64,000 nucleotides of DNA. Origin: Alligator mississippiensis (lineage: Eukaryota > Chordata > Crocodylia > Alligatoridae). The position numbers and the translations under genes were made by a program. The stretch covers positions 219,325,978 to 219,389,977 of the forward strand of contig NC_081828.1 in the NCBI RefSeq assembly GCF_030867095.1, in the 5' to 3' direction. Below are positions 1 through 64,000 of this stretch, one piece after another. The number at the start of each line of letters is the position of its first letter. Positions within the stretch are counted from its first letter, which is position 1. Below the pieces are notes generated by a model. It saw only the letters and a program-made list of their open reading frames with translations. It was not told the origin of the DNA and searched no databases.

Positions 1-6
1 AATTCC

Positions 7-1433
7 TCAGAGGTGGGCTGCGGGCTGGGCCAGCGGATCCGGCAGGGCCCCCCAGCCACCACCGCCGCCGTCCCTCGGCAGGGGCCTGGAGTGGGTGCGC
101 TCGTGGCGGAGGAGGTGGGTCTTGCGGCTGAAGCTCTTCCCGCACTGGGTGCAGATGTAAGGCCGCAGCCCCGTGTGCACGGCCTGGTGGCGCGCCAGGT
201 TGGTCTTGGAGCTGAAGTGCTTGCCGCACTGGGCGCAGCCATGCGGGCGCATGCCGGTGTGCACGGCCTGGTGCCGCACCAGGTGGGACTTCCGGCTGAA
301 GCCGCGGCCGCACTGCTCGCAGGCGTGTGGGCGCTGCTCGGCGTGGGCCTTGGCGTGGGCCATGAGGTTGGGGCGGGAGCTGAAGCAGCGGCCACACTGT
401 GAGCAAGTGTAGGGGCGCTCGCCCGTGTGCACACGGCGGTGCCGCACCAGGTGCTGGGGGTGGGCGAAGCCGCGGCCGCAATCGGGGCAGGTGAAGGGGC
501 GCTCGCCGGTGTGGCTGCGTTGGTGGATGGTGAGGTTGGGCTTGTGGCTGAAGCTCTTCTCGCAGTAGGCACAGGCGTAGGGCTTGAGCCCCATGTGGCC
601 CCGCAGGTGGGCCGTCAGGTGCCGCTTGTCGCTGAAGCCGCGCCCGCACTCGGCGCACACGAACGGCCGCCCCTCTGCGTGCAGCCGCTGGTGCGACGTC
701 AGGTTCTTCTTCCAGCCGAAGCTCTTCCCGCACTGCTGGCACGTGAAGGGCTTCGGCCCCACCGCGGGAGCCACTGTGGCTGCCTCCACGTCTGGCTCCA
801 CCTTCGGCGGACACGGGGCGTCCGGCTCCCCCGGCGCCGCGTGCAGCTGCTGGTGCCGCGCCAGGTGCTGCTTGTGGGTGAAGCGGCGCCCGCAGCAGTC
901 GCAGGGGAAGGGGCGCTCGCCGGTGTGCACGCGCTGGTGCCGCAGCAGGTGGGTCTTCTTGCGGAAGCACCTCCCGCAGTGGTCGCAGGGAAAGGGGCGT
1001 TCGCCTGTGTGCACGCGCTGGTGCGAGCCCAGGTGGATCTTCTGGCTGAAGCGGCGCCCGCAGCGGTCGCAAGGGTAGGGGCGCTCGCCCGTGTGCACAC
1101 GCTGGTGCCGGGTCAGGTGTGCCTTCTTGCCGAAGCCCTTGCCGCACTGTGCGCAGGGGAAGGGGCGTGGGCTGCCGTCCCCGAAGCGCCGCTCGTGGGC
1201 CGGGTAGCCGTACGGCGTCTCGCTCGGCAGCTGCCACGGCGGCAGAGCCAAGCCAGGCAGGTCACTGTAGCTGGTGTACTCCTCCTCTTCCGGCTTGCAC
1301 GTGCTCAGGTAGCTCTGATCCGTCTGTGGCGGCTGGAAGCCACCCTGCAGCTGCCCTGACAGCAGCGCCTCGGCATTGGGGGGCGTGGGCCATTCGTCCT
1401 CCTCCACCTTCACCTTCCTGACGAGCCAGTCGC
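7..1433 (-). CDS. ZNF467: ZNF467 terminal exon with 12 C2H2 fingers
   Basis: The exon begins after the acceptor CCGACCCCGCAG and reads GC GAC TGG (GDWLVRKVKVEEDE). An upstream in-frame ATG at 1506 exists, but it lies in the intron before a good acceptor and its codons do not resemble the family. Fingers 1-4 read FPCAQC, YPCDRC, FPCDHC and FPCDCC, each ending HxxxH. Fingers 5-12 begin FTCQQC, FVCAEC, YACAYC, FTCPDC, YTCSQC, HACEQC, HGCAQC and YICTQC. Just before finger 1, the stretch PYGYPAHERRF looks like a finger that lost its two cysteines. The last 23 residues are Gly/Pro-rich. The polyadenylation site lies outside the window. Confidence 0.92.
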
Positions 1434-4349
1434 CTGCGGGGTCGGGGGAGAGGCAGACAGAGAGGTGGGATGCGTGAGGAGAGCAGTGAGGAGGACCTGC
1501 TACCATGGTGGTTCTTCACCTTATTGCACCCCGTTTTTGGACTAAGGAGAAATATTGGGACATTGGTGCTCAGTCTCTTCCCCAGGCACTGCCTGGTCCG
1601 TCTGCAGGCCAGATCTGGCCAGGATCTTGATCGGGTGCCCAAGGTGGGCACAACCCCATCTGGCCATGCGGGGGGAGAGCTGCAGACCAGGTCAGATCCA
1701 GCCACGCAGGCAGAGGGGGCATGGGAATTTAGCAGAGGGGGAGGGAGGGTGGCAGCATTACAATCCTACAGTCAGAGACGACGAGGGTTGAAGGGACCTC
1801 GGGAGGTCACATCTAGCCCAACCCTTGCTCAAAGCAAGACCAGCCCCAGATACATCATCCCAGCCAAGGCTTTTCTAGCTGGGTCTTAAACATCTCCAAG
1901 GATGGACAGTCCACCACCTCTCTGGGGAGCCTCTTCCAGTGCTTTACCACTCTCCTAGTGAGAATTTTTTTCCTAATATCCAACCTCAACTTCCCTTGAC
2001 GCAGCTTGAGCCCATTGCTCCTTGTCCTGCCATCTGCCCCCACTAAGATCAGCCCAGCTCCATCCTCTTTGCAGCCCCCCTGCAAGGAGGTGAAGGCTGC
2101 TATTCAATCCCCCTCGGTCTTCTCGTCTCCAGACTAAATCAACCCATTTCCCTCAGTCTCTCCTCACCAGTCCTGTCTCACAGCCCCCAACCATTTTCAT
2201 TGCCCTCCGCTGGACTCTCTCCAACATGTCCACATCCTTTCTGCAGTGGGGACCCACAGCTGGACACAGGACTCCAGATGTGGCCTCCCCAGTGCTGAAT
2301 AGGGGGGAAGAATCACTGCCTCGATCTGCTGGCAATGTTAACCACCTTGCTGCCAAATTACCCAACCCACAGGCCAGAGGCCACGGCTCGGCAGGCTGCA
2401 TTCAGCTGGACTTGAGCAATTCTTCTACAGAAGAAGTTCAGAGACCGTGGCAGGACAGAAGAGCTGTGAGCCCCTGAAGGCCTATTTGAATCTCTGGGTT
2501 GAACTTACAGACCACATGCAGGTGTTTGCAGACCTCACAGCACAGACCCCTGTGGTTCCCCTGAAAGGATCTTGCAACGCCCTGGTTGGGAATCGCTGCA
2601 TTTTCATCACAGACACCAGCTAGAAACCCCGCAGCTCTGGCCCCTCTGCTAGCAAAGGACAATGATGACGGGGTGCAGCAACATGGGTATGGGGGTGGGT
2701 GGGTCATGTAAGGGCCACAGCCCACCAGGCATGGGCTCCGTGGGTGGAAAGAAGCAGCCCCTTTAACCATCTGCAAGGAGGGGCTAGGGCTAAATGGGCC
2801 ATGGAGGCTGAGCTTGCATTTCCCCACCAAACAGAGATGTCGGTGGAGATGCAGGCAAGCTGGCTCCAGCGCCTCTGCCCACATTTGGTTGGTGGAAGGG
2901 GAGGGTCTCACCTGAGCAGCCATTTCCCTCTTCTGGACCCCTCTGTTGCCCACCACGCTGCTGCTGCTGCTCTTGCTCCCCCAGTGGAAAAACCTCAGGC
3001 TTGGGGACAACGGACCCTGTCCAAAGGAAAAGAGGGAATAAAGCCCAGGCTTTCCCCAGACTTCAGGAAGCATCTCAACCAGATGGACACCTGTCTGCGT
3101 GTCCATCTGTCTATCCCGGTTTTTATCTGTGGTATCGGGGCAGCAAACCGTGTGAACCAGGAGATTTCCAGCTGCCCGCAGCTGCCGCAGAATCAGGCAG
3201 CGGGAGAAGCAACCTCTCTGGCACTCGGGACCCAAGCTGTGATGGTGTTTTTGGTCAACACCAGTACATCTAACTCCCTGCAGACCCCTGAGCCCCCAGG
3301 TCCAGGGACCAGGCTGCTGCTTTCTGTGCTACTGTCAGCTCTCCAGCGAGTGCATTTGCAGCCTGTGGGGTGGAGGAGGGGTCCTGTCCCCGGGGGAAAA
3401 GGATGCATCTGCCTGGCCAAGCATAGCTGAGGCCAAATCTCCCAGGCAGCCGCTGCTGCTGGGAGGGGAGATCCAGTTTGGCAACAGAGCAAGGACCATG
3501 CTGCAGTTCATCGCACCGATGGCAGGCTGGGACCTGACTCCGGGCATTTCCCAGACCTCCCCGCTCCACCCTGGGCATCGCCCCAAGACACGAGCCCTGC
3601 AATCTCACTGACCTGGGTTGACGCAGCCTGGGGCCTCCTGTTCCTCAGCCTGCCCCTGGGCTTGGACACACGGCTCTTCAGCGTGTTCGATCTGGGGGAC
3701 CAACTCTGGCTTGGTGTTGGGGGACCCTGAGCAACACAGAGACTGGCCCTGATGCACATGCATGCTGCCCTGCTGCCTCTGCCTGCATGTGCTGGGGGGG
3801 GGCAACAGCAGTACAGACAGCACCCCGGTCCTCCAAGGTGCTCCTGTGCTGGCCTCCCTCCCTCCAAGGGGACTTTGTGCCTGCTGAGCTAATGCTCCCC
3901 CAGGACGGTGCCATGCTCTGGTCTAGGAGAGACGCTCTCTGCCCGGGACCCAGACCAAAGGCCTGTCTGTTGCAAGGCAGGTCACATCAGGGTGCTAATT
4001 TCCTTGCCTGGGCCAGATTCCCACTCAAGTCCCCCCATGCACCCCCCTCCCACCTCCCCAAATGCCAGCCAAAGCAGCGGGGCTTTGTGGCTGCACAGAA
4101 GCTGCCGTGACCCATCCCAGTGCAAGGCGCTGCCTCAGCCCAGATGTGCTGTCACCTGGAATGGGCAGGGCTTGTTCTCCGAGATGGTGGACCCTCAATT
4201 CCCTGGGGGGCTTAGGTGGAGACGGCGCTGGGTGACAGCCCCCAGGGCTTGGGGCGCACAGACACAGGCACCATCAGCATGGGGGTACATGCAGGAGGAG
4301 AGGACAGTGCTTTACCCAGGGCCATCAGGACATCGTAATTCTCCCGCAT
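7..4349 (-). CDS. ZNF467: ZNF467-like C2H2 zinc-finger protein, three coding exons
   Basis: The coding sequence joins 4349-4316, 3726-3613 and 1433-7 on the minus strand (1,575 nt, 524 residues), with stop TGA at 9-7. Both junctions are phase 1: CTGG|GTAAAG to TTGCTCAG|GG, and CCCAG|GTCAGT to CCCGCAG|GC. The protein opens with MRENYDVLMALG, runs into a KRAB-B-like stretch (KPELVPQIEHAEEP), then an acidic segment with a VKVEED sumoylation-type site (about residues 56-61). Twelve C2H2 fingers follow: four from about residue 141, a 30-residue spacer, then eight with TGERP-type linkers. The finger order, the VRKVKVE motif and the position next to SSPO match mammalian ZNF467 (595 aa in human, from memory), a nuclear DNA-binding protein. 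Identity is strong; DNA target and regulatory role are not visible. A relative such as another 7q36-type zinc-finger gene is the main alternative. Confidence 0.85.
1434..3612 (-). other. ZNF467 intron between the KRAB-B-like and zinc-finger exons
   Basis: This is a 2.2-kb intron by splice-site placement. It contains an inverted CR1 fragment (1765-2400). From 2400 to 3612 I see no conserved coding potential; the open frames there have no recognisable motif. Confidence 0.6.
1765..2400 (-). mobile_element. CR1 LINE 3' fragment
   Basis: Read on the minus strand, this carries the C-terminal coding remnant of a CR1 reverse transcriptase ([18 protein letters not shown], then LPREVV) and the typical CR1 tail, seen on the plus strand as GAAGGGACCTCGGGAGGTCA. 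It is 5' truncated with a broken frame. Confidence 0.8.
3613..3726 (-). CDS. ZNF467: ZNF467 KRAB-B-like exon
   Basis: This 114-nt exon (phase 1 in, phase 1 out) is flanked by acceptor TGTGTTGCTCAG and donor CCCAG|GTCAGTGAG on the minus strand. It encodes SPNTKPELVPQIEHAEEP, matching the KRAB-B pattern (SKPELI.QLE.GEEPW), then a Gln/Glu-rich linker. Joined to its neighbours it gives ...MALG-SPNTKPEL... and ...CVNPG-DWLVRKV..., the junction layout I recall for human ZNF467. It was found from splice sites and frame, not from a long open frame. Confidence 0.82.
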
Positions 4350-4431
4350 GGCGAGGCTGTATTGCTCCCACGAATCTTTGCCGCGGCTCGGAGAGGAAAC
4401 AGGCTGCCACGTCCTCACGCCTCGCTGGGAC
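4316..4431 (-). CDS. ZNF467: ZNF467 first coding exon, remnant of a KRAB-A exon
   Basis: The exon runs from acceptor GTTGTTGCAG (exon begins at 4431) to donor CTGG|GTAAAG after 4316. Translation probably starts at ATG 4349-4347, giving MRENYDVLMALG, which is the C-terminal end of a KRAB-A box (consensus MRENYE.L.SLG), and ends in the phase-1 position typical of KRAB-A exons. The part 4431-4350 is then 5' UTR. In a different frame it reads REDVAACFLSE, like the start of KRAB-A (EDVAVYFSEEEW), so the two halves are out of frame. Confidence 0.75.
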
Positions 4432-5410
4432 CTGCAACAACGAGCATCACGGTGCTAAGAACAAGCCGGGGCTGAGCCGCAGCAGCGCGGTCCTGAGGAC
4501 CCCAGGAACATCCCGCGGGGTGATCTGGGATCGTCGCAGATCCCTGCACTCCCCAGGGAGCTGCAGCCCAGTGCTGCGGCACCCCAGCACGAGGTCCACA
4601 ATGGCTCAGACTCTGAAAGTGAGCTGCACCATCAGCAGCCTCGTGCGAGCAATGCTGGGGTTTAGCTCCATTTGGTTCAGGGCTCGTTTTTGAGCGTGCT
4701 ATAGGATTTTGTGTGCACCAGCCAGGATGTCACAGCCTACTGGGGTGCCTTGAGATCCTTTCGAGGGTGCCACGGGGTGTCACACAACATTATCACTGTG
4801 AGGTGTGCGTATTTTTCTGTAATCAAAAAACTAATGGGAACTAAGAGCTGGCTTTTCCCGAGGGGGCCTGGGGTCTATCGAGGAGCATTTTAATAGGTAC
4901 AGATGTGATGGGAGTGCTCGGTAGGAAGTTGCCAGGAGGTTTTGGCAGCCAGGCAGGGCACAGCCAAGACCTGGAAAGAGGTGGGACAAGATGGTGGGGG
5001 AAGCACACTGGTCGGATGTTTCTGCCAATGGAGCTAACACTGGTGGGTTTGAAAGTGCCATCTTTAGGTTTCAGAGTCAACACCCCTGAAACAGCCTGAC
5101 GAATGGGATGACATGCACCTCCCAGGCCTACTGGCTTGGCCAAGGAAACTGTGGGCTGATGCCCATGAGAAACCTCTGGATGCCCCCTTAATCAGAGAGG
5201 TTCCTAATGAGGGAACAACTCAATACAAAGGACAAATAACAAGAAAACAGGAGAAGTCGCCGGTCCTAACAAGGGAGCTGCAAGGGGACACAGAGCAGGG
5301 CACTTGCTGCCCCCAAATGAGGTGAGGGAGCCGATGGACACCGCTCAGGGCTTGTCTGGCCAGAGCCAGGAGTCTGCCTGGAAAGTCCCAGGACTTGGTG
5401 GAGCTAGGGA
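4432..5410. other. Region upstream of the ZNF467 coding start, no gene seen
   Basis: About 1 kb between the KRAB remnant exon and the minisatellite. No exon with convincing splice sites and family similarity was found on either strand. It is probably the first ZNF467 intron if the CpG island is its promoter. Confidence 0.4.
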
Positions 5411-5835
5411 CATAAAAGGTGCAGGAGTGCATATAAGGTGCAGGGGAGTGCATAATGTGTGGGGAGCGCATATACACTGTGGGGTGTGCATATAAAGTGC
5501 GGGGAGCGCGTACAAGCTGTGGGGTGTACATATAAGCTGTGGGGGTGTGCATATAAAGTGCAGGATGAGCATATAAGGTGTGGGGTGCGCATATAAAGTG
5601 CGGAGGGATGCATATAAAGCGCAGGGGTGCACATAAGTTGTGGGGTGCACATATAAAGTGCAGGGACATGCAAATAAGTTGTGGGGTGTGCATATAAAGT
5701 GCAGGGGTGCACATATAAGCTGTGGGGTGCACATATAAAGTGCAGGGACATGCACATAAGCTGTGGGGTGTGCATATAAAGTGCAGGGGCATGCCTATAG
5801 GGTGCAGGGGTGCACATATGGAGTGCAGGGTGCGG
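5411..5835. repeat. Minisatellite of about 21-bp TATA-like units
   Basis: About twenty degenerate copies of a unit like TGCATATAAAGTGCAGGGG, with an overlying alternation (AAAGTGCAGG and AAGCTGTGGGG) that gives a longer period of about 41 bp. The unit is close to seven codons, so several reverse frames stay open through it and mimic a repetitive protein. Almost every unit contains ATATAAA or ATATAAG. Confidence 0.9.
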
Positions 5836-6540
5836 GTGCCGCAGGCAGAGCCCCGCAGGTCCCGGGGAGGTGCTGGGGGCCCCAGCCCGGGGCTCCCCCA
5901 CCCCAGGGGCAGCACGCCCTGCCTCCCGCCCCATCCCCCAAGCCCTGCCCCTTCCCCTCCCCCTGCTCCATGCCTTCCTCTTCCTGCGCGCCGCCCCCAG
6001 CCCCCTCCCCGCAGCCTGCCGCCCCCGCCCGCGCAGTCCCCGCCCCATGCACCCGCCCTGGCCCCCCGCCCCCCCCGTGCACCCCTGCATGCACCCCCGT
6101 GCACCCCTTGCAAAGGCGCCGAGCGGCGGCGGAGCACCCCGGGGGTGCGGGGCCGACCCCCCGCCCTGGCCCGCCCGCGCCCGCGCCCCCCGGCCATCCC
6201 CGCGGCCTCGGGCCGGGCCCTACCTGCGCGGCCGGGGCGCGGGCGGCGCGCGCCCTCGCTGCACCGCCGGGCTGGCCCCGCCTGCCCGACACCCGAGCCG
6301 GGGGCGGGGAGAGCCCCTGCGGGGTGGGGCTGGTGCTCCGGGCTTCCCCGGCCCCTGCAGCTCGGGGGAGGCGGGCGGGGGTCCGCATGCTGCTCGCAGG
6401 GAGACCCGAGCGCGGACACCTCCCGGGGTCCGGCAGTGGCCGGGGTTGCCCCGGGTGGGACCTCCCGGGTGAAACCCTCCTGGCCTGGGAGCGATTTGCA
6501 GCAGAAGGGACAGGGCGAGGAGCAAGCGGGGCTGAGGTCG
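5836..6540 (-). promoter_or_regulatory. ZNF467: CpG island, probable ZNF467 promoter and noncoding first exon
   Basis: The stretch is extremely C+G-rich with many CpG dinucleotides and GC-box-like CCCCGCCC runs, unlike its flanks. On the minus strand, GGCCGCGCAG|GTAGGGCC ends at 6224 and is a strong splice donor, so a noncoding exon could lie just upstream (about 6224-6400) and splice to the exon at 4431. That link is inferred from orientation and distance; transcript data would settle it. Confidence 0.5.
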
Positions 6541-6715
6541 GGTATTAGGGAAACTTTCTCTCGGGGAGGGCGGGGAGCACGGGAGCGCTGGTGCAAACTC
6601 TCTCCATCCGTGGAGGTGTCGCTCAACAAAGCCTTGGCTGGCATGATGTATTTGGAGCAGGGGGTTGGTCTAGATGTGACCTCCTGAGGTCCTCGGTTTC
6701 TAGGATTTTCATTGC
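6520..6715 (+). mobile_element. CR1 LINE 3' end fragment
   Basis: It shows the CR1 3' signature: GGTGTCGCTCAACAAAGCCT, a GGGTTGGTCTAGATGTGACC-like segment, then CCTCCTGAGGTCC. It is short and degenerate. Confidence 0.65.
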
Positions 6716-6734
6716 ACTTATTACACTGTTTACT

Positions 6735-7290
6735 ACAAGCAATCCTGGGACTTCCGACACAAGCGGTTCCTGAAAACCGGATCTTAAGTTGAAACATTGT
6801 AACTCGGAACCAATGTGCTCATAAGAAACAATGTTATAAATGATACCCGATACCCTATTTTCACCAAAAATACCCCAGAATTTTGTACTCGATCAATTAT
6901 AGATGAGTAATATAGCTACAATAATGTATTTATATTGTAAATAGCAATCATACTGATTTGGAAGAACTTCTCTGAGGTGGCTTTGCTGGATTTTTTGAAA
7001 GGACTTTTTGGAGGGTTCTTGGCTGGAGTCGTCTCAGGAGTCTCCGCTGCAGGTTTTTTCTGGAGTCCTGTCTGCTTTCTTAAAGAAAGTGTCCAAGGAA
7101 ATTTGGACAGCTGTTCTCCAGGGAGATGAGCCACGCCGCGAACTACTTTGCTGGCGTGGCGTCGCATCGGATCAAGCATTGTAAAGCCGAAATGGAGGTC
7201 AGAAAGTTGAAACGGGATGTCCATTTATAAAAGTTGTAAGTGCAAAACCTTGTAACTCAAAATATTGTAAGTCAAGGACTGCCGGTATAC
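6735..7290. mobile_element. Mariner/Tigger-like DNA transposon remnant
   Basis: An AT-rich block bounded by imperfect inverted ends. The left end begins CAATCCTGGGACTTCCGACA; the right end, read in reverse, begins CAGTCCTTGACTTACAATAT. Both then carry 'TTGTAACTC'-type subterminal repeats. The interior holds a 102-codon minus-strand frame (7224-6916) rich in Lys/Pro/Thr with no transposase motif that I recognise. Family assignment is tentative. Confidence 0.5.
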
Positions 7291-7390
7291 CATTGGGTTC
7301 CAATGCCCGGAGTTGAAAATGGAGCGAAAACCAAAAGCTGAAGCTTTCTGAGCTACATCTTTTGTCTGCTGAGGGCTGCCGGGAGTTTTA

Positions 7391-7850
7391 AAGGGTTGGG
7401 AACACGGGAGGGCTCGGTGCCTCTCTACTTGGCACAGGTCAGGCCGCATCTCCAGGGCAGCTCCGCATTTGAAAAAGGACATGGAGAAGTTGGAGAGGGC
7501 CCAGAGGCAGGTAATCGAGGTGATGAAGGGCTTGGAAAGCAGGCACATGAGGAGAGGAGCTGGGCAGGTTCAGGTGGCAGGAAAGGTGCTGCAGAGGGGA
7601 CCTGAGAGCAGTCTGTGAGTCCGTCGGGCTGCTGGGGAGAAGAGGGAAAGCTCCTGGTCTCTCCTGCTGTAGGGAGGAGCACGCGGCCCAATGGTTCGAA
7701 GTTGCAGCAAAGTCCATTTAGATCGCACATGAGGGCCAACTTCTTCACTGTTGCAGGCAGTGGAAGAGATGCCAAGGAAGGGGGACTCTCCATCCCTGGA
7801 GGGGTTCAAGGAGAGGCTGGTGGGGGATGATCTAGGTGCAGCATGCCTGT
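7391..7850 (+). mobile_element. CR1 LINE fragment (reverse-transcriptase C-terminal remnant)
   Basis: Broken sense-strand CR1 sequence. It contains a GTCAGGCCGCATCTCCAGGG-like segment corresponding to the RT 'VRPQLE' region, then AGTGGAAGAGATGCCAAGGA and CCCTGGAGGGGTTCAAGGAG, the 3' end of CR1 ORF2. Confidence 0.7.
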
Positions 7851-7950
7851 GTTTTGCTATGGGGATTTCCCAGTCTACTGGGCTGGGCTGTGTTGGTTGC
7901 CCCCCTTCCCTTCTGCTCCATGTATCAGGGTTTTTTTAAGGCACTGGGTG

Positions 7951-8375
7951 TAGCCCAGGTTGGGGATGGGACTGGGCTGTGCCAATGCTCCTCTGGTACC
8001 AACCCTGCAGGGTCCTGGCTGGAGGGTCCTCAGGCTCAGCCTGACATTGCAGTGGGGCAGGAGGGGATTTCCCCCTTGCTCAGACTGGTCCACACTGTGG
8101 GGTTTTGCCTTCCTCTGCAGCAGGGGTCTTTGGAGCCTTGCTTGGGGTCTTTGGAGCATGTCAACCCTCTTTGCACCAGCAGGATGTTGGTGGCCATGGC
8201 CCTCCTGCTTTCTTGGGGGTGAGGGCAATACCTGGGGCTGTCAGGGGTGACTGTCATGTGGCTCCAAGGTCAGACACGGGTTCCTCTGGGCTGGTTTAGA
8301 TGGGGCTGATCCTGCCTCGGGCTGGGCTTGGACTAGATGGGACCTCTGGAGCTGCCTTCTGGTCTCATGAGTCTA
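7951..8375 (+). mobile_element. CR1 3'-UTR-type fragment
   Basis: It shares a long diverged segment with copies at 38.4, 51.4, 53.9 (inverted) and 57.8 kb, including TTTTGCCTTCCTCTGCAGCA and GGCTGATCCTGCCTC, and ends in a TTGGACTAGATGGGACCT-type CR1 tail. Confidence 0.65.
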
Positions 8376-8869
8376 ACCACGGCTTTAGCCTGGTGCTAGG
8401 AGCTGACAACTTTCTTCCCTGTCTGCTCTGTGATGAGACCCTCCTCTGCTTCCTGGCCCCACAAGACAGTTTCTCAGCCATGTTCCTTGATTTCTCAAAT
8501 GCAACAGAAAACATCTGGGTGTCCCAACCCCACTTTACCCCTATCTCCCTGCCGGTGTTTGGGCTTCTCCACTCCCACCCGTCTGAGATCCCTGATCTGA
8601 ACTTTGTTGAGAACTTGCTGTGGCTTTGCTTGTGTCGCTGACCCACCTGGCCGCGGGGATGGATTCGGTGAGGATGAGCGCCCGGTGCTGCATGTAGGAT
8701 GGAGCAATACCATGCACCGATGCAGGCTGCCATAGGGCAGGGAAGGCCCTGTGTGTCCTAGTGCACCCAGGCCGAATGAGTCAACGGTGTGAAATCACTG
8801 CCAAAATGGGCTAGACTTTCTCTGTGTCACAAAGAAACAAAAGGCTTACATTGCAGCAAGGTTTAGAAA

Positions 8870-9050
8870 GAGCTCTTTAACTCGGAAGGCCGAGCAGATA
8901 CCTAGAGAGGATGCAGAGGCTCCATCCTGGAGGGTTTTTAAGAGGCTAGATGGATGCTTGGAAAAGATGATGCAGACGGGGTGGATGCTGCCTGGACCGA
9001 GGGGTTGGATTTGTGACCTCCCGGGGGCCCTGCCAGCCTGACTTGTCTGT
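8870..9050 (+). mobile_element. Short CR1-like 3' fragment
   Basis: The segment around TCCATCCTGGAGGGTTTTTA and GGGTTGGATTTGTGACCTCC matches the end of CR1 ORF2 and its tail. Boundaries are approximate. Confidence 0.5.
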
Positions 9051-11090
9051 GATTTTTCTGAACGAGCTCCAGGGCTGGCTCTGGTAGAGCCAGGAGATGT
9101 AGTGAGCTGTGTTAGTCAAGCAGAAGGAGGTTGAAGTTGTGTCTCCTCCTTTCACAGCATCAGATGAATTGACCTTTAGTGTATTATGCACTATGTATCT
9201 CTAATTGAGTTAGTCTAGAAGGTGCAACTCTACCCTGCTTTTAGACAGAGCCTCCAGACCTGCCCCTGGTAGTGGGCCCTGGATGAGAGGTACAAACCCT
9301 CTCCAGAAAACAGGCCTTGGCCCCTCTCTGGGGGAGCAAAGAGCTTGTGTTGTAACCCTGAAGGATTAAGCAGCTAGCTTAAAAGGCCACAGGCAAGCCG
9401 TTAGTAGCAGTGTTTCTTTTCCTCTTATCATGTAACGTGACCCCGTCCGGGCCATGGGCCAGGCTAGCGCTGGATGAAAGGCCCTGCCCCAGAGGTGCCA
9501 TCTGGGCTGCGGTCGGGGACCCTGCCGAAGGAGTCTGTTGCCCCAAAAGTAAGGTGCTGGCAGGGGGGCAGAGGTGCTGCCCCTGGGATGAGCCTGGACT
9601 GCACGGAGCAGTTGTGCATCAGAGCGCTGAAATTGTGAGGCTGGCCCCGTTGTCATGATACTCGGGTGTAGTCCTGGACCGCTTCCTCCCACCCCCAATC
9701 CCCAGTGTGTGTGTGCAAGAGAGAGCGCACCAGTGTTGCAGTTTCATAGCAAGATGCCCCGTTCTCCTCAAATTCAATGCACATCATGCCCTCCTAGCCT
9801 TCACCCTGTCCCAGTCCCAGCACCACAACACACCTACCCCCAAAATGCATGCACCCCCTTCTCCCCTGGGCTCCTTCTGCATCTGCTGAGCTCTCACCCT
9901 GTCCTGGGGCTAGGGGAAGGGGCTGCTCCAGGACAGCCAGGCTCTGACAGCAGAGCTGGAGGTGACAACCAGGCTCAGGCAGATGCAGCAAGGCCACGAA
10001 TGGTGGACAGCCCTGGATGCACGGGACCTGGGAACTGCAGGCTGGTCCTGCAGCTGCTCTGCAGCTTGCATGCATGTGAGACTGACTTGGAAGGCCAGGT
10101 TTTCCACTGGGGGAATTGGTCTGGATGGGGCAGGGGTTGCAATGCTCTGCAAGGAGACGGGCCTGCTCGTCTTCCCCTGCCCTGCCAGCCTGACCCCCTC
10201 GCGGAGCCGGGAGCATGCAGGCGGGGCTGGGGGCTGTGACCCCGGGCATTCCTAGAGGGGATGAGCCCGCGTCCAGGACGTGAGGATAAGGCAGATCCGT
10301 GTCAGTGACGGGGAAGCCGGTGGGGAGCCGGAGCTCATGGACGTGGATGCAGGCACGGCCCAGGGCTGCATCCTAGTTACACGCCTGTCTGTGCAGAGCT
10401 GGCAAACATCCTGCAGAGCCCCTGTCCATGCTCAGCATGGCTTCCCCTCGGAAAAAGGGGGCAGAGAGGTCTCTCCTGGCAGCCTTCATGGCCCTGATTG
10501 TACCCCGGGGTATTATCCTCCAGGGATCTCTGGATACTGTGAGGCAATGAGGTGGTTTTCGGCCCAAGGGGTTTTACTGACCTGGCAGGGGAGATGCCAT
10601 CTCCATGGCCTTGAATGCCAAAGCCTTGCCCTGCCACCTGCCTGTGTGCTGGAGATGCCTCCGGTGCGCCTGTATCTCCCTGCCTGCAGATTTGGGGGTG
10701 CTGCCCCAAGCTCTCCCTCACTCAGCCCCAGCCAGTCCTCCTCTCTGCTCCCCCGCTCCCCTGCCCCGTGGCATTCCTGCCTGTCCGTGAGCTCCAGGCT
10801 GATCAGACTTGCCTGGCCCGGACTGAAATCCAGCAGAGACATGCCGGATACGGGATGCTGAGCTGGAGTCAGGCCAGCTCATCCTCCAAAATGCATCCTG
10901 AGCTGTACAGGCTGGAAGCAGAGCTCTGCCCCCCTGCAAGTGCTGGGAGGAGGTGGGGGGCTGGCAGCTGGTGGAGGGGGTTTCCATCTGAGTGGGCAGA
11001 GCAAATACAAAGTGAGGCAGCTGTGGTTCGCAGGGGATTCTCCAATCCAGGGCTCCTCAGATGTCTCGGGGCCCAGCTAATCCTGCGGGA
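9051..11090. other. Intergenic sequence between ZNF467 and SSPO
   Basis: No exon, RNA gene or recognisable transposon was found. Open frames here are short and share no motif with known families. The SSPO promoter begins at the right edge. Confidence 0.5.
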
Positions 11091-11217
11091 TATAAAGTCT
11101 TCCCTCCAGGGCTTGCCGCGGTCCCAGTGCTACTGGGGTGGAGCAATCAGCAATGCAGCCCTAGGTGCCAGGGGCTGGGGGAAGGCAGACCCAGGCACCG
11201 CCGGCTAGAGCACTCGG
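11091..11217 (+). promoter_or_regulatory. SSPO: SSPO TATA box and predicted noncoding first exon
   Basis: GGGATATAAAGTC places a TATA box at 11091-11097. About 120 bp downstream, CACTCGG|GTAAGAGG (exon end 11217) is a strong donor. The matching acceptor is CTCTCTCCCCGCAG, ending at 11692, just before the start-codon exon. A transcription start near 11120 would fit TATA spacing. This is inferred from signal spacing only. Confidence 0.5.
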
Positions 11218-11702
11218 GTAAGAGGGTTTGGTGCCAGGGCCTCATGGCACATTGAAATGGGGCACCCTTGTGAGCACTGAGCCCGTGTCCCCAAGATCCC
11301 CTCCCAGCAGCCTGCTCTGGCCCGGGGAGTCAAGCCAGTGGGTGGTTGGGCACAGGTACCATTGCAGAGGGTGGGTTCTCCATTGCATGGGGTGAGCTGT
11401 AGGATGTGTCCCCATTGCCGAGGACAGGGATGTGAGGTGGGGAGATCAGGGATCACCTGGTCCAGGGGCTTTGGAGGAAGGTGACACCGCCCTGGAGCAG
11501 CCAGATATGCCAGACCCTGCCCATGGCAGGAGCTGCTTCCTACCCCGCAGCCCAGGCTGTCTTGAGTGCTGCTGCTGGAGGGGTTTGGGAAGCGGTGAGC
11601 AATGCAGAGAGACCATGAGCCCCACCATCACCGCAACCAAGCTGAGGGCTTGGCCCAGGGGAGTTCTGCCACGTGCCTCTCTCTCCCCGCAGGGCTCTGG
11701 AG

Positions 11703-11812
11703 ATGGCGGGGTTGGGAATGAGGAGCCCAGTGCAGCTTTGCTCACACCCCAGGGTCCGGGTGGGCTTCCTGGCCTGGCTCTCCATATGGATGACAGCAGC
11801 ATCATCTAATGG
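11703..11812 (+). CDS. SSPO: SSPO exon 1: start codon and signal peptide
   Basis: A 110-nt coding part (phase 2 out) reads [12 protein letters not shown]..., then a hydrophobic core [16 protein letters not shown], then NG at the donor AATGG|GTAAGT. Joined to exon 2 it gives ...[12 protein letters not shown], matching the mammalian layout in which a short signal peptide is followed by DGRWCE (from memory). The exon probably begins at 11693 after CCCCGCAG. Confidence 0.8.
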
Positions 11813-14800
11813 GTAAGTCCCCACATCCAGCCACATTGGGAATGGCTGCCCGGGGTCCTCCATGTGCTTTGATCCCTGCTGCGCCCCTCACCATGTCCCT
11901 CTGCCCATCTGCATTGGCGCTTCAGGTGTTGCCGGTGCCTTTGCAACACTGGCTCCAAACCCCCCCCCAGGACTCTCTCAGCAGGGACGATGCTGAAGCC
12001 TCTTCACGTCCCATTTTCCTCTGCCTGGTGGAGGGCAGGAGGCCGGGCCCTCGGCTTCATGGTGTCTCCCCACAGCTGGGGAGATGCAATTAACTTCCAA
12101 AAAGGGCATCTGACCCCTTCCCATGTTTCAGGGGGTCTTCAGGGCACCTGGCTGGGAGTCACAGCCCTACCTAGCCCCTTCCCGGTCTTCCCCAGTGCCC
12201 TCTGCCGGGGTGGGAGTGGGTCTGGGTGGGGTGAAGGAACAGAGGTGACTGCAAAGTGGACCGGTCCCTTCCTGCCTCTGGTGCAGAGGGGGCTGAGCCT
12301 GAGCGCAGGGGCAAGACCCTCTCACCAGGACCCTGTGGAGTTGGTGCCAGCAGGCACCTTGGTTGTGGGGCACCCCTTTCCAGCTGGGTTCTGGGTTGGG
12401 GCATGCTTAAAAGTTGGCTGAGGGAGCAGGGACCGGTGCACGGATCGGGACTGGGGCTGACGCGGGGTGACACGAGTGTTGCGGCTGCAGGCGCTGGTGC
12501 GAGCGCACGGTGCAGGTGACGGAGGAGGAGGTGCTGAGCCCCCGGCGTGAGAACGTGGTGCCCTGCGCCAGCGTGTACCAGTACAACCTGGCGGGCTGGC
12601 GCCTCGACCAGGAGAGGATGCGCCAGGCTTACGGCGGGGACTTGGGCATCGCCCACTACTACGCCCAGTCCGGGCCCTCCGACTCCATGTGCTACATCTA
12701 CAAGTGAGTGCGGCTGGCGGGGAGACGTGGTGGGTGCAGGAGATGTCAATAGCATGGGGGGAGGAGGACAGAGACGATCCCCCTCCGTGACTCTCCCCCC
12801 TGCCCTGCAGACCCCAGGACACGCGGCCCCTGGTGTGGAACCGCACGGTGCGAGCCTGCTGCGAGGGATGGAGTGGACCCCGCTGCACGGAGGGTGAGGG
12901 GAGCACCAGGGCTGGGGGCACTGGGAGGCCAGGGCTGCTCCTAAACCCGCTGCCCGGTGCTCCTGGCATTGCCATGGGGGCAGGTCTGATGCTTTGGCAT
13001 CTGCCCATCACTGAGCCGGGCAGCCGGGGGATCAGAGCTGGTCCCGGGCCCGGTGACCAGCATTGCTCCCCACAGGTGAGGGCTTGCTGGGCCACTGCTT
13101 CTCCACCTGGCAGTGCCAGGACTTCCCGAGCGCCCTCAACCTGTCGCTGATGAGCATGGCCGAGTGTTGCAGCCAGCCCTGGGGTCACAGCTGGAGGAAC
13201 ACGTCCTCCGCGCTCTGCTTCAGCTGCGCCTACTTGCCCCTCACAGGTGGGTGATGAGCCCCGGCAGTGGGTCTGGGGGGCAGGTGGGGCATACAGTGGT
13301 GGATACCACCTCCTATCTAGCCCTAGGGATATTGGGGTGGCATGGTATCCCGAGGAAGCGATATCCCCACTGCCCCCCTCCAGCAGTGGGAAGCCCCCAC
13401 GGACCCTAGTGTGGCGTGACGAGTCTCCACATTCCCCTGCAGGAGACCTGCCAGGACCCTTCCTGCTCCGGCCGTCTCCCCCCACCGCCCTGCTGGGCCT
13501 GTCTCGGGGCGGCCAGCGCCTCTTCGCCACCTGCGTGACGTGGGCCGGCGTCCAGTACCGCAGCTTCGATGGGAAGCACTTCCGCTTCCATGGGGGCTGC
13601 ACCTACAGCCTGGCCGCTGCCTCCGACGGCACCTGGGCTGTCTACATCTCCGCCGGGGCCAGGGGTTGCACCCCACCGGGGCGCTGCACGCGGGTGAGGA
13701 GACCCAGCGAGGAGAGGGGAAGAGAGGATGGAGAGCGAGGGGGGAATGAGGAGGAAGAGAAGCAAAAACAGAGTGGATATGCAGGGGAGTTGGGGGCAGA
13801 GAGGAGGAGCAGCGTGGTGAGGCTGAAGGGGCGAGGAGGAACCCAAAGTACCCAGCTTTGCACTTGCTCCGTGGTCCCCAGAGCCCTGTGAGTCCCTGGA
13901 GCCCAGGGGAGAATTGCAAATAAAATGGTCCCTCTTTATACATGCGTGGCCACACCTTGACCACAGGTCTGGTCCTTGCACCTCCAAAAGGAGAGAGAAG
14001 AGCTAGCAAAGGTGCAGAGAAGGGCAACAAGGATGCTGAGGGCTATGGAGGGGCTTCCCTAGGAGGAGAGACTAAGGTCAGGTTAGAAAAGAGACGCTTG
14101 AGCGGGTTCAGGAGAAAGGCTTACAACACACTAAAAGGGGATGAGAAAATCCCTAGGGATTTATGACTGGCTGTCTCTCTCCAGACAAGAGCGAGGGGTC
14201 ATGGTATGGAAGGAGCAGGTAGGAAGCTTAAAACTAATACAAGGCAGTTCTCTGTCACCCATGAAGGTGTGAGGCTCATGCTTCCCCCCGGATGTGGTGG
14301 GAGCTGAGAGCTCGGCAGGTCCACCAAGGGATTGGATGCGTTTTTGGAGGAAAGGGGCATCAGGAGCTCTGGGGCAGGGAGTGAGGGGCACGGGCTTTGT
14401 ATCAGACCTGCCTGGGCCCTCAATGTTGGAGGCTGCAAAGAGAGAGGATCAGGGGAAAACCCTGCTCAGCTCCAATCACTCTCCCTTCAGCCATACTCCC
14501 TGTCCCAGTATGAATCATGGGCTAGACAGACCTAGGGTCTGACCCTTTGCCCCTCTGCAGGCTCTTCGCATGATGTTCGGGCTGGACCTGGTTGTGGCCG
14601 AAGGCCGGAGCATCTTGGTGAATGGGGCCACAGTGCCGGAGGGGCAGCCGTACCTGCAGAACGGTGAGGGGGTCCTGAGCCCTGCCCGAGGGGGGCACTG
14701 AGCTGGGGGGAGCCACACCATCTGCACCCTGTGCTTCAGGGCTGCAGTCCCCTTGCTGCACCCATTGGGGTATCACAACATTTATTGCGCAGTCCCCTTG

Positions 14801-17800
14801 ATGCACCCATCGGGGCACTGCAAAATTTATTGTGCGATTAACCTGCCCTGGCCTGGGTGAGCAAAGGGTTAGAAGCTGATGGAAAGGTCCCAGTTTGGAT
14901 GGGAGAGGGGCAGTTGCTTGCACTGGAGAAGGGTCTGTCAGGGCCAGGGGGCACCTGGGAGGAGCTGCCTAGACCCTGAGGGAGGCTCTTCGGAGGGCAC
15001 AGGCCATCCAAGCCAGGCAAGGTCAGGATTGGGCCCTGTCACCTTAAGGTGAGGGTTGGGAGCTCCACGTTGCTGAGCCCCCCACCCTGTGCTCTGCCCC
15101 ACAGGGATCAGCATCCGCTGGCTTGGGGACTTCGTCTTCGTGGAGAGCGGCCTGGGTGTGCGAGTGAAGTCGGATGGGCGTGCCACCGTCTATGTCACGG
15201 TTGGTGCTGAGCTGCGGGGCACCACGCGTGGGCTCTGCGGGCGCTACAATGACGACCCCACAGGTACTCGCAGCCCTGCCGGGTGGCTGCCCTTCTCACC
15301 GCTGAGCCCCACGGGAACAACATCCTCCCCTGGGGCCCTATAGACATCACAGTCTCCTCTGGGGCCCCACAGACAAGCTTGGAGACAAGGAGACTAGATT
15401 GTCCGTGCCTGCCTGTGGACAGCACGTGTGCAAGTGGACATGCATGGAGATTAGTCATGCAGACAGCCAGCATGTACACACATGGGTTAGGGGCTTTCTG
15501 CCTGGTCCCGGAGGATGGGTGTGCACATGCACATGTAGTCAGGCATACACACAGACATCCTTGCTCATGTGTGAGCACACAAAACATGCACGTGTGTTCA
15601 CATTTCACACAGGTATGCACATACACACGTGAGCATGCAAAATGCATGCCCATGTAAGGTCTCACAGTCATGCAGGCATTGTGTGTGTCAGCATGTAGAA
15701 CATATACGTTGACACGCATACAAGGTGCATGCACATGTGTGTACATGCAGGCATGCGTGCACCCACCTGTGTGAGCACATAGAACGTGCATGTGTTGACA
15801 CCGATACAAGATGCATGCACCTGTGTGCACTCTCACACAGGCATGCTTGCACACACATGTGAGCATACAGAACATGCACATGTGTGTGCACGCGCACATT
15901 AAAGCCAGCACCAGAACCGCCCTCCGAGGTGCGAGAGGCGGAGGCAGTCAGCTGGCAGCCGTGGCTGGCTGCGGGGGGCACGGAGACAGAGGCCGGCAGG
16001 GCACAGAACAGAGGACATTCCTGCCAGCCCCTGACCCACGTGTCTCTCCCCAGCAGAGATGCTTCCCCGTCCCCACCATGCCCAGCCTCTCTCCTTTGCT
16101 TGCAGATGATTTCCTGCGTGTCGGAGGGGACGTGACCACGCTCGCTGCCAGCTTTGGGAACTCTTGGAGGATCCCGGAGGCCGGCACGGAGGTATCGGGT
16201 CCCCAGAGCCAGGCTGCCCTGCTGCAGCAACGTCTCACCCGGCTCTGTGGCCTCAGTTGGGCAGGGGGCCCCATGATGCCCTTCGCCCAGGCCAGGGGGC
16301 CCTGCTACACATTCAAATGAAAGCCAGATAGCAACCAGCTATAAAGTTGTGACATGTTTTCAAGAACTAACTGTAGCGGGTTGGCTCTTTTTATAGCTGC
16401 CTAATCATTTTTCTGGTGTGACCATTACTTTGCACATGTAGCTTGTCTAAATTTATTGCAGAATTAACCAGTTAATTGTCTGATTTTTATTTTGCACGTG
16501 TGGCTGGCCTAAGTGCATTGCACAATGACCAGTTAATTGTATGGTAATTACTTTGCCAGCATGCCTGGTCTAAATGTATTGCGCAATGACCAATTAATTG
16601 TATGATAATTACTTTGCACATGTGGCTATTCTAAATGTATTGTGGGATGACCAATTAATTGTGTGGTAATTACTTTGCACGTGTGACCGATCTAAATGCA
16701 TTGTGCGATTCACCCGTGAATCGCACAATGTCTGTAACATGTAGCGGGGGCCTGTGAGGGATACCTCCAGGGAACAGCTGCAGGCTGCCTGGTGTGCCAG
16801 AAGGGGGTGCTCTCCCTTGTGCCATGCCCAGGGTGGTTGCAGGAGGCTCCATGGGGGGCTGCCTCCCTGCCCCTGCCTGGCCGTGCGGGGTGGGCACTGC
16901 GGTACCTAACGCTGACGGGCTCCTCCTGCTGCAGCAGCCCTGCGAGGACGCGGCGGAGGTCAGACACAGCTGCGATGAAACAGGAGACGGCGCCGTGCGG
17001 CGGGAGGCTGAGGCCATGTGCCAAAAGCTGCTGGCCAATCCTTTCAGCCAGTGCCACTCCGAGGTCAGAAGCCGAGGTTACCATGTCTGGCAGGCCTGGT
17101 TGGTGGCCCCCTGCCCTCTGCGTTGTGCCCGACTCACTGACTCAGCTTCTGCCCTGGCAGGTGGACCCAGGTGGCTTCTACGATGCCTGTGTGTACGCGT
17201 ACTGCCAGGAGCCGGGGGCTGGGGCTGCGCTGCCTGGTGCCGTCTGCGAGACCTTCGCCAGCTACACCCGGGACTGTGCCCAGCACCATATCTACGTGGA
17301 CTGGAGGCGGCCTGGTTTCTGCGGTAGGTGCCAGCGCTCACCCTCTCCAGCGCTCACACCTACCCCCACCCCCACCTTGCACAGCTGTGCTTTCACCCCC
17401 AGCTGCTATGCTCACTGCAGAGCTGTGCACAGACCCTACAGGGGTGCAGGCCCCCCCCAGCCTCCCTCCCCCCACAGCCCACACTGACCTGCACTCACAC
17501 CCACAGTCACAGCCACACACTCTCACTCATTTGCACACACACAGATGTACTCCACAGTCGTGCTCACATGTGTGTGCACACACAGTCACACACATATGCT
17601 CTCATTCACTCTCTCTTTCTCACACATGCACACACAGTCACACTGACATGCTCGCTCTCTCTCCCTCTCACACACCCTGCCACACATAGGGGCACTCTGT
17701 CCTGCCTGTGGGTCACCCCAGAGCTGCCCTGCCCTGCCCCACCCCGCCCTGGTTTGGCCTGAGGCAGTGTTAGTGCCGGGCCCGAGGGTGGGATAAGGGG

Positions 17801-20800
17801 CTTTCTCCTGCTGCCAGCAAGGGTCCTGGCTGGGGTGGGTCTCCCTGAGGCTGCCCCGGCTGCAGAGGGCCGAGCAGCACAGAGGTGGCTGAAGCACCGT
17901 GGTGCCCATGTCCCCGCAGAGAAGCAGTGCGACGGGGGCAAGCAGTACTCGGACTGTGTGTCCTCGTGCCCAGCCAGCTGTGCGGCTGCAGGCGCTGCCG
18001 AGGATGGGCACTGCCGGGATGAGTGCGTGAGCGGTTGTGAGTGCCCGCCCAGTCTGTACCTGGAGCAGGGCGCCTGCGTACCTGAGGCTGCCTGCCCCTG
18101 CTACCACCGCCGCCAGCGCTACTCCCCGGGGGACGCCATCCAGCAGCGCTGCAACCAGTGGTGAGTCTGGCTGAGCCCTGTGGCTACCCGTCCACTCACC
18201 CCGTCCTGCCCGGCAGGACCCGCACGGCCTTGCCCAGAATCGTTTGTGGTGGGTTCGTGGAGGCTGCCCATTCCCAGAATCCTTTGTGGTGTGTCCCTGG
18301 CTGCAGTCCACTCCCAGAATTCTTTGTGGCAGGTCGCTGGAGGCTGTCCATTCCCAGAATCCTTTGTGGTGGGTCCCTGGCTGCTGTCCAGTCCCAGAAT
18401 CCTTTGTGGTGGGACTTTGGCTGCTGCCAAGGGGCCCCCAAGCAGCTCTGGTTGTGGAGGGGCACCAATGGCTGCCATGCTCTGGGGACAATGCCACAGG
18501 CTCCAGGGGAGACACCCCATAAGCTTGTTGGAGGGGGGCCACTTCCCATGGATGCTGCCTATGCCCTGCTATGGACCAGGGGTGCTGAGTGCCCAACCCC
18601 AGGGGTCCTGAGTTCCGGCAGTGCCAACTCCCTGCATGGGGTCTGTGCAAGGCAGGGGGTCCTGGGTTTAGGAGCCTCCTCCCACCCCTGCAGCACGTGC
18701 CAGGGCGGGCACTGGCTCTGCTCCCAGTACAAGTGTGCGGCCGAGTGCGCCGTGCTGGGCAACCCGCACTATGTGACCTTCGACCGCAAGCGCTACTCCT
18801 TCCACGGGGCCTGCGAGTACATCCTGGTGCAGGTGAGGGGCTGGGGGCATCCCCCTGGGTCTGGGGGTAGATGCTGGGTGGAGCTTCCCAATGTCTCAGG
18901 GGTTCCCCTGCATTTGGGGTGATCAGCTTCTGGGGGGCTACATGGGGTGCCCTGTGTCTCAGTGCCCACTGACCGGGTTGGGGTGTGGGATTTGCTGCCC
19001 GGCAGGACTTTGTGGATGGGAAGCTGCGGATCACGGCTGAGAGCACGACTTGCGGGAGCTCTGGAACCGTGAGCTGCTTACGGGCGCTCACCGTGACGGC
19101 ACACAAGACCTCCGCACAGCTGCGCACCACAGGTGACCCTGGCACATGGAGAGGGAAGGCGTTTTGGAAGCGCTTAATGGGATTGCAGGCTGGGCTGGTG
19201 TGAGAGGCAGGGGGCACGTGGCTCTCCCTTCTAGGGGCAACCGGCTCCAGAGCGCAGAGCCCAGCATCCTTTCCCTCCATGGGTTACCAGCCCCGGGGTG
19301 GTGACGTGGCTGGCTCGGACAGATGGGGAAGGGGGCAGGGGAATGGGACCCCCCTCTGTTCTCTCTGCAGGTTGCTTCCTTATTTCATGCCTCCTCCTGC
19401 TGTCCCTCCTGCAGGAGACGTGGTGGTGAATGGGCACGAGGTGGACTTGCCCTTTGCAGGCACCGACCTGACCATCCGGAGAGCCTCGGCCTCTTTCCTG
19501 CTGCTCCAGGCTTTTGGAGCCCACGTGCTGTGGGGGCTGGAGTTCCCTGCTGCCTACATCACCCTCCAACCCGCCTTTGCCCACAAGGTGAGGCCTTGGG
19601 GTCCCTTCCCACATCTCCCCAGGTCCTGGCATGGACCCTGGGGAGGCTCGGGGAGAGGCCATGGCTGGGGTCCCCTCCCAGGAGGTGCAGGGCTGTGGCC
19701 GTCCCCGCTTCCTGATCCCCGTCTTGACTCCCGCAGGTGCGTGGGCTGTGCGGCACGTACAACTGGAACCAGCAGGATGAGTTCACAACACCAGCCGGGG
19801 ATGTGGAGGCCAGCGCGGCTGCCTTCGCCCACAAGTTCCGGGTGTCGGGTGAGTGCCCCGTGCCCAGCGCCGCCACCTTCGACCCCTGCAGCACCTACGC
19901 CCAGCACCGCGCCTTCGCCGAGGCCGCCTGTGCCGTGCTGCATGGCCCTGCCTTCCAGGTATGCACCAGGGCTGGGGACCAGAGGCCGTGGGGATGGGGG
20001 ATGCTGCAGGGCAAGGTGGAGCCAGAGGGCATTGTCTGGTGCAGGGTGTGCGCATGTGTGTGTGTCAACACATGTACATTCTGTGTGCTCACATGTGAGG
20101 GCACGTGTTTTGTGTGCTTGTGTGTGTAAATGCATGTCTGCACACACGTACGTTTTGCGTGCTCACCTTTGCTTACACGCATGCCTATGTGAGTGTGCCC
20201 TTGTATGTGTCTGTTTTGTGTGCTCAGGTATGTGTACATGCATGTCTGCTTGAGTGTTCACCCATGTGAATGTCTTGTGTACTATGTATGTATATAGATT
20301 CATAGATGTTAGGGGTCGGAAGGGACCTCAATAGATCATCGAGTTCGACCCCGATGTATATGTACGTCTATATGTTCACACATGCATGTTTTGTGTGCTC
20401 ACGTGTGTACATGGATGTCTGTGGACACGTGCACATCTGTGCATGTGTTTTGTGTGCTCACATGCATGTGCGCATGCCTGACTGCATATGCATGTGTGCC
20501 CACCCATCCTCCCGTGTTGTCTGGTTTTGGGGCCAGTTAGGAATGCCCCAACTCTTATGCCTGTGTATGCTTGTTCTGGTTGTTCATATGACTAACTTCC
20601 ACGTGTGTCCATTTGCACACGTCCTGTCCACAGCCCAGCACAGATGTGGGCCTTGGTTCCAATCTGGGCCCCCAGCCAGTGGGTACTGGGGCCTTTCCAG
20701 ATGGGCACCCTCCCGGGGTCCATGCAGGGAGGCCTATGGCTGGGTCGGCTCTGAGCCCCTCCATGCCCCCCCCACCTTCTTGCCCCTCACAGCCCTGCCA

Positions 20801-23800
20801 CCACCTGGTGGACCGGGAGCCCTTCCACCAGCTCTGCCTCTATGACGTCTGTGGCTGCCCCGCCGACAAGGACTGTTTGTGCGGAGCCGTGGCTGCCTAT
20901 GCCCGGCAGTGTGCCCAGGAGGGGGCCCCGGTGCCATGGAGGAACCAGACCTTCTGCGGTGAGTGCGCCTCCCCCAGGACTAGATGGGACCTCTGCAGCC
21001 CTACGTCTCTGGGCGCTTGTACACGATGCGTGTTCATAGATTCATAGATGTTAGGGTCGGAAGGGACCTCAATAGATCATCAAGTCCGACCCCCTGCATA
21101 AGCAGGAAAGAGTGCTGGGTCTAGATGACCCCAGCTAGATACTCGTCTAACCTCCTCTTGAAGACCCCCAGGGTAGGGGAGAGCACCACCTCCCTTGGGA
21201 GCCCGTTCCAGACCTTGGCCACTCGAACTGTGAAGAAGTTCTTCCTAATGTCCAGTCTAAATCTGCTCTCTGCTAGCTTGTGGCCATTGTTTCTTGTAAC
21301 CCCCGGGGGCGCCTTGGTGAATAAATCCTCACCAATTCCCTTCTGTGCCCCCGTGATGAACTTATAGGCAGCCACAAGGTCGCCTCTCAACCTTCTCTTG
21401 CGGAGGCTGAAAAGATCCAGTTTCTCTAGTCTCTCCTCATAGGGCTTGGTCTGCAGGCCCTTGACCATATGAGTTGCCCTTCTCTGGTCCCTCTCCAGGT
21501 TATCCGCATCCCTCTTGAAGTGCGGCGCCCAGAATTGCACGCAGTACTCCAACTGCGGTCTGACCAACGCCCGATAGAGGGGAAGTATCACCTCCCTGGA
21601 CCTATTTGTCATGCATCTGCTGATGCACGATAAAGTGCCATTGGCTTTTCTGATGGCTTCGTCACACTGCCGGCTCATGTTCATCTTGGAGTCCACTAGG
21701 ACTCCAAGATCCCTTTCCACCTCCGTGCCACCCAGCAGGTCATTCCCTAGGCTGTAGGTGTGCTGGACATTTTTCCTCCCTAGGTGCAGCACTTTGCATT
21801 TCTCCTTGTTGAACTGCATCCTGTTGTTTTCTGCCCACTTGTCCAACCTATCCAGGTCTGCTTGCAGCTGTTCCCTGCCCTCCAGCGTGTCCACATCTCC
21901 CCATAGCTTTGTGTCATCTGCAAACTTGGACAGAGTACATTTGACTCCCTCGTCCAAGTCGCTGATGAAGACATTAAAGAGTATCGGTCCAAGGACCGAA
22001 CCCTGCGGGACCCCACTGCCCACACCCTTCCAGGTCGAGACCGACCCATCCACCACGACTCTTTGGGTGCGACCCTCTAGCCAATTTTTGTTGTTTAAAT
22101 CCACATTACAAAACGATACTAAAAATCACCGTTTTGCTAGGTTAGCCTTGCTTGAAACTATACATTGATGTTTGTTTATGCGTGACTAAGCGGAGGCCCC
22201 TGCCCTGTGCCCCCAGGTGTGCAGTGCGGTGGGGGCCAGGTGTACCAGGAGTGCAGCGCTCCCTGCCGGAAGACCTGCTCTGACCTGCACCTGGATGGGG
22301 CCGGTGCCTGCCAGGAGCTGGACGTCTGCGTGGCTGGGTGCAACTGCCCTGAGGGGCTGGTGCTGGATGAGGGCGGGCAGTGCATCCCGCCTGCCATGTG
22401 CCCCTGCCTGCATGGGGATGAGACCCACCCACCGGGCAGCAGGATCCGCCGGAGCTGCAATACCTGGTGTGTAGACAGGGAACTGTGGTGGGGCCACACC
22501 AGCCACGCCACGTGGCTCATGCCTCTGGCACGTGGGGTCACTATGCTGGGGTCATGGGCAGCAGTGGGGAGGCGTGTGAGCCGCCCACAGCCCAGCCAGC
22601 CTCCAGGCCAGAGGTGATGGGTACCGGCTTGGGGAATCGTAACAGGTGCCGGCTCCAAACCAAGCCCAAGCTGGGGGCTGATGGGGCAGAGCAATGAGTT
22701 CTCAGTCCCAGAGCCCCACTGGCCCCATGGGTCTGCAGGGGAAGGGGCTATGTGCAGGGCTGGGGGCTCTGGGACTTGCACTTCCCCTTTGGGATGGCAG
22801 CGAGTGCAAGGGCTGTGCATGTCCTGGGGCAAGTGAATCTGGGCCCTGCAATAAGGCCTGCTCAGACCCACTGGACTGGGCTTCGTCGCCTCCATGGCAG
22901 AGGGGTGGTGGCGGATGGGGGCTGGTCATGCTCCCGCTGCGGGCGAAGTGGTGGTAGGAGATGTTTGATGAAATCACCCTACGGCCTGTTTCCCACGCTG
23001 CCACAGGATAGGTTGATTTCATTGCATGTCTCTGCCACGTGACGCCGGCTCTCACCCCGCACGGGGGCTCCCGGGGGTCTGGGCTGGTAGGAGGCGGGTG
23101 CTTCTTTCCAGCGGGGAAGCCCACCCCAGCAGTGGAGCTTCTTCCTCCATCCAGTCCCTCATGCCCTGGAGTCCCATAACCAAGCAAGGAGCAAGACTCC
23201 AGATGCCACATGGGCACGTGGGCCATGATCCCTCATACAATCAGGGCATCTCATCCCACCTGGTCTTCCCCACTCCTAGTGCAGACGCTGGCCCAGGGGC
23301 GCTCCCACGCCTATGCCCACATCTGGTCTCTCTTGCAGTGTCTGCATGGACGGAGCCTGGAATTGCACGGATGCCAGCTGCCCCGAGGCCGTGAGCTGCC
23401 CTGGGGAGCTGGTCTATGCCTTCGGGGGCTGCTTGCACACCTGCGACAGCCCGGAGGGCAACCTGAGCTGCTCTGGCCTCACCGAAGGCTGCGTTTGTCC
23501 CCCTGGCACTGTCTTCCTGGTGAGCCCCAACTCCTGCTCCTGCAGCTCAGCTGGGGGTGGGACCCCATGGGGTAGGCGGCGGCTTGCACTGCTCTGGGCT
23601 GGGCTCAGGGGGTGCTGGGAACATTGCTGACCCATTTGTTCCAAGGGTGGGCTGGGAACAGAGGGTCAGCAGACCGGCCACTCCCCTCTGGATGCCTGGG
23701 TTCACCCCTGCAGTGGAGCAAGCTGTTATACACCCCAGCTGCTGTATCCCAACTGGGATCAGCCCCTGCCACCTCACAGAGACCCTCTTGTCCTGTCTTC

Positions 23801-26800
23801 CCTCCTCCGCCCCCAGAACGAGCGCTGCGTCTCCCCGGAAGAGTGTCCCTGCCAACACAACGGCCGGCTGTACCAGCCCAATGACACCATCATCAAGGAC
23901 TGCAACACCTGGTAAGGACTGTGGCACCCCCTCCAGCATGGGGGTGCCTTCGAGGGGCAAGGGCTTGGGCTGGCGTGTTTGGAGCTCAGCCCCTGTCCCC
24001 ACAGCGTGTGCCGGAGCCGGCGCTGGCAGTGCAGTAGCCACCGGTGTGCAGGGACCTGCATGGCCTCGGGGGACCCCCACTACATCACTTTCGACGGGCG
24101 GGCCTTCTCCTTCCTGGGCGACTGCGAGTATGTGCTGGTGCGCGAGCACGGCGGCCTCTTCTCTGTCACTGTCGAGAACGTGCCCTGCGGCACCAGTGGC
24201 ATCACCTGCACCAAATCTGTGGTCGTGGAGATCGGCAACACGGTTGTTCACCTCCTGAGAGGTGAGAGGCCGTGGGGAAGAGAGCTGAGGACGGTGCCCC
24301 CCGGTTGAGAGGCGAGGGGCTGATTTGCTAGAGTCACAGAAGTTTAGAGCTAAAAGGGACCTCGAGAGATCATCGGGTCCAGCCCCCCGCCCAGCTCTTG
24401 CCAGGAAAGATCCTGCATAAAGTTTAAAAAACACGACAAACTAGACAAAAAATAAGAACATCAGTGGACCAGACTGGGTCACACCACAGGTCCATCTTGC
24501 CCAGTTTTTCTGCCTGATGTCCCCCGTCCATGCACTAGCTATAAACCATTGACCTTTACTCCTGTCCCTGTTTTGGTATCATTTGTCCCAAAGAATCAGT
24601 GACATGTCCCTAGTTGTGTTGGTTTTAAGCTGCCGTTTCATGGTGACCGCTTGTTTGTCAGATGAGAGAGTCAATAATTAATCCCTAGTGACTTTCTCTT
24701 TACCTTGTAATATGTTGTAAATCCTTCTCCTGTCCTGCCTCAAGCAACTCTTCTCTAACCTGACCAGGCCTGGCCTGGTTAGTCTCTCCTGATAGGGAAG
24801 CCCCTCCATAGCCTTCATCATCCTTGTTGCCCTTCTCTGGACCCAACCAAAAGGTGTCATTTTATTAGTCTTGTAGCCATTAGAGTTGAATGTACATCTC
24901 TTATTCAGATTAATTCACCAAAATGTAGCCTTCTTCAGCACCTTGACAGGGCATGCACCCCTTTGCAGTCAGTCGTCGCCAGTCAGTATGACTCCTGAGT
25001 TAGTATTACCACACTTGAGTTAATGTTTTTAACTAGAATTAAATGCAGTCTGCAGGGCTGTGAGATACCAGAGAGTCATTACCAAGACTGGCTAACAGAC
25101 AGCTGACTGCAGAAGAAAGGATAGCTTAATTAAGTTTGGCAAGCCGGTCAATTGACCGGTCAGATATTGTCAATTGACTGCATTTTTTTAGACCGGTTAA
25201 AGAGGATAGCAATTTTAACAAAAAACCCTACATTTTTTGGTAGTTTTCTTGACAGAAAAAAATATTTTTTTAAATTGTTTTTTGATGCATTTCTTACAGG
25301 AAAATTTGTGCTTTTTCTGTATCATTTGGACATATTAGCAATAATATTCTATATTTTTTTTTCTGTATTATTTGGACCTAGTGGCAATTTTTTTTACAAT
25401 TTTTGACCGATATCTGACCAGTCCATTGACCAAACCTGATTGACAGATCCAATGTCCAACCCTAAGCTTAATTCATAGAACAAAAAGACTATTAAAAAGG
25501 AGAGAAGTGGTTAACACCTGCGAAGTGGAGAGTGTAGCAGGAATCGGGTCAATGGCAATGAGCCGTGTACTCCGTCAGTGCTGCCTGACTAGAAATGCTG
25601 CTGCCACTGCTAGGCTTTACGTTTGGGGTGATGCAGGGATCAAAGCAGAGTGCGAGTGCACCGCTGCACCCCCTGGATCTGCCCTCGGCGGTGGGGAGCC
25701 AGCATTCCCAGCTGGGTGGGGTGGTCCCCATAATGCATGGTAGGGCTCCGAGCTGCGCTGGGCGTTTTCACACATGTCATTTTCCCCCACCACTCCCAGG
25801 AAGGGCTGTGACGGTGAACGGAGCCTCTGTGCGGCCGCCCAAGGTTTATGGTGGGAACGGCCTGACCCTGGAGCGCGCCGGCCTCTTCCTCATCCTCATC
25901 TCCCAGCTGGGGCTCACAGTGCTCTGGGATGGAGGTGAAGCTCACTTTGCTGGTGGGGGTGCAGCAGGGGGGACTGGGGCAGGGCCCTGCAGGCGTAGGG
26001 GCAGCTCCAGGGTGGAGACACCCCCCTGGCATCCCTCCTGAGGTTGCTGGGCCTTTGCTGCTGGAGGACTGGCTGGGCAGGGACGGGTCCCCCCAAGACA
26101 TGGCTTTGAGATGCCAGGGCACCTGTGGGGGCTGTCTCCAGTGCTTCCTGCACCCAGCAGCGCCTGAGCCGGCTGTGTTCCTCCTCCTCCTCCCCTGCAC
26201 AGGCACCCGGGTGTACGTGAAGCTGGACCCCGTCTTCCAGGGCCGCGTGGCAGGGCTGTGCGGGAACTTCGATGGGGACACGGAGAATGACTTCACTAGC
26301 CAGCAGGGCATGGTGGAGCCCACGGCCGACCTGTTCGGCAACTCCTGGCGTGTCAGCCTCCTGTGCCCCGAGGTCAACGAAGGGGACTTTGAGCACCCCT
26401 GCACCGTACGTGTGCTTGCGGGGGGCCAGGGGGAGGTGGGCAAGGCCTGGCTGGGGGGGAGGGCTGGGGGGCTTCATCCAGCTTGGAAACTGTTGTGTTC
26501 AGAAAAGAGACACTCAAGGGAGGACAGAAGGGTTTACAACATAAAGTAAACTAGGAGTTTATTACTGACTATCTCTCACCAGACTAATATGGACTGGGGG
26601 GGTTTGCCTTCCTCTGCAAGCAGGGCACGGCCTCTGCATGCGATCTCTTGAGTGTATATTGATATAATTGAGGGGTCACTGCATGAAACGAGCAAGCCAA
26701 CAGTTTAAAACCAACACGAGGCAGTTCTTTGCCACCCAGTGCAGCATTAACAGCTGGAGCTCAGTGCCACCAGACGTGAGTTCGCCAGGGCTTGGACACG

Positions 26801-29800
26801 TGCTTGGAGGAAAGGGGCATCAGGAACTATTAGGAGTGAGGGACACGGGCTCCGCATCAGCCCTGCCTGGACCCTCAATGCTGGAGGCTGCAAGGGAGAG
26901 AGGAACAGGGGAAAACCCTGCTCAGACCCGGTCACTCTCCCTTCTGCCTCCTGGTACAACGCAGGAAACAGGGCAACTAAGGTCCTAGGGTTTGACCCAG
27001 TGAATACCAGTTCTCATGGTCTTATGGGCAAGGCCAGGCTGGTGGGGTGGGAGCTAGGGGCTGGGGCTGGATATGACAGCCCGGTCCTGGTTCGGGTTGT
27101 GGGCTCCTCATCACTGTGCCCGGCTCCCAGGAGAACTCGCACCGCGCCACGTGGGCCCGGAAGCGCTGCAGCATCCTCCTGCAGATGCTCTTCACCCCCT
27201 GCCACGAGGAGGTGCCCTGCCAGCAGTTCTACGACTGGTGCATCTTCGACGCCTGCGGGTACGTCTTGCAGGGCAGGGGCCGGGTCTGGAGGGCGCAGGG
27301 GCTCCTGGGGGTGGGCATGACACTTCCATATTCAGCCTGCCCTGGGAGGTTGCTGGGGAGGCACCATGCTGTGCAATGCCCAGATACCAGGGTGATGGGC
27401 ACTAGAAAGCAACGGCTTCTCGGTAGCCGGGGGACGCCCCAGCCAAGCTGCCTGTGAGCAGCCAGGATCCTTGCTGTGCACAGATGATGGGGCTGGGGTC
27501 TCCCTTGTGGGTTTCCCTAGTTGGGGGAGCTGCATACCCCCCCATCACCGGCCCTGGATGACCCCCTCTCTGCCGACAGGTGCGACTCCGGGGGCGACTG
27601 CGAGTGCCTGTGCACGGCCATCGCGGCCTACGCCGAGGAGTGCAATCAACGCGGGGTCTACATCCGCTGGCGGAGCCAAGACCTGTGCCGTAAGCCCAGG
27701 GGGAGAGGGTGACAGCGGTGAGGCGGGGTGGGGAAAGGATGGCATAGTTTGCCTCCTTCAGGCTTCACTAGCCTGGCAGTGGGGCTGTGCCCCATGCATA
27801 GCCCTGTCTCTAGCCCCATCTCTCATGCCCCACATATTTTTGCCTCCCAGCTATGCAGTGTGACAACGGACTGGAGTACGAGGCCTGTGGCCCCGCCTGC
27901 CCTCAGACCTGCAAGACCTTTGGGCTGGAGTTGGCTGAGCACTGCGATGCTGTCTCCTGTGTGGAGGGCTGCTTCTGCCCTGAGGGCAAGGTCCTGCATG
28001 GTAAGGTGCCCGCATCTCTCCAGGGCATGACCCCACTGGGCACCGAATGGTGGGGTGGGGAGACGGAGCCTGGCCAGGGTACGGACCTCTTCTCCCTGGC
28101 CAAAGGAACCCCGCTTCCTTCCTCTTTTCCTCATCGATCCCCTTCTCCGCTGGCCCTTCCTTCCGGTCTCTCCTGTTCATCTGCCTCTGCAAAAGCCTGG
28201 TGCACAGCATGGGATGCAGAGCCCCACAGTGGCCTCCCCAACACTGGGGAGAGCACAGCAATTGCCCCGTGCATCCTATGTACAGCGCCTTGCTCTCACG
28301 CAGCCCTGGGAGGGCTCTGCTTCTGCAGCTGCTATCACCCTGCTGTCTCTGGCTTCATCTGCCCCATGCCCTCTCCTGCTGTCCCACGGGTCTGTCCGTG
28401 CACTGGATTTCCCCGCCCCAGCTGAGCACTTGGCACTCATCTCTGGTGCATTTCCCCATGGGGGGTAGTTCAGTGTGACCCCCTCCTCCTTTAAGCCCTG
28501 CACCTGTGGGACCTGGGTGGACAGTGACACCTGGGAAGAGTCTCCAGGGATGGTGCCAAAAAGCGGTCTTCTCTTACCCTGGCAGGCGGGAGCTGCATCG
28601 ACCCCTCTGAGTGCCCCTGCTACTGGGAGGGCACCTCGTTCCCATCAGGCACTGCAGTGAAGCAGGAGTGTAAGAACTGGTGAGCAGTGGGGGAGTCGGG
28701 GCCTAAACTCCCCAGTGAGGGGCTGTACCCACTGCCGGCCCCTCTCCCCTCACAGCAGGGGTGCGTCGCGGTATTGCCATGGGCCTGCAGGTCCGGGGCT
28801 TTGGGGGTGTCTGAGCCCTGCCCTCTGGGTCACCCCCATCAACACTCCCCCACCCCAGCCCCTGCTCCCTCCATACAGATGATCTCCCCCAGTTGCCCCT
28901 ATGCCATCAGTTATTCCCTTGTCCAGACGGGCTCCACGGAGCCTGATGCCCTCTCTCCCTGACCGCAGCACGTGCGAGGCAGGGCTGTGGCAGTGCGAGG
29001 CCCTGGCAGAGCCCTGCGCGGCCCGGCCTGGTTGCCCCGAGACAGAGTTCGCCTGCCGTGGGGGTGGGCGCTGCGTGCCAGGTGCCTGGGTGTGCGACAA
29101 CGAGGACGACTGCGGGGATGGCTCGGATGAGTTCTGCACCCTGAGCTGCGCCCCACACCAGTATCAGTGCATCAGCGGGCAGTGCGTGCCCTGGGGCTAC
29201 CGCTGCGATGGCACTGCTGACTGCCTGGACCTCTCGGACGAGCAGGGCTGCCCCCCGCCCGGGTGTGGCCAGCACGAGTTCCACTGCGCCAACGGGCGCT
29301 GCATCCCCCGTGCCCATGTCTGCGATGGCGAGCTTGACTGTGGCTTTGCTGACACGTCCGACGAGGCAGGCGAGTCCCGGGCTGGCTGTCGTGGGGCTCC
29401 TGGGGCTATCCAGGGGTGCTGGCCTGGCTAGCAAGGTGCTGGCCCTGCACACGAGGGCCCAGAGTTGGGGCAGGGAAGAGGCAACACACTGGCAGTGATG
29501 GGGATGATGGCGTAATTGCTGCCATCCTCTGTGGAGATCCTGCGGGCAGTGCCTCACTGAGAGGTCTCACGTCAGCTGTCCCTGCAGGTTGCGGCCCACC
29601 CTGCGGCACGGCGGAGTTCCGGTGCGCGGCAGGCCGGTGTGTGCCATACTTGCACCGGTGCGATGGGCACGATGACTGTGGGGACTTGAGTGATGAGCGG
29701 GAGTGTGTGTGCCCTGCTGGCCACTTCCAGTGTCCGGATGCGCTATGCTTGCCACAGCAGCAGGTGTGTGACGGAAGGAGTGACTGTCTGGCCGGCGCTG

Positions 29801-32800
29801 ATGAGGCCTTCTGCCCAGGTGAGGCTGCCAGCCCCCACTACCCTGTGGGCAACAACCCTCAAGCTGGCCAAGATGGCTGTCCCTCTAGGGCCATCCATCA
29901 GGGTGGGCTTGGTGATACCCCTGCCAAGATGGCCACCCTCCTGGGACCATCCATCATGGTAGATGTGGCTGCACCCCAGCCACGATGGCTACCCCTCTAG
30001 GGCCATCCATCAGGGTGGCCTGGCCACACCCCAGTCAATATGGCCATCCCTCTGGGTCCATTCATAATGGTGGGCCTGGCCTCACCCCACCACCTGGGGG
30101 CACAATAGGCCTGGCCACACCCCAGCCAAGCTGGCCACCCCTCATCCTTCGTGGTGGGCCTGGCCATGCTCCAGCTAAGATGGCTTGGTGCACCCCACAG
30201 CAGGGAGTGTGGGGGCTGGGGGATGGCCAAGGGGGCTGTTGGATTTGGTCCCCTCTGCATTCTCTGTCTATACAGGCCAGGTGACTTGCGCCCCCGGGCA
30301 GCTGCCCTGCCCTGATGGCACATGCATCAGTAGGGTGAAGGTGTGTGACGGCACACGGGACTGCTGGGATGGCTCGGACGAGAGTCCCACGCAGTGCCTG
30401 GCAGTGCTGCCCAGCCCCACAGCCATCACCGTGCCCATGGTGCTGCCAGTGACACGCCCCCTACCGACCAACCGCACCTTGGGTGAGTGGCCAGGGCGCA
30501 GCGGGTACCCTTTGACCATTCGTGCCCAGACAAGCTGTGCCTTCCCTGCCACCATCACACCCCCACCTGGGTCTGGAGCAGCTGCGACCCTCCCCCCAGC
30601 CCGTGCTCCTGCCTCATAGCCCCCACAGCTGTTGCACAGCTGCTCAAGGAGGGTGCTGCTGGGCCCTCTCCAGGCATCTCTCCCAGGGGAGGTTGGGAGA
30701 GCATGGGGCTGATGGGCTCCCTTACCCCATCCCCACAGCTCCCCCCTGCAGCCGCTATGAGTTCCAGTGCCGCAGCGGGGAGTGCCAGCCGCGTGGCTGG
30801 ATGTGCGACAATGAGGCTGACTGCCTGGATGGCAGCGATGAGCTGGACTGCAACAGGACCTGCGGGCTGGATCAGTTCCCCTGCATGCTCAGCGCTGAGT
30901 GCATCCCCTATGGGCAGCTCTGCGATGGCCTCCCCCAGTGCCGCGACCAGTCTGATGAGAGCACTGACAACTGCGGTGAGCAGGGGCAGATCCAGATCAA
31001 GGATGCGGTGCCTCATCACATCAAACACAGCACATATTTGCCTCCAGTCGGGTGGCACTGACCCTCCCTCTTTGGGCCAGCATTGACATCCCTTCTTTCC
31101 TGGGGCAGGGTCCACGCAGATCCCGCCATGCCCGGGGCTTTTCGTCTGCAACAACCGCCTGTGCGTGAATGTCTCCAAGGTGTGTGATGGTACCCCGGAC
31201 TGCCCCCAGGGCGAGGACGAGATCGCCTGTGGTAAGGAGACCCTGGCTGTGCTGCAGCCCCGGCAGTGGGGGGCTGAGACTTCCCAGTTCTGGCACGTGC
31301 AAAGGGCTGGGAAACAACAACGTGGCTAGGAGGCAGGACACCTGGACTCTATGCCTGCTTTGGGGGAAGGGCTGATGGGAGCAGTGCCTGCTGGGATGCT
31401 GGAGGACTGCAGATTGCTCATTCTATCTCCATGGAGCAGACTGAAGTTACCCTAACTCGAGCTGGGTATCGCGGTCAGAGTTCACCCTTGCCTGAAGCGG
31501 CAGTGCTTTGGGATGCTTGAAGGGTGCTGAGAACACGTTAATGAGCTTAACGGATGCTCACATCTTAACTAAGCATGGTCTAGGCATAAGGTGTAACTTC
31601 ACCCCTAGACAAACAGAGAGGAGCAGCAGGGAGAAAGAATGGTGTAGAAAGCAGGGCCCACAGAGGAGGGATGGAGGAGCAGGCCTTGCTAGGCTGCCGA
31701 TGGTGTGCTAGCAGCTTCCCATAGAGAGAGCCATCAGTTATTTCCATGTCCGTGGGACAAGAGAAGGAATCGGTTTTACCTGTGGCACAGATGACCTAGA
31801 TGGGAGGTTAGGACAAGCCTCCTGTGCGTAAGGCAGTGGGACACCCAGCCTGCCCCAGGCTGAGAACAGGCCAGGCCTCTCTCAGGGGCACTCTAGGGTT
31901 ACTCCTCCTGCCTCAGGGCTGGGGGTCAACCCAGACAACTCCTTGGGTCCCCTCCAATCCAGCCTTTCTGCGACTGGAGAGTGCTGGAGCTGGGCTGCAG
32001 TGAGCTCCTTTACTGGCTCCCTGCCCTGCCCTTATGCCCTGACCTAGCAGTTTGACACAGGGTGCAGGTGGGGAGCTTCTGGGCAGTTGGCATCTCCCTC
32101 CCTCCCTCCGTCTGCAGAGAGCCGTGTCCTGCCGGCTGACCAGAACCGGACCGTGGGCCCCTGTGCCGAGTACTCCTGTGGCAATGGCAAGTGCATCACC
32201 TTCAAGCAGGTATGGCCGGGGCAGGGGCTGGGACCCCAGCCAGGTGGGCACTGGACGCATTGCTCCCTCATTCCCCACCATGGCCCAACTCCACCTCTGT
32301 GCTTCGCTGTCCCTCCAGCAGCAAGCCAGGAGCAAGGACCACGGGGTTAATGGCCCAGAGCAGGCGAGCCCCTTGCTAGCGGTGCCCCGGGGTCCCCATC
32401 ACTTCCACTGTGCCTAGGGCAGTATCCTTAGCTCCAGGAAGTGCCCTGATTTTACTCCTCTGCACCATGGGCTCACCCGCCTCCCCCACAGGTGTGCAAC
32501 GGGCTGGCGGACTGCACGGATGGGAGCGTGACCTCTGGCTGGCTGCCCTCAGACGAGCAGGACTGCGGGCTCTGGAGTGCCTGGGCACCGTGGAGCAGCT
32601 GCAGCCGGTCCTGCGGGACGGGGCTGCAAGTCCGTCGCCGTGTCTGCACCCGCCGGGCTGACCACGTGTTGCGCCACTGCCACGGCGAGGAGACGCAGGC
32701 CCAGCAGTGCTTTGCCGTGGCCTGCCCTGGTGTGTCCTGGCTGGGCAGAGCGGGTGCCAGCCCTCACAGGGTGGGGGTTGCATTGGGTCCAGGGTGAGCA

Positions 32801-35800
32801 CAGCTGGGTGTGCACAGGATCCATGGGACTGCAGAAGCAAGGGAGGACTTGTGCCTGCCCTTGTGTCAGTTAAGGGAGGTGATGGGGAGCAAGGGGCATC
32901 ATGGCAGCCCTCTGCAGCAGGCAGGAGGGGATCCCGGGGCCAGAAGAACTCATGCCATTTGTTTTCCCACAGTGGATGGAGCCTGGAGCGAGTGGGCAAC
33001 ATGGTCCAACTGCACCCAGGACTGCCGTGGGGTGGTGGTGCGGCGCCGGGAGTGTGTGCCTCCCCAGAACGGGGGCCGGCCATGCATCGAACTGCCCGGG
33101 GACTCGCCCAGCACCCTGGAGATCCGTGAGTCCCTGGGGCCAAAGCAAGGGCCCCCTCCTGCAGCTCAGGCCAAGGGGGGAGCCAGCTGACTGGCACTGG
33201 GTGCAGGGCCTTCGCTGGTCCCCTGGCAATGCTGGCTGGGCATCTCTACACCCTCCTGTGCCCTGCGGTGCTGCAGCCTGTTCCCAGGCTCCATGGGGAA
33301 GCCCCCCAGCTAGGTAACCCCTTTTCACCATCTCTACAGAGCCCTGCCAGCTGGAGGGCTGCCTCAATGTCACCGCCTGCCCCGGGGACCTCGTGAGCCG
33401 CAGGTGCGCGCCCTGCCCCGCTTCCTGCACCGACCTGTCCAGCAAGGTGAAGTGCCGCAGAGACCGGCCCTGCAGCCCAGGTATGGACATGCCGGGGCCA
33501 GGGGAGCAGGGCCATCCCCCCAGAAGACCTCCTCCTGGGTGAAGGGAAGTCCTCCGTGCCCAGCTGGGGGCAAAGGGGGCTAGTGGAGTCAGGGACCTGG
33601 AATCAAGAGCACGTGCCTGGCTCTTCTCAAGAGCATCGCTTAACTGGAAAGCTGAACACGAGCATGCAGATCAGGCTGTGGCCATGCAGAAACACCCATA
33701 CCTGGGAGGATGGGCTGCATGTGACTAGTCAAGTGCCAGAACTTGATGCTTTCCTCTTGGCATCAGCAAAACCCTGCCGTGTGGCCTTGCTGGCCTGTCC
33801 CCAGCCTGACTGTGGTGGAGGGTGTCTGCAAGGTGGAGGCACTTAGGACAAGACCTCTAGCATGCTCCTTGCACTGGGGAGGAGCATCCAGGGGCAAGGT
33901 TGCTCCAAGCACCCTGCATTTGTCGGGGTGCCATCCCCTGCTGCTCCCTCATGGGTCTGTGCTGTTCTGTGACCTGCGGGACACTGCATGGGTGGGAGGC
34001 TGCAGCTGCAGTGGGGTGGTTCCCAGGGGTGGGTTTCACTGCTGTGCAGCACCCCCACCTCCCAGGGCAGACAATGCTTGACCCCTCCGGTTCCCCCGCA
34101 GGCTGCTGGTGCCCGGATGGGTTGGTGCTGGCCGGGGAGCGGCGGTGCGTGCGGCCGCGGGAGTGCCCCTGCGAGGTGGAGGGCGTGCGCTACTGGCCCG
34201 GGCAGCTGGTCAAGGTCAACTGCCGCATCTGCACCTGCCAGGACGGGCAGCCCCGGCGCTGCCGCCAGAACCCCGAGTGCACAGGTAGGCGCAGCGAGGG
34301 GCGGCAGGGGACGGGCGGCAAGGGACGGGCCTCTCTCACCTGTCTCTCCGGCCCTAGTGAACTGCGGCTGGTCGGCCTGGTCACCGTGGGGCGAGTGTCT
34401 GGGGCCATGCGGCGTGCAGAGCATCCAGTGGTCCTTCCGCAGCCCCAACAACCCCAGCAAGCACGGCAATGGGCGCCAGTGCCGCGGCATCTATCGCAAG
34501 GCCCGCAGGTGATGCCGCATGGGCTGGGCTGTGGCGGGGGTGGGCCACGCTCCTCCTGGCAAAGCCATGTATTCACCAAGAGCACGGGGGTCTCTTCAGG
34601 CGGGGGCTTAGCATCGTGTCTGCAGCCCCTCTCTGCTTCAGTGGGTCGGGCTAGGGGAGTGGACCTGGGGCTGGGCTGCAGTCGGTGTCAGGGGGGCAGG
34701 GGCTGTCCTCCAGACCCAGAGGTGCCTGCCCTCACGGCGCGCCCTCCATGCACAGGTGCCAGACAGAGCCATGCGAGGAGTGTGAGCATCATGGGCGGCC
34801 CCACGCCGTCGGCGACCGCTGGCGCTCGGGGCAGTGCCAGGTGTGCCAGTGCCTGCCCAACCTGACAGTGCAGTGCTCCCAGTACTGCCCCTACAGCACC
34901 GTGGCCTGCCCCGAGGTGAGTGGGGTTGCCTGGGGGGCTCAGAGGGGCTGTGTGACCCTCCCACGCTGCATCAGCTCCTCTCAGGCCTGGGGCATCCACT
35001 CTTAGTCCCTTTCATGCTCCGACTGGACGCTGTCTGCAGGGCAGGTTGACCTGGCACCCGCAGAGCCAGGACCTGGCTCAGGACACCTGGGTTTGGTCCC
35101 TGGCCCTACCCGGCATCTCTGGGGTGCCAGCAGCTCTCTCTCTTCGGCAGGGCCGGGTGCTGGTGGAGGGCACGGGGGAGGCCTGCTGCTACTGCGCGGA
35201 GGCTGGTGAGTCCTGGGCTGGGGAGGGGGTCTGGGGTCCGTAGCCCTGCTCCAGGGCTCTTTGGGGGTCTGGGGTGAAGGAGAGCAGGGGGCCGGTGCCC
35301 TCCATGCTGAAGGGCTGTCCCCATCCCTTGCCTGTGGGAGCATCCCGGTCCCGTCCCCATCCCCATCCCACCCCCTCCCTGGTGCAAAGAGCAAGGCAGA
35401 ACCACCCCTCACCTGCCTCCTCTGGGGGCTTTTCTCCTGGCCCAGGTGAGAACAGGACCACGACACTGGCCGTGCCGACAGCCGAGCCCCCGGGGACCAG
35501 CGTGGCCGGCCCCAGTGCCCCCACCAGCCCGCCTCTTTTCACCTTCCCACTGCCGCCTCTCGGAGGTGAGCCCCGGGACCCTTCCCTGCAGCGGGGACTT
35601 GGGCAGTGCTGGGGGGCACGGGCTGCATCGGCTGGGGTCTCTCCTGTGGCTGCCTCTGGGGTGGCACCGGGCCCTGCATGCAAGGGGTCTCTGCCCCATG
35701 GAGCTTACAGCCCCAGGAATAGGACGGGTAGCCCCGGACAGGCAGGCAGAAGGGATGTGGTCAGTGTCTCTGGTTGTCTGTGGGCCGCAGGTCCAGGGAG

Positions 35801-38800
35801 AGTGCAATTGTGGCCTCAGCTGGAGGTCAGCACAGCCCAGCGTCCCTGAGAGCCTTGGCAGGGCCCATCCCAGCCACGCGGGGAGGTGCTGCAAGAGGAT
35901 GAGAGTAATGAAAAACTGTGTGGGTGTGTGTGTGTGCATGCACACATGCATGTATCATGTATATGCATGTGTGTGTGGGTGGGTATGTCAGCATGTATGT
36001 GTATGTGCATGTGTGTGGGTCAGCATGTGTGTGCATCTGTATATGTAGATATGTATGTGCACGTGTGTGTGTGGGGGGGTCATATATATGCAGGCCTGTA
36101 TATTTGTGTGTGCATGTGTAGGCATGCATGTGTGTATCTGGGGGGGGCTGTATTTGCACATTGTGTATCTGTGTTTGTAGGCATGTGTGTGTGTTTTGGG
36201 CATGTGTTTGTGCCCGTGTATGTGTGTGTGTCTGCATGAGTGTATGTGTATATATGTATTATGAGTGTGCATGTGGGGTGCGTGGTGAGGGGCAGGGAGG
36301 CAGCTGCTCTGATTGCAGGGCTCTGTCCAACATCGGCGGCAGTGCCGGCTCCCTCCCCCCAGCCTGCCGCACCCCTGGCTTGCCTCAGAGCTCCTCTGAC
36401 CCTCTTCTCCCCGGCAGACCGCTGCTACGGCCCCCTGGGCCTGGCCTCCTTGCCGGACAGCAGCTTCTCTGCCTCATCCCAGCAACCCGAGAACCCCGCG
36501 CATGCCGCGCGCCTCAACCGGGCGCTGCCGGGGCTGGACCTGCAGGGCTGGGGGCCCCAAGCGGACGTGTACCCCGAGCTCCTCTCCAACCCCCCTTACT
36601 TGCAGGTGGACCTTCTGGAGCCCAAGAACCTCACTGGTAGGCACCTGGTCCTATGCAGTTTGCAGGGCACCCACACCCCCAGGGCAGGGCCGGTGGGATG
36701 GTGCCTGGATCTCCTGTGCATGGTGCCAGCTACCCTCCGGGGCTGAGATCCAACTGCCCCAAGGGCCACCCCTGCATCCCAGACCTGGCAGTTTCCGCTC
36801 ATGCTGCCCCCAGGGTCAGGATGGGGGTCTCTGCACAGCAGGGTGGACCTAGCATGTGTGGACAGTCTTCCAGGCAGGGCAGCGCCCCATGGGCGGGGGG
36901 CAGAGGGATCCCCGTGGCACTGCCTGATCTCTGCTTTGCTCTGCTCTTCTCTCCCAGGGGTGGTGGTGCAAGGTGCAGGCTCCTCGGATGCCTACGTCAC
37001 CAGCTTCCTCCTGCAATTTAGCATGGACGGGGTGAGATGGCATGACTACCGCGAGGCCTTCCCAGATGCGCAGCTGGAGCCCAAGGTATGTGCATGACAC
37101 GTCAGCAACCAGGGGCCCTGGTGCATCCACCCCACACGGTAGAGTCCCACCACAGCCCGGGTCCCCTGCATGGAGACGTCCATGATACCGCAGTCCTGTA
37201 ACCCTGACCAGAGCCCACACGTGTAGAGAGGGACTCCCGGAATCAGCGCAGCATGTGGGCATGTGTACACACACGTGTATGGGAGGATGTGCACATGTGT
37301 GTCTATGTACATAAGTTCACGTATGCTTGCATGTGCGTGTGCTTGTGTGTGTACGCGCATGCTTCTATGTTTGCCCATGTACATTTGCACATGTGGTTAA
37401 ACGCGTGTCCTAGTGTCTGTACACGGGTGTGTATGCATGCATGCTTGTGTGTGTTTGCAACCCATGTGTGCATTTGCACACGTGTTTGCATTTGTGCACA
37501 TTTGGATGTGTGTGTGTTTTTACACATGTGCATGGGTGTTTACATGCATGCACGTACACATGTGCCGCACGGTGCTGAACTGCCCTGGCACCCTCCTGGC
37601 CAGTGCTGGATTTAGGCTTAAGCTACTTAAGCGACAGTTTAGGGCCTCACAATACGAGGGGCCTCTAAATAAGAACCCCCCCCCGGACATTTTCATTCTA
37701 ATATGACAAAATTATACATATATATGGCTCCACTATTATTATTCCTATTGAGTTCATAAATTTGTGCAGAAATAACAATAATTCATTTTAATATGTCAAG
37801 AAAATCCATTTTTGTGGATTTCATGGATTATTTTTATTGTATGGGGCCTCTTAAACTGGACATAGTTTAGGGCCTCAGCACGTCATAATCTAGCACTGCT
37901 TTTGGCAGCTCTTCCAGGGCAACTTTGACGATGCAACCCCCGTGGTGCGAACTTTCCAGCGCCTGGTGCGGGCCCGGCACGTCCGCATCCTGCCCCAGGA
38001 CTTCCACAACGGCATCTTCCTGCGCGCTGAGCTGCTGGGCTGCGAGAGAGGTACCCTGCTTGGCCGGCGCGCTTGCCCTGGGGTGCTTGGCAATGCCCAA
38101 ATGAGCCGTCCCTTGACCATCCCACGACAGCCGCAGAGGGCCCGTTACCTCAGCACTGTGAGGGGAGGCTGCTCAGCCACAGCCTCTCCCCTCGGACCCC
38201 CACACTTCTCCCTTCTCTGCCCCAGTGCCCCCCGCGCTGCCTGGAGCCCCCAGCACGCTGCCTGCCCACCGGCCCTGCCGCACCGGCCAGTTCCAGTGCC
38301 GCAATGGGCGCTGCGTCCCCGCCGGACCCCGCGGTGCTGTCTGTAACGGGGTCGATGACTGCGGAGACCTCTCAGACGAGCTGCGCTGCGGTGAGCGGGT
38401 CCGGGGGGGTCTCTGGGCTCTGCAGCATCTATTTGCAATCTTTAATAGAAGCAGGACACCGCTGCTTTCCGGGGGCAGGGGTGGGGGCGATGCCTGGGGC
38501 TGTGTCATGCAGCGCATGGGGTTTGTCTGGGCTGGTTCGGACAGGGCTGATCCTGCCTCAGGCAGGGGTTGGACTGGATGTGGCCCTGCAGCTCCCTGCC
38601 AGCTCCGTGGCTCTGTGATCCCGGGCATTGCCATGCAAAGAAAGCAGGGGTGGTTGGGTGCTTTGCCCCCTTCCCCTCCAACTCGATCCTGAGCCCAGTG
38701 TTGCCAGCATGAGCCATCTCTGCCCCACACCTCAACTGTGTCCTCCTCTTTGCCCCGCAGGGATTGCCCCATCGCTGGCGCCCTCAACCCCATGGCCGTG

Positions 38801-41800
38801 CCCGCTGTCCCACTTCCCCTGCACGGGGACCGGGGGCTGCGTGGACGCGGCCCGGAGGTGCGACGGCATTGCCGACTGCCTGGACGGCACGGACGAGGCC
38901 GGCTGCGTCACCCTGCATGGGAGCACAGTGCCTCCTGCAGGCACGATGAGGTACCGGGCACCCACAGCAGGGGGGCATTGGCATTGTAGGGAGGGGGGTG
39001 CAGCGTGGTGGTTTCTCAGCCCATTTGGTGCAGCATTTGGGGTGCAGGAGGCCATGGGGATCTCATGAGGTTCAGCCGGTTCCAGATCAGGGCATGTTCC
39101 CAGGCTTGGCCTAACCCTAGATGCTCACACCCATTGCTGCCTCCTGCTCACTCTGCCGGGTGCTGGGCTCTGTGAGATGTCGGCCCCAGAGGTCCGACTG
39201 GGGGGTCGTACCCCTGGGGAGCCGGCTTTCTGGTGCACCCCTGTATTAACCCCTGTGCTCCGCTCCCCGCAGCCCCTCCACCCCCGGGACAGCCCGTGTC
39301 TGGAGCACGCCCAAGGAGGTGAGTGACCCTGGAGCCAGCAGGAAGGAGAGCTGTGCCACTGCCCCGTTGTAGACGGGACCCCGCTGTGCCGGCGCAGAGA
39401 GGGGGATCCCGGTGGAGGGGCTGGAGGAGAGGAGCTCGGGGAGATGGAGAGGCTGTGGGGGTACAGGGTGGCGGGTGGGAGGGAAGTGGGGGCTCAGACT
39501 CTGTCCGTCAGCTTGGAGATGACCAGGTGTCCTCTGGATCCAGCACCTTTGGCTCTCAGAGCGGTGCCCGGCAGGACAGGCTGCTGGACGGGCACGGTGC
39601 AGCCGATGGCCGGTCAGTGACTCTGCTCTCCCTCCCCTCCAGGCGCTGGTGTGGACCGACAGCTGGCCGTTCCCCGACGGCATCCTGCCCACCCCCGCAG
39701 GTACGGCGCACCTGGGCCACCTACCGGCTCTCACAGCTGGAGGGCAGAGGCAGCGGGGGGACAGGCTCTGACGGGGAGGCGATGAGGGGCATGAAGGGCC
39801 CCAGACCTGGCCTGAGCCGCCCCATGTCCCTGCAGGTCCTTGCACCGAGCCGCTGGGGCTGGACGACGGCCGGATCCGGGACCAGCAGCTGAGCGCATCC
39901 TCCCACCGGGAAAGCAACCCCCCAGGCGCTGGGCGTCTCAACAGCATGCCCAATGTGTATGCCTCTTACCTCCACCCCTCCATGGGCTGCAATGGGGTGA
40001 CTGGCCAGGGGCATGGCCCCGCAAAAGCCCCGGTCACCTCCTCTGGGGTGGGGAGCGGGGCCGGTTCAGCCCAGGGCTACTGGAGAGCCAGGAGGGCTGG
40101 GGCGCCCATGCAGCACCCAGCCTGGTCCCAGAGGGGTAGGGGGCAATGCCCAGGGGAGCAGACGTGGCACCCCTGCCATGGGGCTGGGGGCTCCCAGGGG
40201 GTCTGTGCCAGCCCCATGGGGGGACTGGCTGCAGGCAGGGGGTCCCCAAGCACTCACTTCCCTCCAGGCCGAACATCGAGGTGGGCTGGAGCCCGCTGCC
40301 GGACGACCCCAGCCCCTACTTCCAGGTGGACCTGCTTCAGCCCACCTTTGTGAGCGCCGTGGTCACGCAGGGCGGGACACGCTCGGGGGGGTTCATCACC
40401 CGCTACCGCCTGGCCTACAGCTACGACGGCGTGCACTACCGCGACTATGCCCCCCGCGGCGGCCCGGCACAGGTACCCTCGCCTCTCCCGCAGCCCAGTC
40501 ACCCAGTACCCTATAGATGGCCCTCACCCTTCTCCATGAGGCCTTTGGTGTGATTCTTGGGCCCCGATCCTCTCCTCCTGCTGGGCCCCGATCCTGTCCC
40601 TCCTCACCCCAAAAGCCAGCCCCACATAGCCCCCTCCTAATCAGGGCAAGGTCTCCCCTAACCTCTGCTCCAGCTCCAGGGCAACCCTAAACCTAACCCC
40701 TGCCCCATTCCTAGGTGCTGGAGGGCAATGTGGACAGCAGCACACCTGTGCGGCAGGAGCTGAGCCCCGCCATCCTGACCCGTTCCCTGCGCCTGGTGCC
40801 TGTGGCATTTCACCGCGGCATCTACCTGCGCCTGGAGCTGCAGGGCTGCCCCTGGGGTAAGTGGTGCTCCCGGGGCAGGGCAGGCTGGGATCTTGCACGC
40901 AGGCAGGGTCAGGTCAGGGTTTGGTGCAGGGCAGCAGGGACCAGCTTGCAGGCCTGAGACACGGGTGCAGCCGGCAGGACAAGAGCCTGGGTGACCCAGC
41001 ACCGGGACTGCCTGCCTGATCCCATCCTCCTCCTTCCCCTTGCAGGTGCTGCTCCCCCAGGGACCGGACCTGCCAGTCCCGCTGCTGCCTCAGAGCCACC
41101 CCCAGCACCCCCGGGGACTCCAGCTAGGATGCCCAGCATAGCCAACGAGAGCAGTGAGGCCAAGTCCACGAGCAAGCCAATGCCCACGGGAGGTGAGTGG
41201 TGGCAGGAGCAGGGCACCGGAAGGGCTGTTTTGGAGGATGCAGTCAGGGGCATTAGCATGGGAGCCTGGTGGGGAGCTCGGACTCGTGCTCTCCCATCCA
41301 CGCACTCCAGTCTCTGAGACCAGGTGCTGGGGGGTCAGGTGGGGGTCACTAGCCACCCGTGGCTGAAGGACATCCTGTGCTGGGCCCACAGCAGAGCCAC
41401 TGGAGACAACAGTCCCTGCCGCAGCCATCCAGAGCCCCTTGCCGGGGACACCAGCCGGGACGCCGGGGCTGCGGGAGAAGCCCGAGCATACTGGAGCCCC
41501 CGCGCTTGCCAGCATCAGCCCCGGTGCGACAGAGCCCCCCAGAGCAGTCGTGCCTGGGCTAAGCACCCCCATGCCCACCACAGGGGCTCCGGGGACCCCC
41601 GGGCTGCCCTGGGCACAGGTGACCTCTCCTGGGACACCGCGCCTGCCGGGAACCACCCCGCCAGCCATGGCTGCTGTGACGGTGTCAGCTGGAGACCGCG
41701 GGATGCCTGGGATGCTCACGGGATCCTCCATCCCAGGCTGGCCTGGGCTGGCCACCACCCTCCCAGGTAAGCAGGGGTGTGGTTTAGTGCCCAGTCTGGG

Positions 41801-44800
41801 GGGGAGCTGGCCAGGGTGGGGGGGTCCCCACCACTGCCCCTCAAAGCCCCCCTGTCTGAAAAGGCCTGCAGCTACGACTGCCCCCCTTGCACCTGCCGCC
41901 GCTGTCTTGGGGATATCAGCAGCGCAGCGATGCTGTCCCCTTGCATGGGGCCAGAGGAGCAGGCACATGCCTAGGGGTCCAGGGGTAGGCGAGTGGGGAG
42001 AGGGGCGGCTGCCTAGAGACCCCAGCCCCCAGCGTTTTCTGCAATGACCCGGTGCCACGTGTCCCCCACCCTGGCAGGAGCTGCGCTGCCCCGGCTCCTG
42101 TGCACCCAGGGCCAGTTCTCCTGCGAGGTGCTGGGCTGTGTGGAGGCGGGCGCCGTGTGCGACGGGCGCGAGGACTGCCTGGACGGCTCTGATGAGTGGC
42201 AATGCGGTGAGTCCAGGGGGGGTCTGCACACCACGCTTCAGTCTGCTCGCAGGCCCCCTTTGCTCTTGCTGGGGGTGCAGAGTGGCTGTCGGGGCCCCCC
42301 ATGCCAGTATTGACCCTCTCTCCCCTTGCAGGCGGCCCAACGCCCTTCACGGTGCCCCCCGCCACCCTGCCAGTGCCCGACAGCCGCCCCGGCGCCTGCT
42401 CCCCCAAGCAGTTCCTGTGCGGCAGTGGGGAGTGCCTGTCCCCGGACAAGCGCTGCGACCTGCACCACGACTGTGCCGACGGCTCCGACGAGAGCAGCTG
42501 CGGTACGGGCGGCTCCAGGGTGGAGCTGGCAGCCATGCCCGCTCCCGCCTCTCCGGGTGGACGTCCTGCCTGACGCCCCCCGTCTCTCTCCCCCAACCCA
42601 GTTGACTGCATCCTGTCTCCCTGGAGTGGCTGGAGCGAGTGCAGCCGGTCGTGCGGGCTGGGGGTGACCTTCCGGCGCCGGGACCTGCTGCGCCGTGCCT
42701 TGCCCGGCGGGCAGTGCGAGCGCAACGAGTTTGACAGTCGCTCCTGCTTCCTCCGCGCCTGCCCAGGTGCCCCCCTCTGGCATCCTGCAACCCACCTCCC
42801 TGATACCACCTGGCCCAGTCCAGCCAGGGACTTCCCCTGCAGTGTCCCAGCTATGGGGGTTTTGGGGGAGGCATGATGCCTGGGGAGTCTCCCCGGGGAA
42901 TGGGTCACAGCTGGATCAGTGGGCAGTGCATCACAGGGGCCAGACCAGTCTGGTGGTCAGGGTTGGGGGCAGGGGAAGCTGATCCCCAGCTGCCGGCCCC
43001 ATGGTGCCTCTCTCCCGGGGGGGTTTCCAGTGCACGGTGCCTGGGCCGCATGGGGCGAGTGGTCGGACTGCGATGCGGAGTGCCGGGGCGGGGTGCGGAG
43101 CCGCACGCGGAGCTGCGCCGACCCCCCGCCCAAGAACGGGGGCCAGGCTTGCCCCGGTGACGCTGTGCAGACAGAGCCCTGCAACCTGCAGCCCTGCGGG
43201 GATGCCCGCGGTGAGAGCCCCAGGGGAAAGGGTTGGGGTCCTGGGGGCAAGTGGGGGATGCTGTGGGGAGTGGGCATGGGTGTGACTGGGGTAGGGCAGG
43301 GGATGGATGGGGATGGGACTGGGGGCACTGGGCAGGGGTGCTAAGTGCCAGGAGGAGAGGGCTGTAGGGGTGACTGGGGGCCAGGGCTGCAGGTGGGGGG
43401 TGGCAAGGGGGCACAGCTAGGGTGTCTCCGCCTCACCTGCCCCTGGTCCCACTTCTGCCCACAGACTGTGGCCCTGAGATGGTGTACGTGCAGGCTGCGG
43501 ACTGCGAGAGGGGCCTTGTGGCGCCGTGCCCCCAGGCCTGCCGCGACCTGGGCGCCCAGAGGAGCTGCCAGAGCCCCTGCGTGGAGGGTGAGCAGCGCTG
43601 GGGGTCCACAGGCCAGGCTGGGTTGTTTGGGGGAGCAAGAACCCAGGTGTCCCCCAGCTGTTCAATGCATCCTCTCCCTCCCCCTTGGTGGGAGCAGACA
43701 TGGGGGCGTCACTGGGGTCCCCCTGGGCACAGGCTATGCTGGAGGTGCCCTGCGTGGCACCAGCCCCCCACGTTCATGCTGTGGCTCTGGTGTCTGGGGG
43801 GTTTTCCCATGCCTGCACCTGCAGGAGCCGACCCCTGCTGCGCCGGGCCTGGTGGGTGGGTGCTCACTGCGTCTCGTGGATATTGGCAGGCTGCCGGTGC
43901 CCCCCCGGGCTCTTCCTGCAGGACGGTGGCTGTGTGAATGTCAGCCAGTGCCACTGCCACGTGGGCCCCGAGCCGCACCGTCCCGGGGAGATGTTTCTGC
44001 GTGACAACTGCAGCCAGTGGTGAGACACTGCAGTGCTCGGCTCCTGCCCACTGTATCCTGCCCTACTGCACACTGCAGTACTACACCTGGCCCCACTGCA
44101 CCCTGTGCATTGTCCCCTGCCTACTGCACCTGGCCCTACTGCGCATGGGCTGCACTGCATGCTGCCTGCTGCATACTGCCCACGATGCGTGATGCCCCCA
44201 GGTCCGCTGCACGCTGTGCATTGTACCCTGCTGACACTGTCACCCAATCACACTGCACATTGCCCTACTGCACACTGCAACCTATTGGCACTGCACTCAG
44301 CCCCACTGCCCATTGCACCTTGCCCCACTGCATCCTGCCGTACTGCACACTGCAACATATCTGCAGAGCACCCGGCCACACGGCACCCTGTGCATTGTAC
44401 CCTGCTGACACTGTCCCCTGCCCCACTGCCCACTGCCCTACTGCACATTGCCTCCTGCCATGATGCCCCCTGCCACACTGCACACTGCACATGCCTGCAC
44501 TGCATCCTGCCTGCCCCTGCCCACTCACTGCCAGGCCTCATTTCCCAGCTTCACTTGGGGCAAGTTTGGGGGCTCTGGGTGTCTAGGCTATGAGCTATTG
44601 CTATTGCTGGGTGTCTGGTGGCTGTGCACAGAGCTATTGCTTATCTGGGTCAGACAAACCTATATCTGGGCTGGTGTTGCCCGGGGCAGGCATGATCCCA
44701 TGCCCTCACCTGCCCCATGCCACTGCCAAAACCCCGCTCTGCTCTGACCCCTGACCCAGGTTGCCCTTGCCCTCATCAGACCTTCCTCCCGCTAACCCCA

Positions 44801-47800
44801 TCTGTGTCCTCTGCAGCGTGTGCCTGGACGGCGTGGTGACGTGTGACTCCGTGCCCTGCCCCATGCCCTGCGGCTGGTCGGCCTGGTCGGCCTGGACGCC
44901 CTGCGACCGCAGCTGCGGCGTTGGCATGCAGGAGAGGTTCAGGTATGCCCGGGAGATGCAGCTCCTGGCCCTGGGGACCTTCGTGATGGGTGGGGGGCAG
45001 AGCAAGCATCCCCCCCCACCCAGGACATCAGGCGCTGGCTCTCCCTGGCTTGGGGAGCCCTAGGGAAGAGATGGAGCCGTGCTGGCTGGGGGGAGCTGGG
45101 AGCTGCCCCCACGTCCCACTGCCCCCCAGGTTGGAGGAGAGGAGCAGGGTCAGCAGGAGGGTGCTACTGACCTCCTCCTCCCCACAGGTCACCCTCCAAC
45201 CCCACTGCAGCCAACGGCGGGGCCCCCTGCGATGGGGACGCCCAGGAGGTGCGGGAGTGCCACACGCCCTGCCCCGCCGGTACGTATGTGTTGCTGAGGG
45301 CTGCATGCCAGCCGGGGTGGGGGGGTGACACCAGGGCAGCTGTCCGCAGTGGGAGCGATAGCGCATCCAGGGAGGACCCAGGAGTCCAGGTGGCCCTGCT
45401 TCAGTGCATTTCCTGGTGCAGGGCATGCAGCCCCCAGCACCTTCCCCTCAACCTGTCCTAGGGGGCCTGTTGCCTCCCACCCCTTTCCTTGCATGGTGCA
45501 GCCGCGTCCCCTGGCACCAGCACTGACCCTCTCCCTCCCTCATGATCCTCCCAGAGCCGCCCGGGCCCTGGAGCGCCTGGACCCCATGGTCGCCCTGCTC
45601 CAAGACCTGCTTCTACGACGTGGACCGAGTCGGGGTGCGGAAGCGTTTCCGCCACTGCAACGGCACTGGGGAGCTCAGCGAAGGGGGCAGCTGCCAGGGG
45701 CCATCCGTGCAGGAGGAGCCATGTGACACGCCGCCCTGCCCCAGTGAGTGCCGCCAGCTGGGGCAGGAAGGCACCGAGACCCAGGGGACCCCATGCTGGG
45801 GAGGATGGCAGGGGTCGCTGGGGTGGCAGCGTGGCCCCAAGGATGGGATGTGCTCCTAGGTAGTGGCACTCCATCCTGGCTGGGGGGTCCTGGCTCCATC
45901 CTGCCCCCTTCACCCCAACCCTGGGGAGACTGGGGACCTTCCAACCTCTCACCCCTCATGCTGCCGGCTCTGCCCTGCAGTGGAGGGCGTCTGGACCCCA
46001 TGGACGGCCTGGTCCTCCTGCTCAGCCGCCTGCGACTCCGGTGTCCAGATCCGCAACCGGACCTGCTCCAACCCGGCCTATGGCGGGCCTGAGTGCTCGG
46101 GGCCCCTGGTCCAGACCCGCGACTGCAACACGCAGCCCTGCAAGGGTATGGGGCTGGGTCTGGGCAGAGGGGACGTTCACCCCCGTGGGTGGGAGATGCC
46201 CTAGGGAGGGGCAGGCCCTTGGGGCACGATGGAGCAGGCACCCACGCCCCCCCTGCCCACAGCGCTGTGCCCGGGGAACATGGTGTACCGCACGGCCAAG
46301 GAGTGCCAAGAGCACGGCGGCGCTTGCCCACGGCTCTGCCTGGACCAGGACGTCGGCGTGGAGTGCGCCGCCCATTGCTACGATGGCTGCTACTGCCCTG
46401 CCGGGCTCCGGCTGCTCAACGACACCTGTGTGCCACCCACCGCCTGCCCCTGCCACCACCAGGGCCTGCTCTACCCACCTGGCACCACTGCCCCACTCGA
46501 CGCCTGCAACAACTGGTAGGTGCCGGTGGCCCGGGGACCGCGGCTGGGGTTGGATTCAAGGCACGGACGCGCCATGGGTTGATAAAGGGGCATCGTGAGC
46601 CTTTCTGTCTCGTTCACAATTCCCTCCTTCCTCATCCCTGATGCGTCGTTGACATTTGTTGATGGCTGTGAAGCATGGGGCTGATCCCAGCCCTCTGCAG
46701 CTGCTGGGATCAGCTGACTGGCTCTGTCTCCTCCACAGCACCTGCATCTCTGGGGAAATGGTGTGCAGCACAGAGCCTTGTCCAGGTAACATCCAGCCCT
46801 GGTCCTGCCCTGGCCAGGCTATGGAGCTCTCCAAGGAGGGTGCTCAGGGCTGGGTGGGGACAGGGAGGTGCAATGCTAGGGTGCTGGGTCCAGTCCAGTC
46901 CCAGCTGCCACATGGTGTAGTCTGGCCCCTCAGGGTCCTCAGGGGTCCCCGGGGAAGCCTGGAGTCCAGAGGTGGATCCCTAATACCATTTCCCCCTCGC
47001 AGTGGACTGCGGTTGGAGCAGCTGGACGGTGTGGAGCTCCTGCAGCCGTAGCTGCAACGTGGGCACACAGCGGCGGTACCGCGCTGCCTCCCAGCCGCCT
47101 GCTGCCTTTGGGGGCCGTGAATGCCCGGGCCCCAGTGTGGAGGTCACCTTCTGCAGCCTGCAGCCCTGCAAGGGTGCGTGAGCCAGTACAGCGGCCAAGG
47201 AGACCCCTCTGCTCCAGCCTGGGGGCACAGGGGGTCCGTGGGGTTGGGGGTCCTGGGTGATGGGGATCACTGGGTGCAGACCCCGAGAGGCGTGGTGGGA
47301 CCTGCCTCGTCCCGGCCTGCCTGAGCTGTGCCCATTCTCCGCAGGTGCGGGGGCAGAGTGGGGTCCCTGGTCCGAGTGCTCGGTGCCCTGCGGGGGTGGC
47401 TACCAGAACCGCACGCGGGCCAGCGCCACCCTCCGCCGGGTTGAGTTCGCCACCTGCAACCTCCAACCCTGTGCTGGTGAGGCTGTGTCTGTCTGTCTGA
47501 GCCCCTGGCTCCCCCAAACCCAGCTTTGGAGCCTCCTCCCAGCTCCGTGCCCATCAGCTCTGGCTCATGCCCCCTCTCCGGCCATTGGAGAAATACAGCC
47601 AGGACACCCCCATTCTCCTCTGACCCCAGTGTCCCATGCATGGCCGGCACCGTGGGGGCCTTGCCAGATTGGGGCACTTGCCGGCCACCCCAAAAATGCT
47701 TGATCGTACCCTCTTCCATCTCCCTGCTTTTTCCGCACACCCAGGCGAGAAGCCCGGTGTCTGCCCGGCCGGGAAGGTCTGGCAAGAGTGCGCCGACGTG

Positions 47801-50800
47801 CCGGCCTCGTGCGCCGAGCTGAGCACAGCGTTCCTGGCCAACAGGACGTGCCACGCCGGCTGCTACTGCCCACCCGGTGCCATCCTGCTGGTGAGTAAGG
47901 GGCTGGCGCCAGATGCGGCCGTGGGGGCAGCAGGTGGAAGAGAGGCCCCACGGTCCCCACTGCCCGGTCTGGGGTCCCAGCAAAGCCACGTTGGGGGCTA
48001 GGGGTGTCCAACGTGCCGTGTGCCCACAGGACAACCAGTGCGTGGCAGCGTCCGAGTGCCCGTGCACCGAGGCCGGCGTGCTGTATCGCCCCGGCGACAC
48101 TGTGACCAGGGGCTGCGAGACCTGGTCAGTGCGCCCCGCCCGCGGCTCCCCACGCCCCTGTCCCGTGTCCTCCGGGCCTGACCCCTGCTCTCTCCCTCCC
48201 CCAGCTCCTGCGTATTCGGCCGCATCTCCAACTGCTCCCGCGGGCCCTGTGGGCATGGTAAGGCAGAGCTGGACACCTGCGGGACATCTTGGAGCCCAGG
48301 GAAAGTGGGTGCCCCCCCATCTCGTACCCCCAGAAGTGGATGGTCCCACTGCTGGGACCCCCTCACTCGTGGGGACACAAAGGCTGTTCCCCACTTGTGC
48401 CCACCCTGCTCCTGGCCTGCCCTGGGTCACTGGGCAGCCCCTATCACCCCGCGGCCCCAGCTCAGTTCTGCTCCCCGAACACAGCAGTCATAGCAGCCAG
48501 CACCTACCCCTGGGCATGGACCAGAGGCACCTGGGTCCCCACCCCCGAGCTCTCCCCGAGGGGGAGCGTTGCAGGCTGGGATGGGTCTGGGAAGACCCTC
48601 TCTGCTCCCTGGGGTGCAGGGGGCTGCCAGCCTCCCTGTAATGGTGCCCCCGCTCCTCCCCCACAGCGAATGGCAGCTGGTCGGAGTGGACCCCCTGGAG
48701 CGAGTGCTCGGCCTCCTGCGGGCTGGGCCTCCAGAACCGGTACCGCTTCTGCACGGACCCCATGCCCGCCGGCACCGGGCTGCCCTGCCTGGGCCCCGAG
48801 AGTGAGGTCCAGCCCTGCCACCTCCAGCCTTGCTCACGTGAGTGCCCTGGGCTGAGCTGGGGGATGCTGGAGTCTGGAGGGGCGGTGGGGAGGGGGGGTC
48901 TCTGGGTCTCAGCAGCCTGGCCCAGGCTCCTCTCTGCATGGCTGTGGTGGGGGGGGGGGCCTCCACTTGGGGCATGCACCCCCCACTCCGGGTGCAGGGG
49001 CAGGAGCTGACGGCAGTGCCTATCCCAGGGATTGGGGGCTGGGGTGCCTGGAGCCCCTGGGGCGAGTGCACCCGGAGCTGCGGTGGGGGCCTGCGGACCC
49101 GGACCCGCGGCTGCGACAACCCTCCACCCCAGGGCCAGGGCGACTACTGTGAGGGGACCCCCACCCAGGTGGAGGCCTGCCACCCCCATGACTGCCCAGG
49201 TGAGTGGGGCCGGTCTGGTGGGTGGTGATACTGGGGGGTACTGGGCTGCAATGGGGGCATCCAGCAGGGCAGGGTGGGGGTGCCAGAAAAAATGCTATAC
49301 TTTTCCACCTTTGCAAATGGGCTGGAGGAGTCACCCCAGCTGGGCAGAGGGCTGTGGGGTGGGAGTCCCCGGGGTAACATGGGTCCCACCCTCACACCCT
49401 GCCTCTCCCCACCCACAGCGCTGGAGTGCACAGTCGTGAAGGGCTCCGTGTACAGCCGCTGCGGCCCCTCCTGCCCCCGCTCCTGCGATGACATCTCGGT
49501 AAGAGCCCCCCTAAAACTGCCAGGGTGGCACCCCACACTGCTGCCTCCCCTGCTCCTGATGCCATGATCCCCCAGCTTGCCAGCGCGTCAGGGGGATGCT
49601 GCAGCCTGGGAGCCTGGTCTCCTCCTGACCGTGCCCTGTGTCCCCAGCACTGCGTCTGGAGCTGCGAGCCCGGCTGCTACTGCACCCACGGGCAGGTGCT
49701 GAGCGAGAACGGCACAGCCTGCGTGGACCCACGGGACTGCACCTGCCTGGACCTGCTCAGCAGCCGCCGGCACCTGCCCGGCCAGACGGTGCCCCGGGGC
49801 GATGGTTGCAATCACTGGTGAGGGGCAGGGGGTAGCAGAGCCTGGAGATGACCTTTAGCATGCCCTGGTGCTTTGCTTCCTATCCCAAACCCTGCGTTGC
49901 GCTCTGGAGATGCACTTGGGCAGCAGCTCAGCTGGACCTGTAGAACCAGGGGTGCTGGCTCCAAACCACGGGGGCCACGGCTGGGCCCATACCTCTGGCC
50001 TCACTGCCCTCTTCTCCTCTCCCCAGCACCTGCACCAGGGGGAAGATGCTCTGCACCAGCCTGCCCTGCGCAGGTGAGGAGCCAGGAGGGTCTCGCTACA
50101 GCAGGGGCGAGGGATGAGGTGCCCTGCAAGAGATGGGGAGATGGGTTGGGGGGATCCCGGAGGCTGAAAGGGGCCTGGGGGGGTCTCCAGGGGAGGGTGC
50201 GGGTAGTCTGTGCCCCTCCACTGATAGGCTGCGGGAGCCAGGATGGGGGACAAAGGGTCCCTGGGGTGGCCCACGCCAACTCCTGTCTGGCTCTCCATCC
50301 CCCAGTGCCCGGCGCCTGGTGCGACTGGTCCCCCTGGACCCCCTGCTCGAGGACATGTGGTAGCGAGGCCACGACGCGGTACCGCACCTGCGCCTGCCCC
50401 CAGCCCCAGCACGGCGGCTCCGACTGCTCCGGAGACCAGGAGCGCCACGGGGACGCCGGTGTCCAGCTGCAGCGCCAGGACTGCCCCTCTGCCACCTTCT
50501 GCCCAGGTGCAGGCTCCCCCTTCCCACCACCTCCCCAGAGCCCTGGCTGGATGGGACTGCAGGGGGTACCCAGAGCATGGGGCAGAGACCCCGTGTCCCT
50601 CCCTGCCCCCCCCGAGGGCCCAGCCGAGCAAGGAGGGTCAGCCGGGGCAGTTCTGGGTCTCATGCCCTTGTCCTGCTGGCAGTGGACGGCGGCTGGAGCT
50701 CCTGGGGCCCCTGGTCGCCCTGCGATGCCTGTGGTGGGGAGTCGACGCGCAGCCGGGACTGCAGCAGCCCCCCTGCCCGCTTCGGGGGCCTGCCCTGCCC

Positions 50801-53800
50801 TGGGGAGGCCTGGCAGAGCCGGCCGTGCCACGACGGGGCCACCACCTGTGAAGGTGAGATGCAGGCTGGCCTCTCCATGGCCCACCGGGGACTATCCACT
50901 CTTCCCCATCCCAGGTCCCGGTCTCTACCCTGGCATCAGTGACAGCTGGGCAGGTCTCCCGGCTTGGTCCAGGGCCATGGGGTGCTAGGATGAAGCATCA
51001 TCCCTGTGGTCTCCGTGGCAACACACCGCGGGCACCTGCATCCGCCTGGCTCTGTGCCCCGCTGGGCATTGACCCCCCCATGCCCTCCCTCAGGCTGCGG
51101 TGGGGGGCAAGTGACCTTCTCCTGTGGGAAGCCGTGTCCCCGCTCCTGCGAGGACCTGCAAGCCGATGCCGGCTGCCTGGAGAGCGCGCAGTGCCAGCCC
51201 ACCTGTGGCTGCCCTGAAGGGCGGCTGCTGCAGGACAGAGCCTGTGTGAGCCCAGGGCAGTGCCGCTGCAAGTACCAGAACGGCTCATGGGGTGAGTGGC
51301 CTTGGGCCCGGGGTTGTGTGGGCCCTGGGGTCCAGACTGGGGGGTTTCCGCTTCCTCTGCAGCAGGGGCATGGCTTGGGCCTAGGGTCTCTGCAGCATCC
51401 ATGACCCCCCTTTGCAGCAGCAGGACGTTGGCGGCTGCGGCCCCTTTGCTTTCCCGGCGGGGAGGCGGCAGGGGCAAGGGTGATACCTGGGGTGACTGTT
51501 GTGCTCCTCTGAGGTCGGACACGGGGTTTGTCTGGGCTGGTTTGGACGGGGCTGATCCTGCCTCATTAGGGCTTGGACTGGAAGTGACCCCGCAGCTCCC
51601 TCCTAGCTCTGCTTCATTGTGACTATGATGCTAGAGGCAGGGTTAGGGGGTCCTGCGCCAGTCCTGGCCTGGCAAGAAGGGAGCAGCGAGGTCCAAGCCC
51701 CCACCCTGAGACACGTGGGGTAGGGGGGACGATGCGGCGAGACACTGTTGGGTTGCAAGCAGAGGTCCCTCTGGGCTGGCTCCCTGCCCCGTGCCCAGCT
51801 CAGCCCGTGTGCTGGGTTGCACTTCGTCCCATGCCTAGGGTGCAGCAGCTATGGGGGCTAGCGGGGATGATGTCTCCCATGTCTGGGCCCACAGGGACTC
51901 CCGAAGACCGGACCTTGCCAGCCTGGGCCGGCCCTGCCCCATGGGAATACGTGCAGCCCGGAGAGACGGTGCACGGGCCCTGCCAGAACTGGTGAGTTCG
52001 GGGGTGCAGCTGAGCTCTGACCCGAGGGGGCAGTAGTGAGGCAGGTGCCCCGGGGGCTGTGGCCGGGCTGGGGGGGACGGCCAGGTCCCAGCACATCCCT
52101 GTGGACTCGGGGGGCAGCTGGCGGATGCAGGTAGTGTGGGGTCCACAGCCAGGCCGGCAATAACGAGCTCCACCCCCATCCTCCCCCACAGCACGTGCGA
52201 GGACGGGCACCTGCGGTGCCACGCCGACCCTGCCTGCCACCTGGATGGGCACTGGGGTGCCTGGGGGCCGTGGTCGCCCTGCTCCCACCGCTGCCGGGAG
52301 GGCACCCAGGTCCGCGGCCGAGCCTGCGACAACCCTGCACCCCAGCACGGGGGCCGGGGCTGCGCCGGGGGCAGCCAGCAGCAGAGAGCCTGCCGGGGAC
52401 AGCTCCCCTGCGAAGGTGACGGGCCAAAGGATACAGGGCTGAGCAGGGGGTGGGGGTCAAGCCACATTGTAGCTGTCCCTGTCTGTGGTAGGATGCAAAA
52501 TGAGAGGCACTGTCGCACCGGGCACATCCAGCTCAGGTCGCTGCACAGACCTCCTGGCCTAGAGTGCTTGGAGCTGCATGTGTGTAAGAGGCCGTGTGTG
52601 CCAGAGACGTTCCCATCTCAGTGGGCAGCACGCAGGGAAAAGGGGAAACTGAGGCTGGGAGGGCTGTGCAAGTGGCCAGGAGGCAGAGCTGGGCTGCTTT
52701 CAGGGGCAGGGGGTCATCCTGGGGAGCCTCGTCTCACCGTCCCGCCCCGCTTTGCATGTCCCAGAGGAAGCACCATGGAGCGCGTGGTCCCCGTGGGGTG
52801 CATGCAGTGTCACGTGTGGCGGTGGGGAGCAGATCCGCACCCGGGAGTGCCTCCGCCCCGGCTGCCAGGGCCTGTCTGTGCAGAGCAAGACCTGCAACAC
52901 CCAAGTTTGCCTCGGTGAGTGGCCCCCCACCCTCCCCTGCTTCCCCTGCCAAGGGGGCTCCTGCTGTGGGGAGCGGGCTCTGAGCACCTTCTCGGCCTCT
53001 CCCAGAGGTGGGCTGCCCGGCGGAGCGGCTGTACCGCGAGTGCCTGCAGGAGGAGGGCTGCCCCTACAGCTGCGCCCACCTGGCCGGACAGATGGACTGT
53101 TTCTCGGACGGCTGCGAGGAGGGCTGCCACTGCCCCGCCGGCACCCTGCAGCACCGCGGCGCCTGCCTCCAGGTCAGCCCCCAGGCCAGGTACCCTGGGG
53201 GTGAGAGGGGAGGGGACCACCACATCTCCCTGCCCCAGGACTCTTGCATTTGCATCCGCTCCTGTGTGTGGGGGTTCAGGAAGGGAACCCCTCTACGCAT
53301 GGCTGGGGGCTAAGGGGGCTTGCTGAGTTAGACGAGGCCTCGGCATAAAAAGCGATGTGCTGGTTTCTTCTCGTGAACATTGCAAAGCTGAACGTGAGTG
53401 TAACGAGTGTGTGGATCAGGCCGTGGCCGTGCAGAAACACCAACACTTGGGAGGTTCAGGAGTTAGAGGGCTGGTCCCTGCCTTTTGCACCCCCCGTTGC
53501 ATGGCAAGGGGTTTCCCCTGAGTTGTGCCATCCGCCTCCCGGCAGGAGTGCCCCTGCGTGCTGACCAAGGACATCCTGTGGACGCTGCAGAACATCTCCG
53601 CGGACCCTGGGGCCTTGCTGACCGCTGTGACTGTCCAGGGCCACCCCCTCGTGCCTGGCCAGGAGGTGCCGCACCGCGGCAGCCTCCACTCCGGCTGTAG
53701 CAGCTGGTGAGTTGCCGGGCACTCTGGCAGCCATGGGAGGATGGGCGGTCACGGGCCCTGCGCCCACGTGCTGGCGCTGGTCCACGCTGGATCGGTGCGT

Positions 53801-56800
53801 GGAGCTGTGTCGTCAGATCATAGCAGCACAGAGATGTCAAACTGGGAGGGAGCTGCAGGCTCGCATCCAGTCCAAGCCCAGCCTGAGGCAGGATCAGGCC
53901 TGTCCAAAACACCCCAGGCAAACCCCGTGTCCGAGCTCAGAGCCACACGACAGTCGCCCCCAGGCATCGCCGTCTCCCCGTGACACTGGGGCCCTTTCTC
54001 GCCTCCCAGCACCTGCCAGCACGGGCAGCTCAACTGCTCCTTCACCCCGTGCCCGCTGGATGGGGGCTTCAGCGCCTGGAGCCCCTGGACCTCCTGCTCC
54101 CGAACGTGCGGCGGGCTGGGAAACATGACGCGGTCACGGAGCTGCACCCGCCCCGCGCCCGCCCACGGGGGCAAGGACTGCATCGGGCCCCGGATGGACA
54201 CCAAGTACTGCCAGACACCCGACTGTGCTGGTGAGCCAGCGTCGGGGGCAGCAGGAGGATGTCTGGGTCTCTCTTGGGATCCAGGCGGGTGCTGGGGGTT
54301 GGGGCGGTGGCTGCACGGTGAACCCCTGTTCTCTGTTCTCCCCCCTCAGCGGTGGAAGGTCCCACGAAGGAGCCGGTGCCCAGTGTCCCAGGTACGGGGC
54401 CATGCTGGGATGGGGGGCTGTGAATATCCTTTGCTTGGCTGGGATGCACCCCTCCTTTTCTCCGTGCCTCAGTTTCCCCAGAATGCTTCTCCCCCTGCAA
54501 GGGGTCCACTGGTGGCCTCTAGACCTATGAGTTAACCCTGTGCTACCCTGTGTGCCCGCACCACAGGGTCTGAGGAGGGCTTCAGCCCCTGGTCATCCTG
54601 GACGCCCTGCTCCCGGACCTGCACTGACCCCGAGCTCCCGGCCCTGAAGACCCGGACCCGGTTCTGCGCGGCAGGAGCCAACTGCACGGGGGAGGCCTTC
54701 CAGGAGCGGGCCTGCAACCTGCCCCAGTGCACAGGTTTGGGGGGCTGAGAGTCCTGGGGTACAGCTCACCTGTGACATGAGCTGGCTGACCTCAGCTGGC
54801 GTGCTGGGCTCTCCCCGCTCACAGCCCCAGGTCCTAGTTGGCTCAGGGGCAGGCCCAGTTGAGCTCCTCCAGGGCTCGGGAGCAAAAGACCCCCACATAC
54901 AGGGGCAGCAGGCACCATCCCTCGGAGGGGTCCAGGGTGGCTGCGTGTAGGGAACAGGGATGGATGCAGCCCCTGGGTGTTGCAGCACCCCCAGCCCATG
55001 CATGGCCGCTCACTGGGCCCCTCTCCACCCCACAGACGTGCCCCCATGCCTGGGTGAGGAGTGTGCAGGCATGAATTGCAGCTGGACAGGCTGGGGCCCC
55101 TGGAGCTCGTGCTCACGCAGCTGCGGCGTGGGGCAGCAGCAACGCCTACGTGCCTACCACCCGCCTGGCCCCGGCGGGCACTGGTGCGAGGGCATCCTCA
55201 GCGCCCACGCCGAGCGCCGCTTCTGCAACCTGCAAGCCTGCAGAGGTAGGGGGGCTCACAGCAAGCCCGGATCTGCCCCGTGCCAAGCCCGGTTTTGGAT
55301 AAGCTCATGGAGCTGCCTAGAGCTGGGTTTGGGGGGTGACGGCTCTTCTTCCCCACAGTGGACGGGGCCTGGTCCAAGTGGAGCCCGTGGTCGTGGTGTG
55401 ACCGCACCTGCGGCGGGGGTCGCTCCGTGCGCAGCCGCACCTGCACCCACCCCCCACCCAAGAACGGCGGGCGCCGCTGCCCCGGGGAGAAGCACCATGT
55501 CCGTGTCTGCAACCCACGGCCTTGCGGTAGGGAGAGCGGGGGTCATGGGCAGGAGCGTGGGACCCCATCTCTAGGGTGTGCTGGAGGGTCCCCCGGGATG
55601 CAGTGCAGGTCCCGGGGTCAGGGGTCGTGCTGTGCACCTTGAGGCACAGCAGGGTCCATGCAGGGTACAGGGGTCTCAGAAACCTCCTAGGGGGTACGGA
55701 GCCAGGTGGGGAAGTCAGATGTGGCCCCCAAGCTCCCCTGTGCTGGGCTGAGCAGCCCTGGCCTGCAGCAAAGGGGCTGGGCTGGGGGTCTGCACTCGTC
55801 CCCCCACCAAGGCAGCGGGGAGGCAGGGCCCAGGAGAGGCCCCTGGACAGGTGCAGGGGGCCCTTGTCCATGTCATCCGCAGAGGCAAGGACAACCCCAA
55901 GACCCCCTAAGGCAGTCTCTCCCAGCCTGGGGCTAAGCTAACATGTGCCCCCCACAGAGGAGGGCTGCCCACCAGGCATGGAGATGGTGGACTGTGCCAA
56001 CAGGTGCCCACGCCACTGCGGGGACCTGCAGGAGGGCATCATGTGCCAGGACACGGAGGCCTGCGAGCCCGGCTGCCGCTGCCCAGACGGTGGGTGCTGC
56101 AGTGGGGGGGTGGGGAGGGTCACTGGCTCTGCTTGGGGTTGAGGGGGGTTGCTCAGGCATCGTGCTCCTCCCATTGGTGACACCCCTCATGGGTCACATG
56201 CCCTCTCCCTGGAGTGGGGATAGCGGTGGGATCCCGCACCTGCCCTGCAGGGGACTCTCTATGTGCGGTGTGCAGTATGGGACCTATGACACCCCTCTGA
56301 GTAATGTGGTGCTGCCCAGCAAGAGGCAGCGCTGCGTAAGTGCTCACACACGTACACACGTGTATACATGCACACACACTCTTGCACATGCCCAAATGCA
56401 CACCCATAGAAGCACATTCATGCACACGCACACACATGCACACAAATGCATGCACATTCACACCCATAAATACACATACATTTACATGTGCGTATACACA
56501 CATACACACATGCATGTGCCTGTCCATGTACATACCATTACCCATACATGCACATGGACTCACATGCATATGCACATGCACCACAGCCCAAGGGGCATTG
56601 CCCTGCAGGGCACAGACGGGCTCCATGTGTTCCCAGCAGGCCCTGGCTGCCCCACATCACCTTCCCCTCTGCCCCGCAGGGACCCTGGAGCAGGACGGGG
56701 TGTGCGTGCCAGCCCAGCTGTGCGAGTGCACGGACACGCAGGGCCACAGCTGGGCACCGGGCAGCTTGCGGGATGATGGCTGCAACAACTGCACGTGCGT

Positions 56801-59800
56801 GGGCGGGCGGCTCATGTGCACCAACCACACCTGCCCACCCTCCCACTGCGCCTGGAGCCACTGGTCCAGCTGGGCCGAGTGCAGCCTCACCTGCGGCCAC
56901 GGCCGCCAGAGCCGCTTCAGGTGGGCCCCACCTGCCGTGGGCTGGGGGGCATTGGCGTGGGGAGCTCCCAGCCCTTTGGGAGTTGTTTTTCTCCCAACCC
57001 GTGGCCATGTCCCAGTCATGCTCTCATGCTCTGCCCTCCTTGCTTTCCAGGACGCCCACGTCGGGGTCGGAGGCGGCCGAGTGCCAGCAGGAGCAGCTGC
57101 AGAGCCGGCCCTGCGCCCCGGGGCCTTGTCCCCCGCTCTGTCCTCTCAAGGGCAGTGACCGGCACCTGGGAGATACCTGGCTGCAGGGCGAGTGCCAGCA
57201 ATGGTCAGTGCCACAGGGTCAGGACAGCATGGGGGGCAGTCAGTGCAGCCCGCTGGGAGCCAGGACTCCTGGGTTCTCCCCTCTCTCCCCTCAGCAGCGG
57301 GCTAACACCAGGGACCTAACACCAGGGGGTCAGTGGGGTGGGCTGGGCTGCACTGACCCTCCCGCTCTGCCTGCCCCTTCTGCAGCATCTGCACCCCGGA
57401 GGGCATCTACTGCCAGGACATCACCTGTGCGGGTGAGTGCCCCCCATCCCCTCCATCCCGGCTTCTCTCCGCTGCGGGACCCTAGTCACGCCCTGTTCCC
57501 TCCGCAGTGAATGGTGCCTGGACGCCCTGGTCCCCCTGGTCTGACTGCCCTGTCACCTGTGGCCCCGGCACTCAGATCCGCACCCGGGCCTGCCTCAACC
57601 CCCCGCCCCGCAACAACGGCTTCGACTGCACCGGCCCCGAAGCCGAGGCCCAGGACTGCCCCACGCCACCCTGTCCAGGTAAGGACAGGCCCAGGGGAAG
57701 GTCGACCGGGTGTCAGCTCTGCGAAGAAGGACCTGGGGGTCTTGCTGGCACCATCCCCGCAGGGTCCTGGCTGGAGGGTCTTGCTCCTCCTCTCAGGATC
57801 GGCCCAACGCTGCACTGGGGCAGGAAGGGATTTCCCTCCTGCTCAGACTGGTGTGCACTGGGGGGTTTTGCCTTCCTCAGCAGTTGGGGCACAGCCTCAG
57901 CCTGGGGTTTCTCAAGTGCACTTAACAACCCACATCCTGTTCTTTCAGCACCAGGGCACTGCCAGGCCTCACCCCCCAGCGCTCCCCGGGGCAGGTCAGG
58001 GTGCCCTCAGTGCATTGGGGCATGGTGCCCATGCAACATGGCTGCTCATGCAGTGTTGGATAAACTGGTGCAGACGGGGCAGCTCCCAGCCCGAGCAGGG
58101 GGCTGGACATGACCCCCAGGTCCCTACCCGCCCGGCTGCCCCGTGACTGCGATTGCTACCCACAGGAGCCGAGGAGTGTGTGTGGTCCAGCTGGGGTCCC
58201 TGCTCGCGGTCCTGCGGCCCGGGGCTGGCCTCCCGCAGTGGGGCCTGTGCCTGCCCCATGCCGCAGGACCCTGGCGCCTCCTGCAACCAGAGCACCCGCC
58301 AGGAGCTGCAGCCCTGCTACCTGCGGGCCTGCGAAGGTAAGGCCCTGGCAGGGGGGCTCCAGGCTGGGGGTTAGGGGCATCTGCAGCCTGGCTCTGATGC
58401 CCGATGGCTGCATTCATCCACCTACGGAGCACATCCAGCCAGCCCCCCTGTGCATCTGTCCCCCCACCCCCAACGCCGCAGGGCTGAGCTTCCCCAGGAA
58501 GACACCCCCCAGCTCTGCAGTAAGGAGAGGTGTTCAGGGCACCTTTCTGGCTCCCAGAGTGCTTTGCCAGGATGCAGAGGGGAAACTGAGGCAAAGAGAG
58601 AGCTGGGAGGGGATGGGACACAGATGACCCTCACCCATTGCAGGGGCAAGGGGAGAGTGCCCAAATGCAGCTATGCTGTACAGGCAGTACCCCCCTATCC
58701 TGGGGTCTCTGCCCAGCTGCTGGGCAGGGAGAAAGCCTCAGCCCTGCAGCTCTGTGCCCCCAGATGCCTGCTCCTGGAGCCCCTGGACGGCCTGGACCCA
58801 GTGCTCCTGCAGCTTCCTGGTGCAACAGCGCTACCGCAACCAGTGGGCTGCCGGCGGGGCCGCGGCGGCCGACGCCTGCGTGGGGCTGGACGGCCAGTTC
58901 CGCATGTGCGACTACACCGAGTGCTCCGGTGAGGGGTCCTCGGGCACGGGTTGGGGGCTGCGGAGTCCAGGGGGCACACGGAGGGGTTGGGGAGGGCACC
59001 AGTGGCATGGGCACTACTCCCCCAGCATGGTGTCCCATACACCCGTTGTATGGGCTGCATCCTTACTCCCCCTGGCTCCCTGCTCACTTTGCCCAGGGTC
59101 TCCTGCCCTGCCTGGGGCTCTGGAAGGACCTGGGGGAATGGGTCCATGGCTGCCAAGTGCAGACACTCACCCATCCTCATCCCCGCAGAGGCCAGCTGTG
59201 CACCGCCCTTCCAGTTTCGGGAGTGTGGCTCGCCCTGTGCCGGGCTCTGCTCCACCCGGCAGCACCAGGACCTGTGCCGGGACCTGCCCCAGTGCCTGCC
59301 CGGCTGCTACTGCCCGCAGGTGAGCAGGGCACGGGGTTGGGGGGTTGCCAGGACCCTAGTGGTATGGAGGGGCTGGCATATGAGCAGAAGAGGCTAGGCC
59401 TGGTCAGTGCAGAGAAGAGATGTTTGCAGGGGGAGATGAGAAAAGTTTACAAAATACTAAATGGTGGGGAGAAAGTCAGTACGGATTGACAGAACAAGGA
59501 GCAATGGGCCCAGGTTGCAGGAAGGGAAGTTGAGGTTGGATATTAGGAAAAACTTTCTCACGAGGAGGGTGGTGAAGCACTGGAATGAGTTACCTAGAGA
59601 GGTGGTGGAGTCTCCATCCTTGGAGGTGTTTAAGACCCGGGTAGACAAAACCTTGGCCAGGATGATGTAGTTGGGGCTGGTCCTGCTTGGAGCAGGGGTT
59701 GGACTAGATGTGCCCTCCTGATGTCCCTTCCATCATCATTTGCTATGAGTCTGAGTCTTTCGTGTCACCCAGCGCAGCATTAAAGCGTAGAGCGTGTTGC

Positions 59801-62800
59801 CACCAGACGTGACGAGAGCTGAGAGCTCAGCCAAATTCACAGAGGGTTGGACACGTGCTTGGAGCAAAATGGCATCAGAGGCTCTGGAGCAGGGAGCGAG
59901 GGGCACGGCCCCTGCATCACAACATCCTGGACCCTCAGTGCTGGAGCCTGCCAGGAAGAGAGGAACGGGGGGAAACCCAGCTCAGACCCATTCACTCTCC
60001 CTTCAGCCTCTGTGCTCTGCCCATGTAACACAGACCTGCTTGCAACTTTAAGGGCCCGTGGGCCCGTGCCCACCAAGAACAACCATGAGCTTCCCTTTCT
60101 AAGAGTGAAAGTAGCAGCTGATTTCTTGGGGCAGAGTAAAAGGAGAACAGGGAAGGGAGTGAGGTTCAAAACCAGGCATCCGAAGCAGGGATGCAGAGCA
60201 CACCGCACAGTGCCTGCTGGCCCGCCAGCGAGTCCAGCGGATGCTACCCGAGACGTGAGTGCACGAGGGACACGAAAGCATTCCCACAGTCCTCAGGGTC
60301 CTCCTTCCCGGTCAGAGATGATGAGGTTGGCAAGTGCCAGGAGGAGGTCAAGCAGGAGGTCCTGGGATGTGGAGAGTGTGGGCACAGTGGATCTCTGCTC
60401 TGACAGTCCACAGCAGTTCACGGACCTGGGGCACACCAGCCACGGGCACAGGGAACGGCACCGGCCTGTGCCGACATGGGACCTGGCTGGGGGGCAAGGT
60501 GTCATGGGGCACAGGGAACAGCCACAGAGACCAGGAGAGGGGCCGTGGCTGACGCGTGGCCCCTTCCCCACTCCCCGGCAGGGCCTGCTGGAGCAGGATG
60601 GGGCATGCGTGCCCCCCTCGCAGTGCGGCTGCCTGCAGCCGGGCCAGCCCCACGGCCCCACGTACCTGGCGGCAGGAGACACCGTCCTCGTGGGCTGCAA
60701 GGAGTGGTGAGCGCAAGGGCTGGCTGTGAGGAGTGGGGCTGGGGGGGCAAGACATGGGGCTCATGGGGCGCTGCTGACCGATGGCTCTGTCTTGCAGTGT
60801 GTGCCAGGAGGGCGAGCTGCACTGCAGCAGCCAGAACTGCCAGGGTAAGCATCTGTCCCCTCTCGCCCCATCATGGGTCCCTCCCCCGGGGAGCTGAGGC
60901 CTGTCATGAGCTGGAAAGGGCAGTGGGGGCATCTGCACCTCTCCAGATGGATGCATCCCACACCCCTGGCTCAGCCTTGGGCAAGCCCATGCTCATCTGT
61001 CCCAGCTCCCCCCTGCCCAGCCAAGCCTGGCACCCTCCCACGGGGTGAATCGGGAGCCAGTTTGGCCCCGTGTCTCTGCCTCCTCCCCATGGCTGTGTGT
61101 CCCTGGCAGGGCTTCTCCCCCTGAGTGACTGGACTGAGTGGACGCCCTGCGGTCCTTGCCTGCCCCTGGCAGCGCTGGGCCTGGGCACCACGGCACTGGT
61201 CGTGGCTCAGGGCAGCGGCTGGCAGGACGAGGAGCCCAGCATGGCCCTGGCCTCGGTGCAGCAGCGCTACCGCGTGTGCCTGGACCCACAGACGGGCTCG
61301 GCCTGGGCCGGCGAGGCGGTGCTGTGCTCTGCCCAGCTGCAGCAGGAGCGGCTTTGCCCAGACCCCCACATCTGCGATGGTAATGCCAGGCCCAGGGGTG
61401 TCCATGGGGAGACAGAGGGGTGGGACAGGGTCCCTGAGCTGCCCCAGCCCTCGTGGGGTGAGGGTAGCTGCAGCAGGGAGGATCCCCCCTCTCCGCACCT
61501 GTGCCCTCCATCCCAGACCCGTGCCAGTGGAGCCCCTGGAGCGCCTGGAGCCCCTGTCGCGAGCCCTGTAGCGGCGGTTTCCGCTTGCGCCGGCGCCAAC
61601 CCCAGCACCTGGCCAGTGACAAGCAGTGCCGTGGCGCCTGGTCCCAGTCCGAGAGCTGCAACACGGCTGCCTGCCCAGGTAACCCCTCATCCTGGGGCTG
61701 CCCAGTGCCCATCCAGGCTATGGTTCAGGCTGGTGCCAGGGTTTTGGGTCCCTCGTGGTTGGTGGGCACCAGGGGCTGGGTGTGGGACAAACCTAGCTCC
61801 CCTATCCTTTCATCCTGGCCACGTGCTGACTCAATGTCCCCTGCCAGGGGAGAAGTGTGAGGACCGGGGCAAGGCCTATGCCCCAACCTGCGCCAACCGC
61901 TGCCCCCGGACCTGTGCTGACCTCTGGGACCACGTGGAGTGTCTGCAGGGCCCCTGCAAGCCAGGTACCCCCATCCTGTCCCCCAACTCCCACTCTGTCC
62001 CTCTCCATGCTCAGGGCAGTGACATCCCTCATTGCGCTCTTCCCTGCAGGGTGCCGGTGCCCCGAGGGGCAGCTCCTGCAGGATGGGGTGTGCGTGCCTG
62101 TGGCTGAGTGCCTCTGTGGACTCCCCAGTACCAATGTCACCCTGGAGCTGTGGCCTGGGCAGGCCGCTGAGCTGGATTGCCACAACTGGTAAGAGGGGCA
62201 GGAGGCCATTGACACAGCTGCCACCACGCTCATGGAGCACCCCAGGTCCCACGGCAGGGAGAGCGTTGAGGCCTCCTGCAGCTAGTGCTGCGGGAGCTGA
62301 AGGGTTAATGGGGTTCCTCCCTGCCCCTGGGGGTGCAGGGCACAGTGGGGCTGCACCCGGGTGGTGGAAGGTGCTCAGAACCCCCCCTAACCCGCCTGCT
62401 TCCCGCAGCACTTGTGAGAACGGGACATTCGCCTGCCCGGCCCCCGAGTGCCCATCCTATGGGCCCTGGGCCGGCTGGAGCCCCTGCTCCCAGAGCTGCG
62501 GGGGGGGCCGTGCCCTGCGCCACAGGCCCTGCCACGAGAGCCCCCACGGTGCCCCCTGCTCTGCCCAGGCCATGGAGGAGGTGACAGTTTGCAACCCACA
62601 GCCCTGCGCCGGTGAGTGCTTACCTTGCGGTCCCACAACCCTGCCCGGGGAGCACCTACCCCATGGTGCCCACCTCTCAACCTTGCCTGGGGAGTGCTTG
62701 CCCGTGGCCTACCCAATTCAGTGTCCCCCCAGCCCTGGCTGGCATGGGCACACCAGGGCACCTTCCCAGCTGGGCGCAACACCTGTCCTCGGCCATGGGC

Positions 62801-63493
62801 CAGGCCTCTCCCTCCCTCCCACTGCCCAGGGCAGTGAGGCTGGTCCCTCCATGCAGTGGGGGCATCCCCACGGCTCTGACCCCCTGCCCCGGTTTTGCAG
62901 CCAGCTGCCAGGTGAGCACATGGTCGGCATGGAGCCCCTGCAGCGCCAGCTGTGGCGGGGGCATCTCGGAGCAGAGCCGGCACCTGCTGGACCCGGGTGA
63001 GAGCGGGAGCCAGGACTGCCCCGGCCTGCTGCTGCGGCTGCATCGTCCGTGCAACACCCACGGCTGTGCCCCAGGTATGGGCCGGGATGCGGGGGGCACG
63101 GGTGGACGGGAGTGGGGGCACAGCCCTGAGTGCCATGAGGGGGCAGGGGCTCCAGCAGGGGGCGCTGTGCTGGGGGGCAGGGGGTGTCATGCTGCAGGGA
63201 GGGGTCCAGGGTCAGCAGGGGCACACACCCCCATAGCCAATGCAGGTGGCAGTGCCCAGCAGGGGGTGCTGGGGTACAGGGGGGTAGCTGGGAGGGCAGG
63301 GCTCAATGCAGGATGGGGGGTTGCCTGGCCACCTGGTCCGTGACTCCCCCACCTCTCCCCCGCAGAGTGCCCAGGTGGCCAAGTGCACCGTGACTGTGCC
63401 AACGCCTGCCCCCGTGCCTGCTCCGACCTGCGCCCGGGCACCGCCTGCCAGCAGGAGCCCTGTGAGCCCGGCTGCGCCTGCCCACCTGGCCAG
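11703..63493 (+). CDS. SSPO: SCO-spondin, 3'-partial, 104 coding exons in the window
   Basis: SSPO encodes the giant glycoprotein secreted by the subcommissural organ and floor plate into cerebrospinal fluid, where it assembles into Reissner fiber. The exons listed in the domain entries hold about 16.3 kb of coding sequence (about 5,440 codons), already as long as mammalian or chicken SCO-spondin (about 5,100-5,300 aa, from memory), with the C-terminus still missing. The start at 11703 was chosen for its strong context (GAGATGG) and in-frame signal peptide; a second in-frame ATG lies at 11718. Domain order: EMI, three vWD-C8-TIL units, LDLa cluster, TSR, F5/8C, LDLa, F5/8C, Pro/Thr linker, LDLa, TIL/VWC/TSR cassettes. 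Splice phases agree throughout except between exons 48 and 49. Intron 27 is GC-AG. No in-frame stop interrupts any exon, so the gene appears functional. Confidence 0.93.
12491..13246 (+). CDS. SSPO: SSPO exons 2-4: EMI domain
   Basis: Exons 12491-12703, 12811-12893 and 13076-13246. They encode [51 protein letters not shown] and [11 protein letters not shown], the cysteine pattern of the SCO-spondin EMI domain (about residues 37-192). WNRT is an N-glycosylation site. Exon 4 continues with [10 protein letters not shown] and [13 protein letters not shown], the second half typical of SCO-spondin. Confidence 0.9.
13443..18160 (+). CDS. SSPO: SSPO exons 5-11: vWD1, C8-1 and TIL
   Basis: Exons 13443-13693, 14561-14663, 15105-15263, 16106-16191, 16935-17063, 17161-17323 and 17920-18160. 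vWD1 runs from [19 protein letters not shown] (about residue 215) through [11 protein letters not shown] to [14 protein letters not shown]8-1 spans QPCEDAAEV to DWRRPGFCG. The TIL exon starts [13 protein letters not shown] and ends CNQ with a split Cys codon. The acceptor of exon 9 is a tandem CAGCAG (16932-16937), allowing loss of one Gln. Confidence 0.9.
13985..14530 (+). mobile_element. LINE (CR1/L2-clade) fragments in SSPO intron 5
   Basis: The first part resembles degenerate CR1 (CAGAGAAGGGCAACAAGGAT). The second (about 14230-14520) is shared with 26690-26990 and 59755-60030, for example GGAAAGGGGCATCAGGAGCT and a GCTCAGCTCCAATCACTCTC-like segment. It encodes remnants of a reverse-transcriptase C-terminus. 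Confidence 0.6.
15420..15900. repeat. GT/CA-rich alternating purine-pyrimidine tract, SSPO intron 7
   Basis: Irregular runs of CACATG/GTGTGC units over nearly 500 bp, for example CACACATGTGAGCATACAGA. No fixed period. This type of sequence can adopt Z-DNA. Confidence 0.8.
16372..16745. repeat. 61-bp AT-rich tandem repeat ending in a perfect hairpin
   Basis: TTACTTTGCAC-type marks recur at 16425, 16487, 16548, 16609 and 16670, a 61-62-bp period with about five units. The array ends with CATTGTGCGATTCAC, a 2-nt loop and its exact complement (16699-16730). The flanks TGTAGCGGG occur at both edges. Confidence 0.85.
17465..17695. repeat. CA-rich low-complexity tract, SSPO intron 10
   Basis: CACACTCACAC-type simple sequence with CTCTCT runs, immediately downstream of exon 10. 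Confidence 0.75.
18236..18435. repeat. 40-bp minisatellite, five units, SSPO intron 11
   Basis: AGAATCCTTTGTGGTGGGTC-type unit starts recur exactly every 40 bp at 18236, 18276, 18316, 18356 and 18396. Units 1 and 3 carry TGGAGGCTG while units 2, 4 and 5 carry TGGCTGC, so it is partly a higher-order repeat of 80 bp. Confidence 0.9.
18694..23911 (+). CDS. SSPO: SSPO exons 12-19: vWD2, C8-2 and TIL region
   Basis: Exons 18694-18832, 19006-19132, 19415-19587, 19737-19958, 20793-20958, 22217-22466, 23339-23519 and 23817-23911. vWD2 starts [19 protein letters not shown] and includes [19 protein letters not shown]8-2 spans [13 protein letters not shown] to [12 protein letters not shown] module (exon 17), a VWC-like and second TIL module (exons 18-19) follow. 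The donor of exon 17 (CCTG|GTGTGTAG) is weak. The 1,258-nt intron 16 holds an antisense CR1. Confidence 0.9.
20040..20510. repeat. GT-rich tract with an embedded CR1 3' end, SSPO intron 15
   Basis: TGTGTGCTCAC-type units recur across the intron. A CR1 3' tail (GGTCGGAAGGGACCTCAATA, inverted) is inserted at about 20297-20353. Confidence 0.75.
21033..22100 (-). mobile_element. 5'-truncated CR1 LINE, antisense in SSPO intron 16
   Basis: The minus-strand open frame 22104-21121 (327 codons) is uninterrupted. It shows reverse-transcriptase motifs [20 protein letters not shown] and FADDTKL, then the CR1 C-terminal region ending near LPREVV. The tail (21033-21095) is the CR1 3' end seen elsewhere in the window. 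The N-terminal part of the RT and the endonuclease are missing. Confidence 0.92.
24005..28679 (+). CDS. SSPO: SSPO exons 20-26: vWD3, C8-3 and TIL
   Basis: Exons 24005-24261, 25800-25934, 26203-26405, 27131-27258, 27580-27689, 27851-28000 and 28586-28679. vWD3 starts [19 protein letters not shown] and ends [12 protein letters not shown]8-3 runs from [13 protein letters not shown] to WRSQDLC, and TIL from [16 protein letters not shown]. The GDPH tetrapeptide, absent from vWD1 and vWD2 (GNPH in vWD2), is a known autocleavage motif in some vWD proteins. Confidence 0.9.
24336..24850 (-). mobile_element. Two inverted CR1-like fragments, SSPO intron 20
   Basis: A CR1 tail (AAAAGGGACCTCGAGAGATC) lies at 24336-24425. 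A second, older fragment at 24680-24850 reads on the minus strand as [19 protein letters not shown], a remnant of the RT C-terminus. Confidence 0.65.
25123..25473. mobile_element. AT-rich nonautonomous inverted-repeat element
   Basis: GGTCAATTGACCGGTCAGAT (from 25146) is matched in inverted form by 25403-25431 (GGTCAATGGACTGGTCAGAT in reverse). The whole is flanked by direct copies of AGCTTAATT (25123-25131 and 25465-25473). The interior is T/A-rich and noncoding. A hAT-like MITE is the best fit. Confidence 0.65.
26485..26995 (+). mobile_element. LINE fragment, SSPO intron 22
   Basis: Shares long segments with 14230-14520 and 59755-60030 (GTGCTTGGAGGAAAGGGGCA and others). The plus frame shows RT C-terminus-like remnants. 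Confidence 0.65.
28969..32729 (+). CDS. SSPO: SSPO exons 27-33: ten LDL-receptor class A repeats and first TSR
   Basis: Exons 28969-29369, 29588-29818, 30276-30482, 30739-30975, 31109-31231, 32118-32209 and 32492-32729. Three LDLa repeats share exon 27 ([36 protein letters not shown]), two lie in exon 28, one in 29, two in 30, one in 31 and one split across 32/33. The acidic calcium-binding ends ([24 protein letters not shown]) are intact in most. Exon 29 also carries a Pro/Thr stretch. Exon 33 ends with TSR1, [14 protein letters not shown]. The intron after exon 27 starts with GC, not GT. Confidence 0.9.
29866..30185. repeat. 56-bp minisatellite with recurring AAGATGGC, SSPO intron 28
   Basis: GCCAAGATGGC-like marks at about 29867, 29923, 29979 and 30034 give a 55-56-bp period; further diverged copies lie near 30126 and 30172. 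The unit also carries GGGCCATCCATCAGGGTGG. Confidence 0.85.
31232..32117 (+). other. SSPO intron 31, no feature recognised
   Basis: 886 nt between LDLa exons. I see no exon-like block with splice sites and no repeat shared elsewhere in the window. Confidence 0.5.
32973..35565 (+). CDS. SSPO: SSPO exons 34-40: TSRs 2-3, TIL, VWC and linker
   Basis: Exons 32973-33125 (TSR2, [14 protein letters not shown]), 33340-33480 and 34102-34284 (TIL, then a VWC-like [14 protein letters not shown]), 34358-34508 (TSR3, [14 protein letters not shown]), 34756-34915 and 35151-35205 (VWC-like, [14 protein letters not shown]), and 35446-35565 (Thr/Pro-rich linker). TSR2 and TSR3 lack the canonical CSxTCG, so they are unlikely fucosylation sites there. 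Confidence 0.88.
35915..36275. repeat. TG-rich tract, SSPO intron 40
   Basis: Long irregular GTGTGTGCATG sequence with ATGTAT interruptions and two GGGGGG runs. No fixed period. Confidence 0.85.
36418..38050 (+). CDS. SSPO: SSPO exons 41-43: first F5/8 type C (discoidin) domain
   Basis: Exons 36418-36636, 36958-37085 and 37909-38050 (about residues 2211-2373). The sequence begins [20 protein letters not shown], includes YLQVDLLEP and [18 protein letters not shown], and ends [13 protein letters not shown]. These are the coagulation factor V/VIII C-domain landmarks. A hAT-like element abuts the acceptor of exon 43. Confidence 0.88.
37250..37562. repeat. TG/CA-rich tract, SSPO intron 42
   Basis: Alternating purine-pyrimidine sequence (CACATGTGTGTCTATGTACA and similar), upstream of the hAT-like insertion in the same intron. 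Confidence 0.8.
37601..37898. mobile_element. hAT-like nonautonomous transposon at the exon 43 acceptor
   Basis: The left end CAGTGCTGGATT and the right end (reverse) CAGTGCTAGATT match at 11 of 12 positions, both followed by a GTTTAGGGCCTCA subterminal motif. The 8-bp flanks CTCCTGGC and CTTTTGGC match at 6 of 8, fitting a hAT target duplication. The interior is AT-rich and noncoding. Confidence 0.8.
38226..38950 (+). CDS. SSPO: SSPO exons 44-45: two LDLa repeats
   Basis: Exons 38226-38390 and 38761-38950. Repeat 11 reads [14 protein letters not shown] to [11 protein letters not shown]. Repeat 12 reads [21 protein letters not shown] to [11 protein letters not shown]. Exon 45 ends in phase 2 at GATGAG|GTACCG. 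Confidence 0.88.
38420..38640 (+). mobile_element. CR1 3' fragment, SSPO intron 44
   Basis: Contains GGGCTGATCCTGCCTCAGGC and GGTTGGACTGGATGTGGCCC, the CR1 3' tail pattern. Confidence 0.7.
39273..40856 (+). CDS. SSPO: SSPO exons 46-50: linker and second F5/8 type C domain
   Basis: Exons 39273-39318 and 39643-39700 are short linkers ([19 protein letters not shown]). The F5/8C domain uses 39836-39954, 40268-40472 and 40715-40856: [58 protein letters not shown]. Its last exon has the same length (142 nt) as exon 43. The junction 39954/40268 is unresolved: the best donor (AAT|GTGTAT) leaves phase 0, whereas the acceptor CTCCAG|G needs phase 2. Confidence 0.8.
41046..41766 (+). CDS. SSPO: SSPO exons 51-52: Pro/Thr-rich mucin-like linker
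   Basis: Exons 41046-41192 and 41392-41766 give about 174 residues rich in Pro, Ala, Thr, Gly and Ser with no cysteine. This suggests an extended O-glycosylated spacer between F5/8C-2 and the next LDLa pair. The acceptor of exon 52 is a tandem CAGCAG. Confidence 0.8.
42078..42502 (+). CDS. SSPO: SSPO exons 53-54: LDLa repeats 13-14
   Basis: Exons 42078-42206 and 42332-42502. The repeats read [20 protein letters not shown] to [11 protein letters not shown] and [20 protein letters not shown] to [11 protein letters not shown]. All six cysteines and the acidic calcium-binding end are present in each. Confidence 0.9.
42602..46145 (+). CDS. SSPO: SSPO exons 55-62: TSR pair, TIL/VWC, three TSRs
   Basis: Exons 42602-42766 ([17 protein letters not shown]), 43031-43210 ([17 protein letters not shown]), 43465-43587 and 43890-44019 (TIL), 44817-44942 with 45188-45279 (VWC end plus a TSR split by an intron, [14 protein letters not shown]), 45555-45743 ([17 protein letters not shown]) and 45981-46145 ([17 protein letters not shown]). 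[12 protein letters not shown] closely resembles the SCO-spondin TSR consensus peptide described as neuro-active (from memory). Confidence 0.88.
44035..44525. repeat. Degenerate CTGCACACTGC repeat, SSPO intron 58
   Basis: About 40 short units based on CTGCACACTGC, CTGCCCACTGC and CCTACTGCAC fill almost 500 bp right after exon 58, with a longer internal duplication. Confidence 0.85.
46263..49199 (+). CDS. SSPO: SSPO exons 63-71: two TIL-VWC-TSR-TSR cassettes
   Basis: Exons 46263-46515 (TIL), 46739-46785 (47 nt, VWC end), 47003-47173 and 47345-47476 (TSRs); then 47745-47890 and 48030-48124 (TIL), 48205-48257 (VWC end), 48667-48837 and 49029-49199 (TSRs, [17 protein letters not shown] and [17 protein letters not shown]). 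The second TSR of the first cassette (47345-47476) is about 13 codons shorter than the 171-nt standard. Confidence 0.88.
49419..52914 (+). CDS. SSPO: SSPO exons 72-80: two further TIL-VWC-TSR-TSR cassettes
   Basis: Exons 49419-49498 and 49648-49817 (TIL), 50027-50073 (47 nt), 50306-50506 and 50683-50853 (TSRs); then 51094-51291 and 51895-51991 (TIL), 52192-52415 (VWC end fused to a TSR in one exon) and 52765-52914 ([20 protein letters not shown]). The CSVTCG and CSRTCG motifs fit O-fucosylation consensus; WxxW motifs fit C-mannosylation. Confidence 0.88.
51340..51625 (+). mobile_element. CR1 3' fragment, SSPO intron 77
   Basis: Shares GTTTGTCTGGGCTGGTTTGG, GGGGCTGATCCTGCCTCA and a GGCTTGGACTGGAAGTGACC tail with the copies at 8.0, 38.5 and 57.8 kb. 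Confidence 0.7.
53006..55526 (+). CDS. SSPO: SSPO exons 81-87: TIL and four TSRs
   Basis: Exons 53006-53172 and 53546-53706 (TIL), 54010-54230 (VWC end plus [17 protein letters not shown]), 54350-54391 (14-codon linker), 54567-54734 (TSR lacking the usual Gly after CTRTC-like core: CSRTCTDPE), 55036-55245 ([17 protein letters not shown]) and 55359-55526 ([17 protein letters not shown]). Confidence 0.88.
53815..53990 (-). mobile_element. Inverted CR1 3' fragment, SSPO intron 82
   Basis: The reverse complement of the same CR1 tail: CATCCAGTCCAAGCCCAGCC, GAGGCAGGATCAGGCC, then CAAACCCCGTGTCCGA. Confidence 0.7.
55958..58928 (+). CDS. SSPO: SSPO exons 88-94: TIL-VWC, split TSR, VWC and three TSRs
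   Basis: Exons 55958-56089 (TIL), 56680-56920 (TIL end, VWC and TSR start in one exon), 57051-57203 (TSR end), 57386-57432 (47-nt VWC end), 57508-57678, 58166-58336 (TSRs, 171 nt each) and 58764-58928 (TSR with CSCSFLVQQ in place of CSxTCG). The single exon at 56680 corresponds to units separated by introns elsewhere, so an intron is absent here. Confidence 0.87.
56335..56585. repeat. CA-rich tract, SSPO intron 88
   Basis: CACACACATGCACAC-type alternating sequence throughout the middle of the intron. Confidence 0.8.
57735..58115 (+). mobile_element. CR1-type fragment, SSPO intron 92
   Basis: Diverged copy of the 7951-8375 repeat (GGTTTTGCCTTCCTCAGCAG, GCAGGAAGGGATTTCC), ending GGGGGCTGGACATGACCCCC. 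Confidence 0.6.
59189..63493 (+). CDS. SSPO: SSPO exons 95-104: last TIL/TSR cassettes in the window
   Basis: Exons 59189-59319 and 60582-60706 (TIL), 60798-60844 (47 nt), 61110-61379 (divergent long TSR), 61517-61678 (TSR), 61848-61964 and 62050-62188 (TIL), 62409-62611 and 62901-63074 (TSRs, [14 protein letters not shown] and [14 protein letters not shown]) and 63366-63493 (start of the next [14 protein letters not shown]). The last exon ends in phase 0 at CCAG|GTGGGT, so the protein continues beyond 64000. Confidence 0.87.
59355..60040 (+). mobile_element. CR1 3' end plus adjoining LINE fragment, SSPO intron 95
   Basis: The sense-strand part at 59461-59670 encodes [26 protein letters not shown] and [13 protein letters not shown], the end of CR1 ORF2, then the GGTTGGACTAGATGTGCCCT tail. 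A second LINE segment (59755-60030) is shared with introns 5 and 22. Confidence 0.85.
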
Positions 63494-64000
63494 GTGGGTG
63501 CCAGCTCCGTCCAGACTCCCCTGCCCGCTATCTCCACCCAGGCAGGGCCTTGGGACATTGCCCTCACAGCCCTCCCGGGCCAGCCTCTGTGGCTTCTAGC
63601 CCTCGACCCCCTGGGCCAGGCCAGATGGGCTGAGCCCCCTCCCCAACCTCACCCCACTAAGCTCTGCACACAGGAGGGGGGTCACCAGGGGTGGTGCTGG
63701 GCACGTGGAAGGGGTAGAACTTGGTGATGGGCGGGGCTTGGTGGGTGGGGCTAGTGCAGCAGGGGGAGGAGTCTAGAGCAGAGGGGAAGGGTCCTGGGCA
63801 GAGGGGAAGGCACCTGGGATAGCTCCTGCTCCCAGGCTGCCCAGGTCAGGCAGGGGCAGGTGGGCTCCAAGTCCAGCTAAGGGGAGGGCTAATGGCCCCG
63901 GCTGGTCCTCAGCCTCCTCCTTATGGCTCTGCCCCATGTCAGCAGGGGGCCCAGGGGAGGGTCTCTGGGAAGCTGCTTTAGCCTGGCTTGAGGGTGGAGG
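63494..64000 (+). other. SSPO: SSPO intron 104, truncated by the window edge
   Basis: No further exon was found before 64000. The remaining TIL/TSR units and the expected C-terminal cystine knot lie downstream. Confidence 0.6.

Follow-up and report, generated by a model that had tools for sequence, protein, structure and literature searches.

Degenerate, out-of-frame or truncated KRAB boxes are already known in other genes (PMC2443715, PMC2865497, PMC6923878). An isoform of ZNF746, which lies in the 7q36.1 cluster, resembles the gene described here as a product of the 7q36 KRAB group of zinc-finger genes in which a shortened KRAB-A is followed by KRAB-B. The isolated ZNF746 KRAB-AB is reported to show no repression (PMC6923878). 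ZNF746 differs in carrying a DUF3669 domain and in having another isoform with a full KRAB-A (PMC6923878), whereas here no DUF3669 scores over the cut-off in the genome and no full KRAB-A is found in the window. ZNF252, at 8q24.3, shares with this gene a KRAB-A coding sequence that is present yet out of frame, but has an additional stop codon ahead of its row of eleven fingers, while the finger frame here is open to its end (PMC2865497). The dog SCAN-KRAB gene LOC488318 likewise contains a degenerate KRAB exon that is recognisable in the DNA and not in the protein; it is a SCAN gene in which the change was seen in dog, whereas the gene described here likely acquired a new start inside the old box (PMC2443715). 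A degenerate KRAB in ZNF467 was not found described in the parts of the open-licence PubMed Central literature covered, and the main text of a study of chicken zinc fingers does not contain 'ZNF467' (PMC11476951).

The window, meaning the whole stretch of 64,000 nucleotides that was analysed (C5:219325978-219389977 in a 2.35-Gb genome), contains a ZNF467-like gene on its minus strand, of which exon 2 (5' end 4431) to exon 3 (3' end 3613) span 3613-4431 (Table 1). Very probably this is ZNF467, a member of a KRAB cluster whose KRAB-A exon has been broken by a net loss of 11 nt and whose start now lies at the Met of the MxENY motif. The introns following exons 2, 3 and 4 are each in phase 1, and the main frame, once spliced, runs open from the 4349 Met for 559 codons across four exons. 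The predicted 559-residue protein consists of a KRAB-A tail, KRAB-B and 12 zinc fingers; the fingers number 12 both by pattern and as Pfam zf-C2H2 stretches, with 11 stretches in a second Pfam run. Splice-site scoring gives the donor of exon 2 a modest 4.1. The intron between exons 4 and 5 contains an apparent CR1-type retroelement fragment at about 1750-2330, and repeats of that type are one reason to call the genome sauropsid-like.

Table 1. Features annotated in the window (positions counted from its first letter; a slash marks the splice position).
Feature	Position	Strand	Remarks
Candidate exon 1, GC-rich stretch	6224..6388	-	donor CAG/GTAGGG at 6224; ATG at 6388
Exon 2, decayed KRAB-A	4431..4316	-	116 nt; acceptor ending TTGTTGCAG, donor beginning GTAAAG; splice-site scoring
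KRAB-A N-terminal half VPARREDVAACF	4396..4431	-	frame 0, outside the main reading frame; rank 1 in score matrix
KRAB-A C-terminal part WEQYSLAMRENYDVLMAL-G	4316..4370	-	frame +1; last 13 codons rank 1; aligned to ZNF568 KRAB box
Candidate start codon, Met of KRAB motif MxENY	4347..4349	-	context CTCGCCATGC; no earlier in-frame Met from one predicted exon 1
Exon 3, KRAB-B	3726..3613	-	114 nt, phase 1 to 1; acceptor ending GTTGCTCAG, donor beginning GTCAGT; reads SPNTKPELVPQIEHAEEPCVQ...; splice sites and KRAB-B matches
Exon 4	3016..2912	-	105 nt, phase 1 to 1; splice sites
Exon 5, linker (DWLVRKVKVEEDEWP...) and 12 C2H2 zinc fingers	10..1433	-	pattern and Pfam zf-C2H2; stop codon 9-7
SCO-spondin-like gene, head to head with the ZNF467-like gene	13154..63340	+	VWD, LDL-receptor A and TSP1 domains

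The gene is situated in a KRAB cluster, comprising at least 19 loci on C5 and one more at 28 kb. A genome search for KRAB, in which 150 of 492 candidates were scored, placed at least 19 of 150 matches on C5, within the interval 218.06-219.86 Mb. By our boundary rule the KRAB-A exon measures 127 nt in 18 of the 19 fetched C5 loci, and these 18 exons begin with V-P-V in ten cases and with A-P-V, G-P-V, G-L-V or M-P-V in the rest. The remaining locus, L026, has a KRAB-A exon (3447-3614; C5:218060446-218060613) with a seven-codon internal repeat, VSFEDIS occurring twice. In a further locus, L013, two KRAB-A exons (C5:219845450 and 219846410) lie less than 1 kb apart on the same strand, perhaps as alternative exons of a single gene. 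The additional member, L042 (264-6133; C5:219296263-219302132), has a KRAB-A exon plus an open frame encoding 18 C2H2 fingers on the same strand as the ZNF467-like gene and 28 kb from its exon 2; exon and open frame are probably a single gene. Its KRAB-A is one residue short near EEW (FSPEW) and matches Pfam KRAB at 3.6e-15. The cluster relatives L009 (C5:219450826) and L042 (C5:219301881) are like the ZNF467-like gene in type of exon start, phase and KRAB-A sequence, and L009 also in KRAB-B, but differ in that their KRAB-A is in frame and above the Pfam cut-off (4.8e-24 for L009, KRAB-B included; 3.6e-15 for L042). The order of exons is that expected by descent, a KRAB-A exon, a KRAB-B exon of phase 1 to 1 and a zinc-finger exon, except that KRAB-A has 116 rather than 127 nt and exon 4 is interposed. 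With 14 of 14 candidates scored, the genome gave no DUF3669 match over the Pfam cut-off, which may be an effect of search depth, and membership of a DUF3669-KRAB subgroup is on that account not claimed; the domain is reported to occur in reptiles and birds (PMC6923878).

Exon 2 holds the two ends of a KRAB-A exon in two reading frames. Its N-terminal half begins at the first base of the exon, matching the position of the splice site in the relatives, and the exon opens with VPARREDVAACF where L009 has VPVTFEDVAVYF. At the other end it reads MRENYDVLMAL-G, against MMENYELVASL-G in equal phase in a KRAB cluster relative. A length of 116 nt, compared with 127 nt in the cluster, corresponds to a net loss of 11 nt that removed the middle and left the halves out of frame with each other; this can be either one event or losses of 5 and 6 nt. 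A frameshift-aware alignment, with penalties of our choosing, gives VPARREDVAACFLSEPRQRF, a break, WEQ, a two-codon gap and then YSLAMRENYDVLMAL, so that the gap falls between the halves. The sequence-only reading had the N-terminal half of KRAB-A as lost. This needs correcting: the half persists in exon 2 in another frame, and it was the middle that the net loss of 11 nt took.

The out-of-frame half has decayed. It is identical to each of the 18 intact cluster exons at 5 to 7 of 12 residues, and nucleotide identity to these exons is 22-26/36 for the 5' half and 30-36/55 for the 3' half. Measured against the majority of the 18 exons, the 5' half shows changes of 1, 5 and 5 at codon positions 1, 2 and 3, where the exons' own mean is 0.67, 0.61 and 3.28; the 12 codons at the 3' end, the last 11 of them in the main frame, show 4, 2 and 6 against averages of 2.11, 2.11 and 2.94 (small counts in both cases). 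Within the limits of such small counts, the 5' half has lost its codon constraint. The EEW of the cluster exons corresponds to EPR in frame 0 of exon 2, DV sits in the other frame, and MLE has become MRE.

Likeness to KRAB was assessed by several routes. When both halves of exon 2, joined by X, and exon 3 were compared with 177,635 distinct PDB sequences, the two top matches were both to KRAB boxes, those of ZNF568 (E = 0.0038) and ZNF93 (E = 0.035). A KRAB query detects three KRAB sequences in that set, these two and 1v65, the last unmatched by the query from exons 2 and 3. A query with only the first 100 residues of the protein read in the main frame again puts ZNF568 first (E = 0.036), while ZNF93 drops to fifth place (E = 1.5), three unrelated chains coming between them. 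A score matrix was built from the 18 intact cluster exons described above, L026 being omitted (130 nt by the boundary rule). With it, the last 13 codons of exon 2 rank first among 127,918 window positions (score 27.2, next 14.0), and the first 12 codons, in frame 0, rank first among 127,924 (25.3, next 18.6). In a flank of 119 kb the matrix finds one KRAB exon, that of L042, and otherwise reaches at best 23.0 for the 5' half and 17.7 for the 3' half. The 18 intact exons score 34.6-55.2 and 28.7-43.2 for the two halves, and both halves of the ZNF467-like exon lie lower than all 18. By score alone the 5' half is only modestly above chance (25.3 against 23.0 in the flank); it is convincing because it is sited at the first base of the exon, and the case rests on halves found at both ends of one exon.

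Profile searches were less favourable, and the HMM search for KRAB that the sequence-only reading had proposed as a check went against it. None of the four KRAB pieces matched the Pfam KRAB model, even with E allowed up to 10, although the KRAB region of L009, as a positive control, gave 4.8e-24. An HMM of the 18 exons matched the 3' half weakly (E = 0.65) and, under the same E limit of 10, failed to match the 5' half. NCBIfam searches of the pieces did not find KRAB, the 559-residue protein matched only zinc-finger families in Pfam at E up to 0.01, with no complete KRAB-A (PF01352 above cut-off), and exon 2 searched as DNA against the genome matched itself only.

Exon 3 was compared, together with exon 4, with a set of 9,353 open frames of the window plus 39 fetched loci. 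All seven distinct non-self places that match exon 3 at E < 0.01 read as KRAB-B exons, both in motif and in following a KRAB-A exon, in a set that favours KRAB, its loci being mostly chosen for it. Genome-wide, the best other place is on C11 (E = 0.0145); it too reads as KRAB-B and lies 6 kb past a KRAB-A match on the same strand; the next place has E = 0.6. Judged from these matches, exon 3 is KRAB-B. Exon 4 was considered as a second KRAB-B on account of a likeness by eye (KPE), and this was dropped, its best non-self match among the window's open frames and the 39 fetched loci having E = 3.4; a relative of exon 4 was not found in that set.

Exon 2 is thereby confirmed as KRAB-A and exon 3 as KRAB-B, arranged as in the KRAB genes of this genome. 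The sequence-only reading had placed the end of KRAB-A and a KRAB-B peptide upstream of the fingers, and both are there, on the minus strand and in the exon and phase layout of KRAB genes, according to the PDB, matrix and KRAB-B matches. Its proposal of a former KRAB zinc-finger gene is likewise upheld by the ZNF568 and ZNF93 matches, the first rank of both halves and the KRAB-B identity of exon 3. A complete KRAB-A box upstream, which it had named as contrary evidence, was not found by the 18-exon HMM anywhere in the window.

Translation is predicted to start most likely at the MxENY Met (4349), because, with exon 2 spliced to the exon-1 donor predicted at 6224, the 176 in-frame codons upstream contain no Met. 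That donor scores 8.7, the best between 5 and 7 kb on the minus strand, the next reaching 5.2. Along this one predicted exon 1, the first in-frame Met is internal to KRAB-A, in agreement with the earlier proposal of a start inside the KRAB box. The ATG at 6388 shares its frame with the N-terminal half of KRAB-A; read from there, this frame is open through the predicted donor and exon 2 and stops in exon 3, past 4349. The predicted first intron contains, at 5400-5830, a degenerate short tandem repeat with units such as GCATATAAAGTGCAGGGGT (seen by eye).

The gene is likely the orthologue of ZNF467, a name based largely on a provisional human sequence set down after the window had been read. To that sequence the predicted protein has 288 identical residues (559 against 595 aa), and its N-terminus is identical at 12 of 32 residues in an ungapped comparison, as good a fit being obtained in 0 of 20,000 shuffles. 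The proposal that human ZNF467 begins at the same Met is supported to the extent of this N-terminal likeness; a start codon common with mammals, which draws largely on the provisional sequence, is a lead. Human ZNF467 lies at 7q36, head to head with its neighbour SSPO. The SCO-spondin-like gene of the window, whose head-to-head place favours the orthology, has Pfam matches in all ten open frames tested out of 19 that bear its motifs. In mammals, ZNF467 is EZI, a partner of STAT3 (PMC10171860).

The favoured explanation is that a net loss of 11 nt, in one event or as 5 and 6 nt, would have broken the KRAB-A exon of a KRAB-cluster gene and stranded the former start, together with KRAB-A's N-terminal half, in a frame not reaching the zinc fingers. 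The gene could have survived because the MxENY Met, situated past the break, is in the right frame. The new protein would begin MRENYDVLMALG, retain KRAB-B as a passenger and carry 12 zinc fingers, and would act through its fingers and linker instead of KRAB silencing. The EEW of KRAB-A is tied to TRIM28. Residues linked to TRIM28 are missing here, with DV in the other frame, EEW replaced by EPR and MLE by MRE, and KRAB-A before MRE untranslated from 4349. Recruitment of TRIM28 is probably absent, binding not being expected because the DV and EEW parts of KRAB-A are missing from the protein. A mutation in MLE abolishes both repression and TRIM28 binding, and DV is a conserved motif (PMC8835667). 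The two halves with their frames, the length of the exon, the phases, the place in a KRAB cluster and the lack of an earlier in-frame Met along one predicted exon 1 are read directly; the survival of a functional protein, the use of this start codon, the date of the break and the gene name we infer.

The mammal-reptile split took place some 300 million years ago. A single 11-nt break before that split, a date that the sequence-only reading had proposed for the loss, together with the move of the start to the MxENY Met, is a tentative proposal that falls a little short of an even chance. The break may instead be specific to this lineage, a possible course, though one that we would not favour, in which KRAB-A was lost separately here and in mammals and the same Met serves in both as the first usable one. 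Such separate losses are compatible with the KRAB-A break proposed here, and would fit an out-of-frame half that is still recognisable (22-26/36 nt, beside 30-36/55 nt for the 3' half). The second codon positions of the 5' half have, however, changed as much as the third, so the break is not very recent, and neutral change is slow in crocodilians and turtles, which in either group would permit an old break. An addition to the main reading, and an unlikely one, is an overlapping upstream frame that, if transcribed, would run from the ATG at 6388 across KRAB-A's N-terminal half and modulate how the main frame is translated; the frame is indeed open by way of the predicted exon-1 donor and exon 2 and ends in exon 3 beyond the main ATG, but codon constraint is lost within exon 2. 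It is highly improbable that the true exon is intact and misassembled: the analysis draws on a single genome, yet the 5' half shows codon decay and the change of E-E-W to E-P-R in frame 0 is not explicable by missing bases alone. That exons 2 and 3 merely resemble KRAB by chance, as the missing Pfam match and weak HMM score would allow, is barely credible against a first rank of about 128,000 at both exon ends, KRAB boxes as top PDB matches, KRAB-B readings for the matches of exon 3 and a position within a KRAB cluster.

A KRAB-A exon broken in this way has consequences for the study of the family. The KRAB census of PMC10547255 is based on the Pfam KRAB model, and Pfam-based censuses could overlook such genes because the box is divided between two frames. 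If the break is common to amniotes, ZNF467 would have its origin in the old 7q36 KRAB group and would show clearly how a KRAB repressor became a KRAB-free regulator, the causal step being still readable. If, beyond that, a single early break is true, one small deletion would have stripped ZNF467, an ancient KRAB repressor, of its silencing box, and the tail of KRAB-A would have served as its N-terminus for about 300 million years, with the dead half still visible in the exon here.
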